Below are positions 1-52,303 of a stretch of DNA of 52,303 bases, in pieces. Positions within the stretch are counted from its first letter, which is position 1; each line of letters begins with the position of its first letter. The position numbers and the translations under genes were made by a program. The stretch is from Desulfobacteraceae bacterium (lineage in GTDB: Bacteria; Desulfobacterota; Desulfobacteria; Desulfobacterales; ETH-SRB1). The notes beneath the pieces were generated by a model. That model searched no databases, was not told the DNA's origin, and was given only the letters and a program-made list of their open reading frames with translations. The stretch is from assembly GCA_028571455.1 (NCBI GenBank), contig JAPVVG010000119.1:1-52303 (forward strand), in the 5' to 3' direction.

Positions 1-210
1 TGATATCCTCATAATCTCATCTCGGGTCAAAACAAACATAAAATCTTCTGGGAAACGCTTGATATTTCTCCCGACAGCTTGATTAAGTACTCTTGTTTCA
101 ACCTCATAGAGGTTCGCTAAGTCTCTGTCCAACATAACTTTCTGACCGCGGATGAGAACAATCGACTGCTTAATTCTCTCAACAGAAATCATAATCTCTT
201 TTTCATCCAT
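1..210 (-). CDS. ORF6N-domain protein (partial, runs off left edge)
   Basis: Seventy codons are open to the window edge, starting ATG at 210 with GGAGG 7 nt upstream. The translation contains [19 protein letters not shown] and [10 protein letters not shown], the recognisable core of the ORF6N domain (KilA-N/antirepressor-like, common in phages and mobile elements and thought to bind DNA). The C-terminal half lies outside the window, so the full domain layout is unknown. A second, broken ORF6N fragment lies directly upstream at 260-388, so the left edge is probably an old mobile-element region. The family assignment is firm; the cellular role is not. Confidence 0.75.
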
Positions 211-259
211 CAGTTATCCTCCATTTATTCTAAACTGCAGAAAGTCATTTTTCTGATCT

Positions 260-388
260 TTAGAACATTGCCACACCCTGTTCAGTAAAGGCAAAAGGTG
301 AATACTTTGAGTGTTGCCCTCTTTTTAAGGTCACATTTTGTGACCTTAAAGATTGATTTTCCTCTTTTGTCAGTTCAAACATAAAATC
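260..388 (-). pseudogene. ORF6N-domain remnant
   Basis: In one frame the minus strand reads DFMFELTKEE ... SKYSPFAFTEQGVAMF then stop. This is the middle of an ORF6N domain, continuing past the point where the neighbouring intact ORF6N reading leaves the window. It has no start codon or N-terminal half and stops about where the domain core ends, so it is a fragment. Its upstream end overlaps the hsdR-like remnant in another frame, which suggests an illegitimate junction between two decayed genes. Confidence 0.6.
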
Positions 389-510
389 ATTATCTTGTCA
401 TTCACTTCAAGCGCAATATTGGCCGGGCCTTTTTCATCATCAAAAAAACGCCACCCTGCATGCTGAAGGAGCCTATTGATTCTTATCCTTGCTTTAGTTT
501 CTTTTTCCAT
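370..510 (-). pseudogene. Type I restriction HsdR N-terminal fragment
   Basis: This is a 46-codon reading from ATG at 510. It contains ARIRINRLLQHAGWRFFDDE followed by KGPANIALE, a pattern I recognise from the extreme N-terminus of EcoEI-like type I restriction subunit R proteins, which normally run to many hundreds of residues. Here the sequence drifts into unrelated codons and stops. No nuclease or helicase motif and no hsdM/hsdS genes are visible. It is read as a truncated remnant fused to the ORF6N fragment. Confidence 0.5.
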
Positions 511-526
511 AAGTTTATCTTACAAC

Positions 527-718
527 TCAAAGCCTCCGGGCCTTTCTCCAGAAGCATTTCCCGGGACCGATTCCCTTCAGGCCCTCGAAAAGAAAAAGCC
601 CTGAAGATTCCTTTGAAGATGAAAACCGCACATTGATTTCATCAAGAACCTTAATAACATCTGTGGTTGGATCGGAAATCGTCTCTTGCCGTGGTTTCAG
701 AAATGCGGAGTAGCCCAT
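527..718 (-). CDS. Short hypothetical ORF, possibly a remnant
   Basis: This is a 63-codon ORF starting MGYSAFLKPRQETISDPT. I do not recognise a family, and I see no signal peptide, membrane segment or clear ribosome binding site. It directly precedes the hsdR and ORF6N fragments on the same strand, so it may be another piece of the same decayed region. It could equally be non-coding. Confidence 0.2.
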   Translation of the reverse strand: MGYSAFLKPRQETISDPTTDVIKVLDEINVRFSSSKESSGLFLFEGLKGIGPGKCFWRKARRL

Positions 719-1542
719 TGAAAGCCCTCTTCTTGAAAATGAAGAATTTAGATTATGAACAGGATCGCCTGGATGATAATTTTAATATTAAAGCATAGAT
801 AGCGGTTTTGTGTCAATTTGTTCTGTATTGACCAAAAGAATATTGAATGTCCGATTGTTCCAAATCTGATTTTTACAAATGAACCAGCGATGAAACATAT
901 TGCGCTATTGGTATGCAGGATGTCAAGCCGGGCGACACTGGCGCCGATGATGGGATATAGGGAAAATTTTTCCTATTGACAAATATAAGCTCTTTGGTAT
1001 GGCGCTGCCTGAACGCAGAGGGAAAAAGAGCGATAGGTGTTGAAGACAAGCGGAAAACACGGTATCTTGAACGAAGTTCTCACGCTTTGGTCGAAAAATA
1101 AGCCCAAAACCCCTTGCGCTGCAGATTGAGGCAAGTCGTGCCTGTGCAGGACGCACAGACAGGAGTCGCCAGGAATCGGCCCTGTCAGGGATCAGTTTAA
1201 ACAGGGCCAAACTTGTCCTACCCTACCCTGAAATTCTGATCCCCGACTCCTGACCGCTGACTTCTGACTCCTACCTCGGATCCCTAACCTATGATCTCTG
1301 ACTTCTGATCTCTGACTTCTGATCTCTGACTTCCGACCTCTGGCTTAAAACTCTATCGCCAGTCTGGCAAAGACTTCTTTGTGCTTTTTCTTTGACATTT
1401 TTCAAGAAAACTCTTATTTAAAAAAAGAGCCCAAAAAGGCATAGAACCCTCCTTCGGGGAAATTTGTCTTTGGGGGCTTGATAGGGTCTGCGAGGGGAAT
1501 GGCCGCCAAACCGATTTCCCCTTGCTGACCCCCCCTTCCTAT
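719..1542. other. Gene-free stretch with word repeats
   Basis: I find no convincing gene here; a 95-codon minus-strand ORF at 923-1210 has no family likeness. At 1248-1346 short words such as CTGACTTCTGATCT recur imperfectly, the same type of repeat seen at 17860-17936 and 35280-35360. A short inverted repeat (GGCCCTGT ... ACAGGGCC) lies near 1178-1208. The segment 1375-1540 follows the end of the feo operon and is a plausible place for its transcription end. Confidence 0.5.
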
Positions 1543-2358
1543 TTATTTCATATCCACTGCCTTGATCCAGATGACCGCATCTGCATTGAATTTTTCACCT
1601 TTATGTTCTTTTTCAGGACCCACGCCAAGGGCTGCAAACCCCCACCATCCGGCTACGGGAATGCCGAAGGAAAACTCGCCGTTTGCATTGGCTTTAATGG
1701 TCATGGTGACAAAGGCATCCTGTGGGGCCTCAAAGTAGTTCGACCTGGCAAAGGCGTTTTTGTCCATGAGAATATCGTGATTGATGTATTCCACCTCGAT
1801 ATCGCAATTCGGAACAGGTTTGCCTTCGCTGAGGACAACCCCGCGAAATACATTGCCGGTCCACAGGGCATAGGGCTTGTCCAAAGGAACAATTTCAGTT
1901 TCCAGACCTGCCGGCTCGGCCCAGTTGCCAGGGATGCCGCCGACATTGACAATCGTTTTTGTGATCTGCTGCATCCAGGCTTCTTCATGCTTGTCATAGT
2001 AAGGCCCGGGAACAAAACAAAACACATGGTCGCCCATACTTCTGACTTTAACGGACGCCTCATAGGCCCTGGCAGCGTTTGCCTTTCCCGTCCAGGTAAT
2101 GGGTTTCAGTTTGCCCTTCAAGTCCGTTTTCTTTACTTTTCCCTCGCCTCTCTGGGAGAGAACATAAAATGCCTTCGGAGTGGTCATTTCCATGGTGTGC
2201 TCATCCGCAAAGGGATGGGTCCAGACGATCTTAAAATCCACTGTTCCGCCCTTTTCCAACGCAATCTCAGGGGTGTACAACATCTGAAAATGCGCATAGG
2301 CAGGAATGCTTAAAGATAATACCGCTAATCCAACAACAATAAACATCAACTTTTTCAT
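1543..2358 (-). CDS. DUF4198-family secreted metal-uptake-associated protein
   Basis: This encodes 271 residues. ATG at 2358 is chosen over an upstream in-frame ATG because AGGAG lies 8 nt before it and the protein then opens with a clean signal peptide (MKKLMFIVVGLAVLSLS, predicted cut after AYA). The mature protein would begin HFQML, exposing an N-terminal histidine. The rest is a beta-rich periplasmic protein of the DUF4198 type, a family found beside nickel/cobalt (NikK-like) and other metal or TonB-linked importers. It is the last gene of the feoA-feoB cluster, 156 bp after the small secreted protein. A role in periplasmic metal delivery is inferred from family and position. Confidence 0.7.
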   Translation of the reverse strand: MKKLMFIVVGLAVLSLSIPAYAHFQMLYTPEIALEKGGTVDFKIVWTHPFADEHTMEMTTPKAFYVLSQRGEGKVKKTDLKGKLKPITWTGKANAARAYEASVKVRSMGDHVFCFVPGPYYDKHEEAWMQQITKTIVNVGGIPGNWAEPAGLETEIVPLDKPYALWTGNVFRGVVLSEGKPVPNCDIEVEYINHDILMDKNAFARSNYFEAPQDAFVTMTIKANANGEFSFGIPVAGWWGFAALGVGPEKEHKGEKFNADAVIWIKAVDMK

Positions 2359-2514
2359 TGTTTTTCTCCTTATCTCATCGTTATTTGTCATTTGTTAATT
2401 AATTGTTCAATCCCCGCCCTTCATCGCTTCGCTCAGTAGAGGCGGGCGGGCCTCAATTATCCAATCATCCAATTCCTAAATTCCTAAATTCCTTAATTCC
2501 TTAATTCCTCAATC

Positions 2515-2838
2515 CTATTCCGTTATCTCTGAGCCCGGAACCTCTACAGCGTGACCCGGACCGGCATCAAAGATGACTGTGTAATCATCTCCAGGCTTTT
2601 TGAAAGTAAACTCACTATCCTCATTCATCTTACCTTCTATAATGACTTTTCCAGATGAATCAACGGCTCTCATAACTACACCGGCCGCCGATGAACCATC
2701 GGAAAAGCCGCCTTCACACGTAATCGTTCCATCCCCATTGTCATAGCAGGAGCACAGCGGGGTATGGGCAAAGGCGTAAGTCGCCATAAAAACCGCCAGC
2801 GCCAGACCTAATGCAAAACCTAAGAACTTTCCTTTCAT
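2515..2838 (-). CDS. Small secreted protein with Cys motif
   Basis: This encodes 107 residues: signal peptide through ATYAFA, then a mature protein starting HTPLCSCYDNGDGTITCEGG, with three early cysteines and an N-terminal histidine. The remainder looks like a small beta-sandwich. Ribosome binding site AAGGAGG precedes ATG 2838, 16 bp after feoB, so it is co-transcribed. I cannot name a family with certainty; such small proteins occur beside DUF4198 genes. Histidine plus cysteines suggest metal or redox binding in the periplasm, which is inference only. Confidence 0.65.
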   Translation of the reverse strand: MKGKFLGFALGLALAVFMATYAFAHTPLCSCYDNGDGTITCEGGFSDGSSAAGVVMRAVDSSGKVIIEGKMNEDSEFTFKKPGDDYTVIFDAGPGHAVEVPGSEITE

Positions 2839-2854
2839 TCTAACACCTCCTTTC

Positions 2855-5362
2855 TTAAGTAAATTCCGGCTCTCTCTTGATGAGACCCATTAATACAAGA
2901 AAAATTAAGGCCAGAATATAAAAAGCGATCATGGCCTGCATTCCGGATAAACCCAATAAATTGCCGCCGGTAAATACAAGAACAGCTATGATTGTTCCTA
3001 AAACAATCGGATAAAAGGTGGCAAAAAGCATCCATTTTGTGCTTCCGGTCTCAAGCCTGATCATCAGCAGTGTGGGAATGCAGGGAGGGTACATGGCCAT
3101 AAAAAGCATGATTGCCAGCACATGGAGAGCTGTCCAACCCTTCTCTTTTTCCTTCATCCTCTCTTCAAGCCTATGCTTCTCCCCTGGTGGTGACTGGTAG
3201 ATACCCCCCAGGGTTGCCACGCTGCTTTCCTTGGCGGCAAATGAACTCATAAGGGCAATATTTACGCGCCAGTTAAATCCTGCCCACCTGGTTAACGGTT
3301 CTATAAAAAGTCCGGCACGGCCCATGTAACTGGTTATAATTGTCTCTTCCTTTATTTCTCTTCGTAGTTTATTGGTGGTTTTACCAAGTTTTTTATAGGC
3401 ATTGTAAACCTTCTTAGCGTGTTTATCTTTTATCATCTCGCCTTTGACTTTATATTTTCCCCTTTTTACGATCTTGAAAAACTCAAAGTTTTTTTCTCTG
3501 AATTCCTGATCAAGGGCCTGCTTTGCCTTTTTGCCTTTAGCGCCCATTTTTGCCTTTTTATAATCTCTCCAATATCTTGTAAATTCCATCAAGTTGTCAC
3601 CTGCCATAAGGCTGGCATAAGGGCTATCCTTCCCTATTTTTTTTAAGAAGGTCTGCTGCGCCTGACCTGACTGGCTTATATAATGAGCTTTTCTCTCTTT
3701 GCTGATACCTGGGAAGTAGATAAGCACATACACGATGACAGAGACTAAAATAACGATAGTGATAATCTTTTTGACAAATAGCCATGTTCTTTCCAGGCAG
3801 CGCCTGAGGACACCCCCTGTGGTGGGTATATGATAGGGCGGCATCTCCATGACAAATGGCGCGCTTTCTTTTTTCCTGAGCACTGTAAGACTTAAGATTT
3901 TAGCTACGGAAAGCGCTATGATTATGGTAATGGTCGCAATAAAAAACATGGCAATCCCTTTATATGCAGCAAAAAACATCCCGATCAGGAGCACATAAAA
4001 AGGGATTTTGGCCAGGCAATTCATCAAGGGTACAATCATAATGGTTGCCAGCCTGGCTTTTTCATCTTTCATGCCCCGGCACGCTAAAACTCCCGGTATA
4101 GCACACCCGCCGACATACAGGCCGCCAATGACCATAGGCAGGACAGACTGGCCATGGAGACCGAAATATCTGAAAATCCTGTCCAGGATAAAGGCCATTC
4201 TGGCCATGTAACCCGTGTCTTCCAGGATGGCTATGAGGGCAAACAGGATAAGAAAAATAGGCACATAATTCAGCACGGCGATGGTTCCGTCTACCACCCA
4301 TATGGGCATGGATCGAAAAAAAGGATCAAAAATAAATCCTTCGGAAGGAAGCAGCGAAGCGATAAGATCCCGGGACCAGGCAAGCACGGGCCAAGTGTAT
4401 TCAGTGATCTTGTAACCCTGGACTATCGCGAGTTCATAAATGAGATAGATGGTGGCGACCAGGATAACCGGGCCAAAATAGCGGCTGCAAGCTACCTGGT
4501 CAATCCTGTCTGTGAGCGTCCTGGTTATCTCTCTACTGCGGGTGACACTCGCCTCCACGATCCTCTGGGCCTCCTGGTGGCGCGTTATGGCTATAACCTT
4601 TTGCGGAGACTTCTTGTGCTCCAGCTTAAAGGCTTCTCTTTTTTCTTCCGCGGACCTCAGTATCACCCCGCTTTTTTGCGAATATTTCCCGACCAGCCTT
4701 TGCGCCTCTTTATCATTTTCCATAAGCTTCACCGCGAGCCATCGAACCGGATAGCGGCCGGAGATTTCCGTCTCCTCTGAAAGGCGTTTTTCCAGAGAGT
4801 CTAAAATTGGTTCAAGATCATCCCCATAGTTGATTCGAAAGGGGGTTACCTGTCCTTTTTTTGAGGTTGACAGGATCGCCTCCTTGAGTTGCTCTTTCCC
4901 TTTGCCTTTGTTTCCCACTGTAGGGACTACAGGCGCTCCCAATTCCTGACTTAACTTTTGGGTGTTGATTTTAATGCCCCGTTTTTCGGCCACATCCATC
5001 ATGTTAAGGTTAATGACAAGGGAAATGTCCATTTCCGCCAATTGAAAGGTTAGATAGAGATTTCTTTCAAGATTAGAGGCATCCACAACATCAACAACTG
5101 CTGCCGGCTTATCATTGAGCAGGAAATCCCTGGCAATGCGCTCTTCCAGTGTGTAGGAGGTTAGACTGTGTGTCCCCGGGAGATCAACCAGTTCAACCCG
5201 ATCATCTTTAAGACGAAAAGAACCACTCTTTTTCTCCACGGTCACGCCTGGATAATTGGCCACATGCTGCCTTGCGCCGGTAAGCATATTGAAAATTGTT
5301 GACTTGCCGGAATTGGGCTGACCGGCCAAGGCCACCATAATTTTTGTGGATGTGTTGCTCAT
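2855..5362 (-). CDS. feoB: Ferrous iron transport protein B
   Basis: This encodes 835 residues. An N-terminal GTPase domain has the P-loop GQPNSGKS near residue 14, the G3 motif DLPGTHSL near 60 and a G4-like NMMD near 120. A helical spacer and a polytopic membrane core follow, containing GGLYVGGCAIPG and SSFAAKESSVATLGG. FeoB is the inner-membrane Fe2+ uptake protein. The protein is longer than most FeoB because of a Lys-rich soluble insertion (about 100 residues) between membrane segments in the second half. Its ATG overlaps the feoA stop by 4 nt (ATGA), indicating translational coupling. Expression is probably governed by the leader RNA at 5603-5702 and a DtxR-type site. Confidence 0.95.
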   Translation of the reverse strand: MSNTSTKIMVALAGQPNSGKSTIFNMLTGARQHVANYPGVTVEKKSGSFRLKDDRVELVDLPGTHSLTSYTLEERIARDFLLNDKPAAVVDVVDASNLERNLYLTFQLAEMDISLVINLNMMDVAEKRGIKINTQKLSQELGAPVVPTVGNKGKGKEQLKEAILSTSKKGQVTPFRINYGDDLEPILDSLEKRLSEETEISGRYPVRWLAVKLMENDKEAQRLVGKYSQKSGVILRSAEEKREAFKLEHKKSPQKVIAITRHQEAQRIVEASVTRSREITRTLTDRIDQVACSRYFGPVILVATIYLIYELAIVQGYKITEYTWPVLAWSRDLIASLLPSEGFIFDPFFRSMPIWVVDGTIAVLNYVPIFLILFALIAILEDTGYMARMAFILDRIFRYFGLHGQSVLPMVIGGLYVGGCAIPGVLACRGMKDEKARLATIMIVPLMNCLAKIPFYVLLIGMFFAAYKGIAMFFIATITIIIALSVAKILSLTVLRKKESAPFVMEMPPYHIPTTGGVLRRCLERTWLFVKKIITIVILVSVIVYVLIYFPGISKERKAHYISQSGQAQQTFLKKIGKDSPYASLMAGDNLMEFTRYWRDYKKAKMGAKGKKAKQALDQEFREKNFEFFKIVKRGKYKVKGEMIKDKHAKKVYNAYKKLGKTTNKLRREIKEETIITSYMGRAGLFIEPLTRWAGFNWRVNIALMSSFAAKESSVATLGGIYQSPPGEKHRLEERMKEKEKGWTALHVLAIMLFMAMYPPCIPTLLMIRLETGSTKWMLFATFYPIVLGTIIAVLVFTGGNLLGLSGMQAMIAFYILALIFLVLMGLIKREPEFT

Positions 5363-5583
5363 AACAGGCTTACCTCCACCTGTTTTGCCTCGGAGTGGCG
5401 CAGGCTGATATGATATCCCTTCAATTCAAACTCGACAGGATCCACAAGAGGCGCATTTCGTATAACTTTTATACGGGTTCCAGGGATAAATCCCATATCC
5501 AGAAGCCGCTGTCCCATAATACCCTCTGAAGTGATATCCACAATCTCGCACTCCTGATCCGGCTTGATTTCGTCTAATGTCAT
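5359..5583 (-). CDS. feoA: FeoA-domain protein
   Basis: This encodes 74 residues, the usual size, and forms one SH3-like FeoA domain (CEIVDITSEG, RLLDMGFIPGTRIKV, SLRHSEAKQVEV). FeoA is a cytoplasmic partner of FeoB that supports Fe2+ uptake. AAGGGGGAA gives a strong ribosome binding site ahead of ATG 5583, just after the U-tract of the upstream terminator, so feoA is the first gene read when the leader is passed. A second FeoA lies with dtxR at 44029-44244. Confidence 0.93.
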   Translation of the reverse strand: MTLDEIKPDQECEIVDITSEGIMGQRLLDMGFIPGTRIKVIRNAPLVDPVEFELKGYHISLRHSEAKQVEVSLL

Positions 5584-5602
5584 TATTCATTCCCCCTTAA
5601 AA

Positions 5603-5702
5603 ACAAAAGGGCGCAACTCGATTGTTTGTTTAATCGTAAGTTACACCTTCACTTTCCTCCCGCCATAAGAAATATGGCGGGAGGACCGTAAGACATCCCT
5701 TA
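5603..5702 (-). ncRNA. Leader RNA copy 1 (candidate riboswitch), ahead of feoAB
   Basis: Read on the minus strand, the leader holds GGGAUGUC at 5699-5692, then UUACG, a long perfect GC hairpin (variable part), then AAAGUGAAGGUGUAAC. The last block is the 5' arm of a hairpin whose 3' arm (AGUUGCGCCC) is followed by U-rich sequence: an intrinsic terminator ending about 20 nt before feoA. UUACG is complementary to part of GGUGUAAC, giving a possible antiterminator. Three more copies occur in this window ahead of other iron-linked genes. The structure and gene context are seen directly; ligand control is inferred. Confidence 0.7.
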
Positions 5703-5713
5703 TAAAAATTTAT

Positions 5714-5765
5714 ATATCTAATTTAATTAGCAGCTACTAATATTCTAAAGGAAAAGCGATGTCAA
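5714..5765 (-). promoter_or_regulatory. feo promoter with DtxR-like operator
   Basis: On the minus strand, TTGACA (5765-5760), exactly 17 bp, then TATTAG (5742-5737). Immediately downstream, around the expected +1, is the near-palindrome ATATCTAATTTAATTAG (plus strand, 5714-5730). The same layout and a matching 17-mer precede leaders 2 and 3, and the dtxR promoter has the same -35/17/-10 layout. Assignment of the operator to the DtxR-type repressor at 44249-44806 is inference. Confidence 0.6.
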
Positions 5766-5870
5766 GATTTTTTTAAAAAAATCTAAAACCTGGTTCAATG
5801 CATCCATATGAGCAAGGGAATACATCAAAGCCCGCTCAGAATGATATGATTCATCCTATAAAAAAATCAG

Positions 5871-6146
5871 GTAACTATTCAGCCACAGATTCACCCCAGT
5901 AGGATCGTCTGACCTACGGGGCAGGCACAGATAAACGCAGATAGGTTTAAATACAAAGAAATCACAGAACATTAAGGATTATATTAACTACTCAGGTGAA
6001 TAGGCTGAAGGCTGAAGGCTTTTAGGAAAAAGACTCACAAAACCCAATAATAGCATAGCCATTCAAGTATACTGTCCCCAAATACAACTTTTGCCGTTGG
6101 GGGGATATCAGTGATGATCAGCGTAGATCTGTGGCTGAATAGTTAC
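5871..6146. repeat. 276-bp element with perfect 20-bp inverted ends
   Basis: The sequence begins GTAACTATTCAGCCACAGAT (5871-5890) and ends with its exact reverse complement (6127-6146). No ORF of note lies inside; the interior includes short phrases such as repeated GGCTGAA words. The form is that of a non-autonomous, MITE-like insertion between the feo and hutW operons. No second copy is in the window and no clear target duplication is visible. Confidence 0.5.
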
Positions 6147-6152
6147 AATTGA

Positions 6153-6572
6153 TCATTGTTTAGGGCTGCGCAAGGTTGGAAGTCTGAGAATGTGTATGCT
6201 TATGCCAACAGCTATCAAAACTAAAATAATCCTGACGGCAATATGATTAAGCAGGAAAATGCATGAATATCCGATTGTGAATATCAAAAGGGACAGAACT
6301 ACAACCTTTTGCCTTAACGAAATCCCCTTACCCTCCCGGTAATTCTTGATATAAGCCCCGAACCATTTGTTGTTAAGGAGCCAGTTGTGAAATCTTTCTG
6401 AACTTCGGGAAAAACAAATAGCGGCAAGCACGAGAAAAGGGGTTGTAGGCAAAAGAGGCAAAACTATCCCGAGCGTTCCAACACCTACAAAGAATATCCC
6501 TGTAATTATCAAGCATATTCTAATTGCGCGGTTCCTGTGCGTAATCACATCTGAAATGGTTGCGTTTTTCAA
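6153..6572 (-). CDS. DUF454 (YbaN-like) inner-membrane protein
   Basis: This encodes 139 residues. The longest ATG reading would overlap the preceding gene by 80 bp; TTG at 6572 has GGAG 7 nt upstream and starts right after the hutW stop, so it is preferred. Membrane segments around ICLIITGIFFVGVGTLGIVLP and VVVLSLLIFTIGYSCIFLL and the motif LPLLPTTPFLVLAAICFSRSS identify DUF454, a small membrane family of unknown function. It is often seen near heme or iron genes; here it is last in the flavodoxin-hutW operon. Confidence 0.8.
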   Translation of the reverse strand: MKNATISDVITHRNRAIRICLIITGIFFVGVGTLGIVLPLLPTTPFLVLAAICFSRSSERFHNWLLNNKWFGAYIKNYREGKGISLRQKVVVLSLLIFTIGYSCIFLLNHIAVRIILVLIAVGISIHILRLPTLRSPKQ

Positions 6573-6574
6573 AA

Positions 6575-8008
6575 TCAGTCTCCAAGATCCATCATGCCGG
6601 GACTGGCCGGTCGCTTTTCGATTACCACAGCAAAATAATCGATCAGCGCCTGGCAAAGGTTTACCTGCCAGAACTCACCTGCCAGGGTCAGCTCCGTCCA
6701 GCCGTCACTCATTTTAATCAGACCAACCTTTTCCCACTGATCAAGGAGAGGAAGGAAGATTTCTTCAAGCTCAAAACCGTAACGTTCTCCAAGCTCTTTT
6801 AAATGGCAGCGCCCTAATTCCATCTGCCCTGCAAGCTCCTTAAACAGGTCGTTATTCTCAGGCTGTTTCATGGACATGGCAATCGGTTTATTACCCTCAT
6901 CAATTCTTCGATAATAACCATCCAGTCTATTGTCCTGGAAGAAGAAGTATCCATCCATCCATCCCCCTGCTCCGGAACCAAAGGGAACACAAACCTTGCC
7001 AGACAGTGCCAGGGCATTATAGATGTTTCTTTCCCTGGTGGCCCTCCCCCAGTGGCTCATGGAAAGGCGCCTGTATCTTGCATGCTGCATGATTTCTACC
7101 CCTTTTGCAAACATGTCGGCCTGCATCCTGATATCAGCAGGTGGCGCTATCGTTTTTTTCCGGGCAGCCTCTTCAAGCCTCCCCTTCTTAAAGATATTCA
7201 ACTGGTATAGATCCACGCCATCCAGTCTCAATTCGATATATTTTCTTACATCCCCTTCCCATATCTCCATGGTCTGGTAAGGAAGACCATAAATCAAATC
7301 AATTACCATAGCGGTCTGGTCAAGGCTGTTTATATATTTTAATCTCTCTGCAACCTTTTCTCCTGTTTCGATACGCCCCATCTTCCTGCGCACCTGGGTA
7401 TCAAAACTCTGAACCCCTATAGAGAAACGATTAACCCCTCCCTCTATGCAGGCAAAGACCTTATCATCTGAAAAATGATAAACTCTCCCTTCAACCGTAA
7501 TCTCGCAATCATTGGCCAGAGGCAGATGTTTTTGGATTACTTTCAGGAGCCTCAAAAGGTTTTCATGCCTCAGTGCGCTCGGGGTTCCTCCTCCTAAGTA
7601 GATGGCATGAAAAGGATGGGATTTGATAAAGGGAGTCTTCGCCACCATCTCCAGTTCCCGGATAACATAATCGACATAACGATTCTCTTCCTCACCATCC
7701 TTAAAGGGGTTTAAATAAAAGCCGCAATAAAGACAGTGTGTCTCACAAAATGGTATATGGAAATAGGCGGCTCTTTTTCCTTTCTTCCCCTCCCCGGCCA
7801 TAATCCGGCTCCACACCTCGCCGACGCTTTCAGGGTCCAGAGGCCGACCCCTGGCCCCTGGATGCACTGCGCTCTTTTTGTCAAAGGCCGCATGCAATGG
7901 ATCGCCATTTTCATTGGCAAAGAACCTTCGCTGATCCTGTGGAGTCATTTCAGAGGTATGACGGTTAAGCGTCCCGATATTCATTTTATGTTTTGTTTTA
8001 TCTTTCAT
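6575..8008 (-). CDS. hutW: HutW/ChuW-family anaerobic heme-degrading radical SAM enzyme
   Basis: This encodes 477 residues. The radical SAM cluster motif is C88-x3-C92-x2-C95 (CETHCLYC), followed by the HemN-type stretch YLGGGTPSAL and a HemN-like C-terminal winged-helix segment. The N-terminal extension before the barrel and the SVGEVWSRIM region match the HutW/ChuW branch, which opens heme without oxygen as radical SAM methyltransferases, rather than HemN or HemW; the branch call is from memory of the family. AGGAG lies 8 nt before ATG 8008. It is preceded by a flavodoxin that could supply electrons and lies downstream of leader RNA copy 2. Confidence 0.8.
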   Translation of the reverse strand: MKDKTKHKMNIGTLNRHTSEMTPQDQRRFFANENGDPLHAAFDKKSAVHPGARGRPLDPESVGEVWSRIMAGEGKKGKRAAYFHIPFCETHCLYCGFYLNPFKDGEEENRYVDYVIRELEMVAKTPFIKSHPFHAIYLGGGTPSALRHENLLRLLKVIQKHLPLANDCEITVEGRVYHFSDDKVFACIEGGVNRFSIGVQSFDTQVRRKMGRIETGEKVAERLKYINSLDQTAMVIDLIYGLPYQTMEIWEGDVRKYIELRLDGVDLYQLNIFKKGRLEEAARKKTIAPPADIRMQADMFAKGVEIMQHARYRRLSMSHWGRATRERNIYNALALSGKVCVPFGSGAGGWMDGYFFFQDNRLDGYYRRIDEGNKPIAMSMKQPENNDLFKELAGQMELGRCHLKELGERYGFELEEIFLPLLDQWEKVGLIKMSDGWTELTLAGEFWQVNLCQALIDYFAVVIEKRPASPGMMDLGD

Positions 8009-8031
8009 CAGTGCTTCTCCTGAGATTTACA

Positions 8032-8571
8032 TTAAAATCTTCCCTCCAGTCGGGATAAGGCTTTTTCGACAAACTCCCAGACCTCCAGCTTATTCATCAG
8101 GGTTCGGTAAGGAACCTCTGTGAAATTGCGTTTAAGAATTTTATTATAAAAGGTCATAAGCAGATTATAGTCCTTTTCGTTAAGCTTTTTCGGGTTGATC
8201 TCCCCGGACAGAACCCCGGCGTGAATAGGAAGTTGATCTTTAAAGAGATCAAGAAGCGGCTTTAGATAGTTCCAGCCTCCATGTATCTTTCCCCGCATAT
8301 AGACCCCTTTGGTATCAAGGCAGACAGCAAAGAGGACCACTTTTTGATCTTTCATAAAAGTTAGGTGCTTCTCGGCATATTCCACTATCTCCTTGCTCAC
8401 CACTTCATTGTAAACGCCACCACCTAAAAGGACCAGTTCATAACCTTCCGGCTCGGGCGCCTTCTCTACCGGATAAACGTCCACACTCTCCCAAGGCAGG
8501 CGTTCGGCAATCCAGCGGCCAATCTCAAGGGTCGAACCATAACGGCTCGCACACACAATCATAGTTTTCAT
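8032..8571 (-). CDS. Flavodoxin-domain protein (HemG-like)
   Basis: This encodes 179 residues from ATG 8571 (GGAGG 7 nt upstream); the longer in-frame start has no ribosome site. The N-terminus MKTMIVCASRYGSTLEIGRWIA is a flavodoxin phosphate-binding loop, and LGGGVYNEVVSKEIVEYAEKH and VVLFAVCLDT fit flavodoxin or menaquinone-dependent protoporphyrinogen oxidase HemG-like folds. Located 23 bp before hutW, it is best explained as the FMN electron donor for anaerobic heme breakdown. A role in heme synthesis is the alternative. Confidence 0.8.
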   Translation of the reverse strand: MKTMIVCASRYGSTLEIGRWIAERLPWESVDVYPVEKAPEPEGYELVLLGGGVYNEVVSKEIVEYAEKHLTFMKDQKVVLFAVCLDTKGVYMRGKIHGGWNYLKPLLDLFKDQLPIHAGVLSGEINPKKLNEKDYNLLMTFYNKILKRNFTEVPYRTLMNKLEVWEFVEKALSRLEGRF

Positions 8572-8674
8572 CCGGTAGCCTCCTTTCAAATTTATCTCTT
8601 AACATCAATTGTTTAACATCTATCCTTGCACTTCTCAATAAATTCGGGCGATCTCCGGAAGTTGTGATTTTTTC

Positions 8675-8735
8675 GTTCCCATGCTCCAGCGTGGGGATGC
8701 ATACCATACGGGTTCCCACGCTGGAGCATGGGAAC
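8675..8735. repeat. Long palindromic REP-like hairpin
   Basis: GTTCCCATGCTCCAGCGTGGG at 8675 is repeated in inverse orientation at 8714-8735 around a loop of about 18 nt. This 'CCCATGCTCCAGCGTGGGAACC' type of palindrome recurs in many bacterial genomes. It lies between leader RNA 2 and the flavodoxin gene and would form a strong transcript hairpin, possibly inserted after the operon was built. Confidence 0.7.
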
Positions 8736-8918
8736 CAGGCACGGGAATGACGTTTGTTGCCAGAGGTTATTGAGAACTTACCTATCCTTTAACAATGACA
8801 AATGCCAAATGCCAAAAAAATTATCGATTAAATGGATAATTTGTTTCAGATCCGCCCTTCAACCTCACATACAATAGGGATTTCGTATACTGGTCTTCAC
8901 CGTCCACATCTCCTAAAC

Positions 8919-9014
8919 AAAAAGGCGCAACCTGGCTTTGTACTACAACCCAAGTTACGCCTTCACTTTCCCTGCACACCTTACTAAGTGTCCGAGCTCG
9001 TAAGACATCCCTTA
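8919..9014 (-). ncRNA. Leader RNA copy 2 (candidate riboswitch), ahead of flavodoxin-hutW
   Basis: Minus-strand order: GGGAUGUC (9011-9004), UUACG, a weaker variable hairpin (ACACUU ... AAGGUGU), AAAGUGAAGGCGUAACUUGG, then CCAGGUUGCGCC and five U residues. The terminator stem pairs GGCGUAACUUGG with CCAGGUUGCGCC over 12 positions including wobble pairs, so changes relative to the other copies are compensated. The next gene downstream is the flavodoxin, 350 nt away, with a REP-like hairpin between. Confidence 0.65.
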
Positions 9015-9029
9015 TAAAGATTAACTTTG

Positions 9030-9077
9030 CTAATTTACATAGATATTTCTATTAGCGCGAAGGACAATTTCCGTCAA
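9030..9077 (-). promoter_or_regulatory. Promoter and DtxR-like operator for leader 2
   Basis: TTGACG (9077-9072), 17 bp, TAATAG (9054-9049), then the operator-like 17-mer ATATCTATGTAAATTAG (minus strand, 9046-9030). It matches the feo and TonB-operon sites at most positions and occupies the same place relative to the -10. The -35 lies in the 3' end of the doubtful 60-codon ORF at 9052-9234. Confidence 0.55.
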
Positions 9078-9234
9078 GGATTTTAAAGGGCATAGCGGGA
9101 TCTACTAAAATATCCGGATCGATATCATCTCGCCATATATTTCCGTCAAAGTACCATTTCTGGATCATGGGCATGTTATCAAATTTCCTGGCGATAATAT
9201 TTACGATAGCCATGTTTGTTACCGGGAAAAGCAT
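9052..9234 (-). CDS. Doubtful 60-codon hypothetical
   Basis: The translation ends IQKWYFDGNIWRDDIDPD followed by about 20 residues with a conserved look, but I do not recognise a family. There is no clear ribosome site, and the promoter of leader 2 overlaps its 3' end. It may be the tail of a lost gene. Confidence 0.25.
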   Translation of the reverse strand: MLFPVTNMAIVNIIARKFDNMPMIQKWYFDGNIWRDDIDPDILVDPAMPFKILDGNCPSR

Positions 9235-9306
9235 TTTTTCACTTCAGTTCACTCTCAAATTGTAGGTCATGGTCAGTAGTCAATTGCTAATTGTCAATTG
9301 CTAATT

Positions 9307-10533
9307 TTATTCATATCGCAAGGCATCAATAGGATTTAATTTGGATGCCTTATTAGCGGGATAGAAACCGAAAAAAACCCCGATTGACCCGGTAAAGACA
9401 AAGGCCAACAAGAGGGCTTCCCACGAAATCGGGATGGGCCATTTTATCACAGCCGCTATAACCTTACATGCTGTTATTCCTAATACCATCCCTAACAGCC
9501 CCCCAAACAGGCTCAGGATAATGGCTTCTATAAGAAATTGCATGAGGATATCCTTACTTCTCCCTCCCACGGCCATGCGAATGCCAATTTCCCTGGTTCT
9601 TTCTGTGACCGAAACCAGCATAATATTCATAATTCCTATTCCGCCCACCACGAGAGAAATCATAGCAATAGTAAGCAACAGAACCGACATAATGTTTGCT
9701 GTTTTTTGGGCTATACTCATTATTTCGGTCAGATTTCTTACAGTAAAATCCTTTTCCTGACCTGATTGAATATGATGCCTCTGCATGAGCAGGGCATTTA
9801 TTTCTTTTTCAGCTTCAAACATCAATTCCAGGCTCTTTGCCTGAACCATGATTGTTCTGACAAGGCCGGGAATATGCGTGCTAAAAAGTCTCTTCTGCGC
9901 TGTGCTCAAAGGAACATAGATACTGTCGTCCTGATCTCTGCCGTATGATGATGAACCCTTTTTGTCTAAAACCCCAATAACAGTAAATGGAATTTTATTG
10001 ATTCTGATGACTTGACCAATTGGGTCAATATCTCCCAAAAGATTTTCCACCACTATCTGTCCCAAGATGCAGACCTTGGCTGCTGTATTGATATCACGCT
10101 GGTTAAAAAGAAAGCCAAACGCGAGGGTCCAATTCCTGATCTGAAACATATCCGGAATTGTGCCGGTAACAGACGTACTCCAGTTTTGATTGCCAAAAAC
10201 GAGGTGCGCTGTGCCACCCCACGTAGGTGCAACAAGCTTGACACTGGGACATGCCTCTTTAATGGCCTCGGCGTCACCAATGCACAGGGTAGATTTAGTG
10301 CCGGCGCCCATTCTGACGCCTCCGGAACTTGTAGAGCCTGGAAATACCATAAGGAGGTTTGAACCGATGCCGGCAATCTGTTTGGCAATCTGACTCTTAG
10401 CCCCGGAACCGGCATTAATGATAATGATAACCGTTCCCACACCAATGATGATGCCCAGCATGGTCAAGGCCGATCTCATCCTCTGCACCCGGATAGCCCG
10501 AAACGCAATTTTTAGACTTGAAAGAAAAAACAT
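9307..10533 (-). CDS. MacB-type ABC transporter permease
   Basis: This encodes 408 residues. The N-terminal membrane helix (RSALTMLGIIIGVGTVIIII) is followed by a large periplasmic MacB-type domain and three C-terminal helices with the FtsX/MacB signature VTERTREIGIRMAVG. It is the membrane component of a MacAB-TolC-like tripartite exporter encoded in order TolC, MacA-like, ATPase, permease. The ATPase is a separate protein here, unlike E. coli MacB. No good ribosome site precedes ATG 10533; the 110-bp gap to the ATPase contains short word repeats (10545-10580), possibly a later insertion. The substrate is unknown. Confidence 0.88.
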   Translation of the reverse strand: MFFLSSLKIAFRAIRVQRMRSALTMLGIIIGVGTVIIIINAGSGAKSQIAKQIAGIGSNLLMVFPGSTSSGGVRMGAGTKSTLCIGDAEAIKEACPSVKLVAPTWGGTAHLVFGNQNWSTSVTGTIPDMFQIRNWTLAFGFLFNQRDINTAAKVCILGQIVVENLLGDIDPIGQVIRINKIPFTVIGVLDKKGSSSYGRDQDDSIYVPLSTAQKRLFSTHIPGLVRTIMVQAKSLELMFEAEKEINALLMQRHHIQSGQEKDFTVRNLTEIMSIAQKTANIMSVLLLTIAMISLVVGGIGIMNIMLVSVTERTREIGIRMAVGGRSKDILMQFLIEAIILSLFGGLLGMVLGITACKVIAAVIKWPIPISWEALLLAFVFTGSIGVFFGFYPANKASKLNPIDALRYE

Positions 10534-10643
10534 ATTAAAAAATGAACATCCAACATCGAACGTCCAACATCGAACGTCGAATAATGATAAAGCATAATTT
10601 TATAATTTCCTATATAACAAGAAATACTTCAACAATAGTCAGG

Positions 10644-11366
10644 TTATCGCATAGCGCCAGGGCAGGCACTTGTGTTTTTTTGTGCAATTTTATCTTCTGT
10701 TACTTTTCCATCTCGAAATATAATATTTCTCCTCGTGAAAGCGGCAATATCGGGTTCATGTGTCACAATAATGACGGTAATTTCATTCTCAATATTCAAT
10801 TTCTGAAAGATAGAGATAATCTCATAACTGCTTTTGGTATCCAGATTACCGGTGGGCTCATCGGCAAGGATTATAGCAGGAAAATTGACCAGTGCCCGGG
10901 CGATGGCTACCCTCTGCTGTTCACCACCGGAAAGCTGATTGGGACAATGGTCCTCTCGCCCTGATAAACCAACGGAGTGTAACGCGTCCATGGCCGTTTC
11001 TCTTCTCTTTCCGGTAGATACCCCGCTGTAAATCAGAGGGAGTTCTACATTTTCAAGGGCAGAGGTTCTGGCAAGCAGATTGAATGTTTGAAACACAAAA
11101 CCTATTTTACGGTTCCTGATGTGAGCCAGTTGATCCCTGTCGAGGCCCCCTATATCTATTCCTTCTAAGAAATATTTGCCGGTCGTTGGTTTATCCAGGC
11201 AGCCAAGTATGTTCATAAGGGTAGATTTGCCGGAGCCGGAAGGTCCCATCACCGCCACCAGGCCCCCTGCGTCAATGGTCAGGCTAATTCCATTTAGGGC
11301 AACTACCTTTACATCGCCTGAATTGTAAACCTTAACCAGGTCCTGGGTCTCTATGAGATTAGCCAT
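10644..11366 (-). CDS. LolD/MacB-type ABC transporter ATPase
   Basis: This encodes 240 residues. Walker A is GPSGSGKST near residue 40, the signature [15 protein letters not shown] near 143, and Walker [12 protein letters not shown]. It powers the adjacent FtsX/MacB-like permease. GGAG lies 8 nt before ATG 11366. A word repeat (ATCCAATCAACGAATC type) fills 11380-11420 between it and the MacA-like gene. Confidence 0.93.
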
Positions 11367-11422
11367 TACTTATTCTCCATCCATCCAATCATCCAATCAA
11401 CGAATCATCCAATCAACGAATG

Positions 11423-12649
11423 CTAATGTCCTAAATATCTCCGAGCCCGATACATCTTCGAGCCTATAGCGCCTGGGTTGGACGAATGTTTTTCACGTGA
11501 CAGCCCTATGACAATATTATCTCCTTCATGAAGATCTCCCTTTAAAATCTCGTAATACCTTATGTTGTTAACGCCTAATTTGACGGGCACAGATTTCAGT
11601 TTCGCATCAGCAAGGAGCGCCCATACCCGATTTTGGGCGCTTGTCTCTATTCCTTTTGGTTGGCGGGATTCCCTTTCTTCCCCGTAAGGTCGGAACCTTA
11701 AAGCAGCATTAGGAATTCTCAAAACATTTCTTTTTTCGGCTACTACAATAGAGACATTGGCCGTCATGCCCGGCTTGAGTTTTAGCTCGGGGTTTTCTAC
11801 CTCAATGATGACATCGTATGTAATGACATTCTGTACTACCTGGGGAGCATTTCTAATCTGTGAAACCCTTCCCTCGAATGCCTCAGAAGGATAGGCATCT
11901 ACAGTAAATGTAACCTTTTGTCCGCTTTTTACCAGTCCGATATCAGCCTCATCCACACTGGTATTTACCTGCATTTCGGTTAGATCCCGGGCAATGGTAA
12001 AGAGCGTAGGGGCCTGGAAACTTGCTGCGACTGTTTGTCCCACATCTACATTTCTTGAAAGAACAATGCCATCCACAGGCGAACGAATAATCGCATAGTC
12101 CAGGCGGGTCCTGGAAAAATCCAGAGTTGACCTGGTTTGATCTACCTGTGCTCTAACTACTTCAATCTGAGCCACAGCAGAATCGTAGTTAGTTTGAGCG
12201 GTATCCACGTCGCTCTGTGATACCAGGTTTTCTTTAACAAGGGCCTCATAGCGATTTAATGTACGCCTGGTATCATTCGCTATTACCTTAGCCTTTTCCA
12301 CATTTGCCAGGGCAGCTTTGTAATTTGCCCTGGCCTTTTCCACTTCTGCCTTAAGCAACATCGAGTCTATCCGGGCGATTACCTGGTTTTTTTTGACCAC
12401 AGAATTGAAATCTGCGTAGAGGCCCTTAATGTTGCCTGAAATCTGGCTTCCAACCTGGACAAGAATAACCGGATTAAGTGTGCCAGTAGCCAGAATAGTA
12501 GAGGCAATATCTCCTCTTTCCAGTTTTACAGTGCGATATCCGGGTTCGTTTTTTTTATCAATAAGGCCGTATATGACACACGGAATACCAATGAGCGCCA
12601 ATATCAATATAATGTATTTTACATACTTATTATGGAATAACTTCACCAT
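11423..12649 (-). CDS. MacA/HlyD-family membrane fusion protein
   Basis: This encodes 408 residues: one N-terminal membrane anchor (YIILILALIGIPCVIYGLI), lipoyl/barrel halves around a long coiled-coil hairpin (about residues 90-185), then beta-barrel and membrane-proximal domains. It bridges the inner-membrane MacB-like pump to TolC. The start is uncertain by one codon: ATG 12649 is only 2 nt from GAGG, GTG 12646 is better spaced. It begins 6 nt after the tolC-like stop, so the two are coupled. Confidence 0.88.
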   Translation of the reverse strand: MVKLFHNKYVKYIILILALIGIPCVIYGLIDKKNEPGYRTVKLERGDIASTILATGTLNPVILVQVGSQISGNIKGLYADFNSVVKKNQVIARIDSMLLKAEVEKARANYKAALANVEKAKVIANDTRRTLNRYEALVKENLVSQSDVDTAQTNYDSAVAQIEVVRAQVDQTRSTLDFSRTRLDYAIIRSPVDGIVLSRNVDVGQTVAASFQAPTLFTIARDLTEMQVNTSVDEADIGLVKSGQKVTFTVDAYPSEAFEGRVSQIRNAPQVVQNVITYDVIIEVENPELKLKPGMTANVSIVVAEKRNVLRIPNAALRFRPYGEERESRQPKGIETSAQNRVWALLADAKLKSVPVKLGVNNIRYYEILKGDLHEGDNIVIGLSREKHSSNPGAIGSKMYRARRYLGH

Positions 12650-12655
12650 TACCTC

Positions 12656-13939
12656 TCAGTAAGATTTGCCTGTTGCTTTTTCAAGCATAGCTTCAGCTAT
12701 TTTATAGTCGTACAGAGAATTGATGTATTTCGTCTCAGCAGTCAGGTATTGAACCTGGGCATCTGTTATCTCAATAATATCATTTAGCCCCTGCTGATAT
12801 CGCTTAGTTGCAAGCTCAAGATTCTCGTTGGAAGCCTGACTTCCCTTTCTTGCTGCCACAATCTGTTCGGAAGCCGTATTCATATCTGCATAAGCCTGCT
12901 CTACCTCGGCCAAAGTGTTTTGTATGATCACATCACTGAAGGCTTTCGCCTGCCTCAGTTTGGCCTCTTCCTGCCTCAGTTTCTCTCTTTTTTCAAACCC
13001 TGTAAACAATGGAAATGCCATCTGCATCCCGACCGTCCATTCTTCTTGCAATGGGAAATCCGTGCTGCTCCAGCCGTAGTTTGCATTGCCGCTCAACCTG
13101 GGGAGATACTCAGCCTTTGCAGCCTTCACTGAAAATTCTCTTTCTCTCTCTAACGCTTTGTTTTGAAGAAGGTCTGGCCGCTGCATTATGGCCATACTCT
13201 TTGCATCGTCCAGATTCATGATGATGGGTTTTTTTATCTCCAGTACATCTTTTAGCACACTCCACGGAAGTTTTTCTATTCCAAGGGCATTCACCAAGTT
13301 TATCTTTGCAATCTGCAACCCGTTCTGCGCCTTGATAAAAGATAATTTTGCATCATAGAGGTTTGCTTCTGCCCTGGTTACGTCAATCCTGGGCTTGAGG
13401 CCAGTCTTAAAAAATTGCTTTGCCTGATGTAATAATTGATTTCTTTGCCTGACGATTTCTTCGGTGAGCATTAATTCCCGCTCATAAGCCAGATAAGCGT
13501 AATAAGCTACCTTTGTATTCAGTGCCACGATTTGTCTGGAATTCTGATAACTTTCTTTGAGCGACTCATAACTTTCTCGAGCACTTCCCACAAGACCTGG
13601 CGTTCTGCCAAAATCGAAAATCAATTGGCTCAACTCGAAGGTATTTCCATAATGGTTTCGGGCAGACGATTGGCTTGCCTCCTGCCAACTGCGGCTGTAT
13701 CTTGTCTGTAAGTTTACGTATGGATAGTAGGCGGATTGTGTCTGCCCGATCCTTGCACGACCAGCTATACGCGCTTCATTAGCAACCCTTATGCTCGGAT
13801 TATTCTTTAAGGCGACTGCAATGGCTTGCTCTATAGTCAGTTCTTCTTCTGCATGCGAGCCATCTTCGGCAAGCGCCATCGCTGAAACAAAAAAACAGAT
13901 TCCAGCGGTAAACAACAGCAGCAAAAGTCGCCTGAACAT
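12656..13939 (-). CDS. TolC-family outer-membrane efflux protein
   Basis: This encodes 427 residues from ATG 13939, chosen because a clean signal peptide follows (MFRRLLLLLFTAGICFF, cut after AMALA) and GGAGG precedes it; an upstream in-frame ATG adds a polar leader. Two TolC-type repeats follow, with long helices rich in Ala and Gln (for example LRQEEAKLRQAKAFSDVI). It is the outer-membrane channel of the tripartite efflux system. It is the first gene after a 14030-14120 inverted repeat, downstream of the secreted-protein cluster. Confidence 0.88.
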   Translation of the reverse strand: MFRRLLLLLFTAGICFFVSAMALAEDGSHAEEELTIEQAIAVALKNNPSIRVANEARIAGRARIGQTQSAYYPYVNLQTRYSRSWQEASQSSARNHYGNTFELSQLIFDFGRTPGLVGSARESYESLKESYQNSRQIVALNTKVAYYAYLAYERELMLTEEIVRQRNQLLHQAKQFFKTGLKPRIDVTRAEANLYDAKLSFIKAQNGLQIAKINLVNALGIEKLPWSVLKDVLEIKKPIIMNLDDAKSMAIMQRPDLLQNKALEREREFSVKAAKAEYLPRLSGNANYGWSSTDFPLQEEWTVGMQMAFPLFTGFEKREKLRQEEAKLRQAKAFSDVIIQNTLAEVEQAYADMNTASEQIVAARKGSQASNENLELATKRYQQGLNDIIEITDAQVQYLTAETKYINSLYDYKIAEAMLEKATGKSY

Positions 13940-14029
13940 ATTCCTCCGCCTATTTATATCTATGGTTATCATTTCGGACATTCTTTATATAGCCACAAAA
14001 GTAGTTTGCACCTTTAAAAACGAAAATTA

Positions 14030-14120
14030 GCCGCAAAAAGTCGCAAAAAGCGCAAAACGGTTTGAGCCTTAACAAATGCATACAATTTATATTTTTGCGC
14101 CTTTTGCGCCTTTTTGCGGC
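14030..14120. repeat. Inverted repeat of GC-AAAA words
   Basis: GCCGCAAAAAGTCGCAAAAAG at 14030 and its approximate reverse complement ending at 14120 (TTTTGCGCCTTTTTGCGGC) flank an AT-rich core. Each arm is itself a direct repeat of GCAAAAAG. On either strand it would form a long hairpin, and may terminate or separate the upstream cluster from the tolC-macAB genes. Confidence 0.55.
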
Positions 14121-14153
14121 CATTACAAATTTTTCAGTTTCAAATTTCTGATA

Positions 14154-15386
14154 CTATAATTTTTTGGATTTGAAGATGGTTTCTCTGTTGCGTTTTTTCC
14201 TATGGTAAATACCTCCGCCAACACCGACAATGCCTAAACCCGCTCCAATGATACCCCACGAAGCAAAGCCGCTGGACATGCTCAACCATCCGCCGTCGCG
14301 AGAAAACATTCCTAAACTCATTGGCAAAGTTGCGCAGTGATATTCCCCGGTTGCAGGGTCTTCATAAGCCACCACATAGAGCAATTTGTCTACGGCTGTA
14401 TGTCTGCCTCCAGGTAATATTCTGTTGGCATGTCGAACCTTATGCCCTTCGGCGTATCCAGCCTTGTGTCCTGCGCCCTGCGAGTCTTTTTTTGTACCTT
14501 CTCCGATTCCAGAGTGAGGCTTTCCATGTCCACGAAAGTGACTGATTCCCTGCGGATTTACAATAGGTGCAAGTGTCTTTGGAGGAGTAATTGAAATTGC
14601 GCCCTCAGAGTCGGTCACGAGGGTCTTCTTCCAACCGGTCTTACTCAAAATAATTACGTCTGCATTTACAAGTGGCCGCCCTTTGTATAAAACCTTCATT
14701 TTGTGCTCCTTGAGGGATGACTGGTTGCCACCATCACTAACATAACCGACCTTACTTCCTTTGCTGCCTTTGATAGCATCAGCGTGAGGGCATCCCGCCT
14801 TTTTGAACATACTTTTGGAAAAAAACGGCCCTATTTCAAGGGCAATCTTATCGTCGTACTTAAAGAAAACATCCGGATTTTCACCTTTAATGCCATCCTT
14901 TTTGCGATAATTTACGAGGAACTTCGAATAAAAATGAACCTTCTCATCTGTGCCATCCGAATCAAGATCCATAACACCGGCATCGAGATGGACGCCCACG
15001 AGGTATCGGCCATTCAACTCTCCAGCGTTGAGATCGGAGGGAAGGTTCAGTGTGATAGTCCCATTATCTCGGGACGGATTTATCGCTGACACCACGCCAT
15101 CAGGATTTCTGATCCAGACGCTGGCATCATCGAACGCCAAAGATTGGCCAGGAGCGCTCTTATCATCCCCTGAAGGTGGAAATGTCCCCTGGCGCAAAAT
15201 CAATGTCTTTGGCCTTTCGAAAGCAGCAATCATTTCAGCCATGGTCAAAGCAGCAGCATGATCTGTGTGCTGAGCTTCGAGCTCCCACCAGATCACCTGG
15301 GCCGGATGTGACGCAAAAGCGGCAGAACCAGCCACCATAAGCATAGTAAGTAAAGCAAATGCAAATACCTTAAAGTGTTTCATCAT
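14154..15386 (-). CDS. Membrane-anchored secreted protein, paralogue of 20745-21722
   Basis: This encodes 410 residues from ATG 15386 (AGGAG 6 nt upstream). Signal peptide (cut near AAFA), then ASHPAQVIWWELEAQ, a beta-rich ectodomain with DAGVMDLDSDGTDEKVHFYSK (Asp-rich, possibly Ca2+-binding) and KMKVLYKGRPLVNADV (DUF4198-like). A His/Gly-rich segment (about residues 285-330) is followed by one C-terminal helix and a basic tail YHRKKRNRE. The partner protein at 20745 has the same order but lacks the His-rich segment. I do not know a named family. Position beside DUF4198 and His richness suggest periplasmic metal binding. Confidence 0.6.
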   Translation of the reverse strand: MMKHFKVFAFALLTMLMVAGSAAFASHPAQVIWWELEAQHTDHAAALTMAEMIAAFERPKTLILRQGTFPPSGDDKSAPGQSLAFDDASVWIRNPDGVVSAINPSRDNGTITLNLPSDLNAGELNGRYLVGVHLDAGVMDLDSDGTDEKVHFYSKFLVNYRKKDGIKGENPDVFFKYDDKIALEIGPFFSKSMFKKAGCPHADAIKGSKGSKVGYVSDGGNQSSLKEHKMKVLYKGRPLVNADVIILSKTGWKKTLVTDSEGAISITPPKTLAPIVNPQGISHFRGHGKPHSGIGEGTKKDSQGAGHKAGYAEGHKVRHANRILPGGRHTAVDKLLYVVAYEDPATGEYHCATLPMSLGMFSRDGGWLSMSSGFASWGIIGAGLGIVGVGGGIYHRKKRNRETIFKSKKL

Positions 15387-15453
15387 GATAGTCTCCTTTC
15401 GTTGATTCGTTGATTCGTTGATTCGTTCACACAATCACCTAATCACCCAACAG

Positions 15454-16242
15454 CTACGTTTTCGGCACTGCAAAAGTAAGCGTCGCTGTATAAGAAAGCT
15501 CTTTGCATTTATCTTTGAACTCCTTAGTAGGGGGCAACTGCATAGTCGCTTTTACAATCCATGGTCCACAATAATCCAGAATCCTTATCTTTGCCTTCCC
15601 ATTATTATCTGTTGATGTAGTAAAAGATTTGCCAGCGAAGGAAAAAAGAGAACATGCACGAATCTTCACACGCTTTGCCGGCTTTCCATCAAACAACACC
15701 TTAAATTCAAACCACTCTTCCAACTTAAGTTCATTGGGATTCTTCAAAGGAATTATCTCTAACCTGTGGCCCACAGGCTTTGAAAAGGGATTGCCTGAAA
15801 CTTTTCCAACATTTATTAATGCCTTGGCGTATTGCGCATAACGAAGTTTATAGAAATCCTTTTTTTTCTTTATTTCTCCATAAAAACCAGGTGTTATGGT
15901 CGCAGCGACTATCATCCCGCCTTCCTTTTTTTCCTTTATTTCAACAGCCCGGAATCCTCCTTCACCAGGTGTTAATTTTTCTTTACTGCCATCCGGCTTA
16001 ATCAAGAAAAAGTCTCCCAGATATTTGTCAGATAAAAAATCAGCTACCGGGTATCTATGCCCCCAACCAAAATAAACCACAGTTTTTGCCCGCGGCACCG
16101 GAGCATATTTGGGATGGGAAAAAATCTTCGGGGAATAGTCTGTAACATTGAGCCACATTGTATGGGCATAAGCAACTGTGGAAAGGCACAAACAAAAACA
16201 TAGAACTAAAACGATTTGAAAAAGTCTTTTGAAATTCTTCAT
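15454..16242 (-). CDS. DUF4198-family secreted protein
   Basis: This encodes 262 residues from the second of two adjacent ATGs (16242), 7 nt from AGGAGG. Signal peptide ends TVAYA, mature protein starts HTMWLNVTDY. The body has the DUF4198 layout: KTVVYFGWGHRYPVADFL, a Lys-rich middle, and the C-terminal strand YTATLTFAVPKT. The family is linked to periplasmic handling of metal ions near Ni/Co and TonB-type importers. The C-terminal strand also appears in two gene remnants at 31927 and 37972. It is followed directly by the membrane-anchored protein at 14154. Confidence 0.7.
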   Translation of the reverse strand: MKNFKRLFQIVLVLCFCLCLSTVAYAHTMWLNVTDYSPKIFSHPKYAPVPRAKTVVYFGWGHRYPVADFLSDKYLGDFFLIKPDGSKEKLTPGEGGFRAVEIKEKKEGGMIVAATITPGFYGEIKKKKDFYKLRYAQYAKALINVGKVSGNPFSKPVGHRLEIIPLKNPNELKLEEWFEFKVLFDGKPAKRVKIRACSLFSFAGKSFTTSTDNNGKAKIRILDYCGPWIVKATMQLPPTKEFKDKCKELSYTATLTFAVPKT

Positions 16243-16330
16243 CATTACACCTCCTGTTTCCCCCTCACTCCGGCCCACTCCCCAAGGGGCGAGGGAGACA
16301 AAATTAGCAATTGACCATTTAAAAGTTTCC

Positions 16331-17005
16331 TTAAAATATAACAGGCAAACCACCAAGTAAGATTAATATTACCCCTGAAAGCCTCTGAAACATCATCCTG
16401 TATTGCGGAACCTCGCTCTTAATTTTTTTAGAAAACCAGCCTGCCAGAGCACAAATAATTATAAGTGGCGAAACTGCGGTCCCGATGCCGAAAAGCGACA
16501 TCAGGATAGAGCTGGAGATTACTGACGGCATCTGTGAGCTATAAAGCAATGCGAGTCCCATCGGCGGACATGGAATCATGGCAAATGCCATCCCCATAAT
16601 AAGCAAGTGTGCTGTTGGATTGAAAGCAAAACGTTGTGAGAAAAAGGCAAATATCCTGGTTTTCTCTTTTGACTGTTTGCAGTTTTTACACACAGGATGT
16701 ACAAGCATCAGCAAACCAACTAAAATCAACACAGAACTGTAAACTAACCGGACATATTGCAAGTCGCTTTCCACACTAATAAATGTTGCGCCGATATAAC
16801 CTGAAGCCAGGCCAAGCGCTGCGCACATGAAAATTCTTCCAAGCGTAAAAACAGCAAAAGATTTGAGGCCATTTAGTGCGCTTTGTCCTGATCCCATTAT
16901 ATAAGTAGATACAACCGGAGCACATACAACATTACACTGGCTTATTCCGGATGTAATGCCTATAAATAAGGCTGTGGAATAGGGTATCGCAAATTGAGGT
17001 AACAT
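16331..17005 (-). CDS. DsbD/TauE-SafE-like membrane protein
   Basis: This encodes 224 residues with six hydrophobic segments. Helix 1 carries SGISQCNVVCAPVV and a later helix carries AMIPCPPMGLALL. Paired cysteines and a Pro-Cys-Pro turn in membrane helices are typical of the DsbD_2/sulfite-exporter-like group (PF13386), whose members move reducing power or small metals across the membrane. HPVCKNCKQ forms a further loop motif. It begins 2 bp after the HgdC-like gene. A redox or metal link to the neighbouring iron-sulfur proteins is plausible. Confidence 0.7.
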   Translation of the reverse strand: MLPQFAIPYSTALFIGITSGISQCNVVCAPVVSTYIMGSGQSALNGLKSFAVFTLGRIFMCAALGLASGYIGATFISVESDLQYVRLVYSSVLILVGLLMLVHPVCKNCKQSKEKTRIFAFFSQRFAFNPTAHLLIMGMAFAMIPCPPMGLALLYSSQMPSVISSSILMSLFGIGTAVSPLIIICALAGWFSKKIKSEVPQYRMMFQRLSGVILILLGGLPVIF

Positions 17006-17007
17006 AT

Positions 17008-17805
17008 TTACCCTTTTCCTCCATTAGAGTTTTTGCCAAGCAGGGCGGCTCCGATTGCGCCATTGAGTTGAGGATTTTTTGCAACATAGATATCCATCAT
17101 CAATTCATCCTCAAATGCAGCGACAAGACCGGGATTAAGGGCTCCTCCACCGGTCAAAAGCACTTCAGATTCCAAACCGGCCCTTCTTGCCATCCCTGAA
17201 ACTCGTTTGGCAAGAGATCTATGGATTCCGGCAATGATGTTCTTGCGGTCGTTTCCCCTGGCAAGAAGCGATATTACCTCAGATTCCGCAAATACCGCGC
17301 ATAGACTATTTATCTGGCACGGACTCTCTGCCTGAAGCGAAAAGGGACCAAGTTCTTCAACCGTTACGTTAAGGACGCGCGCAAGGACTTCTAAGAAACG
17401 GCCTGTGCCGGCAGCGCATTTATCATTCATTGCAAAGTTTTTTGTTTCCCCTTCTTCGTTGATAACAATCACCTTGCTGTCCTGCCCGCCAATGTCAATG
17501 ATTGTCCTGATTTTTCTTCCTTCATGCGCTGTCCAGACAGCGCCTGTTGCATGGGCTCTTATCTCTGTTACGTTTTTATGGGAGATATCGACCCGTCTCC
17601 GGCCGTAACCTGTGGAAGTAATAGAGAGGACATCAGGTGCAGATAGACCTAAGTTGTCAAGTAGTTGATCGAATACCGCTTTTGCTGTCTCGCGGCAGTC
17701 TATGCCTGCAGGCGCGACTTTATACCCCTCTAATACGCTATTATTATTCATAATAGCTACCTTCATGTAAGTTGAACCCGCGTCAATACCTGCATAACAT
17801 TCCAT
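17008..17805 (-). CDS. BadF/HgdC-type ATP-dependent activator of 2-hydroxyacyl-CoA dehydratase
   Basis: This encodes 265 residues from ATG 17805 (GGAGG 8 nt upstream). It is an ASKHA-fold ATPase: GIDAGSTYMKVAI (phosphate 1), DIGGQDSKVI (phosphate 2) and LLTGGGALNPG (adenosine). Two cysteines, NDKCAAGTG and NSLCAVFAE, are those that in this family share one [4Fe-4S] cluster across a homodimer. It transfers single low-potential electrons to its partner, encoded next door at 17937. The pair may be a true dehydratase, or a double-cubane-cluster system like E. coli YjiL/YjiM. Confidence 0.9.
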   Translation of the reverse strand: MECYAGIDAGSTYMKVAIMNNNSVLEGYKVAPAGIDCRETAKAVFDQLLDNLGLSAPDVLSITSTGYGRRRVDISHKNVTEIRAHATGAVWTAHEGRKIRTIIDIGGQDSKVIVINEEGETKNFAMNDKCAAGTGRFLEVLARVLNVTVEELGPFSLQAESPCQINSLCAVFAESEVISLLARGNDRKNIIAGIHRSLAKRVSGMARRAGLESEVLLTGGGALNPGLVAAFEDELMMDIYVAKNPQLNGAIGAALLGKNSNGGKG

Positions 17806-17859
17806 GTAATCATCCTCCCTTCTTATGCATTCCCAGACAAAGCCTGGGAACAAGATGCT

Positions 17860-17936
17860 GACTTCTGACCTCTGACTTCTGACTTCTGACCTCTGACCTC
17901 CGACCTCCGACCTCTGACTTCTGACCTCCGACCTCT
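17860..17936. repeat. TCTGACTTC word repeat
   Basis: About eight imperfect copies of CTGACCTCYGAC fill the gap between the HgdB-like and HgdC-like genes. The same words occur at 1248-1346 and 35280-35360. No gene or clear signal is visible here. Confidence 0.8.
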
Positions 17937-19250
17937 TTATCTTTCTTTTCTTATTCCGAGCATCTCTACAAATGCTTCAATACGGGTCCTGAGCTGTTCA
18001 ATGTCTTCAGGAGAGTAGTCCGTTTCTATCCGCAGCACTGGTATATTTTTGCCTTTCATTATCTTTTCAACACGAATCAGCTCAAAGTCATAGATGACGC
18101 ACCCTTTGAGTACATGATAGATGATGCCGTCAATGCTGAATTCTTCAGCCATTTGAAGTAATCTAAAGAGCCTGTCCTCATTTGGCGCAAATGATGGGCA
18201 GACGCAAGGCATAATATACCTGGCAGCAATGCCTACCATCATATCCGTCACCGACTTTTCGGTGAGTCCTATAGGATCGTAAAGATAACGATTACCCATA
18301 CACGACTCATCGGCTACGATCACAGCACCCATCTCTTCGATAAGAGAGGGGATTTTCCAGTTAGGAAAGATCGGGGGAGAACCTGCAATCAATATGCGCG
18401 GCGTATGCTCACTGCAAATAAACTGACCTTTATGGCATCGCACTTCTAATTCATCATTCAACCTGGTCATTGCCTTTGTCCACTTAAAAGCTGTATCATA
18501 ACTATAGGCATTGATTGCAAACATCGCATCACGCCCAGAGATTATGGCTGCAGATGACTTCCTGATGTCATAGAGCCTGCGAGCCTGGTACTGGGCCGAG
18601 CCTATCATCTTGATTGAGGCATCCAGCGCCTTGCGCCTGATTTTCCTGCGTATAAAACTTTTACCTGTAAATTTTTCAATATTATTCTTTAAAGCGTAAA
18701 GTTGTTGAAGCCATTGTCTTCTTGAACCTTCACTATCTTTGATATGAGGCACTTCGAGCATCCAGACCTCAGTAAACTTTGAAAGTTCCTCCCCCATCTT
18801 TCTCTTTGCATCACAGGTAGTGGGAACTATGACTGCATCGCACATCTGATATAAAGACATCAGATTCAAAGAAGTAAAACCGATAGATGCCTTTACCACC
18901 GGACATGTGTCACGAGGCACCAGTTCATCTCCGGCCAGGGATGCCTCATAGTTTCCTCCACAAAGCCGCACGGGTGTTGCGCCTGCCGCATAGATTAGCT
19001 CTTCCGGAACCATGAGGCAGTATGTGCCGATTATTTTCCTATTATTAGCGCTTTGATTCTGAGATGGGAGCAGCAGTCGATGCGCCCGGTCCTTTACAAA
19101 TACCTCTCTCATTATATTGATAAAATAGTGCATACTCTCTGGCAGATCCGGGTTCTCCTCCAATTCGGCAAGCGTTGTTTCGGCTGAACGAACAAGACCG
19201 CGGGCAAAACGAGCTTTCCGTTTTTGCAATTGATCAGCTTCCTTATTCAT
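17937..19250 (-). CDS. HgdB/YjiM-type 2-hydroxyacyl-CoA dehydratase family protein
   Basis: This encodes about 437 residues from ATG 19250; there is no strong ribosome site, and upstream in-frame codons are only word-repeat DNA, so the start is uncertain. Family features: GTYCLMVPEELIYAAGATPVRL, RDTCPVVKASIGF, VIVPTTCDAKRKMGEEL, ADESCMGNRYL and a C-terminal half with PCVCPSFAPNEDR and HVLKGCVIYDFE. The cysteines would hold Fe-S clusters. A single subunit with an activator, rather than the alpha/beta pair of true dehydratases, resembles double-cubane-cluster proteins that carry out difficult reductions. The substrate cannot be told from sequence. Confidence 0.85.
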   Translation of the reverse strand: MNKEADQLQKRKARFARGLVRSAETTLAELEENPDLPESMHYFINIMREVFVKDRAHRLLLPSQNQSANNRKIIGTYCLMVPEELIYAAGATPVRLCGGNYEASLAGDELVPRDTCPVVKASIGFTSLNLMSLYQMCDAVIVPTTCDAKRKMGEELSKFTEVWMLEVPHIKDSEGSRRQWLQQLYALKNNIEKFTGKSFIRRKIRRKALDASIKMIGSAQYQARRLYDIRKSSAAIISGRDAMFAINAYSYDTAFKWTKAMTRLNDELEVRCHKGQFICSEHTPRILIAGSPPIFPNWKIPSLIEEMGAVIVADESCMGNRYLYDPIGLTEKSVTDMMVGIAARYIMPCVCPSFAPNEDRLFRLLQMAEEFSIDGIIYHVLKGCVIYDFELIRVEKIMKGKNIPVLRIETDYSPEDIEQLRTRIEAFVEMLGIRKER

Positions 19251-19317
19251 TAGTATTTCGTCGATTTGTTCATTCGTTGATTCGTTCATTCGTTTTTCTT
19301 TTCATCCAATCATCTAA

Positions 19318-19713
19318 TCATCGATTTGTTGATTTGTTTTTCTTTTTTGATTCAAGATATCTAATGTATCCATTCAAGAGTTTAACGCTTTTTTCCACCA
19401 ATATTCTGCATTCAGATAAACTGACTTCAGGGATTAGATCCTCGTCAACTCCGGTAATAAAATGATCCAAAACTTCGTATGATGACCCTCTGGCGTGGCG
19501 GCAGTATTGGATGTTTTCCTGATAGTGGAATCGCCCATAGCCCTCCGCAATGTTGGCTGTCGTACTCCGAGCCGACCGCAAAATCTGATCTTTAAGACGA
19601 TATTCTTCCTCTTTGGAAAATCCCCTACAAACCCTGGCTGCAAACATTCGCAACTCCCTACACGCCTGCCAGCACTCCAGGTCCTCAAATGTCCTAAACG
19701 CCTTCTCCGCCAC
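19318..19713 (-). CDS. Four-helix bundle protein (23S rRNA intervening-sequence type)
   Basis: This encodes 131 residues from GTG 19713 (AAGGTGAG just upstream). The pattern FEDLECWQACRELR, LKDQILRSARSTTANIAEGYGR and SSYEVLDHFITG is diagnostic of the TIGR02436 four-helix bundle group, originally found in rRNA intervening sequences and scattered as free genes. The function is unknown. It lies between the NapH-like gene and the HgdB gene with word repeats on both sides (19257-19330, 19725-19798), and looks inserted into the cluster. Confidence 0.85.
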   Translation of the reverse strand: MAEKAFRTFEDLECWQACRELRMFAARVCRGFSKEEEYRLKDQILRSARSTTANIAEGYGRFHYQENIQYCRHARGSSYEVLDHFITGVDEDLIPEVSLSECRILVEKSVKLLNGYIRYLESKKKNKSTNR

Positions 19714-19724
19714 AACTCACCTTC

Positions 19725-19798
19725 TATCTCTCATCCAATCAACGAATCATCTAATCATCTAATCATCCAATCATCCAATCACCTAATCACCTGATCAT
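19725..19798. repeat. ATCCAATC / ATCTAATC word repeat
   Basis: Seven or more imperfect copies of AATCATCYAATC lie in the gap, overlapping the very end of the NapH-like gene, whose last residues (DDQVIR) are encoded in the same words. Similar words are at 2455-2515, 11380-11420 and 15404-15450. Confidence 0.75.
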
Positions 19799-20741
19799 CA
19801 GTAACTCCCGGGATGATATGCTGTCTGGAAAAGAAACCCTTGCTGGTCGATTTATAGATTGTTTTCCCAAGAAAGGTTGCCCTGAGTGCGCCGTCTTCAG
19901 GACAATATTCCACACATCGCAGGCAGAGAGTACAATCAGTGAAAGTAACGTCCTCGTTTTCCCTTTCCTTAAAAACCTGTTGTATCTCTACCGGGCAAAC
20001 ATTGTAGCAGACCTCGCACATCGTGCATTTCTGGCAATCTTTTTTGAGTTTTATAAAGCTGATTTTCTTGTACCACGAAAGCAATAAGCCCATTGGACAA
20101 TAGGGGCACCAGAATCGTCTTTTCAGCAGTGCGCCAATGATAGCAATGGTTGAAAAGGTGAGACCAAGAATGGTCATGGTAATAGTAGTGGCGCTTTTAA
20201 AATCAACGGCCACGCTATCGGGATTGCCGATAATCAGGGGCAGGATATATTTCCCCGGACATAACTGGCAGAAAGGTTGGCGCAAGTCCCCAGCCACTGA
20301 TGGAGCTAACAAAGGATAGGCTACCCAGAGGGGAATCAATAAAGCAATAAAGAAAAATATCCACTTAATGCACCTTAAGTTGGCCCGGAGTCGCTCGGGA
20401 AACCTTATATAACCTATATGGAGCTTTCTTCTGATCAAGTCCAGGACATCCTGAAGAAATCCAAAAGGACAGATCCATCCGCACCACGCCCTGCCGATAA
20501 GAACGACCAGAATAGAAAAATAGAGAAGGTGCTCTCCCAGAGCCTTGAATGCTTCCCAGGATCCAACTCCGAGGATGAACTGGAGTCTGAACAAAAAACA
20601 GACCCCGCCCCTTGTCTGCCCAACATAAGGACAGGCATAGACAGGAAGGAAGCCGCCGAGATCAAGCCCTATTAATCCTCCCAGAATCAAGACCAAAAAG
20701 GATATAATCAGCGCCATCCATCTTAAATTCGTAACAGTCAC
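19779..20741 (-). CDS. NapH/MauN-type membrane ferredoxin
   Basis: This encodes 320 residues. Several membrane helices come first, with the redox motifs WCGWICPFGFLQD and FWCPYCPMG, then two [4Fe-4S] ferredoxin motifs near the C-terminus: CQKCTMCEVCYNVCP and CTLCLRCVEYCP. Proteins of this type take electrons from the quinol pool or ferredoxin and pass them to periplasmic or cytoplasmic partners. GTG 20741 follows the previous stop within a few nucleotides. Next to the HgdC/HgdB pair and the DsbD-like protein it may be part of one electron-transfer chain; that is inference. Confidence 0.85.
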   Translation of the reverse strand: MTVTNLRWMALIISFLVLILGGLIGLDLGGFLPVYACPYVGQTRGGVCFLFRLQFILGVGSWEAFKALGEHLLYFSILVVLIGRAWCGWICPFGFLQDVLDLIRRKLHIGYIRFPERLRANLRCIKWIFFFIALLIPLWVAYPLLAPSVAGDLRQPFCQLCPGKYILPLIIGNPDSVAVDFKSATTITMTILGLTFSTIAIIGALLKRRFWCPYCPMGLLLSWYKKISFIKLKKDCQKCTMCEVCYNVCPVEIQQVFKERENEDVTFTDCTLCLRCVEYCPEDGALRATFLGKTIYKSTSKGFFSRQHIIPGVTDDQVIR

Positions 20742-20744
20742 GTC

Positions 20745-21722
20745 CTAATCCTTCCTGATCTTATGTCTCTCAAATTCAAGCATAGTCTTCCTGTCGCGCT
20801 TTTTCCTTCTATGTATCCTCCAGCCAGCATAGACAACAAACAAGGCTGTACCCCCGACAGCCCAAAAAACAAATCCTTCTGCCTTGCTCATCCATCCTGG
20901 TGGGGGCTTCGGCACATACATCATCAGGCTGGAGCAATAATATTGCCCGTTTGACAGGTCTTTATGGGTCACCACATACAAGAATTTATTCTCTTTTTCT
21001 TCGTTTTCGACCGGAGTGATTGAGACTATACCTCTGGAATCAGTTTTCTCTTTTCTTTCCCAGCCGCTTTCAGTCAAAACAGCTACCTCTGCATCCGCAA
21101 GCGGCCGCCCTTTGTATAAAACCTTCATTTTGTGCTTTTTGAGCGCTTCTTGACAGCCCGCTTTCATAGAAGGGATTTCTTCCATACCGGGAGTATTTAA
21201 CGGCCCTATTTCAAGGGCAATCTTATTCGGATCTTTAAAGAATACGTCCGGTCTATCGCCTTGAATACCACCATCTTTTCGATGATATATTAAATATTTT
21301 GCATAATAATGAACCGTTTCATCTGTGCCGTCTGAATCAATATCCATAACTCCGGCGTTTATATGAATGCCCACAAGATAAAGGCCGTTAGACTCAGTAG
21401 GATTGAGCTTGGTGGGAAAATCTAATACTACAGCCTCCTTGTCCGGAGATAGATTGGCCTCTGATATAATGCCATCAGAATTTCTGATCCATGTCCTTGC
21501 GCTATCGAGACTTGCTGATTGGCCATGAAGATTTGTATCCTGTTGTACATGCGGAAACTTTCCCCAGCGAAGCGTTAAGCTTTTGGGCCTTTTGAGAGAA
21601 GCCACTGCATTCACATTGCCGGATTTCATTTCCCACCAGACCATGTTACACGGTTCTGCCGCCAGAGCGAGAGAACCGTTCAACATAAGCACAATCAACA
21701 TATAAATAACGTAAGCGTTCAC
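20745..21722 (-). CDS. Membrane-anchored secreted protein, paralogue of 14154-15386
   Basis: This encodes up to 325 residues; GTG 21722 lies in word-repeat DNA and an internal ATG (MLIVLMLNG) is possible. Signal peptide, then EPCNMVWWEMKSG, NAGVMDIDSDGTDETVHYYAK, KPDVFFK-like GDRPDVFFKDPNKIALEIGP, and KMKVLYKGRPLADAEV. One C-terminal helix is followed by a basic tail HRRKKRDRK. These blocks match the 14154 protein in order and sequence, so they are paralogues flanking the Fe-S genes of this cluster. No named family is known to me. Confidence 0.6.
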   Translation of the reverse strand: MNAYVIYMLIVLMLNGSLALAAEPCNMVWWEMKSGNVNAVASLKRPKSLTLRWGKFPHVQQDTNLHGQSASLDSARTWIRNSDGIISEANLSPDKEAVVLDFPTKLNPTESNGLYLVGIHINAGVMDIDSDGTDETVHYYAKYLIYHRKDGGIQGDRPDVFFKDPNKIALEIGPLNTPGMEEIPSMKAGCQEALKKHKMKVLYKGRPLADAEVAVLTESGWERKEKTDSRGIVSITPVENEEKENKFLYVVTHKDLSNGQYYCSSLMMYVPKPPPGWMSKAEGFVFWAVGGTALFVVYAGWRIHRRKKRDRKTMLEFERHKIRKD

Positions 21723-21764
21723 AATTCCCAGTTCACAATTCCCAGTTCACAATTCCCAATAATC

Positions 21765-22256
21765 CTACTCGCCTGATCTCTTTTTCTCTGCTCCTCTGAT
21801 TTCTTGAATCAACCCGCGCATTTTTTTATGAAAATCTACATTAAAAATTAAATACCTGGCCTGTTGCTCATGCGTTAGAAGATTCATCTCCTCATCCATC
21901 TGGTGCAGTTTTAAATCCGCTAATTCCTTTGTAAGGCTTTTTACCTGCCCTACAACTTTTTTTAACTCACCTTCATCCAGACTATCCTTCCTTAAAATCT
22001 GTCGCAATGCGTTTAACTCTTTTCTCGTGTTCCGTAAAAGGCTTTTTCGGGTCTCACAATATTTGTTCGATATGGAAGCAAGCTTTGCCGCTGTTTCTTT
22101 TTCCAACCCAAGGGCATCTATCATCTTAAGCAGCCTGACTGTATTTATACGTTCCAGCGCCCGCTCCATTTTTTGATTCTGGGCCACGGCAGTTTCCAGC
22201 GTCATTGACAGGATGACAACAAAGCCGAAAACAATACAAAAAAATTTAGTTTTCAC
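21765..22256 (-). CDS. Spy/CpxP-like periplasmic helical protein
   Basis: This encodes 163 residues: signal peptide (cut near TAVAQ), then all-helical sequence with charged heptads and LTHEQQARYL, which resembles the LTxxQ motif of Spy/CpxP/CnrX-type periplasmic chaperones and metal sensors. It is the third gene after an ECF sigma factor and its anti-sigma factor. The arrangement recalls CnrX-type sensors, where such a protein reports periplasmic metal or envelope stress to the anti-sigma factor. The role is inferred from context. Confidence 0.65.
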   Translation of the reverse strand: MKTKFFCIVFGFVVILSMTLETAVAQNQKMERALERINTVRLLKMIDALGLEKETAAKLASISNKYCETRKSLLRNTRKELNALRQILRKDSLDEGELKKVVGQVKSLTKELADLKLHQMDEEMNLLTHEQQARYLIFNVDFHKKMRGLIQEIRGAEKKRSGE

Positions 22257-22275
22257 AGATCCCTCCTTTTATAAA

Positions 22276-22905
22276 TTAAACCTCGTGCAGTCTTTTTGCC
22301 AATAAATCCAGGTTTTGTTTCCGCATCTGGAAGATTTCTTCATCTGTCCCCAATCCCAGCCCATCAAAGTACTCTGGCCAGGCTAAGACCTCTGGACTTA
22401 AGATGAGCCAGGCCATTTTTTGCACAAATTTTTCCAACTGATTTGCCGGCATCTGAATTAAGTATTCGTCTATTAACAAAAATTCATTTCCGATTTCCTC
22501 CACGGTCAGCACATTTTCTTGACTGGTCAATTCTGAAAAATGGGATTGGTAAAAATGATGGGCCGGAAAAAGAAGGAGAAGAATTAACAAAACGGGAGTG
22601 GCAGTGTACACTAATCTTTTCCAGGTCATCCACTCTTGCAGAATTTCCCAGGGCTTTTTTTGTGCAGGTTTTTTCTTGTTTACCCGTGAATAAATTTTTG
22701 ACGTAAGCCCATCCCAGAAAACTTCTCCAGGATCCGCAACAGTATAGGATTTCAAAAGAGACGCAATACGTTGGATTTCCCCAAAATGCTCCCGGCATTG
22801 GAGGCAATTCGCCAGATGATCCTCTACGAGAGTCTTTTGATCCAGCTCTAAATTTCCTTCCACGTAGTCCGTCAAAAACCGCTTTTTTATCGTTTTGCAA
22901 TTCAT
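22276..22905 (-). CDS. Zinc-finger-type anti-sigma factor
   Basis: This encodes 209 residues. The N-terminal cytoplasmic domain has DHLANCLQCREHF (HxxxCxxC), the zinc-binding motif of ZAS anti-sigma factors. A membrane helix (VYTATPVLLILLLLFPAHHFY, about residues 98-118) follows, then a periplasmic segment. It directly follows the ECF sigma gene, so it most likely holds that sigma factor inactive until an envelope signal arrives. Confidence 0.85.
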   Translation of the reverse strand: MNCKTIKKRFLTDYVEGNLELDQKTLVEDHLANCLQCREHFGEIQRIASLLKSYTVADPGEVFWDGLTSKIYSRVNKKKPAQKKPWEILQEWMTWKRLVYTATPVLLILLLLFPAHHFYQSHFSELTSQENVLTVEEIGNEFLLIDEYLIQMPANQLEKFVQKMAWLILSPEVLAWPEYFDGLGLGTDEEIFQMRKQNLDLLAKRLHEV

Positions 22906-22934
22906 ACCAAACCCTGGTTCCTATGTAACAGCTC

Positions 22935-23465
22935 CTACTTACCCACAAGCCTTTTTATATTTTCTATCGCATGATAAAAGTTAACCTTGGCAGAGTTAAC
23001 CGACCCGCCTACGATTTCTGCGATTTCCTTATAAGAAAGCTCATGATAAGTTCTCAGAATCAAAACAGCCTTCTGTTTTTTTGGCAGCTTTTCTATGGTT
23101 TCACCGATCAAATCGACTCTTTCGTTTTTCAGCAACAGATCTAGTTGGGAATCTTTCGGGTCAGTCACGGCATAATTTTCAATCGGCGCAAGCTCTCGAT
23201 TTTTTTTCAACACGCGCAAGAAATTCTTGCACCGGTTGATAGCAACCCGGTAAAGCCAGGTCTTGAACGTGGAAGCAGAACGAAACTGATGGATCTTTCT
23301 AAACACCTGAACAAAAGTTTCCTGGACAACGTCGGCTGCATCCTCTTTGTTGAACACCATCCTGCAGGCCAAAAAATAAATTTCTTTTTGATATTTCAGG
23401 ACAAGTTCCTTGAAAGCCGTCCTATCTCCACCTTTGAATTTTTCCACTAAGATTAGATCATTCAC
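22935..23465 (-). CDS. ECF-type RNA polymerase sigma factor
   Basis: This encodes 176 residues. Region 2 contains KEDAADVVQETFVQVFRKIHQFR and TFKTWLYRVAINRCKNFLR; region 4 contains LPKKQKAVLILRTYHELSYKEIAEIVGGSVNSAKV. It is first in an operon with a zinc anti-sigma factor and a Spy-like protein, and probably drives the downstream secreted/Fe-S gene set. Upstream, TATAAT near 23497 and GCGAAACTT just before it are possible promoter elements, the latter resembling an ECF -35. Confidence 0.92.
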   Translation of the reverse strand: MNDLILVEKFKGGDRTAFKELVLKYQKEIYFLACRMVFNKEDAADVVQETFVQVFRKIHQFRSASTFKTWLYRVAINRCKNFLRVLKKNRELAPIENYAVTDPKDSQLDLLLKNERVDLIGETIEKLPKKQKAVLILRTYHELSYKEIAEIVGGSVNSAKVNFYHAIENIKRLVGK

Positions 23466-23499
23466 TTATTAGACACGCTTTGATGGAAAAGGTTAAATT

Positions 23500-23720
23500 A
23501 TAGAACTCAAGTTTCGCACCCATTTTATTTGTGAAGCTCCTCGCCTTAAAAGGCGGGGCTTCCCGGTAAGGAAGATAAACATTTTTATATAGCTCCACTT
23601 GACCCCGCCCTAAAGAACGTGGCTTGCGTGGAGCAAACCGGTCAAAAGCTTTAAACAGCAAGGGCTGAAATAAATTCAGCTCCTTTGCTGTCTTGATGTT
23701 GTTAGAAATTAAGGGTGAGA
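23500..23720 (-). mobile_element. Possible IS200/IS605-type 3' end remnant
   Basis: On the minus strand a reading passes through FAPRKPRSLGRGQ and ends YREAPPFKARSFTNKM, where DNA carries a CGCC ... GGCG hairpin (23533-23560). TnpB genes of IS200/IS605 elements often finish over such a right-end hairpin, giving similar 'EAPPF' codons. No catalytic TnpB motif or TnpA is present, so at most the end of an element remains. It separates the sigma operon from the radical SAM gene. Confidence 0.3.
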
Positions 23721-23724
23721 AACT

Positions 23725-24597
23725 TTAGTTATAGAAGTTGCCGCCTGTGGAGCCCAATGGGCATTTGCTGCAGACAGGATGCTTTTTCATGTTTCTGACA
23801 AAACTTTGATATCTTTCCGAACAGATAACTTTTTTCAGGTCTCCGTTAACCGCATCTCCCATATAGAATTCCGGCAAATAGGGACATGGAGTGATTTTGC
23901 CCGCTGACGTAACAAAAATACTGTACTTAACTGCTCTACAAGGTATGGAAGGCTTCGGAGGCAAATATAATTTTAGCTTTACTCTTCTTGCCAGATTCTT
24001 TACCCTTTTAAAGAGCATTTTTTCGTCCTGAACAGAAATATACCGTGTGTCAGGATCCGCCTGTCGGATATCAAAAACCCTGTGCAGAACGACTGCGTCT
24101 ATACTCAATTCAGCCGCAGTCTCCACCAAATGCTCTATCTGATTCCGATTTGCTTCATATATGACAATATCAACGTATGCTTTGGGCTTGCTCAAGTTTT
24201 TTCTATTTCGTCGAGTTATCAACTCTTGAATTTGAGGCATAACAACTGGCAGATTCTCTCTCTTGTGTAGCCCAAATACAATGGTGCTCAAGCCGCTGGC
24301 AAAGACCTTTTCTATGTTTCTTTGAAGCAAAGTGGCATTGGTAGTAAGTTCAGTTGAAACCCCTTTGGACTCGGCGTATTTTACCATCTGAAATAATTCT
24401 GGATTAAGCAGCGGCTCACCCCATCCGTGCAGGGCAACATGCCTAAGATTGGATGAATCAAGTACCTTTCCAAAATCTTCAAGGGAAAGCAAGACAGTTA
24501 ATTCATTCAAATTCGGGCGTATACATATCTGGCAATTCAGGTTGCATCTACGCGTAGGTTCAATTTGCAAGGTTGTAGGTGGATATAAACGATTCAT
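23725..24597 (-). CDS. Radical SAM protein with SPASM-like C-terminus
   Basis: This encodes 290 residues. The SAM-cluster motif is C18-x3-C22-x2-C25 (CNLNCQIC), followed by HGWGEPLLNP (the GGE-like SAM site). The C-terminal region has PCRAVKYSIF, TPCPYLPEF and PVCSKCPLG, suggesting at least one auxiliary Fe-S cluster (SPASM/twitch). It ends the operon with the TPR protein and two TonB receptors. Substrates of this branch include peptides and cofactor precursors; none can be assigned. Confidence 0.85.
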   Translation of the reverse strand: MNRLYPPTTLQIEPTRRCNLNCQICIRPNLNELTVLLSLEDFGKVLDSSNLRHVALHGWGEPLLNPELFQMVKYAESKGVSTELTTNATLLQRNIEKVFASGLSTIVFGLHKRENLPVVMPQIQELITRRNRKNLSKPKAYVDIVIYEANRNQIEHLVETAAELSIDAVVLHRVFDIRQADPDTRYISVQDEKMLFKRVKNLARRVKLKLYLPPKPSIPCRAVKYSIFVTSAGKITPCPYLPEFYMGDAVNGDLKKVICSERYQSFVRNMKKHPVCSKCPLGSTGGNFYN

Positions 24598-24714
24598 TTA
24601 TTCAGTTAGCCGCTTTCGGCAGGACTTTTCTGACAGGATAAACAGGATTTACATGATTTTTATTTATCCTGACTATCCTGTTGATCCCGTCAAAAAATGG
24701 AAATTCCTATACTT

Positions 24715-24879
24715 TCAATTAGCCGCTGCATTCTCTTTCCTGCGAAATCCTCCACGGACAAAGTTCCAGACTAAACCGGCGCAAAGGACTACAATGGCGC
24801 TGATATAAGGCCACAGATTGCATACCCCGTGGCAGCCACTAATTCGTCCTTGTGTTAAAACACTGATTGGTAAACACAT
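24715..24879 (-). CDS. 54-residue membrane protein with CHGVC motif
   Basis: This ORF is shorter than 60 codons, with AGGAG upstream of ATG 24879. The N-terminus MCLPISVLTQGRISGCHGVC is followed by NLW, one membrane helix (PYISAIVVLCAGLVW) and a basic tail FVRGGFRRKEN. Four cysteines cluster near or within the membrane. It sits between the TPR protein (29 nt downstream of that stop) and the radical SAM gene. No family is recognised. It may bind a cofactor or metal, or act as a small partner or substrate of its neighbours. Confidence 0.55.
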   Translation of the reverse strand: MCLPISVLTQGRISGCHGVCNLWPYISAIVVLCAGLVWNFVRGGFRRKENAAAN

Positions 24880-24907
24880 AATTTTTTATCTCCTTTAAAA
24901 ATCAAGC

Positions 24908-26401
24908 TTATATTTCTTTTAATAACTTCTCTGTTTCTTCGATTATTTCCTTATATTCATCCTTTTTTTTGTATTCTTCGGCCAGTTTTATTGTTTTCTC
25001 CAAATATTCTTCTGCTTTTCCCTTATCCCCTATTTTTAGATAGGTGACACCAATATTCTTTTGGGCGGTTATATATTTTTGAGGATATATTTTTGATTCT
25101 TTTATTTTTTCAAAATCAGAAATTGCTTTATCATATTCCCCAAGTTCAAGATAACACAGACCTCTTCCTTCATATCTAACCCTTCCTCCTCCTTTCTTCT
25201 TTTTACTATAGACTCGTATAGCATTACGAAATTCTTTTTCGGCTCTTCCAATGTCTCCTTTTTCCTTGTATATCATGCCCAGATATCTCCAGGCATCTCC
25301 TTCAGAAGAACCATATTTATGTTGAGGGGTTTCTGTGGTAGCATATAAATCCAGGCATTTATTGTAATTCGTGATTGCTTTGTCATATTCCTTTAGTTTG
25401 TAATAGCAGAATCCTTTACCCGAATAATCACTCGTTTTTGGCTTCTCACTTATAGCAATTCTCCTGTCATACCATTCAATTGCTTTTTCGTATTTCTTCA
25501 AACTTTGAGCAACATGTAGTGCATAGCCCATTCCAAAGGTTGGCCCTTGTTCATGGAAGGTTGCCATAGGATCAGGAACCAGATCCATGAATTTCTTATA
25601 GCTCGAATATGAGTTCTCAATTTCTCCCAACGATAGATACGTTCTTCCCATAGGTGCGAACATCCCACCATATCCTTCCTTGCCCACGACCTTTATAATT
25701 TCTTCCTTACGTTCTATCGCCTTCTTGTATTCCATTATCGCCACTTTCCAATTAGCGTGCCTGTAAAAGAGATTGGCTCTTCCGGCTATAGCGAGAGCGC
25801 TATAAGAAGAATCTGAGTCGATTACTTTTTGGAAATCAACAAGGGCTTTAACAAAATTATATGTTTCATCAGGGGAAAATCCGGAAAGCTTAGAACTATC
25901 ATCGACCTTTTTATTCCAGTGATGGACAAAACTACTGTAAGCAAGCCCCCTGTTGTAATAAGCCTCCATATCATCAGGGTTTAATTTTATGACTTTACTG
26001 AAATCAGAAATTGCTTTCTTCAGCGACTCTTTATCTTTATGTTCTCCTTTTCTCCAGTATGCTTTTCCTCGGTTAAAATAGGCATCTGTAAAGCCAGGTT
26101 TTAGTTCTATTGCCTTGCTAAAATCAGAAAGCGCCTCATCATAGTTTCTGAGTTCATAACAGGCCAGGCCACGGTTATTGAACAAACATGAATCACCGGG
26201 CTTGGCTTCTAATCCCTTATTATAATATTTGATGGCCTCCTGGTAATTCCCCTTTTCATATTCCGCAATGCCGAGATGTTTATCGTCGTCCGGTTTTTCT
26301 CTGCTACCCATTGCGCTTACCATAGACCAGACAACCAATACTATCAGAATGCCTAAGACTATGCCTATTATATTCCTTGTTTTTTTACTTTTACTTTCCA
26401 T
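24908..26401 (-). CDS. Membrane-anchored TPR-repeat protein
   Basis: This encodes 497 residues from ATG 26401 (AGGA 8 nt upstream); the longer ORF has only repeat DNA ahead. One N-terminal membrane helix (NIIGIVLGILIVLVVW) is followed by about nine TPR units, for example YEKGNYQEAIKYYNKGLEAK and YDEALSDFSKAIELKPG. It is a scaffold for protein contacts, probably facing the periplasm. It follows a TonB receptor gene after a hairpin (26457-26491), in the same orientation. Confidence 0.85.
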   Translation of the reverse strand: MESKSKKTRNIIGIVLGILIVLVVWSMVSAMGSREKPDDDKHLGIAEYEKGNYQEAIKYYNKGLEAKPGDSCLFNNRGLACYELRNYDEALSDFSKAIELKPGFTDAYFNRGKAYWRKGEHKDKESLKKAISDFSKVIKLNPDDMEAYYNRGLAYSSFVHHWNKKVDDSSKLSGFSPDETYNFVKALVDFQKVIDSDSSYSALAIAGRANLFYRHANWKVAIMEYKKAIERKEEIIKVVGKEGYGGMFAPMGRTYLSLGEIENSYSSYKKFMDLVPDPMATFHEQGPTFGMGYALHVAQSLKKYEKAIEWYDRRIAISEKPKTSDYSGKGFCYYKLKEYDKAITNYNKCLDLYATTETPQHKYGSSEGDAWRYLGMIYKEKGDIGRAEKEFRNAIRVYSKKKKGGGRVRYEGRGLCYLELGEYDKAISDFEKIKESKIYPQKYITAQKNIGVTYLKIGDKGKAEEYLEKTIKLAEEYKKKDEYKEIIEETEKLLKEI

Positions 26402-26456
26402 TGTTTTTTCCTTCATCAGGTTAAGGGAGTGACGGAAACCTCTATTATGAGAAATG

Positions 26457-26491
26457 CCGTGCCCGTAAAGATATGAGCTTGCGGGCACGGA
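26457..26491. terminator. Hairpin between TonB receptor and TPR gene
   Basis: CCGTGCCCG and CGGGCACGG form a 9-bp inverted repeat around a loop of about 16 nt. There is no U-tract on the minus strand, so it may be a weak pause or a processing site rather than a full terminator. Confidence 0.4.
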
Positions 26492-26503
26492 ACGCCGACA
26501 CAA

Positions 26504-28357
26504 TTATAAAGTTATTTTCACTCCGCATAAAAACTCGGCGCCATCTATATCATATTCATCCTCGATGTCTTCCTTGCCAAAAATATTATCCACCCGGAAA
26601 AATATTTCACCATACTTGGTAATATCCTTGGTTAGAGCAAAATCAAATATGGTATAAGCTTCCAATCTGGTGGTATTTTCCTCATCATCGTATCTTTTGC
26701 CGATATATTGACCGGAAAAATTCAAATTGAGGCCAAACTCAGGTAATCTCCAGTTAAGTTCTGCATCCACCTTGTGTTTTGGTTTCCTTTTGAGTTCGTT
26801 ATGGGTTTCCTCATTTTCTGTATCGAGATAGGTATATCCCAATCTACTGGTTAGATTATCCGTTAGCTGATTGATTAAACTTGCCTCTATACCCTGAGTA
26901 GTTGCTTCATCTATGTTTTCCCAGTACATATCCCAGGGAGGCCTCCCCCCGCTTACTGTTCGAGAACTTATCAAATCTTCGATCTCGTTCCTGAAAAAGG
27001 AAACTTTACCAAGGTGTTTCTCGAAGAATGTATACTCTGCACCCAATTGATAACCGACAGATTTTTCTGGTTTTAGATCAGGATTAGCATGGACAAGCCA
27101 TGGGCCCATCCTCCAACCATCTGCGTAAAGTTTAACGAGTGTGGGGGCCCTGAAAGACCGACCTGCCGAACCTCTTAATTTAAAATCCTCAGTTACCCTG
27201 TAAAGCACACTTGCTTTAGGATTGACCTCTGTGCCCCATCTGTCGTGATCATCTACCCTGGCGCCCAGGACAAAGGTAATGGGCTCAAAATCTATCTCAT
27301 CCTGAATAAAGAAACTATTAGTAGTCTGATCAGCCGAGTATTGCTTTCCTTTATCATCTACTTCTCCTTTATAGTAGTGATAGCCACCGGTTAGAGCATG
27401 TCTATCTAAGATTAATCGGCTATAATTTATCTCTCCTTCATAGTTGTCATTTTCCCAATCTGTTGTCTTATCATCCAGATAGTGTTCATAATTGAACCAG
27501 GAGCCTCTCAGGCTTAATTTTGATAATTGGTCAGGCTCCCATTCCCAGACAGAATTGAGGCCGACTCTTTCCTGGGTCCTGTCCTGCATTTCCGTGGCAG
27601 AAATTCCCTCTTTTGTTGTATGCTCAGAGTAATAGGGCTTGACGCTTAGTTTCGATTGAGGAGTAAAGTCATACTGGAAATTTCCCTGGAAAATATACTC
27701 ATCATAGTGATCACTTTGTTTTTTTCCACTACTAATGTATTCAGCCTCTACGCCATCAGATTCCCTGTAGGTGAAATTGAGAAAAGCGCCAAACTTATCT
27801 TTTTTAAAGCCGCCGCTTGCCTCATGAACCTGGGTTTTCCGGCTGCCAAAGGCAGTGGAAGCAGAAAATGCAGGCTTCTTGGGAGCAGACCTGGTAATGA
27901 TATTGACCACCCCGCCTATGGCATCACTTCCATAAAGAGCAGCCGCAGGTCCTTTTACTATCTCGATTCTTTCAATCATCTCTATAGAGATTTGCTGTAA
28001 ATCTATAGCAGCGCCATGTCCTCCTAAGAGTCTTTGGCCATCTATTAGTATCAGGGTGTGGCTTGCATCAAGACCCTGAATTTGCACCTTTCCTTTATCA
28101 CCCCAACTTCCACCAGATTTTGTGATCTTTATTCCGGTAAGATGTATAAGAGCATCCTGAACAGTTTTGATATTTTTGGCCTTAATCTCCTCTTTGGTAA
28201 TAACCTCGGCGGCTACGGGCACATCACCCAGGGTATGCTCGGTTTTAGTAGCTGTGACAACCGTTTTCTCGAGTTCAACTATCTCTTGCGCCTGTGCCCC
28301 AAAGGCAAAGGCAAAAACTAATGTAAAGAAGCATATTATTGTTTTGAACTGTTTCAT
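26504..28357 (-). CDS. TonB-dependent outer-membrane receptor
   Basis: This encodes about 617 residues; of the paired ATGs at 28360 and 28357 the second is better spaced from GAGGAG. Signal peptide (cut after GAQA), TonB box [14 protein letters not shown], plug domain with [21 protein letters not shown] and [22 protein letters not shown], then a beta-barrel ending in FLCGVKITL with terminal aromatic/hydrophobic strands. The size and plug are of the BtuB/CirA-like type. It probably imports a metal complex, corrinoid or heme. It is the second receptor of the operon. Confidence 0.92.
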
Positions 28358-28360
28358 CAT

Positions 28361-28569
28361 TCGTTCTCCTCCCTATTCATGATAAAAATTGACAATAACC
28401 CTCAGCTCTGATAGAAAAAAGAACTGAGGGGGGGTAGCCTGGTTAGATAGATATCTAACCAGGCCTGCCTCCCACCGGAAAGGCGGTCTTGCTCCTGGCT
28501 GGGGAAGCCGCCTTTCCACCCAACAAATATTATTATCACCTCCCTTGTTTCGAGTATTTTGTATCTTTT
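28361..28569 (-). promoter_or_regulatory. Structured intergenic leader before second receptor
   Basis: The 209-nt gap holds three strong hairpins on the minus strand: GGAAAGGCGG ... CCGCCTTTCC; the 28-bp palindrome GCCTGGTTAGATA-TC-TATCTAACCAGGC; and CCCTCAG ... CTGAGGG. Both outer parts (GGGAGGTGATAATA and ATCAGAGCTGAGGG) match the leader of the first receptor at 31564, so about 100 nt of palindromic sequence is inserted between them. TTAGATA/TATCTAA halves resemble the operator half-sites of the iron promoters. Confidence 0.5.
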
Positions 28570-29520
28570 TTATTCTTTATAGACAGCATCTGCCCATACC
28601 TTCAAAATTTTTGGATACTGAGTTATCGAAGAGTCCATATAGAACGGAAGGGTATAAATCGCATGGTCTCTTATGGCTGTGACCTTTGCTAATTCAGGGT
28701 GCCTCTTTAAGGCCTGTACAAGATTTTTTTGCACAGTATAGGAGTTTCCATATGTTACAATAATATCAGGATTTGCCTTTAAAACAGCCTGCCAGCTCTT
28801 AAGCGGAAAATACCCTTTATTTACTTTCGTATCCTGTTTTTTGATCAGGCTTCCCACATTTACACACCCTAGCGGCTCAAGGAAAAACCGGTCAGAATAG
28901 CCTCCCGGCGCTTCGACACGGACACCACGTTTTCCCCAACCATGCAGAATCAGAATCTTTTTATCTGCTCTGGTGGCGGGAATGGCGTTTCTAATCCTCT
29001 TGAGCGACCTTGTGTATTCCCCGGCGAGACTCATGGCCTCATCTTTCCTTCCAAGCGCTTTGCCTATTTCAAGGATAGCTCCGGGCACCCCTTTTGAAAA
29101 GTTTATGACGTGTATATCGTAGCCATATTCCTTTAAAGGTTTTAAAAATTTATCCGTCCAGTTCCAGTCTTTGTTGATGGTGACACTGCCATCCTCAATC
29201 AGGATTAACTTGACTTTATGTTTATCCGCTGTTTTGATGATTGAATCAACTGTGGCGCATCTGTAACATCCAAGCCTGGTCACAGTAGAAAGCTCTTTTT
29301 GGGTCATAGGCCAGCAGCAACGCGCACTGTAGGCAACCGGCACAGTTCCCAGACGATAGGCAACATCTGTAATCCTGTCGGATATAAATATGGCATTGAC
29401 TCTCTCACACCTGTATTCACTTCTCGCAGCAAGTGGCGTAACACAAAATGTAATAAGACCCAATATCGCCGCAAGAACTGCCACTGTTTTCAAATAAAAA
29501 CTTTTCTTCTTGATTTTCAT
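28570..29520 (-). CDS. Periplasmic substrate-binding protein (BtuF/FepB-like)
   Basis: This encodes 316 residues: signal peptide (cut near LAARS), then a type III binding-protein fold: NAIFISDRITDVAYRLGTVPVAYS, a Cys-rich loop ARCCWPMTQ ... LGCYRCATVDS, ANPDIIVTYG near the hinge, and the C-terminal AIRDHAIYTLPFYMDSS. Such proteins deliver corrinoids, heme or siderophores to ABC importers. It lies between two TonB receptors, but no cognate permease or ATPase is in the window. A C-terminal fragment of a close relative remains at 38015-38143. Confidence 0.82.
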   Translation of the reverse strand: MKIKKKSFYLKTVAVLAAILGLITFCVTPLAARSEYRCERVNAIFISDRITDVAYRLGTVPVAYSARCCWPMTQKELSTVTRLGCYRCATVDSIIKTADKHKVKLILIEDGSVTINKDWNWTDKFLKPLKEYGYDIHVINFSKGVPGAILEIGKALGRKDEAMSLAGEYTRSLKRIRNAIPATRADKKILILHGWGKRGVRVEAPGGYSDRFFLEPLGCVNVGSLIKKQDTKVNKGYFPLKSWQAVLKANPDIIVTYGNSYTVQKNLVQALKRHPELAKVTAIRDHAIYTLPFYMDSSITQYPKILKVWADAVYKE

Positions 29521-29535
29521 GTGATTGCTCCCTGT

Positions 29536-31563
29536 TTAAAACATTATCTTTACCCTGCCAAAGATCATCCTGCCTGGCGTCTCCCACTGATATGATTCCT
29601 GCCAAACCTCGTCGAAGATATTTTCGACCTCTAAGGACGCCACTATAAATTTAGTAATATCTCTGGAAACTTTGACATCAAAAGTTGTATAAGCGTCGAG
29701 CTTCTGGTCATTTTCCATATCATCATAACGATCGCCCACGTAACGTTGTCTTACGTTAATGGTAAACATATCCGGATTGGTATAGGTAAAACCGGAATTG
29801 AAGCGGTAGCGAGGCTGGCCGTCAAGCCTGTTTCCCTCGTATTCCGGCTTGTCTTTGTACTCTCTTATCTCTGTATGGAGGTAATTATAATTGGCATAGA
29901 GTTTGAGTGATGCAACGGGCCTGTATTCTGCTTCTAATTCGATGCCGCTGGTTTCCGCCTCATCTATATTTTGCCACTTATAATACTTAACCCCTGCTTG
30001 TGTCTTATTGTAAATCCTGGCCATCCAGTCATTTATATCATTGTAAAATCCGGTCATGCGTAATGTTACTTGATTCCCGAAACGCTGCTCTATTCCTGCC
30101 TCATAGCCAATAGTATATTCCAGGCCCAGATCAGGGTTTCCTTCGTTAAATTTCCCTGGGGGACACTCCCATGTGCCATACAGGGAATATAGATAGGGGA
30201 TATTGGATGCCCGTCCCACAGAGCCCCGCAGAGCAGTCGAATCGGTCAGATGATAGACCAGCCCCAGTTTTGGATTAAACTCCTCACCTGATTTATCAGA
30301 GTATTTCTCGCTTGTGCCTGCTGAATCATAAAAAGAGCCATCAGATATCTTATACCAGTCCATCCTCGCACTTAACGTAGCAAGGAGTCTTCCAACATCA
30401 ATCTCATCCTGAACAAAGAAAGCTCCACGATATTGCTTCCCTTCAGTCCTGGTTTTCCGGGCAGAGATTTGCCAATCGCAGTTATTTTCCATTTTGCCCA
30501 GGCGATGATCTGTGCCAAACGTGAAAAGATGAGCTTTTTTTATTGGAACGCTGATGCTTATCATGCCCCCTATGTCCTCAACCGGAATTTTGCTTATCAT
30601 CTCAATGGCATCATAAGCCTTCCCTGCTTTCGGCTTTCGATCATAGGTAAATTCGAAGTCTTCATCCAAATAATAGAGATTGGCAGAAATATTCAACTTG
30701 CCTTTTTTCTCGTAACTAAGGCTTGTCCTGTTTCTTTCAAACTCATTATAATTGTATTTTCGTCCATTGGAAATATCGTCATCCCAGTAAGAATACGAAA
30801 AGGCAAGGGTCGAGGACGGATCAATTTCATAGCTCAACCTGGCAAAGATGTTGTCCGCATCTCTATACTGATCTACGATAGCTTCCCTAAATTTCTTCTG
30901 AACCCACGCAGGTTTTGTGGCAATAAAGGAATCCGACCAGGGATTATAGCCATCCGTTTCGAGATGATTATAGTAAAGCTGATATCCAAATTTCTCTTTT
31001 GCCGTGCCGCTCAGGGTCACGCCGCTGTTCCAGGTATCGAATGTTCCATATGAACCATCTGCTGTTGCTTTCAGCTCTTTACCCGGTTTTTTGGTAATAA
31101 TGTTGATTACCCCTCCCATGGCGCTTGTCCCGTAAAGGGATGAATTGATCCCTCTTACCACCTCTATCCGTTCAATAAGCTCCACTGGAATTTCATTATG
31201 CTTTCCGCCACCACACGCGATCCGGTTTATGGGCATTCCATCCCTTAATATCAGGGTTCCACGAGGATGGGAAAAACCCCTCAGGCGGATGTGCGTGCAT
31301 GAGCTGGATATGCCTCGGGGCCGTTTTACATCTATCCCCACAATATCTCTGAGCAGATCATCCGCATAGCGGGCAGAAGTAGCTTCAATCTCTTCTCTCG
31401 TTATTATCGTAACGCTGGCCGGCGCATCCTTTACCGCTTTCTCAGTACGTGTGGCTGTAACGACAGTTTTTTCTAATTCTACCACTTCCTGCGCCTGCGC
31501 CGGAAAGACGCAAGCCACAACCAGTGTTATTAACAAGCACAATACTAATTTAACCTGTTTCAT
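29536..31563 (-). CDS. TonB-dependent outer-membrane receptor
   Basis: This encodes 675 residues: signal peptide (cut after PAQA), TonB box [14 protein letters not shown], plug with IRLRGFSHPRGTLILRDG and VRGINSSLYGTSAMGGVINIIT, then a beta-barrel to GRMIFGRVKIMF. AGGAG lies 7 nt before ATG 31563. It is the first gene of the uptake operon, followed 15 bp later by the binding protein. The substrate is probably an iron or other metal complex judged by neighbours; sequence alone does not settle it. Confidence 0.92.
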   Translation of the reverse strand: MKQVKLVLCLLITLVVACVFPAQAQEVVELEKTVVTATRTEKAVKDAPASVTIITREEIEATSARYADDLLRDIVGIDVKRPRGISSSCTHIRLRGFSHPRGTLILRDGMPINRIACGGGKHNEIPVELIERIEVVRGINSSLYGTSAMGGVINIITKKPGKELKATADGSYGTFDTWNSGVTLSGTAKEKFGYQLYYNHLETDGYNPWSDSFIATKPAWVQKKFREAIVDQYRDADNIFARLSYEIDPSSTLAFSYSYWDDDISNGRKYNYNEFERNRTSLSYEKKGKLNISANLYYLDEDFEFTYDRKPKAGKAYDAIEMISKIPVEDIGGMISISVPIKKAHLFTFGTDHRLGKMENNCDWQISARKTRTEGKQYRGAFFVQDEIDVGRLLATLSARMDWYKISDGSFYDSAGTSEKYSDKSGEEFNPKLGLVYHLTDSTALRGSVGRASNIPYLYSLYGTWECPPGKFNEGNPDLGLEYTIGYEAGIEQRFGNQVTLRMTGFYNDINDWMARIYNKTQAGVKYYKWQNIDEAETSGIELEAEYRPVASLKLYANYNYLHTEIREYKDKPEYEGNRLDGQPRYRFNSGFTYTNPDMFTINVRQRYVGDRYDDMENDQKLDAYTTFDVKVSRDITKFIVASLEVENIFDEVWQESYQWETPGRMIFGRVKIMF

Positions 31564-31700
31564 CTTAGTTCTCCTTTGTTAGGCCAGCACGGCCCATACC
31601 TGATAATTGACAATGACCCTCAGCTCTGATAAAAAAAACGAATAGTATTATCACCTCCCCTACTCTTTCCGCTCTTGATATTTCACTTTAAACTTCACAA
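31564..31700 (-). promoter_or_regulatory. Leader before first TonB receptor
   Basis: The minus strand reads GGGGAGGTGATAATACTATTC, a T-rich run, then ATCAGAGCTGAGGGTCATTG and AAAGGAG before the start. The first and third blocks recur in the leader of the second receptor. TGATAATACTATT has a short inverted symmetry (AATA-C-TATT) that could be a metalloregulator site. No terminator hairpin is seen. Confidence 0.35.
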
Positions 31701-31744
31701 CAATTAACAATTAATCAATGATAACTATACAGTCCAAAGTTCTC

Positions 31745-31850
31745 TAAAAAAGTCTTCAAAGTCCCCCTTTGAAGGGGGATTTAGGGGGATGTAATTTCGG
31801 GGAAATACTACTAAAACACCCCCCTGCCCCCCTCAAGGGGGGAATAAGTT
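31745..31850. repeat. C/G-rich CCCCCTTTGAAGGGGG repeat
   Basis: Palindromic words CCCCCTTTGAAGGGGG and CCCCCCTCAAGGGGGG lie between the TPR gene and the first receptor leader. They are similar to the tandem set at 42025-42140. No gene is visible from 31700 to 31926. Confidence 0.6.
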
Positions 31851-31926
31851 GTGGTTTAATTATTTCAGTATGTTACGAGAACTTATGACTCATGAGTGAT
31901 AACTGAACATTGATAATTGATAATTT

Positions 31927-31980
31927 CTATGGTTTTACCTCAAACGTCAAAATGGCCTGATAACTGTACTCATCATCTTG
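31927..31980 (-). pseudogene. DUF4198 C-terminal remnant
   Basis: In the frame just past the TPR gene stop, the minus strand reads QDDEYSYQAILTFEVKP then stop. This matches the terminal strand of DUF4198 proteins such as YTATLTFAVPKT at 15454. Only the last 17 residues remain, overlapping the TPR stop codon, so a DUF4198 gene probably once followed and was removed by deletion. Confidence 0.45.
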
Positions 31981-33148
31981 ACTCCTTGGAAAGTAAGGCT
32001 ACCTGTTTCAGCAATTCTTTTGCTATTTTCCGGTGTTTTGGAAAGCGAGTTGCCTTTTGAAATGCACTCCTGGCCGTCTCTTTTTTATCCATCTGCAAGG
32101 CGCAATAGCCCGTCATCAGATATGCCCTGCCATTTTTGGAGTTAAAGCGAGCGCTTTGATTAAAGGCATTATAGGCTTTATCGAAATTGCCTTGTTCGTA
32201 AAGCACCTGGCCCATAGTAAACCAGAGGCCTGATGTCGGTTTTTTCTCAAGGGCTCTGTCCAACACTTCTATAGCCTTTGCCGGCCTGTGGGCGCCGATA
32301 TAGGCTGAGGCCAGTTTATCATAAATAGCCGGGTTGTTTCCCGAGGTTAGGGCCTTTTCATAATACCCTGCCGCGCTCAAGGGCACTCCAACAGCATTAT
32401 AGAGATCCCCAAGGAGCATGATATCCTGTTTTGTTAAGAAGGTTAAATAGGAATGCACCGTGAGCGCCGCAACAGCCGGTTTGTAATCACTTTCCTGCAA
32501 ATGGAACTGTGCCAGAATCTTCCACCAGCGGGGGTCGTTTCCGTTTTTCTCCAGCAGCCTGTGGATTACCTCAAATGCCTTTTCCTTGATCTGAAGATCC
32601 ATACATACCTTTAACAATGCTTCAAGCCATTCTGTCTTTGGGGCTCCTATCTCACCTGATACGAGACGTTCTAAATGAGGCAGGGCCTTTCTCTCCTTTT
32701 TTGCCATGATATAAGAAACAGCCGCATAGTAGAGCAGGGAATGTTCCTTTTTCTCATTGACTTCATACGCTTTTAACAGGCAATTTCCGGCCTCATCATA
32801 CTGTTTCAAGTCAAAGTAAATTTTGCCCATATTTTGCCATGCCGCAGTAAAGCCCGGATACAAATTAGCAGCAGCCATGTAGTGTGGGAGGGCATCTCTG
32901 TCTTTGCCTGCCACTGCAAGTGCATTGGCTAAGGTGAATTCCACAAGATAGTGCGGCTTTTTGGGGTTCTTTTTAATAAATTTCTTAAGGCATTCTTCCG
33001 CTTTCAGGTAGTCCTTTTTCTCCATTAATTGCTGGGCCTCATAAACAACTTTTTGAACTGCCAGTGTCAATTTTGGCGCTTCACTTTCAGCCCACGCAGG
33101 GCAGCAGGAAGCTGAAAGCAGTAGAGCTGAAAGCAAGAAATTTTTCAT
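31973..33148 (-). CDS. Periplasmic TPR protein of the TonB2-type operon
   Basis: This encodes 391 residues from ATG 33148 (AAGG 8 nt upstream). Signal peptide (cut near CPAWA), then about nine TPR units such as KAEECLKKFIKKNPKKPHY and DEAGNCLLKAYEVNEK. In Vibrio- and Shewanella-like TonB2 loci a TPR protein follows tonB in just this order. It probably helps assemble or stabilise the energising complex. The 51-bp gap after tonB contains GAATTTT word repeats. Confidence 0.85.
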   Translation of the reverse strand: MKNFLLSALLLSASCCPAWAESEAPKLTLAVQKVVYEAQQLMEKKDYLKAEECLKKFIKKNPKKPHYLVEFTLANALAVAGKDRDALPHYMAAANLYPGFTAAWQNMGKIYFDLKQYDEAGNCLLKAYEVNEKKEHSLLYYAAVSYIMAKKERKALPHLERLVSGEIGAPKTEWLEALLKVCMDLQIKEKAFEVIHRLLEKNGNDPRWWKILAQFHLQESDYKPAVAALTVHSYLTFLTKQDIMLLGDLYNAVGVPLSAAGYYEKALTSGNNPAIYDKLASAYIGAHRPAKAIEVLDRALEKKPTSGLWFTMGQVLYEQGNFDKAYNAFNQSARFNSKNGRAYLMTGYCALQMDKKETARSAFQKATRFPKHRKIAKELLKQVALLSKESR

Positions 33149-33199
33149 CGTCATAGCCTTGAGTATTTGGTTTTGAATTTTGAATTTTGAATTTTAGCT

Positions 33200-33913
33200 T
33201 CACGCCCCCTCTATATCGAATTGAATCGTTGTGATTACCCAGGTAGAAACTGCATGGCCACGAACTTCTCCGGGAGAAAATCTCCATGAGGGAAGGGCCT
33301 TGAGCACACTGTCATCAAAAATCCCGGGTGGGGTTGACCTGAGTATCTTGATATTGCTCACGTAACCGTTTTCATCCACCAGGAATTTAATATCCACCTT
33401 TCCAGTGATGTTAAGTCGCCTGGCGCGGTAGGGATAGATAGGTTTCATTTTGAAAATTGCCATGGGCATCTGGTCCACTTCGCCCTGGTCATAAAAGTCT
33501 TTAAATGGAAATACAGTAGGTCCCTTGGCCGGTGGGGCTACCGGCATGCCCCCTGCGAGCTTAGGATTGATCTCAAAGCTCAGGCGGGGCATTTCCATCT
33601 TTATCTCTTGTTTCCTGAAAACCTTATGCCGCAGCCTGACCGTGGGAATAACCTTTTCAGGAGGTTTTTTCTCGGGCATCTTGTCTTCTTTCTCAGGCAC
33701 CGGCTTTTTGGGCCTTATCTCCACCAAATTTACAGAAACGATGGTTTCAAGATCGCTTTTACTCAAGTCACTCTTTACAAAATTGGGCAGGAGAGCAAAT
33801 AAAAAGATATTAATTAGCAGGGCAAGCCCCAGAGCTACAAGATTTTGAATTTTGCATTTTGCATTTTGCATTTTATCCAAAAAGGGATTTCTCTTGAAAA
33901 TCAGACAGTTCAT
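33200..33913 (-). CDS. tonB: TonB energy-transducing protein (TonB2 type)
   Basis: This encodes 237 residues from ATG 33913 (AGGAAG 7 nt upstream). Membrane anchor ALGLALLINIFLFALLP, a Lys/Pro-rich periplasmic linker (RPKKPVPEKEDKMPEKKPPE), and a C-terminal TonB domain (PIYPYRARRLNITGKVDIKFLVDENG ending STWVITTIQFDIEGA). It transfers proton-motive energy from ExbB/ExbD to the two receptors in this window. Residues about 14-24 are encoded by the AAAATGCAAAATGC word repeat found between genes, so repeat DNA has entered the coding sequence. Confidence 0.9.
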   Translation of the reverse strand: MNCLIFKRNPFLDKMQNAKCKIQNLVALGLALLINIFLFALLPNFVKSDLSKSDLETIVSVNLVEIRPKKPVPEKEDKMPEKKPPEKVIPTVRLRHKVFRKQEIKMEMPRLSFEINPKLAGGMPVAPPAKGPTVFPFKDFYDQGEVDQMPMAIFKMKPIYPYRARRLNITGKVDIKFLVDENGYVSNIKILRSTPPGIFDDSVLKALPSWRFSPGEVRGHAVSTWVITTIQFDIEGA

Positions 33914-33926
33914 ACGTAAACTTCCT

Positions 33927-34191
33927 GTAAGCGTTCACCGAACGTCGAAATTAGAAATTAGAAATTTGGCCTTCATGCTTTTGTACTGTTGATGAACGCA
34001 TTCAATTTTGGGCAGAGTTTTTCAACTATTGCTTTGTATTCTGTCTCGTTTGACTTATGCCATGTAGCACCATCTGTGCATAAAATGCACCCTACATAAC
34101 TCGTTTCATCCCTGCCTGTGCGTGCCCGCACGCAGACAGGTCTCCCAAATTTCTACTTTCCAATTTCAAGTTTCAAGCCGTGAACGGCTAC
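33927..34191. repeat. Two-copy repeat B, copy 1 (with inserted fragment)
   Basis: GTAAGCGTTCACCGAACG at 33927, then GAAATTAGAAATTAGAAATTT and CCTTCAT-CTTTTGTACTGTT, and a terminus GCCGTGAACGGCTAC at 34177-34191, are all shared with 39724-39874. The ends are roughly inverted copies of each other. This copy carries an extra segment of about 140 bp with an open reading on the minus strand. It sits between exbD and tonB. Confidence 0.55.
33973..34113 (-). pseudogene. Orphan coding fragment inside repeat B
   Basis: The minus strand reads TSYVGCILCTDGATWHKSNE, continues EYKAIVEKLCPKLNAF and stops after STKA. The composition looks protein-like, with three cysteines, but there is no start codon or ribosome site, and the other copy of the repeat lacks it. 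I do not recognise the family. Confidence 0.3.
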
Positions 34192-34198
34192 AACTTTT

Positions 34199-34621
34199 TT
34201 AACTCTCACCAGCCGATTTTGAAGCGGCCATACTAACGTTCCTGGCCCCGGCCAGGCGGCACTGGTCTATCACCTGAATAACCACGCCTGTACGGCTGGC
34301 TTTGTCAGCCACAATAACTACAGCCCCTTCTGGATTCTCTGCCAAACATCGCTCAATGTGTGCCCGGACGCTTCGAACGTCGATTTGCTTTCTTTCCAAA
34401 AAAACATGTCCGTTTGCGTCAACTCCGATAAGGATGTTTCCCTTCTCCTTGAGCGTAGCAGTTGAAGCCGTGGGACGCTGAACATCAATTCCGGTTTCCT
34501 TTACAAAGCTCGTTGTAACCATGAAGAAAATCAACAGAATAAAGACCATGTCAATAAGCGGGGCCATGTTGATCCCTTCGGTTTTGCTGCTCCGGCGGAG
34601 AGATCGACGCACGTTTATCAT
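34199..34621 (-). CDS. exbD: ExbD-type biopolymer transport protein
   Basis: This encodes 140 residues: one membrane helix (APLIDMVFILLIFFMVTTSF) with the conserved Asp (IDMVF) that carries protons, then a periplasmic domain. It forms the proton-driven stator with ExbB and TtpC for TonB. ATG 34621 directly follows the exbB stop; GAGGT lies 8 nt upstream. Confidence 0.92.
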   Translation of the reverse strand: MINVRRSLRRSSKTEGINMAPLIDMVFILLIFFMVTTSFVKETGIDVQRPTASTATLKEKGNILIGVDANGHVFLERKQIDVRSVRAHIERCLAENPEGAVVIVADKASRTGVVIQVIDQCRLAGARNVSMAASKSAGES

Positions 34622-35212
34622 TTATACATACCTCTTCAGAGTCATAACTACCTCATTCAAACGATTTTTCAAGCGGTTGGAGCGGCGAATAAGAAAAGCG
34701 CTCATAAAAAGTCCGGGAATGGCCACAAGCAGTCCGCTCTGGGTGGTTATCAGGGCCTCGGAAATGCCTCCTGCCATGGCCTTGGCATTGCCTGTGCCAA
34801 AGATAGCTATCACATTAAAAGTAGTCATCATGCCGGTCACCGTTCCTAAAAGGCCGAATAACGGGGCCACAGCGGCCAGCACAGCGATAACAGAGAGATA
34901 GCGTCTGAGAGGAGACATCTCTCGCATTGCGCATTGATCAAGTATGTCTCGATCCAGCTTCTTGTTGCCTGTGCGCTCTTTGAGAAAACTCGCTACAACC
35001 CGGGCTCGAAGTCCATTTGAAGTCTCTGGCAAAGGGGCGCCGGAAAGTATCTTCACTGCCTCTTTCATATCCACATCATCTCTATCTATCCGACGGAAAT
35101 AAAGCGCCCGTTCGACTATAAGCGCCCACATCCAGAGGGAGATCAGGATGAGTGGGATCATCACCGGCCCACCCGGGCGGAGGTATTCATATGCATCTGC
35201 AATAATGTCCAT
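34622..35212 (-). CDS. exbB: ExbB/TolQ-type proton channel protein
   Basis: This encodes 196 residues from ATG 35212 (GGAG upstream). The longer ORF would begin with repeat-encoded SEVGGQRSEV codons, so it is rejected. Three membrane helices: PVMIPLILISLWMWALIVERALYF, then VIAVLAAVAPLFGLLGTVTGMM and TTQSGLLVAIPGLFMSAFL, matching ExbB/TolQ. It is one of two ExbB-like proteins in the operon, as in TonB2 systems. Confidence 0.92.
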   Translation of the reverse strand: MDIIADAYEYLRPGGPVMIPLILISLWMWALIVERALYFRRIDRDDVDMKEAVKILSGAPLPETSNGLRARVVASFLKERTGNKKLDRDILDQCAMREMSPLRRYLSVIAVLAAVAPLFGLLGTVTGMMTTFNVIAIFGTGNAKAMAGGISEALITTQSGLLVAIPGLFMSAFLIRRSNRLKNRLNEVVMTLKRYV

Positions 35213-35279
35213 TTTGAACTTAGCTCCGCAATTGGTCGAGTAGTCGAGTGGTTGATTCGTTTCAACGACCTTACAATTA

Positions 35280-35360
35280 ACATTGACCTCTGACTTCCGA
35301 CTTCCGACTTCTGATCTCTGACCTCCGACCTCTGACCTCTGCCCTCCGACCTCTGACATC
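35280..35360. repeat. CTGACTTCCGACTTC word repeat
   Basis: About ten imperfect CTGACCTCYGAC words lie between the ttpC-like and exbB genes, translated by chance as repeated SEVGGQR. They are of the same kind as at 1248-1346 and 17860-17936. Confidence 0.8.
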
Positions 35361-35366
35361 TGATCT

Positions 35367-36806
35367 CTACTCGATAAAGGTTATTTCTCTGTGAATAATG
35401 TTGCTCAAGCCTACAGCCTTTTCCTCCATATCCCCGACTATGTGCTCCACGCGCCGGCTCAAAAAAGTGTGCATCAACATTATCGGAATAGCCATAGCCA
35501 GACCTAACATGGTGGTGACCAGGGCCTCAGAAATACCGCCGGACATCATACGGGGATCACCGGTGCCATACAGGGTAATGACGTGAAAGGTGCTGATCAT
35601 GCCGGTCACCGTGCCCAAAAGCCCTAACAAAGGAGCAATCGCCCCCATAATGTTAAGTATAGGCAAAAACCGCTCCAGCCGGGGAAGCTCTTTTAAGATT
35701 GCCTCCTGCAGCACACTCTCCAGGGTCTCCCTTTCTTCGGCCCTGGCGCCCAGTCCTGCTTTCAAGACATTATAGACAGGCCGTCCTTTTTTGTCCTTTG
35801 CTATGTCATCACACTCTTTCCATTTTCCTTCCAGAGCCAGTTTATTGACTTTCCCCATAACCCGGTCGGTATTGGCGTGAACGCCTTTCAAAAAAATAAT
35901 TCGCTCTCCTGCTATGATAAGAGCAAAGAGACCAATGGCTAAAATAGGCCAGACTATGGGTCCGCCATTTTTGACCTGATCTATTAGGGTAGATTTATGC
36001 GTGATCTGTCTGAGGGCTGCTCCCCCGGAAAAATCGAGGATGACATCCTCTGTCTTGCCATGCGTATATTTTTTGAGATTCCGTCTAATAGACCATGAGG
36101 GAAGGGCGGATAGAGCAAAGAGTTGATGGCTGTTCTCTGAATAGCGTAAAAATCCTGTCTCATTACCGGTTGTATAAGCAGCGGTAAATTTCCCGATAGT
36201 CAAAATATCTCCGGTTTGCTCCATCCCTGAACGGTCAACAAATGACCCCTTGCGTATAACCACCTCGCCGGAAAGGGCCATTTCCTGAAAGAAAAGATCG
36301 GTTATGATTTTAAAATCATCTATCCCGGGAAAGCGGTCTTTATTCAGGATCGGTTTGAGCGGATTCAGACGTTCAGGAAAGCGTGCTGTCAATTGAGACT
36401 GTCTTAAGATTGTTTCAAGATCCCGGGCAACCACCCGCACTGTGCCGGAGAGCTCCCGCATGCCCATCTCATCATCTGATTGTTGATGAGTTAGCTTGAT
36501 CTCCTTTTCTCTTAGCTTTTTAAACTCATCCTGTATGACCTCAATATCAAAGTTTAACTTCTTTACTTCAGCTTCCATCCGGGCAATCTCTTTTTCAACA
36601 GATGCGCGGTCTTTTAGAATTCGCTCTTTACTCTCTCTGTCTTCAGCCAAGGCAGCCGCATACTCGGCCCTTGCTTTTTTAGAGGCAGCCCGCATGTCAT
36701 CTCCATAGGCCGAGACTGCCAAAAGCAGGATCAATATCAGTACCAGCCAAAGCCCCATGAGCATAATGTGCTGTTTTTCAGTCTTGTTTCGCTTGGAGTT
36801 GATCAT
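35367..36806 (-). CDS. ttpC: TtpC-like MotA/TolQ/ExbB protein with periplasmic N-terminus
   Basis: This encodes 479 residues. N-terminal helix or signal (IMLMGLWLVLILILLLAVSAYG), a long coiled coil (about residues 40-115), a soluble periplasmic segment, then an ExbB-like core: PILAIGLFALIIAGERIIFL, ILNIMGAIAPLLGLLGTVTG and TTMLGLAMAIPIMLMHTFL. This architecture is that of TtpC, the extra component required by Vibrio TonB2 systems. The start has only a weak ribosome site. It follows the DUF3450 gene and precedes exbB. Confidence 0.85.
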   Translation of the reverse strand: MINSKRNKTEKQHIMLMGLWLVLILILLLAVSAYGDDMRAASKKARAEYAAALAEDRESKERILKDRASVEKEIARMEAEVKKLNFDIEVIQDEFKKLREKEIKLTHQQSDDEMGMRELSGTVRVVARDLETILRQSQLTARFPERLNPLKPILNKDRFPGIDDFKIITDLFFQEMALSGEVVIRKGSFVDRSGMEQTGDILTIGKFTAAYTTGNETGFLRYSENSHQLFALSALPSWSIRRNLKKYTHGKTEDVILDFSGGAALRQITHKSTLIDQVKNGGPIVWPILAIGLFALIIAGERIIFLKGVHANTDRVMGKVNKLALEGKWKECDDIAKDKKGRPVYNVLKAGLGARAEERETLESVLQEAILKELPRLERFLPILNIMGAIAPLLGLLGTVTGMISTFHVITLYGTGDPRMMSGGISEALVTTMLGLAMAIPIMLMHTFLSRRVEHIVGDMEEKAVGLSNIIHREITFIE

Positions 36807-36879
36807 AAAGATGGAAGTTCCTATACTGTTTTGAATTTTTTATTTTGGTCATTTGTATTTGTTTAGAATTTAGTCCCTG

Positions 36880-37662
36880 TTATGGGACGATCCTTCCTAT
36901 AGGGAGCCTGACCAGATCGATAGTCCGCTCGTGACGGGCCATGTCCACGGCATTATTTATCTCTCGACGATATCTGGAAGAAAGAGATACCCATCTTCCT
37001 GCTGCTCGATCATAATGGCCCACCATCTTGCCATCCGGAGTCTGACAAAAAAGAGACAACCGGCCAAGCCTCAGGATATCCATCAGCACTGATTGACCAT
37101 TCAGATCAATGGTATCCTGATAAACCTCTACGGTGCGGCCGTATTCGGCCTCTATCTGAAGGGCTTCCATGATTCTTCGGTACTTTTCAGCAGGCGATTT
37201 ATCCGGCTGGGTTAGAGTCTCTTTGATTGAGTCAAGCCGAGCAGCTCGTTCATTTAACAAAAAGGGGGAATCCTTTTTGATTAACTCCTCAAGTTGCGCT
37301 ACTACCGATTCAAGGTAAGATTGCAACTCCTCCCTGATCCGGGCCGATTCTCTGATTTTTCGCTCAAACTCTGCAAGCCGAGCCTTTTGGCTGCTAAGAG
37401 CCCTTTCGGTTTTGAGTTTGAGTTTTTCAAGATAGTCTTGATTTGCTTTCAAAGACCGGTAGCGGGCCATGAGCTCCGCCTTCTTTCCTGCCCATGTATC
37501 CTCTTTTTTCTGGGTTTGCTGGCGGATCTCAATTGCTTGTGTAACCTTTTTTTGAAGCTGATCCGCCTCTGTCCCGGCCCAGGACTGCCCATGCATAACA
37601 AGGAGTAAAAATAAAAAAACCACAGTAAAGTAAGCTGTTTTATGAAATCGGCTATAACTCAT
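36880..37662 (-). CDS. DUF3450 periplasmic coiled-coil protein
   Basis: This encodes 260 residues from ATG 37662 (GAGGAG 6 nt upstream; the earlier ATG would lie inside the leader terminator region). Signal peptide (cut near GQSWA), then coiled coil (residues about 25-130) and a C-terminal DUF3450 domain. DUF3450 genes regularly head TtpC-ExbB-ExbD-TonB operons. Being first gene after leader RNA 3, it marks the start of the TonB operon. Confidence 0.85.
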   Translation of the reverse strand: MSYSRFHKTAYFTVVFLFLLLVMHGQSWAGTEADQLQKKVTQAIEIRQQTQKKEDTWAGKKAELMARYRSLKANQDYLEKLKLKTERALSSQKARLAEFERKIRESARIREELQSYLESVVAQLEELIKKDSPFLLNERAARLDSIKETLTQPDKSPAEKYRRIMEALQIEAEYGRTVEVYQDTIDLNGQSVLMDILRLGRLSLFCQTPDGKMVGHYDRAAGRWVSLSSRYRREINNAVDMARHERTIDLVRLPIGRIVP

Positions 37663-37678
37663 TGACTTCTCCTCAAAC

Positions 37679-37768
37679 AAAAAAAGCGCAACTTAGATGT
37701 TTTCTGCAATCCAAGTTACGCCTTCACTTTCTCCCGCTTTTCGGTCGGAAAACCGTAAGACATCCCTT
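37679..37768 (-). ncRNA. Leader RNA copy 3 (candidate riboswitch), ahead of TonB operon
   Basis: Minus strand: GGGAUGUC (37766-37759), UUACG, a small hairpin (UUUUC-CGACC-GAAAA), AAAGUGAAGGCGUAACUUGG, then CUAAGUUGCGC and a run of U residues just before the DUF3450 ribosome site. The terminator arms GCGUAACUUGGAU and AUCUAAGUUGCGC pair over most of their length. UUACG can pair with CGUAA instead. The conserved blocks are identical to copy 2. Confidence 0.68.
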
Positions 37769-37783
37769 CAAGGTTTGATATCA

Positions 37784-37828
37784 CTAAATAATTTAGATAT
37801 TCCTAACAAAAGAAAAGTTCTATGTCAA
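37784..37828 (-). promoter_or_regulatory. TonB-operon promoter with DtxR-like operator
   Basis: TTGACA (37828-37823), 17 bp, TAGGAA (37805-37800), then ATATCTAAATTATTTAG (minus strand 37800-37784). The core CTAAAT-A-ATTTAG is a perfect 13-bp palindrome. It matches the feo and hutW-operon operators in sequence and spacing. Confidence 0.6.
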
Positions 37829-37971
37829 GTTTTTTTAATATCAGTTTGCAGGGACTAGGGATCAGGGGGCAGGGGAAAAGAGGCAGGGGCTGGAGAACAG
37901 TCTTTCAGTTATCTGTGATAATTTTTAGAAACTATACCTCAATCTCAGAGAGACCATATAATTTTCAGTTT

Positions 37972-38007
37972 CTATTCAACCTCGAAGGTTAAGATGGCTG
38001 TGCTGTC
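37972..38007 (-). pseudogene. Second DUF4198 C-terminal remnant
   Basis: The minus strand reads DSTAILTFEVE then stop, again the terminal DUF4198 strand, beginning right after an in-frame stop. It lies immediately downstream of a binding-protein remnant, suggesting a lost uptake locus. Confidence 0.35.
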
Positions 38008-38014
38008 TCAGTTT

Positions 38015-38143
38015 TCAGTTCGACAAGGCGTCGGTCCACTGCCGCAGAATAGCCGGATACTCCATCACGCTCGAATCCGCATAGAACGGCAGGTTATAGA
38101 TAGCCAGATTTTTAATGGCCGGTACTTGGGCTTTGGTTTTCAT
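38015..38143 (-). pseudogene. C-terminal fragment of a periplasmic binding protein
   Basis: Forty-two codons (VPAIKNLAIYNLPFYADSS, then MEYPAILRQWTDALSN) match the C-terminus of the binding protein at 28570 (AIRDHAIYTLPFYMDSSITQYP). The rest of the gene is gone. Its first ATG overlaps the stop of the 38140 gene as ATGA, showing a deletion junction rather than an intact gene. Confidence 0.6.
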
Positions 38144-38532
38144 AAATCAGCGCAATAAACCTTCAGTTCATCAAAAGGTTTACTCTCAAGAAAAGTTAAA
38201 CCGCCTCTTTTGGCGTCACTTTCAATCATTTCATGAGTAAAGAGTGTTATTACCTGGCGTTGAGAGCACAGGATATAATAATCAGATTTAAAAAGGCTGA
38301 TTTTATACAATTGTTTTATCTTCTCCTTGCCATTATATCCTTCGGCTCTAATTTCGACATCCCGGCCCTGGTCTCTTACTTTATTTAGCGCCCTGGCAAT
38401 GACAGTGCATATTTCCTTGGATTTTCTTCTTTTACGTTTTACTGCCGGATCGCTGACTCTGGCTTTATAGGAATTAACAGTATGAGCGCCGATATGCCAA
38501 TCACTTAGAACGCGCTTGCCGACTTTTGCCAT
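38140..38532 (-). CDS. Hypothetical basic protein after moxR
   Basis: This encodes 130 residues from ATG 38532 (GGAGG 4 nt upstream). The N-terminal third is very basic (DPAVKRKRRKSKEICTVIAR); the rest is mixed alpha/beta with single cysteines. I do not recognise a family. It starts 19 bp after the MoxR gene and is probably its co-transcribed partner. Confidence 0.5.
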   Translation of the reverse strand: MAKVGKRVLSDWHIGAHTVNSYKARVSDPAVKRKRRKSKEICTVIARALNKVRDQGRDVEIRAEGYNGKEKIKQLYKISLFKSDYYILCSQRQVITLFTHEMIESDAKRGGLTFLESKPFDELKVYCADL

Positions 38533-38551
38533 GCTACCTCCTTTACAGGTG

Positions 38552-39697
38552 TCACACAAGCTCAAAAATCTCTTTCACTACCTGCTTTTTTGCGGTCAGT
38601 CTTTTAATAATATCGGTTCTTCCGGTTGCAGCTTTTTCTTCAACAAGGATCAGTTTTAATCCAAGGGGCACAATCTCTTTATGCCATCTTATCATGTCGA
38701 TTAAAATCGATTCAAAATTATTGATCAAACGTTCCATGAATCCGTTCAGCCTGAACCTGTTTTCCCTGAAATATTTCAACAAACAGGCCACACATGAACT
38801 TAAAAGAGCATAAGACTCGATTTTAGATAAACTCTCAATTTCGACTGTTTCATGTTTATTAAGTATCTTTTTTGCATTCCATTTTGCGTACAGTTCATGA
38901 TACTCAATAAACCTTGTGGTTGCTTCGGTTCCCACATGGCCGGACAAAATGGTAAACATGGTTTCATCTGTCAGCGAGTCGCCAAAAGAATCAAAACTTA
39001 TCGAGGCATAAGTCCAGGATCTTGGCGAAGCCCAGGCATCTGATTCGAGCGGTGTCCCGACAAGACATTCAGGATAATGCCGCAAGAAAGTAATAATATC
39101 GCTGCGGATGCGGTTTTTGACCGCAAAGTCTTCCATCCACTGGTCAAAGTCAGCATGAATATTAATGAAAAATAACCGGTTTGCAACCGGAGCAAGGATC
39201 TCTTGAAAACCGGCCTTGTCATTCCCCCTGTTTCCGGCAAGAATGAGCGCCACATTATCCGGCAGCTTATGGTCGTGAACAGACCTGTATGTTAAAAGCT
39301 GAAACATATAAGCCTGAATCTGGCGGCTGCACAGATGGGCATCGTCTAAAAACATCACAACAGGGGAATTATTATTTTTTGGGGCAATATTGAGTTTGTC
39401 AAAATTAAAGATTTCAGGTCTTGACCACCTGATATATTCTGAGTTTATATCTTCATTCTTACCGATACCGGGAAGCCCTGTAATCTGCTCAAGCATAAGA
39501 GTGGCCATATAGACCACCCTTAAACCCCAGCCCCGGTCATGGCATATCTGGCGAATTACCTCGGACTTACCGATGCCCGGAGAACCGGACAGCCAGGGAA
39601 TGGAGGTTAAATGCCCGTTTCTGCCGGCATCAAGCTGAAGCCTTACGCTTCGGATCACAAAATCTGCCGCTTTATTTAAATTAAGCCTTGTTTCCAT
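38552..39697 (-). CDS. MoxR-type AAA+ ATPase
   Basis: This encodes 381 residues. Walker A GSPGIGKS (residues 38-45), Walker B MFLDDA (115-120), sensor-1-like LILAGNRG, and a helical C-terminal lid. MoxR ATPases act as chaperones that insert metals or remodel targets together with a VWA-domain partner; that partner is encoded just upstream (39884-41323). GGGAG precedes ATG 39697. A 151-bp repeat separates the two genes. Confidence 0.82.
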   Translation of the reverse strand: METRLNLNKAADFVIRSVRLQLDAGRNGHLTSIPWLSGSPGIGKSEVIRQICHDRGWGLRVVYMATLMLEQITGLPGIGKNEDINSEYIRWSRPEIFNFDKLNIAPKNNNSPVVMFLDDAHLCSRQIQAYMFQLLTYRSVHDHKLPDNVALILAGNRGNDKAGFQEILAPVANRLFFINIHADFDQWMEDFAVKNRIRSDIITFLRHYPECLVGTPLESDAWASPRSWTYASISFDSFGDSLTDETMFTILSGHVGTEATTRFIEYHELYAKWNAKKILNKHETVEIESLSKIESYALLSSCVACLLKYFRENRFRLNGFMERLINNFESILIDMIRWHKEIVPLGLKLILVEEKAATGRTDIIKRLTAKKQVVKEIFELV

Positions 39698-39723
39698 TGA
39701 AGTCTCCCTGTGTTTGTTAAGTT

Positions 39724-39874
39724 GTAAGCGTTCACGGAACGTTGAAATTAGAAATTAGAAATTTGGCCTTCATACTTTTGTACTGTTCCTCCCAATTTCT
39801 AATTTCTAATTTCTATTTTAATCTCTCCCTAATTTCTATTTTCCAATTTCGAGTTTCAAGCCGTTAACGGCTAC
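39724..39874. repeat. Two-copy repeat B, copy 2
   Basis: GTAAGCGTTCACGGAACG, GAAATTAGAAATTAGAAATTT, CTTTTGTACTGTT, several AATTTCTA words, and GCCGTTAACGGCTAC at the end parallel the copy at 33927-34191, without its coding insert. It lies between the VWA gene and moxR. Confidence 0.6.
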
Positions 39875-39883
39875 GTTTCAGGT

Positions 39884-41323
39884 TTAATAAAAATTAATCA
39901 CTTTGCCGATAATTCCTTTTGGCAATGATTTGTTACGGGTCAGGTAGATTCTCGGCATCCAGGGAGCCAGAAGCTTTTGCACATTTCGGATATCTGAATC
40001 CATATCTGTGATGCCGATATAGACCGATGTCTCTTCTCCGTTGCCTGTTTTTATATATTGCATCACCTTTTCAAAAACTTCTTTATGGGACGTGCCCCCG
40101 CCGTGTCTTCTTTTAAGCAAAGCTTTTTTTTCCTCATTTCCGATTGATTCATACTCTCTGGTCCAATTGACATGAGTATCATGCTTGATGACATATATTT
40201 TTTTGTACATGTCTTTTGCCTGGCATATTATATCAATAGACATGGACACATCATGGTCACCAACCGACGCGGATTCGTCAATGCTTACAATCACAGTTCC
40301 AGGCTTTGGCTCATCAGCATAATCAGGCAGATAGGGCAGGTAGTTTTTATTGACAAGCCATGAAAGCCTCGGTTTTCCCCATGTCAGATCTGCCGACCTG
40401 TCGAGAGCGCGGTTTAATGAATCTTTCAGAATCCGTTTCCAGTCGGCTTTAACACCGGTAAGTGACTCTAAAAATCGTTTTGAAGCTGTGGTGCCATGTC
40501 CTCTTAATATCTCCTCTAACATATGACGGGCAAGGCTGGTATGACGGGCCATGTTTTTTTTAAATTTTTGCTTTTCCTCAATTAAATCAGGAACAACTTT
40601 TAATTTTCCGTTAACATCTTTTTGTATCCCTTTTTCCTTATCAGCATCTTCATCTTCTTCGCCGAACTTATCTTTTTTACTTGAGTTAAGGCTTCCTGCA
40701 TTTAAATTCACTTCCACATCGTTTCGCTTTAACACATTATTACGAAGCCTTATGCGGGACTGAATAACCCGGGGCATGCCGCCTGTCTGATTACTGCTTT
40801 TTTTATTTTTGCTTTCCGCATCAGACAGCATTTCTTTTGTTATTCTCGAGACAACTTCAGAAGTTTTGTTTATTTCGTCATAGATGTCCTCTTCCAGCAT
40901 ATCCCGGTATCGCGGATCATAAAGAAAAGGCTCCTCGCCCAAAAACATTTTGTCAGGATCGTATTTAACAAGGTCTTTTTTTAAAAAGTCGTTAAGATAA
41001 GCAATAAGGGAGTCGGCCATATAATCGGTTGCCATGCCCCACAGGGCAGGGTCTTTTGATTTGAGCCTCTGATCATGAAGAAAAAGGGTGTGTATTGCTT
41101 CATGAAGCAGCAGAAATGTAACCGACTCTTCCATGTCTCTTGTCTGTATAAACCGGCTGGATCTGTTGATGTAAATGGTATCTGCGTTTTTAAATGCCGG
41201 AATATCTTCCGGCAGATCAAGAAAACAGATGTCATGGTTTAACAATTCAAGACCGATGGGAAGGGCATTCGGATCTCTTAACATCCTCGAAATAATCCGT
41301 TGTATGAGTTGGGTTTCGTTCAT
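39884..41323 (-). CDS. VWA-like / putative metallopeptidase protein (DUF2201 type)
   Basis: This encodes 479 residues from ATG 41323, which overlaps the preceding stop as ATGA. The N-terminal metallopeptidase-like domain has HEAIH (residues 74-78, HExxH). A charged linker follows, then a C-terminal VWA-like domain with a MIDAS pattern: SIDESAS (DxSxS), GGGTSH (Thr) and TDMDSD (Asp). Such proteins pair with MoxR ATPases as metal-dependent adaptors. Coupling to the Trp-repeat protein upstream is direct. Confidence 0.78.
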   Translation of the reverse strand: MNETQLIQRIISRMLRDPNALPIGLELLNHDICFLDLPEDIPAFKNADTIYINRSSRFIQTRDMEESVTFLLLHEAIHTLFLHDQRLKSKDPALWGMATDYMADSLIAYLNDFLKKDLVKYDPDKMFLGEEPFLYDPRYRDMLEEDIYDEINKTSEVVSRITKEMLSDAESKNKKSSNQTGGMPRVIQSRIRLRNNVLKRNDVEVNLNAGSLNSSKKDKFGEEDEDADKEKGIQKDVNGKLKVVPDLIEEKQKFKKNMARHTSLARHMLEEILRGHGTTASKRFLESLTGVKADWKRILKDSLNRALDRSADLTWGKPRLSWLVNKNYLPYLPDYADEPKPGTVIVSIDESASVGDHDVSMSIDIICQAKDMYKKIYVIKHDTHVNWTREYESIGNEEKKALLKRRHGGGTSHKEVFEKVMQYIKTGNGEETSVYIGITDMDSDIRNVQKLLAPWMPRIYLTRNKSLPKGIIGKVINFY

Positions 41324-41949
41324 TTTGACAGCCTGTATATAAGATAATCCTGCGCCCACATATCCTTATACCTCATGCAATTTGCCTTAAGAGAACTGCA
41401 CAGTTTATCGGTCAACTGAAAATTCTGCGAACTGTACCATATTGGAAAATAATCGCCGCACTTCTCAATAAGCATTTGTTCAACCGGCAAATTATTAAAT
41501 GTTTTGCCCCAGGGAAACTTTTTTTCATCCCACCATGTTTCAAATAAATTGGAAAATTCCATAATCAGATACGGAGTATGTGTTTCCCACGGAAAACCGG
41601 ACGGCTTCCACCATATATGAAAAAAAGCGCCGCAATATTTAATCAACAATCTTGTTGCTCTCGAATTCCAGTTATATTTATCAGGCTCCCACCACAAAGA
41701 AAAATACTGCGGGCAGTGATGGGCAAGGGCTGCGCACGATTGCCAATTGTATCGCTCTGGATCCCACCATATTTCGAAACAGTTGCTGCAATATCTCGCT
41801 AAACAACCGCTGAAATTCCAGTTGAAATGCTCGGGGTTCCACCATTTAGCAAAATCGGAAACCGCGCGAAGGTCAGAGCGTAAAGCCGGGCAGTTAGGCA
41901 AGATAAGGTCATGCCCAAAGGAATTAATCCGTGCCGGTAGATGACACAT
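41320..41949 (-). CDS. Trp-Trp repeat protein
   Basis: This encodes 209 residues, with no signal peptide. From residue 33 there are six repeats of about 25-27 residues (one longer): F-x-x-W-W-x-P-x-x-[YF]-[NP]-W, then a helix ending [YH]-C-x-x-[YF]. WW pairs fall at 36, 61, 87, 113 and 139, and WY at 171. It would form a solenoid with regularly spaced aromatics and cysteines. I know of no described family with this repeat. The overlap with the VWA gene implies a shared function. Confidence 0.7.
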   Translation of the reverse strand: MCHLPARINSFGHDLILPNCPALRSDLRAVSDFAKWWNPEHFNWNFSGCLARYCSNCFEIWWDPERYNWQSCAALAHHCPQYFSLWWEPDKYNWNSRATRLLIKYCGAFFHIWWKPSGFPWETHTPYLIMEFSNLFETWWDEKKFPWGKTFNNLPVEQMLIEKCGDYFPIWYSSQNFQLTDKLCSSLKANCMRYKDMWAQDYLIYRLSK

Positions 41950-42024
41950 TGTCTATAATTTCCCTAACAATTTTTAGCATTGCTTTCATCTGGGTGTAAT
42001 TCAAGACTGTTGGTTGAGCGAACA

Positions 42025-42140
42025 CAGGAAATCCCCCTAAATCCCCCTTTTCTAAAGGGGGATTTTCAACCATTCCCCCTTTTCTAAAGGGGGACTTTCA
42101 ACCATTCCCCCTTTTCTAAAGGGGGTTAGGGGGATTTTAC
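42025..42140. repeat. Tandem CCCCCTTTTCTAAAGGGGG hairpin repeats
   Basis: Three tandem units of CCCCCTTTTCTAAAGGGGG, separated by ATTTTCAACCATT-like spacers, end in GGGGGTTAGGGGGATTTT. Each unit is a palindrome. The rest of the 320-bp gap (41950-42268) shows no gene. Confidence 0.8.
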
Positions 42141-42268
42141 CAACGGTCGGGAATTACACCCCTTTCATTTGATAAGGTTTTGCGATAAATCCTCTGACTT
42201 CAAATGACAAGCGCTACAGAAAACGTGGCGTAAGAACACATGACACTTTGTCTGGTGCGCTCTGCGCT

Positions 42269-43519
42269 TTAATGGATGCTTGCGCCTTTTTGAGATTCCA
42301 GAAGCGCTTGTGAAATAGTGCCCAGACCGGAACCGGCCAGCATCTGAACAGATTTCCTGTGCTTTTTACCCATTTTCTTGACTACCGAACAGGCGTTATG
42401 GCTGTTTATGTTAACCGGGCATAGGACAATATCAGCCCGCCTTATCCGGTTCTCAAGCGCTCTTTTGCCTCCCTTCATGTGACCGTCATAGTGTTCAAAT
42501 ATGCCACCATTCTCTTCAATCAACTGACGGTAAAGGGATTCCATCCTGTCTATACCACCTACAATCAAGATCCGTTTCCGGCAAAGATCAAAGGACGGGC
42601 AAGTCTCATCACAACGATTCAGTGCGGAGATCCGGATAACAATCCTTTCCATCTCCTCTTTCAAATGGTCGTTCATCTCGCGCTGGCTCTCAAATTTTGA
42701 CAGTAACTTATTGTTTTTGCTTTGGAGGGTCTCCTGTCCTCGTTGGTAATTCCATATTTCTCCTGTCAGGTTCGCCAGTTCATCATGTAATTGCTGGTTT
42801 TCAGCCTCAAGCTCGAGCATCCTGGTATTTTCCCGCGGGTTTGACAGCTCCTTTTCAATCGCAAGTTTGTCTTTTTCAAGAAAGGCATATTGTCTGCGCA
42901 ATTCCGCCTGTTCCCTTTCCAATCTTTCATTTTCCTTTTTTAATGTCCTCCTTGTCTGGATTGACTCTTTAAACTTTTTATTCAGCTTTAGATTCACCTC
43001 TCGTTGAGAGGACAGACGCTGCCGTAATTTTATGTTGTGCCCGGCATTCAGATACAATTGCATATGAATGTCTCCAAAAATTGAGCCGATATCCTTTTCC
43101 TTCAGATCTGTCCGCGTGGCGGCAACCCACAGAAAACCGGCTATTTCACCCTTTTGAAAGTGTGTTTTCCAGGCATCTAAAAAGAGAGACCTGTCAAGGC
43201 CGGAAAATTTCAATATCTCATGTTTGAATTTCCTGTGCAGGTATGCATCTACACGCGTAGAAAGCCTGTTATTATCTGAGAGGCTGCGCACAAATATCCC
43301 GTGAATCTCATGAGCGCTCCGATTCTTGATGGAATATCCCACTTTTTTTAAAATCCTCTTCTGTTCTTCCAGGCTCAAACATGTGCCTACAACCGGACAC
43401 TTGAAATGGCTGTGAATCATCCAGGCCCGGCGCCGTGAAATGTTTTCAGCACACTCTGCCTTAACCGGTTCAACCGGCAAAAAAGGATTGCCATCCTGGT
43501 TCAAATCTATGTGACTCAT
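42269..43519 (-). CDS. DUF2325 protein with coiled coil and Cys motifs
   Basis: This encodes 416 residues from ATG 43519 (AGGGAG 7 nt upstream); ATG 43543 is an alternative. The N-terminal region has CPVVGTC; a long coiled coil (about residues 180-310) follows, then CDETCPSFDLCRKR directly before the C-terminal DUF2325 domain (ILIVGGIDRMESLYRQLIEE ... ADIVLCPVNINSHNAC). C-x3-C-x5-C is suited to an Fe-S cluster or metal. It follows leader RNA 4 and lies in the dtxR-feoA region, so a role in iron sensing or storage is inferred. Confidence 0.7.
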   Translation of the reverse strand: MSHIDLNQDGNPFLPVEPVKAECAENISRRRAWMIHSHFKCPVVGTCLSLEEQKRILKKVGYSIKNRSAHEIHGIFVRSLSDNNRLSTRVDAYLHRKFKHEILKFSGLDRSLFLDAWKTHFQKGEIAGFLWVAATRTDLKEKDIGSIFGDIHMQLYLNAGHNIKLRQRLSSQREVNLKLNKKFKESIQTRRTLKKENERLEREQAELRRQYAFLEKDKLAIEKELSNPRENTRMLELEAENQQLHDELANLTGEIWNYQRGQETLQSKNNKLLSKFESQREMNDHLKEEMERIVIRISALNRCDETCPSFDLCRKRILIVGGIDRMESLYRQLIEENGGIFEHYDGHMKGGKRALENRIRRADIVLCPVNINSHNACSVVKKMGKKHRKSVQMLAGSGLGTISQALLESQKGASIH

Positions 43520-43590
43520 AATATTACTCCCTGGTATTTCCATGCAAAAACCCCCTTTCTTTCCTCTTTCTTTACTTCCCTCCGGATAAA

Positions 43591-43674
43591 TAAAAAGGCG
43601 CAACCCAATGTTTTTTCCTCATCGAGTTACGCCTTCACTTTCCCGCCTGAGAGCGGGCCCGCATGACATCCCTG
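43591..43674 (-). ncRNA. Leader RNA copy 4 (candidate riboswitch), ahead of DUF2325 gene
   Basis: Minus strand: GGGAUGUC (43672-43665), AUGCG in place of UUACG, hairpin CCCGC-UCUCAG-GCGGG, AAAGUGAAGGCGUAAC, then GGGUUGCGCC and five U residues. It begins a few nucleotides after the stop of the 97-residue gene, so in this copy the leader works within an operon, or from a weak promoter inside that gene. Confidence 0.65.
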
Positions 43675-43680
43675 ACTATT

Positions 43681-43974
43681 CTAATTTGATTCTATCAATA
43701 CCTGTGTAAGTTTTTTACGTAAGGTCTCCAACCTCTTGGATTTAAAGGCCTTCCTGGTTTGCTCCAGTACATCTATGGTTTCCTTGACAGCCTCTTTCAG
43801 ACTAACTTCTTTATGATAACATGATGGCAAAAAGAGTTCTTTTATATTCCCGTCGCACAGCTTTTGTTCCAGAATAGCGGTCATAAGATGGCGATGAATG
43901 TCTATTTTCAGGTGCAGATCTTCAGCGCTTTTCTCAATAACATTTATCACATCTTCTTTATTGGCGCGTTTCAT
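43681..43974 (-). CDS. Hypothetical 97-residue helical protein
   Basis: The protein is mostly helical with charged heptads (EDVINVIEKSAEDLHLKIDI, KETIDVLEQTRKAFKSKRLE), with two cysteines and several His residues in the middle. No family is recognised. It lies between feoA2 and leader RNA 4 in the dtxR operon. A possible operator (TTAGA-GTTA-TCTAA) precedes it at 44002-44017. Confidence 0.6.
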   Translation of the reverse strand: MKRANKEDVINVIEKSAEDLHLKIDIHRHLMTAILEQKLCDGNIKELFLPSCYHKEVSLKEAVKETIDVLEQTRKAFKSKRLETLRKKLTQVLIESN

Positions 43975-43991
43975 AGGTTAGTATTACCTAT

Positions 43992-44028
43992 TTTGGTTAG
44001 AGTTATCTAATTCTCAAAAGAAAAAAAT
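43992..44028 (-). promoter_or_regulatory. Possible promoter/operator before 97-residue gene
   Basis: TTGAGA, 17 bp, AAAATA on the minus strand, with the inverted halves TTAGA/TCTAA between them. The half-sites resemble those at the other iron promoters. This suggests an internal promoter for the 97-residue gene and DUF2325. Confidence 0.35.
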
Positions 44029-44244
44029 TTATTCTACGATGATCTTTTCCGCCATTCCTCGGCCAATGGCCAGCCTGGAATCCTTTACCGCAATCATAAC
44101 AGGTCCTGAACCGCTCCGGTTTAAGATTTTAAGAGTTACCCCTGGCACAAGACCTATGCTATAAAGCTTTGACCTGACACCTCTCCCCCCTCTTATATCT
44201 ATAAGTGTAACCTCTTTCCCCTGATCAATCGTGCTCAGTACCAT
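44029..44244 (-). CDS. FeoA-domain protein linked to DtxR
   Basis: This encodes 71 residues, a single FeoA/SH3-like domain (VTLIDIRGGRGVRSKLYSIG, LVPGVTLKILNRSG, RLAIGRGMAEKIIV). It starts 4 bp after the dtxR stop. Some DtxR-family repressors carry this domain as a C-terminal fusion; here it is separate and may act with the repressor or with FeoB. Confidence 0.88.
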   Translation of the reverse strand: MVLSTIDQGKEVTLIDIRGGRGVRSKLYSIGLVPGVTLKILNRSGSGPVMIAVKDSRLAIGRGMAEKIIVE

Positions 44245-44248
44245 TATT

Positions 44249-44806
44249 TTATTTTTCTTCCCCCACCTTTTGCATAGTTTTTATCCTGACCTTGAACCCA
44301 CCTGCAAATTCTTTCATCCTGGCTAAACATTTATCCGGTTCCTGACCATGAAGCCGGTATTCATCAAAATATTTCAGCCAGTCCAACCCTACCCTCGGGC
44401 AAAATTGAATAAATTCCATAAACTCTATAAACCTGTCGAGCGTTGAGGCGCTGACAGCATGTTCCATTTTGCAGGCCTCTTCATCGGCTGTTTTAAAATC
44501 TATATTTAACATATCTGTCAAAAAGCTTCGTAAAGTATGATGTCTCCGATGTATTTCTTTGCCGACATCAAGCCCTTTTTTTGTCAGTTCCAGGTACTCA
44601 TATTTTTCGTAATCGATTAATTCCCTCTTGCTAAGGGTCTTGAGCATATTTGTAACCGTGGGCATCTTTACCCCAAGTCTTTTGGCAATATCCTTTACCC
44701 TGACAACCCTTTTTTCCTTACCCAGATTAAAAATAGCCTCCAGATAATCTTCCATAGCCGGTGTCAGAGGCTTTTTCAAGATATCATCTTTATTTTGCAT
44801 AAACAC
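44249..44806 (-). CDS. DtxR-family iron-dependent transcriptional repressor
   Basis: This encodes 185 residues. Winged helix: VRVKDIAKRLGVKMPTVTNM (recognition helix about residues 44-58), then dimer and metal domain. ACKMEHAVS places C112, E115 and H116 in the DtxR pattern (Cys-x2-Glu-His), which favours Fe2+ over the Glu-type site of MntR. Its own promoter has the same -35/17/-10 layout as the leader-linked operons, so it is the best candidate regulator of those sites. Confidence 0.88.
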   Translation of the reverse strand: MFMQNKDDILKKPLTPAMEDYLEAIFNLGKEKRVVRVKDIAKRLGVKMPTVTNMLKTLSKRELIDYEKYEYLELTKKGLDVGKEIHRRHHTLRSFLTDMLNIDFKTADEEACKMEHAVSASTLDRFIEFMEFIQFCPRVGLDWLKYFDEYRLHGQEPDKCLARMKEFAGGFKVRIKTMQKVGEEK

Positions 44807-44836
44807 CTTATTAGAAAGCCCAAACTATATTTTGTA

Positions 44837-44869
44837 AATCTAATTATCATTTGAAAATTTCCATGTCAA
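44837..44869 (-). promoter_or_regulatory. dtxR promoter
   Basis: TTGACA (44869-44864), 17 bp, TAATTA (44846-44841), with ATCTAATTATCATTT on the plus strand overlapping the -10, a half-match to the operator seen at 5714, 9030 and 37784. This suggests autoregulation. Confidence 0.5.
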
Positions 44870-45064
44870 GCTTTTTTATTGCTTTATAAAATGTAAGTTT
44901 TGAAGCTTGACATAAGCTCTAAAAAAGATAAGCTTAAAAAAGTGGGTTGCCTCATGTTTGTGCACCTTATCGAACCGGTTCCTGCCGAGGTTAAGATGAA
45001 AAAAACCCAACAACCACTCGACCACTCGACCACTCGACGAGGTCTGAACCTTTGGAGGATGATT

Positions 45065-45505
45065 ATGAAATCTTTAACAATATTTTGCAAATCCATAGAG
45101 GTAGGTTTGAAAACAGGTCCAGATATTTGCGATATTACAGATCAGATTAACAAGCTAACAAGGGAATCTAATATTGAAAACGGAACTCTTTGCGCCACAG
45201 TAATCGGCTCAACAGGATCGCTTACCACAATTGAGTTTGAACCTGGGGTTGTGGAAGACCTTAAAATGGCCATAAACAGGCTTGCTCCGCCTGATCTGGA
45301 ATATGAACATGAAAAGGCATGGCATGACGGTAACGGCCACAGTCATGTCCAGGCTGCCTTGCTCGGCCCTTCAATTACGCTGCCGATAAGAGATGGCTCT
45401 CTCAGGCTTGGGACCTGGCAGCAGTTAGTAGCAATCAACCACGACAACAAGCCCCGTGCCAGAAAAATTGAGGTGACAATTACAGGTATAGCCGGAAAAA
45501 TTTGA
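45065..45505 (+). CDS. yjbQ: YjbQ/UPF0047 family protein
   Basis: This encodes 146 residues from ATG 45065 (GGAGG 6 nt upstream). Motifs: GTLCATVIGSTGSLTTIE, WHDGNGHSHVQAALLGPSITLPI and GTWQQLVAINHDNKPRARKI, characteristic of the YjbQ/UPF0047 fold, some members of which show weak thiamin-phosphate synthase activity. It is transcribed towards the acyl-CoA synthetase gene, with stops 2 bp apart. Word repeats (CCACTCGACCACTCGAC) lie upstream. Confidence 0.88.
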   Translation: MKSLTIFCKSIEVGLKTGPDICDITDQINKLTRESNIENGTLCATVIGSTGSLTTIEFEPGVVEDLKMAINRLAPPDLEYEHEKAWHDGNGHSHVQAALLGPSITLPIRDGSLRLGTWQQLVAINHDNKPRARKIEVTITGIAGKI

Positions 45506-45507
45506 TC

Positions 45508-47067
45508 TTAAAAGATACAACCGAACTTTTTTCTCATCTTTGGCTTTTCTATCTTGCCGGTGGGGCTTCTTGGCACATCGTCGAAAAATATTTTCTTAGG
45601 CCTTTTATATCTTGGAAGCCCTTCACAAAATTTAAACACATCTTCTTCACTCATACTTACTGCGGGCTTGACTTTTATAACTGCCGCAACAACCTCTACC
45701 AGACGATCATCAGGCACGCCGATTACCCCGACATCATGAATCTTGTTATTATCCATTAAAAAGTTTTCGATCTCAACAGGGAAAATATTCTCGCCGCCCG
45801 ATATTATAACATCCTTTTTCCGATCAACCAGCCATATAAAGCCGTCATCATCCATGCGGGCAATATCCCCTGTAAGCAGCCATCCATCAATCAATGTTTC
45901 AGCCGTTGCTTCGGGATTTTTATAGTATTCCTTCATGACTCCTGGCCCTCTTACCATGAGCTCTCCTGATTCTCCTCTGGGCAAGCTTTTCATACTACTA
46001 TCAACAATCATGCATTCCCACTCAAACCCGGGAAGGCCTATTGCACCGACTTTATGGAGGTTTTGCATTCCCAGATGCACACACCCGGGGCCTGTGGTTT
46101 CTGTAAGGCCATAATTGGTGTCGTAATCATGATTAGGGAAAATCTTTTTCCATTTTTTAATAAGGCTTGGAGGAACAGGCTGAGCGCCTATATGCATTAA
46201 TCGCCATTGGTCAAGCTTATAGTCGCTTAAGTTTATATCGTTATTTTCAATGGCGACAAGTATATCGTATGCCCAGGGAACAAGGAGCCATACAATAGTT
46301 GCTCTTTCTTCGGAAATCGTTTCCAATATCCATTTTGGGCTAACCCCTTTCAGGATAACCGATTTTGCCCCGACAATAAAATTGCCGAACCAATGCATCT
46401 TTGCGCCTGTATGGTAAAGAGGAGGTATGCACAAAAAGTTATCTTTATGTGTCTGTCTATGATGATCGCGCTCAACTAAACAGGCAAATTCAAGATTTCT
46501 ATGAGTTAAAAGCACGGGCTTTGGCCTGCCGGTAGTCCCTGAAGTAAAATACAGCGCCGCGCCATCAGATGGTTTGATTTTAACCTTTGGATTTATAATA
46601 GAGCCTGATAAAAAAACATCTTCATATTGCCTGGCATAATCCGGGCGTTTATTATCTCTGCCGACAAATATATAGGCAGCAACTGTTTTGTCTAAATAGG
46701 CTTTAATTGCATTTATCCTGTCGATAAATTCCTCTCCAAAGATAAAAACCTTTGCTCCCGCGGTTTCGGCACAGATCATGATATCATCGGCTAACAGCCT
46801 GAAATTCAGCGGAACAGCCCAGGCGCCTGAACGAAGTATGCCAAAATAAACAGGAAGCCATTCAAGAGCGTTCATCATAAGCTGGATGACCTTGTCTTCC
46901 TTTTTAATCTCCATGGCGATCAGTGAATTGGCGATGCTGTTTGCCTGGCTGTTGAATTCATCCCAGGTAATCTGTCTGCGTATATTTTTAGCTGGCTCTC
47001 TTTCGATAAGAGCGATTTCCTCGCCATAATCAGCAGCGTTTTTTTCTAATATTTCAGTTATAAGCAT
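45508..47067 (-). CDS. AMP-forming acyl-CoA synthetase
   Basis: This encodes 519 residues from ATG 47067; the longer ORF runs through the dnaK terminator. ANL-superfamily motifs: LYFTSGTTGRPKPVLL (phosphate loop), YGLTETTGPGCVHLG, WLLTGDIARMDDDGFIWLVDRKKD and C-terminal PRSPTGKIEKPKMRKKF with the catalytic Lys. It activates a carboxylic acid, probably a fatty or aromatic acid, to its CoA ester. It directly follows a terminator, so it depends on readthrough or a weak local promoter. Confidence 0.9.
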   Translation of the reverse strand: MLITEILEKNAADYGEEIALIEREPAKNIRRQITWDEFNSQANSIANSLIAMEIKKEDKVIQLMMNALEWLPVYFGILRSGAWAVPLNFRLLADDIMICAETAGAKVFIFGEEFIDRINAIKAYLDKTVAAYIFVGRDNKRPDYARQYEDVFLSGSIINPKVKIKPSDGAALYFTSGTTGRPKPVLLTHRNLEFACLVERDHHRQTHKDNFLCIPPLYHTGAKMHWFGNFIVGAKSVILKGVSPKWILETISEERATIVWLLVPWAYDILVAIENNDINLSDYKLDQWRLMHIGAQPVPPSLIKKWKKIFPNHDYDTNYGLTETTGPGCVHLGMQNLHKVGAIGLPGFEWECMIVDSSMKSLPRGESGELMVRGPGVMKEYYKNPEATAETLIDGWLLTGDIARMDDDGFIWLVDRKKDVIISGGENIFPVEIENFLMDNNKIHDVGVIGVPDDRLVEVVAAVIKVKPAVSMSEEDVFKFCEGLPRYKRPKKIFFDDVPRSPTGKIEKPKMRKKFGCIF

Positions 47068-47073
47068 ATCTTT

Positions 47074-47112
47074 TAAAAAAAATCCCGCGGCGCGTATTGC
47101 GGGCGGGATTTT
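47074..47112 (-). terminator. Intrinsic terminator after dnaK
   Basis: On the minus strand, AAAATCCCGC and GCGGGATTTTTTTT form a 10-bp stem with a GC-rich loop followed by U residues. It ends grpE-dnaK transcription, 7 nt before the acyl-CoA synthetase start. Confidence 0.85.
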
Positions 47113-47131
47113 AAGCAACCTCTATTTTATA

Positions 47132-49060
47132 CTATTTTTTATCTTCGTCTTTTACTTCCTCGAAGTCGGCATCTACAACATCCTCGTCAGGAGTGGAAGG
47201 TCCGGGCTGAGCAGCGCCTTCCGCGCCAGGTTCAGCCTGCTGCTCCCCTTTCTGTGATGCCTGTTGATACATGGCTTCTGCCAGCTTATGGGAAGACTGT
47301 GTCAGCTCCTCGCTCAGGCGTTTGATTTCTTCCTTATCATCCCCTTCCATAGCCTTTTTAAGGCGGCTGATAATCTCATCAATTTTACCTTTAGTTGCAG
47401 TGTCTACCTTGTCTCCAAGGTCTTTCATAGATTTCTCGGTCGAATAAATCAGGCTATCGGCTGCATTGCGGGTTTCTACCAACTCCTTTTTCTTTTTGTC
47501 ATCCTCGGCATGAAGCTCTGCGTCTTTGACCAGTTTGTCTATCTCTTCCTTTGACAGGCCGGAAGAGGCCGTAATCTGAATCGACTGCTCCTTGCTGGTG
47601 GCTTGATCCTTTGCAGACACGTTAACAATGCCGTTTGCGTCTATGTCGAATGTTACCTCAATTTGGGGGATACCTCTCGGAGCAGGAGGTATGCCCACCA
47701 ATTCAAAACGTCCAAGTGTCTTATTGCCTGCCGCCATCTCACGTTCACCCTGGAGCACATGAATTGAAACAGCGGGCTGGCTGTCTGAGGCGGTTGAAAA
47801 AATCTGGCTTTTTTTTGTAGGAATGGTTATATTCTTTTCAATAAGCCTTGTCATAACTCCGCCCAGGGTTTCAATGCCCAGAGAAAGTGGTGTAACATCG
47901 AGAAGCAGAACATCCTTGACATCTCCTCTCAGGACACCTCCCTGAATAGCGGCGCCGACCGCGACAACTTCATCAGGATTAACCCCCTTGTGTGGTTCTT
48001 TGCCGAATATCTTTTTAACCCTTTCCTGAACAGCCGGCATGCGTGTCATGCCGCCAACCAGGATAACCTTATTTATGTCTTTGGTAGCCAGGCCTGAATC
48101 CTTGAGCGCAATACGGCACGGGTTTTCAAGTTTGTCTAACAAATTACTTGTCAGGGCTTCCAGCTTTGCCCTGGTTATCTTAATGTTAAGGTGCTTGGGG
48201 CCGCTGGCATCGGCAGTTATAAAGGGAAGATTAACATCTGTTTCCATAGATGTGGATAATTCCATCTTTGCCTTTTCAGCCGCTTCCTTAAGCCGTTGCA
48301 GGGCCATCTTGTCATTTCTGATATCAATTCCCTGATCTTTTTTAAATTCATCTGCCAGATAATCGATTAGCCTGAGATCGAAATCTTCCCCTCCAAGATG
48401 GGTATCGCCGCTTGTGGACTTTACTTCAAATACACCTTCGCCGATTTCAAGTATGGATATATCAAATGTCCCTCCACCAAGATCAAAAACAGCAATCTTT
48501 TCCTCTTTTTTCTTATCCAGGCCGTAAGCAAGAGACGCGGCAGTAGGCTCATTAATAATCCTTAAAACATTAAGACCGGCAACCTTTCCGGCATCTTTAG
48601 TAGCCTGACGCTGGCTGTCGTTAAAATAGGCCGGCACGGTGACTACCGCATCTGTAACCTTCTCGCCTAAATATTCCTCGGCTGTTTTCTTGAGATTTGC
48701 CAGTATAAAAGATGATATCTCCGCAGGGCTGTGAAGCTGGCCATGAATCCTTATGCGGATATCGCCATTGCTTGCCTGCTCCATCTTATAAGGAAGTATC
48801 TTCATATCATCCTGAACTATCGGTGATGCATACTTCCTGCCTATAAGTCGTTTAACAGCAAAAACCGTATTTTCAGGATTCGTGATAGCCTGCCTCTTTG
48901 CAATTTGACCGACCAACCTCTCCCCCTTGTCTGTTACCGCGACTATCGAAGGCGTTGTGCGGCCACCTTCGGGATTCGTAATTACCTTTGCTTTGGTTCC
49001 TTCCATTATGGCTACGCACGAATTTGTAGTGCCTAAATCGATTCCAATTATCTTGCCCAT
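47132..49060 (-). CDS. dnaK: Chaperone protein DnaK (Hsp70)
   Basis: This encodes 642 residues from ATG 49060 (GGAGG 7 nt upstream). [61 protein letters not shown], and a substrate domain ending in an acidic tail ([18 protein letters not shown]). It is the standard Hsp70, working with GrpE encoded just upstream. No dnaJ follows. Confidence 0.98.
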
Positions 49061-49084
49061 TATTTTCCTCCTCAATCTTGATGC

Positions 49085-49729
49085 TTAATCTATTTTATTA
49101 TCTTTATTTTCAATGTCTGTGCTTTTTTCATTATTTGATTTAACTTTTGGCATGGAAACTACAACCATAGCTGGTCGCAGCAGCCTGTCATGCATCATGT
49201 AACCCTTTTGAAGCTCATTCATAACGGTATGTTCAGTATAATCATCTGTCTCTTCAGTCATTACAGCCTGATGAAAATTGGGATCAAAATGCTTTTTCAA
49301 TGATTCGACCGGTTTTACGTTAAACTTTTCAAAAATTTTCAGTATCTCTTTAAGGGTTATATCAACCCCTTCCACCAAGCCGGAATTTGCCTGCTTAGCA
49401 TCGCTTGAAGAATTTATGGCACGCTCAAGATTATCAACCACTGAAAGCATCTCTTTAATTAAGGACTCATTTGCAAATTTCCTGAATTCATCCATTTCTC
49501 GATCTGACCGTTTTTTGTAATTTTCAAACTCGGCTGAAACCCTTAAAAGACGATCATACGTTTGCCTGGATTCCTCTTGCGCAGCCTTCAGTTCTGCTTC
49601 CATCTCCTTAATTAACTCATGGCCTTTTTTTTTATGCTTTTTCGCTGTGCCGGTTTTTTTTAACTCTTTTTTTGCTGAATCAACTTCTTTAGTTTCAACA
49701 TCTGTTTTTATTTTCTTTTCGTCAGTCAT
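49085..49729 (-). CDS. grpE: Nucleotide exchange factor GrpE
   Basis: This encodes 214 residues from ATG 49729. The Lys-rich N-terminus is followed by a long coiled coil (RLLRVSAEFENYKKRSDRE) and a C-terminal beta domain with NELQKGYMMHDRLLRPAMVVVS. It releases ADP from DnaK. It lies 24 bp before dnaK. No hrcA or CIRCE element is visible; the upstream region is instead occupied by a MITE (49753-49973). Confidence 0.96.
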   Translation of the reverse strand: MTDEKKIKTDVETKEVDSAKKELKKTGTAKKHKKKGHELIKEMEAELKAAQEESRQTYDRLLRVSAEFENYKKRSDREMDEFRKFANESLIKEMLSVVDNLERAINSSSDAKQANSGLVEGVDITLKEILKIFEKFNVKPVESLKKHFDPNFHQAVMTEETDDYTEHTVMNELQKGYMMHDRLLRPAMVVVSMPKVKSNNEKSTDIENKDNKID

Positions 49730-49752
49730 CAGCACGTATATGCTCCTGTTTT

Positions 49753-49973
49753 ATATGAGACCTTTGCAAAACACCCCCTTTTGCCCAATTGAGCGCTGAT
49801 GGTTAGCGCTGACGCTTCACTACGTGTCACTAAAGTGTCGGCGTCAGGCTCAAATTTTAAGCCTCGAAATACTCAATGTATTCCTACATTTAATCCGCCT
49901 GAGGCGGATCGCCTTCCTTGAACTTGAATCCGCCAAAGTACTCTGGCGGAAGCATTTTTCAAAGGTCTCATAT
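49753..49973. mobile_element. MITE family A, copy 1
   Basis: Perfect 14-bp inverted ends, ATATGAGACCTTTG and CAAAGGTCTCATAT, enclose 221 bp with no ORF. The interior matches copy 2 (51366-51556) in opposite orientation over most of its length, but carries two extra palindromes (CCGCCAGAGTACTTTGGCGG and ATCCGCCTCAGGCGGAT) where copy 2 has AT-rich stretches. It is inserted 24 bp upstream of grpE, where its heat-shock promoter would be expected. Confidence 0.75.
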
Positions 49974-50099
49974 GAAATATTTTAAGTTTTAAGCGTTAAG
50001 TTTGATGAATTCGAGTTTTTACGAATTCATCAAAATATTGTTTAAAAAAATAATACTATTTGGAATATTGTCAAGGCGGTAATTATACGTCTCGGAATT

Positions 50100-50240
50100 T
50101 CTATCCCCGCCTCTGGCGGGGCGGAAAATTCTTACGACTTTAGTCGAGTAGTTAAATAGTCGAGTTGTCGAGTTGTAAGAGTCCTTGAACCACTCGACTA
50201 CTTGACTACTCGACCAATTGTGAGCGAAGCGAACTAAGTT
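50100..50240. repeat. GACTACTCGAC word repeat
   Basis: Repeated GTCGAGTAG and CTACTCGAC words form imperfect direct and inverted repeats. A 100-codon minus-strand ORF crossing this stretch is made of repeat DNA and is not accepted. Confidence 0.7.
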
Positions 50241-50329
50241 CAAGGATAGGGTTAGAGGCATGACATTTTTAAAATGGTTGCGCACCCCCTGTCGAATCTT
50301 TTTCAGAAAAATATAAGCCAAGAAATTGA

Positions 50330-50527
50330 CCGGGATCGATCCGCGACACAGACCGCATCGCTTATCGCTGCTTCCTTCCGGACCTGACGAGGTTCGCGAC
50401 CGTCTGTTGCGCGGCGTCCGATCAGGATGACCTACAATTTTTCGGAATAAAAACCCTTTAGAGGGAATTCAGCCCCGCATAAAGCGGATTTCGGGAAAAG
50501 GGCACCGCTAGCTCCCCGCCTAGCACA
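50330..50527 (-). ncRNA. ffs: Signal recognition particle RNA (long bacterial form)
   Basis: The minus strand contains the universal SRP core CAGGTCCGGAAGGAAGCAGC (about 50365-50386), which binds Ffh, within complementary arms. Upstream of the core lies the conserved 5' block TGCTAGGCGGGGAGCTAGCG and CCGAAATCCGCT ... GCGGGGCTGAATTCCC, as in long SRP RNAs of many non-enteric bacteria. Total length is about 200 nt. It guides membrane and secreted proteins to the translocon. End positions are approximate. Confidence 0.9.
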
Positions 50528-50531
50528 ACCA

Positions 50532-50566
50532 TATATTATTTATAAGACATAACTTTATTTTTTCAA
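50532..50566 (-). promoter_or_regulatory. SRP RNA promoter
   Basis: TTGAAA, 16 bp, TATAAA on the minus strand lies just upstream of the SRP RNA 5' block, a normal sigma-70-type pattern for a stable RNA. Confidence 0.5.
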
Positions 50567-50624
50567 GAGAAAAAACAACTTTTCGTGTTTCTTGACTTTT
50601 TACGAAACCATCAAGTATATTCTA

Positions 50625-50945
50625 AAGTGATCGGTTCCAAGTTCAGGGTTCACGGGTCAGAGTTCAGGGTTGACAACCTTTGAACCTATGAACCTTGAAC
50701 GGTGAACTTTCTTTATTGAGGCATTATCCTATTATTAACAGCAAGTTAGGGCTCTTCAACCGGAAACCCCGCCGCAGGCGGGGCTCAACCCAGGTATATG
50801 TATTATAGTTTTATTTAAATTATTTCTTGCTGATTGCCGCAAAATCTTTAATAATAAATATATCGCACCTTCGGTGCGGACTTGTAGCGCAGAGCTTTAG
50901 CTCTGCGATCATGTTGCAGGGCTGAAGCCCCGCCCTACGTTTGAA
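50625..50945. repeat. Word repeat and REP-like hairpin array
   Basis: GTTCAGGGTTC-type words at 50636-50715 are followed by small palindromes: CCCCGCCGCAGGCGGGG (50766), CGCACCTTCGGTGCG (50864), CGCAGAGCTTTAGCTCTGCG (50888) and GGGCTGAAGCCC (50919). This is typical intergenic REP-like DNA. No gene is found here. Confidence 0.75.
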
Positions 50946-50972
50946 AAAAGGAAATTTCTATACTATAAATTT

Positions 50973-51362
50973 ATGATACAAAAATTTTTGATACCGATAT
51001 TATTAGCCTGTTGCCTTATAACCACCGGCTGTGCATTCTTTGTTGCCGGAGCCGGCACCGGTGCGGCAGTTTACACTTATAAATGCGGCGAATTAAAAAA
51101 ATCGTATCAGGCATCTCTTGACAAAACAATCATTGCGACCGCCGCTGCTTTAAAAAGGCTTAAAATAACTATTACAGAAAAAACACCGGTCGGTATTACC
51201 GCAACAATGAAAGGCAAATGCTCCGACAAAACATCGGTTAAAATAAAAATTACAATGATAACAAACAGGATTACCGAGGTTTCCGTCCGTTCCGGCATTG
51301 TAGGAGTATGGAGTAAAAAGAAATCCGAGTTGATTCATGCCAGCATCGCTCAAAGGCTATAA
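50973..51362 (+). CDS. DUF3568-family lipoprotein
   Basis: This encodes 129 residues: lipoprotein signal with lipobox LITTGC, mature protein beginning CAFFVAGAGTGAAVYTYKCG, then the DUF3568 domain (YQASLDKTIIATAAALKRLK ... SVKIKITMITNRITEVSVR). It is probably outer- or inner-membrane-anchored in the periplasm. Function unknown. No good ribosome site is present close to ATG 50973. A MITE follows its stop directly. Confidence 0.8.
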   Translation: MIQKFLIPILLACCLITTGCAFFVAGAGTGAAVYTYKCGELKKSYQASLDKTIIATAAALKRLKITITEKTPVGITATMKGKCSDKTSVKIKITMITNRITEVSVRSGIVGVWSKKKSELIHASIAQRL

Positions 51363-51365
51363 TAA

Positions 51366-51556
51366 GGAGACCTTTGAAAAATGCTCAATTTTGTTCAAGT
51401 TCAAGGAAGGCGAAAATTTTAAATGTAGGAATACATTGAGTATTTCGAGGCTTAAAATTTGAGCCTGACGCCGACACGAAGTGACACGTAGTGAAGCGTC
51501 AGCGCTAACCATCAGCGCTAAATTGGACAAAAGGGGGTGTTTTGCAAAGGTCTCAT
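51366..51556. mobile_element. MITE family A, copy 2
   Basis: The ends GGAGACCTTTG and CAAAGGTCTC enclose 191 bp matching copy 1 in inverse orientation. The right end runs into tilS: AAAGGGGGTG followed by TTG in the terminal repeat is the best upstream start signal for that gene. Confidence 0.75.
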
Positions 51557-52303
51557 AAGATATTTTCTGCTGTAAAACAAGCAATTACAGCTTACAGGAT
51601 GTTTCAACCCGGTGATTCTGTGCTGATATGTGTGTCAGGAGGACCTGATTCCGTCGCTCTTCTCCATATATTGCTTTCATTAGCTCCCGAGTTCTCATGC
51701 ACGATTGGTGTTGCTCACCTTAATCACTGCCTTCGCAAAAAAGATTCGGATGATGATGCTGAATTTGTTGCATCCCTTGCCAAACAGCTTGATCTGCCCT
51801 GTTATATTAAGAAAAAAGATGTTCGCAAATATCAGAAGCAGCATAAACTCTCTCTGGAAGAAGCAGCCAGACGTGTTCGTTATGCCTTTTATGATCAGGT
51901 CGCGGAAAGAAACGGATTCAACAAAATTGCTCTTGGCCATCATTCTGATGATAATGCGGAACTTGTATTAATGTATTTGCTTCGAGGGAGCGGTCCCCTC
52001 GGTATTGCAGGGATACCCGCCGTGAGAAACTGCAAAAATAGCAACAGGCAGATTGTTCGACCCATGATAAATGTGAGACGATCCGAAATCATTGATTTTC
52101 TGAAGGCAAAAAAGTTAAGGTACGTTTCCGACAAATCCAACAAAGATATGAGATACCTCAGGAATAGAGTGCGTCATCAATTAATCCCTTTGCTAAAAGG
52201 ATCATACAATCCCAGGATAGTCGAAACCCTTAACCGTCTTTCTTTAATTATAAGATGTGAAGAAAAATGGATTGAAAATAATATAAATTCAGTATTCGAA
52301 AAA
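51542..52303 (+). CDS. tilS: tRNA(Ile)-lysidine synthase (partial, runs off right edge)
   Basis: There are 254 codons from TTG 51542 to the window edge. The PP-loop ATPase motif SGGPDS (residues 32-37) with GVAHLNHCLRK, EEAARRVRYAFYDQVA and ALGHHSDDNAELVLMYLLRGSG are diagnostic of TilS, which modifies the wobble C of tRNA-Ile(CAU). In-frame residues before the internal ATG 51599 (HKIFSAVKQAITAYRMF) look like normal TilS N-terminus, so the start is upstream, at TTG within the MITE terminal repeat (GGGGG 5-6 nt before it). ATG 51599 remains possible. Confidence 0.9.
   Translation, partial: MQRSHKIFSAVKQAITAYRMFQPGDSVLICVSGGPDSVALLHILLSLAPEFSCTIGVAHLNHCLRKKDSDDDAEFVASLAKQLDLPCYIKKKDVRKYQKQHKLSLEEAARRVRYAFYDQVAERNGFNKIALGHHSDDNAELVLMYLLRGSGPLGIAGIPAVRNCKNSNRQIVRPMINVRRSEIIDFLKAKKLRYVSDKSNKDMRYLRNRVRHQLIPLLKGSYNPRIVETLNRLSLIIRCEEKWIENNINSVFEK

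What the first reader, a model, noticed from the sequence alone, without database searches (positions are those of the whole stretch)
38140..41949. MoxR ATPase + VWA/metallopeptidase + Trp-Trp repeat protein: possible undescribed ternary system
MoxR-VWA pairs act as metal-dependent remodelling chaperones, and vWA-MoxR pairs with a variable third gene have been proposed as conflict systems. Here the third gene is a WW-repeat protein overlapping the VWA gene by ATGA, with a basic hypothetical protein at the end. The VWA protein also has an HExxH site, so it could cut as well as bind.
Basis: partly seen in the sequence, partly recalled or inferred. Interest (0 to 1): 0.58.

Follow-up and report, generated by a model that had tools for sequence, protein, structure and literature searches.

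The report
Phage-shared protein-remodelling operon in syntrophic bacteria
Three neighbouring genes that probably build an ATP-driven protein-remodelling (and perhaps protein-cutting) machine are shared between large phages and a few sulfate-reducing bacteria, most of them known partners of methane-eating archaea, where they often sit beside iron-uptake genes.

Summary
On the minus strand lie a Trp-Trp repeat protein (WWR, 41320-41949), an HExxH/VWA protein (VWA, 39884-41323, joined by ATGA) and a MoxR-like AAA+ ATPase (MOX, 38552-39697). The basic ORF is not a stable part.

The trio is a conserved unit: all 8 confirmed WWR loci of a scan of 84,980 species genomes carry VWA next, and 7 carry MOX (the eighth contig ends). 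Six of these MAGs are listed ANME-partner sulfate reducers (Seep-SRB1a, 1g, 2). The third gene does not vary, HExxH is conserved, and selection is purifying. FeoA lies within 5 kb in 5 of 8 genomes (one a remnant). Defence-like neighbours are few and not recurrent.

Homologues of all three share IMG/VR tailed-phage contigs. SRB and phage ATPases form one clade (100/100). So this is probably a phage-related, domesticated machine, a AAA+ ring with a VWA/zincin co-chaperone and an alpha-solenoid adaptor, that moved between SRB lineages. Its client is unknown; iron-related is my best guess. The MoxR plus metallopeptidase-VWA pair is described in jumbo phages; in my few searches I did not find the WW-solenoid partner or its capture by SRB in print.

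The parts
41320..41949 (-). WWR: Trp-Trp repeat protein, 209 aa, predicted alpha-solenoid of helical hairpins; first gene of the unit
   Evidence: orthologues next to VWA at 8 of 8 bacterial loci
39884..41323 (-). VWA: N-terminal DUF2201 zincin-like domain (HEAIH at residues 74-78) plus C-terminal VWA domain with MIDAS DESAS (residues 349-353)
   Evidence: start ATG 41323 overlaps the WWR stop (ATGA)
38552..39697 (-). MOX: MoxR-like AAA+ ATPase, Walker A GSPGIGKS, Walker B FLDDAH, sensor 1 AGNR, Arg finger PVANR
38140..38565 (-). basic ORF: accessory at most; among the loci matched only at the remnant locus of G007 (91%) and, on the other strand, at G008 (75%)
42269..43603 (-). DUF2325 protein just upstream; the only DUF2325 match in its genome; within 5 kb of the cassette or its remnant in 5 of 6 genomes that have one
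44032..44244 (-). FeoA domain gene, with a DtxR-type repressor upstream (44249-44806): iron context

Best explanation
The three genes encode one machine. MOX forms the AAA+ motor ring; the VWA protein is its co-chaperone, whose MIDAS metal grips a client and whose HExxH domain may cut it; the WW-repeat alpha-solenoid is the client-binding adaptor, coupled in translation to the VWA gene. The same trio is carried by large tailed phages, where its place among baseplate-like and endolysin-like genes suggests work on virion (tail) proteins. In sulfate reducers it is a domesticated, selected unit that has moved between lineages and often sits next to ferrous-iron genes, so the client there is most likely an iron-handling or iron-containing protein. 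Shown: gene set, order, motifs, clade, selection, linkage. Inferred: complex formation, adaptor role, proteolysis, client, and the direction phage to SRB.
For: All 8 WWR loci of the genome scan carry VWA and 7 carry MOX, the eighth contig ending in VWA. Tight spacing at several loci. dN/dS 0.08-0.32 in every pair where dS was finite. HExxH and DxSxS in 9 of 9 SRB rows and 4 of 4 WW phages. Phages: of 8 IMG/VR records found by WWR, 6 have MOX and the same 6 have VWA; a further record found by MOX (L116) has all three. MOX tree: 9 SRB + 3 phage rows 100/100 on a branch of 2.96. These 12 share Walker B LDD[AI]H; of the 17 other rows 12 matched with DE and 5 matched no pattern. FeoA within 5 kb in 5 of 8 genomes, DUF2325 in 5 of 6. 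Precedents: MoxR/VWA NorQD serves non-haem iron insertion (PMC9976466 passages, PMC13036017 abstract); MoxR plus metallopeptidase-vWA in jumbo phages proposed for virion assembly (PMC7824862 passages).
Against: No complex was predicted or measured. The VWA model is poor outside its C-terminal domain (mean pLDDT 51). The WWR fold has no distinctive solved match (best Foldseek E 0.7; best VIA Z 7.1, in the range of common arrangements). At G014 and G079 no FeoA is near, and I see no iron gene among the UBA3076 neighbours (my reading). The FeoA odds treat loci as independent, but G000/G007 share a locus and G008/G014 share upstream genes. Phage-to-SRB direction is weak: the branch that nests SRB among phages has 65.4/58 in the concatenated tree, though 95/88 and 96/93 in the midpoint-rooted VWA tree, which warns of long branches. 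WWR is not seen in 8 of the 14 MOX-clade phage loci in the stretch held, and one of the 14 (L128) shows no VWA in 9.9 kb upstream. WWR without MOX exists in phages (G194, G577).
Confidence: 0.5

Rival explanations
1. Phage-derived anti-phage device: the SRB keep the trio because it poisons assembly of the related phages (decoy or dominant-negative), or blocks superinfection.
For: Phages with the same trio exist; distribution is patchy (0 of 6 other same-genus genomes, 4 of 8 in genus g3); two loci decayed by internal deletion. Some defence-like neighbours: a PDC-S05 match and a Type I restriction-type match side by side at G056, a caspase-like protein at Meg22, two PemK-like toxins, by my reading both at FWG171.
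Against: These neighbours differ from locus to locus; the other PADLOC matches that I could place are UvrA, a sigma-54 activator and a ClpB-like ATPase; WWR shows purifying, not diversifying, change; linkage to feo is not expected.
Confidence: 0.2
2. A retained virion or contractile-injection assembly chaperone: the SRB use it on phage-tail-like particles (eCIS), which are reported in some syntrophic SRB.
For: Phage copies sit by baseplate-like and endolysin-like genes (my reading of the translations); PMC7824862 proposes virion assembly for the pair; PMC10553843 reports eCIS in some syntrophic SRB.
Against: Among the PHROG families listed for 69 SRB neighbours (first 25 of 32) there is no sheath, portal, capsid or terminase; an endolysin, a lytic tail protein, a lytic tail fibre and an M13 protein IV name each occur in one member. 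I could not search the genomes for eCIS (cap reached).
Confidence: 0.15
3. A MoxR-vWA conflict (VMAP-like) ternary system.
For: MoxR-like ATPase plus VWA plus a third gene.
Against: Third gene constant and without a match to any library family; metallopeptidase domain N-terminal of the VWA.
Confidence: 0.05
4. Passive hitch-hiking: a phage fragment that inserts preferentially near feo/DUF2325 loci and is slowly lost, without a host function.
For: Deletion remnants in G007 and G010; patchy distribution.
Against: dN/dS 0.08-0.32 and intact motifs across separated SRB lineages.
Confidence: 0.1

Closest known systems
MoxR AAA+ plus metallopeptidase-vWA pair of group 2.2 jumbo phages (PMC7824862, passages)
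   Same: same pair: MoxR AAA+ ATPase and a vWA protein with an N-terminal metallopeptidase domain, in tailed phages
   Different: no WW-repeat partner in the passages I saw; the trio ATPases form a separate clade on a long branch from the 11 comparison phage rows placed here; I did not place the paper's own examples
N4 gp24/gp25 core genes of N4-like phages (PMC4193335, passages)
   Same: ATPase and vWFA core genes; HExxH and MIDAS present in 9 of 9 comparison phage rows, N4-like ones among them
   Different: distant (about 21-29% identity in the rows listed); no WWR found in the phage collection
NorQD, CbbQO, RavA-ViaA (bacterial MoxR-VWA chaperones)
   Same: motor plus VWA co-chaperone logic; NorQD acts in non-haem iron insertion
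   Different: no HExxH domain or WW-solenoid known to me in these (recalled); client unknown here
MoxR-vWA ternary conflict systems (VMAP etc.; PMC7159879, passages)
   Same: three-gene layout around a MoxR-vWA pair
   Different: different third component; no variable effector domains seen here

Membership tests
MoxR AAA+ ATPases (Pfam AAA_3) | match to AAA_3 (PF07726) | tested here: not met
   in its own genome AAA_3 hits only contigs C61 and C160, not C119; one search gives generic AAA models only
MoxR AAA+ ATPases (Pfam AAA_3) | AAA+ motifs: Walker A, Walker B, sensor 1, arginine finger | tested here: met
   GSPGIGKS, FLDDAH (Asp in place of the usual Glu), AGNR, PVANR; motif names are recalled
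Phage ATPase family phrog_1297 / VWA family phrog_1314 | profile match over most of the protein | tested here: met
   1.7e-51 (residues 32-336) and 2.8e-33 (11-490)
DUF2201 metallopeptidase-VWA proteins | PF13203 domain with HExxH | tested here: met
   (52.2 bits against 23.2)
DUF2201 metallopeptidase-VWA proteins | PF09967 VWA-like domain above cut-off | tested here: not met
   21.2 bits against 26.4; a VWA fold is nevertheless supported by Foldseek (E 7.8e-5) and by MIDAS DESAS
DUF2201 metallopeptidase-VWA proteins | proteolytic activity | not testable with these tools
   needs an assay
VMAP-type MoxR-vWA ternary conflict systems | third component VMAP, iSTAND, FtsH or beta-propeller | tested here: not met
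   WWR matches no Pfam, PHROG, PADLOC or NCBIfam family and is predicted all-helical repeats
VMAP-type MoxR-vWA ternary conflict systems | variable effector domains | tested here: not met
   same proteins at the cassette loci
Metal-inserting MoxR/VWA chaperones (NorQD-like) | a metalloenzyme client matured by the pair | not testable with these tools
   only the FeoA/DUF2325 linkage points that way

The most novel reading that the evidence does not exclude
A phage virion-assembly chaperone-protease with a Trp-Trp solenoid adaptor was captured by sulfate reducers and carried, probably by viruses, between clades that independently became partners of ANME archaea, where it was re-aimed at an iron-related client that matters for the syntrophic life.
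Probability: 0.25. Interest if true: 0.8.

Novelty: new variant of a known kind. Interest (0 to 1): 0.6.

Why it matters
PMC10553843 (passages) infers many horizontal transfers in ANME-partner bacteria and names a viral conduit, or eCIS, as a possible route. This unit is shared by phages and by SRB of three partner clades, with a tree that rejects common descent of the four Seep-SRB1a copies, so it is a concrete test case. It also adds a solenoid partner to a widespread phage MoxR/metallopeptidase-VWA pair (N4 core genes 24/25, given as 'unknown' and 'vWFA domain' in PMC4193335), which makes that pair easier to attack experimentally.

Tried and rejected
Defence island: PADLOC scan of 69 neighbour proteins (within 8 kb, short contigs) gave 19 families, 18 of them in one member each. 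Placed by a second scan of ten: Type I restriction-type and PDC-S05 matches side by side at G056, caspase at Meg22, sigma-54 activator at UBA3076, ClpB-like ATPase at G014; UvrA at G079. Pfam adds two PemK-like toxins, which PADLOC did not match in the two FWG171 proteins that I read as PemK-like. I call this no recurrent defence context, not proof of none. Cassette inside a prophage: under the rivals. Composition as a sign of recent import: trio GC 0.41-0.43 is like the window's 0.436, phage contigs 0.25-0.38: no signal. WWR in the named-phage collection: none. IMG/VR scans with the window's own WWR or VWA and with A3 found nothing; scans with A1, A6 and A8 did. Ferrosome (fez) cluster at L032: suggested by P-type ATPases and HMA_2 domains, partly below cut-off, and by my recollection; the key paper is not held, so left open. 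Solved-structure relatives of WWR: none distinctive; HEAT-like and PUF solenoids at Z 5-7, giant-virus DUF4116 at E 0.84; absence there does not show a new fold. Literature: DUF2325 with FeoA, 0 papers; WW repeat/solenoid/MoxR, 1 unrelated paper; DUF2201, 4 papers (listing only). 'Not found in print' rests (listings) and on passages of PMC10553843, PMC7824862 and PMC7159879 only.

Rows dropped: in the VWA tree the two SRB rows cut by contig ends or N runs (RS_16_34, FWG171). From the 69 neighbour ORFs I left out seven that looked spurious and added one FeoA and six window proteins (again 69). AU tests were run on the MOX tree only, after the tree had been seen; the Seep-SRB1a group comes from published taxonomy. 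FeoA and DUF2325 positions for one search were copied by hand, neighbouring FeoA domains merged into one locus.
Full report
WHAT IS THERE. The first, WWR, matches no family in Pfam, PHROGs, PADLOC or NCBIfam. It is a repeat protein with Trp-Trp or Trp-Tyr every 25-32 residues, predicted by AlphaFold2 (10-row alignment, mean pLDDT 85.9, 161 of 209 residues at 90 or more) as a chain of helical hairpins, an alpha-solenoid; residues 1-29 are below 50. Structure searches found only generic solenoids. The second gene begins at ATG 41323, in the ATGA overlap with the WWR stop, not at the GTG of the ORF list. It has a DUF2201_N putative-metallopeptidase domain with HEAIH and a C-terminal VWA domain with MIDAS DESAS; only the C-terminal domain was modelled with confidence. 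The third is a MoxR-like AAA+ ATPase with complete motifs but Walker B LDDAH. Its best families are phage ones (phrog_1297; the VWA protein phrog_1314).

CONSERVATION AND LINKAGE. Of 192 relatives searched with WWR (own genome included), 13 matched at E<=0.01: the window and six others over most of the protein (G008, G010, G014, G015, G056, G079), a remnant in G007, a contig-end piece in G151, and four weak matches (G099, G112, G121, G145; E 7e-4 to 8e-3) that I did not follow up. Searched with VWA, 11 matched at E<=0.001: the window, the same six, and four distant ones (G036, G051, G160, G184). The six carry the cassette genes in the same order, G056 split over two contigs. A scan of genome contigs (84,980 species) with the WWR alignment gave 66 pattern matches and 8 confirmed loci, all with VWA downstream and 7 with MOX (the eighth contig ends). 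In a phylum-wide draw of 395 genomes only the window's own matched (VWA E<=1e-6; WWR E<=1e-3). The six other genomes of the window's genus lack it; 4 of the 8 genomes of genus g3 have it. The basic ORF matched only at G007 and, on the other strand, G008 among the loci.

WHO CARRIES IT. Six of the 8 named MAGs stand in Table 1 of PMC10553843 (passages): Seep-SRB1a (JAJSZT, JABZFQ, JAJSZO, JAJSZP), Seep-SRB1g (MAXM) and Seep-SRB2 (DFBQ, another class). JAFDKF and JAGMBW gave no match in that paper's text. The table says MAXM is strain C00003104 while the record title says C00003106. This placing is inference.

PHAGES. IMG/VR scans by WWR found 8 records: G192, G193, G573-G575 (same ATPase score, probably one virus), G576, G577 and G194. 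Six of the 8 have MOX and the same six have VWA. G194 has neither; G577 has no MOX and no VWA in the part held. A scan by MOX gave 14 loci of perhaps 8 distinct viruses: VWA lies next to MOX in 12 and 2.3 kb away in one (L127); L128, whose ATPase runs to the contig end, shows none in 9.9 kb upstream. WWR lies within the held stretch in 2 (L115, L116; L116 is a new record) and elsewhere on the contig in 4 more. By my reading of the translations the contigs carry sheath, baseplate-like, tape-measure-like, terminase and endolysin-like genes. WWR of G193 and G576 share the C-terminal 'YK[DN]IW' motif with bacterial ones. The pair without a known WWR is widespread: VWA relatives in 304 and MOX relatives in 774 of 50,697 phage records (E<=1 and E<=1e-3), Schitoviridae and Vequintavirinae among them; it is N4 core genes 24/25 (PMC4193335 passages).

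HISTORY. MOX tree, 29 rows: SRB 9 + three WW phages form one clade 100/100 on a branch of 2.96, apart from 11 other phage rows, 5 bacterial rows and the WW phage G192. VWA tree, 23 rows: the corresponding clade 100/99, SRB (7 rows) one clade 100/100, nested among the phages at 95/88 and 96/93 if the root lies outside (midpoint root, long-branch warnings in both trees). Concatenated tree, 22 rows: the clade 100/100, SRB one clade 100/100, five phages one clade 97.8/96, but the branch that would nest SRB among phages only 65.4/58. In the MOX tree the SRB are not one clade, but one clade is not rejected (AU p 0.268), while the four Seep-SRB1a rows as one clade are rejected (AU p 6.6e-14): FWG171 goes with Seep-SRB2 (100/100). 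The window goes with Seep-SRB1g rather than with Seep-SRB1a of its own family (VWA 100/99; concatenated 99.8/100; MOX only 80/73). So the unit moved between SRB lineages; phage origin is likely, not proven. dN/dS is 0.08-0.32 in all pairs with finite dS; two of the 19 pairs were saturated and some others have dS above 1.5, where the method is rough.

NEIGHBOURHOOD. In 8 genomes searched, FeoA is within 5 kb of the cassette (or its remnant) in 5 (G000, G007, G008, G015, G056), and within 13 kb in G010 too; G014 and G079 have none near. With 1-4 FeoA loci per genome the chance of 5 of 8 is about 4e-9, or 3e-7 for 4 of 7 without G007; shared ancestry makes these odds too strong. DUF2325 has one match in 6 of 8 genomes, within 5 kb in 5 of those 6. 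P-type ATPases, HMA_2 domains, a Fur-family gene, NicO and CbiM also occur among neighbours, as do UvrA, type II secretion and two-component genes with no metal link. Defence-like neighbours are few and not recurrent.

LOSS. In G007, on a 1.33-Mb contig, the locus syntenic with the window keeps only a piece around WWR residues 23-53 joined to MOX about 304-381, then the basic ORF: a deletion of about 3.0 kb with a short shared TGTTT at the join. G010 carries, besides its full cassette, a second remnant a few kb from a region syntenic with the window's TonB cluster.

MECHANISM. Motor ring (MOX), co-chaperone with metal-dependent grip and possible protease (VWA), solenoid adaptor (WWR). The logic is that of NorQD, where the VWA MIDAS is proposed to bind the client and ATP hydrolysis to remodel it for iron insertion (PMC9976466 passages, PMC13036017 abstract). 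For phages, virion assembly with peptide processing has been proposed for the pair (PMC7824862). For SRB I commit, with modest confidence (about 0.35 within the machine hypothesis), to an iron-related client. Complex formation, cutting and client are all inferred.

VERDICT. Real, conserved, selected, phage-related, and rare; a new variant of the known MoxR/VWA machines with a third partner family that I did not find described. The conflict-system reading is not supported.

Noticed in passing
L116:12138-15538; L055:4425-7870; L105:5073-6068: Arrays of small paralogue-like genes of about 90-125 aa, many ending like 'LFKIEHDIA', stand upstream of WWR in three of the phages; about 11 in a row in two of them, 3 in the third.
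   Followed up: no
L056, L097, L054: Large phage contigs with runs of WWR genes: 10, 8 and 4 ORFs matched in these stretches; the records of L056 and L097 show no MOX.
   Followed up: partly
phage records: The DUF2201-type metallopeptidase-VWA protein is labelled 'HNH endonuclease' in many phage records, an apparent annotation error.
   Followed up: partly
L038:5779-6513 and L037:16-530: Deletion remnants of the cassette in G007 and G010.
   Followed up: yes
window 26504-37680: TonB-dependent receptor, periplasmic binding protein, TonB, MotA/ExbB-type and DUF3450 genes: further metal or cofactor uptake next to the cassette.
   Followed up: partly
L032:4691-12000: Two P-type ATPases and HMA_2-like proteins near the G010 cassette; recalls ferrosome-like clusters, untested.
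   Followed up: no
L035:2-1004 (G056:C42): Two adjacent defence-like genes (PDC-S05 and Type I restriction-type matches) about 2.3 kb from the MOX gene.
   Followed up: partly
window 42042-42137: Three 32-nt tandem copies with CCCCCTTT...AAAGGGGG inverted arms upstream of WWR.
   Followed up: no
L031, L033, L034, L046, L081: A 260-300 aa helix-turn-helix-like protein stands upstream of WWR or beside DUF2325 in several genomes.
   Followed up: no
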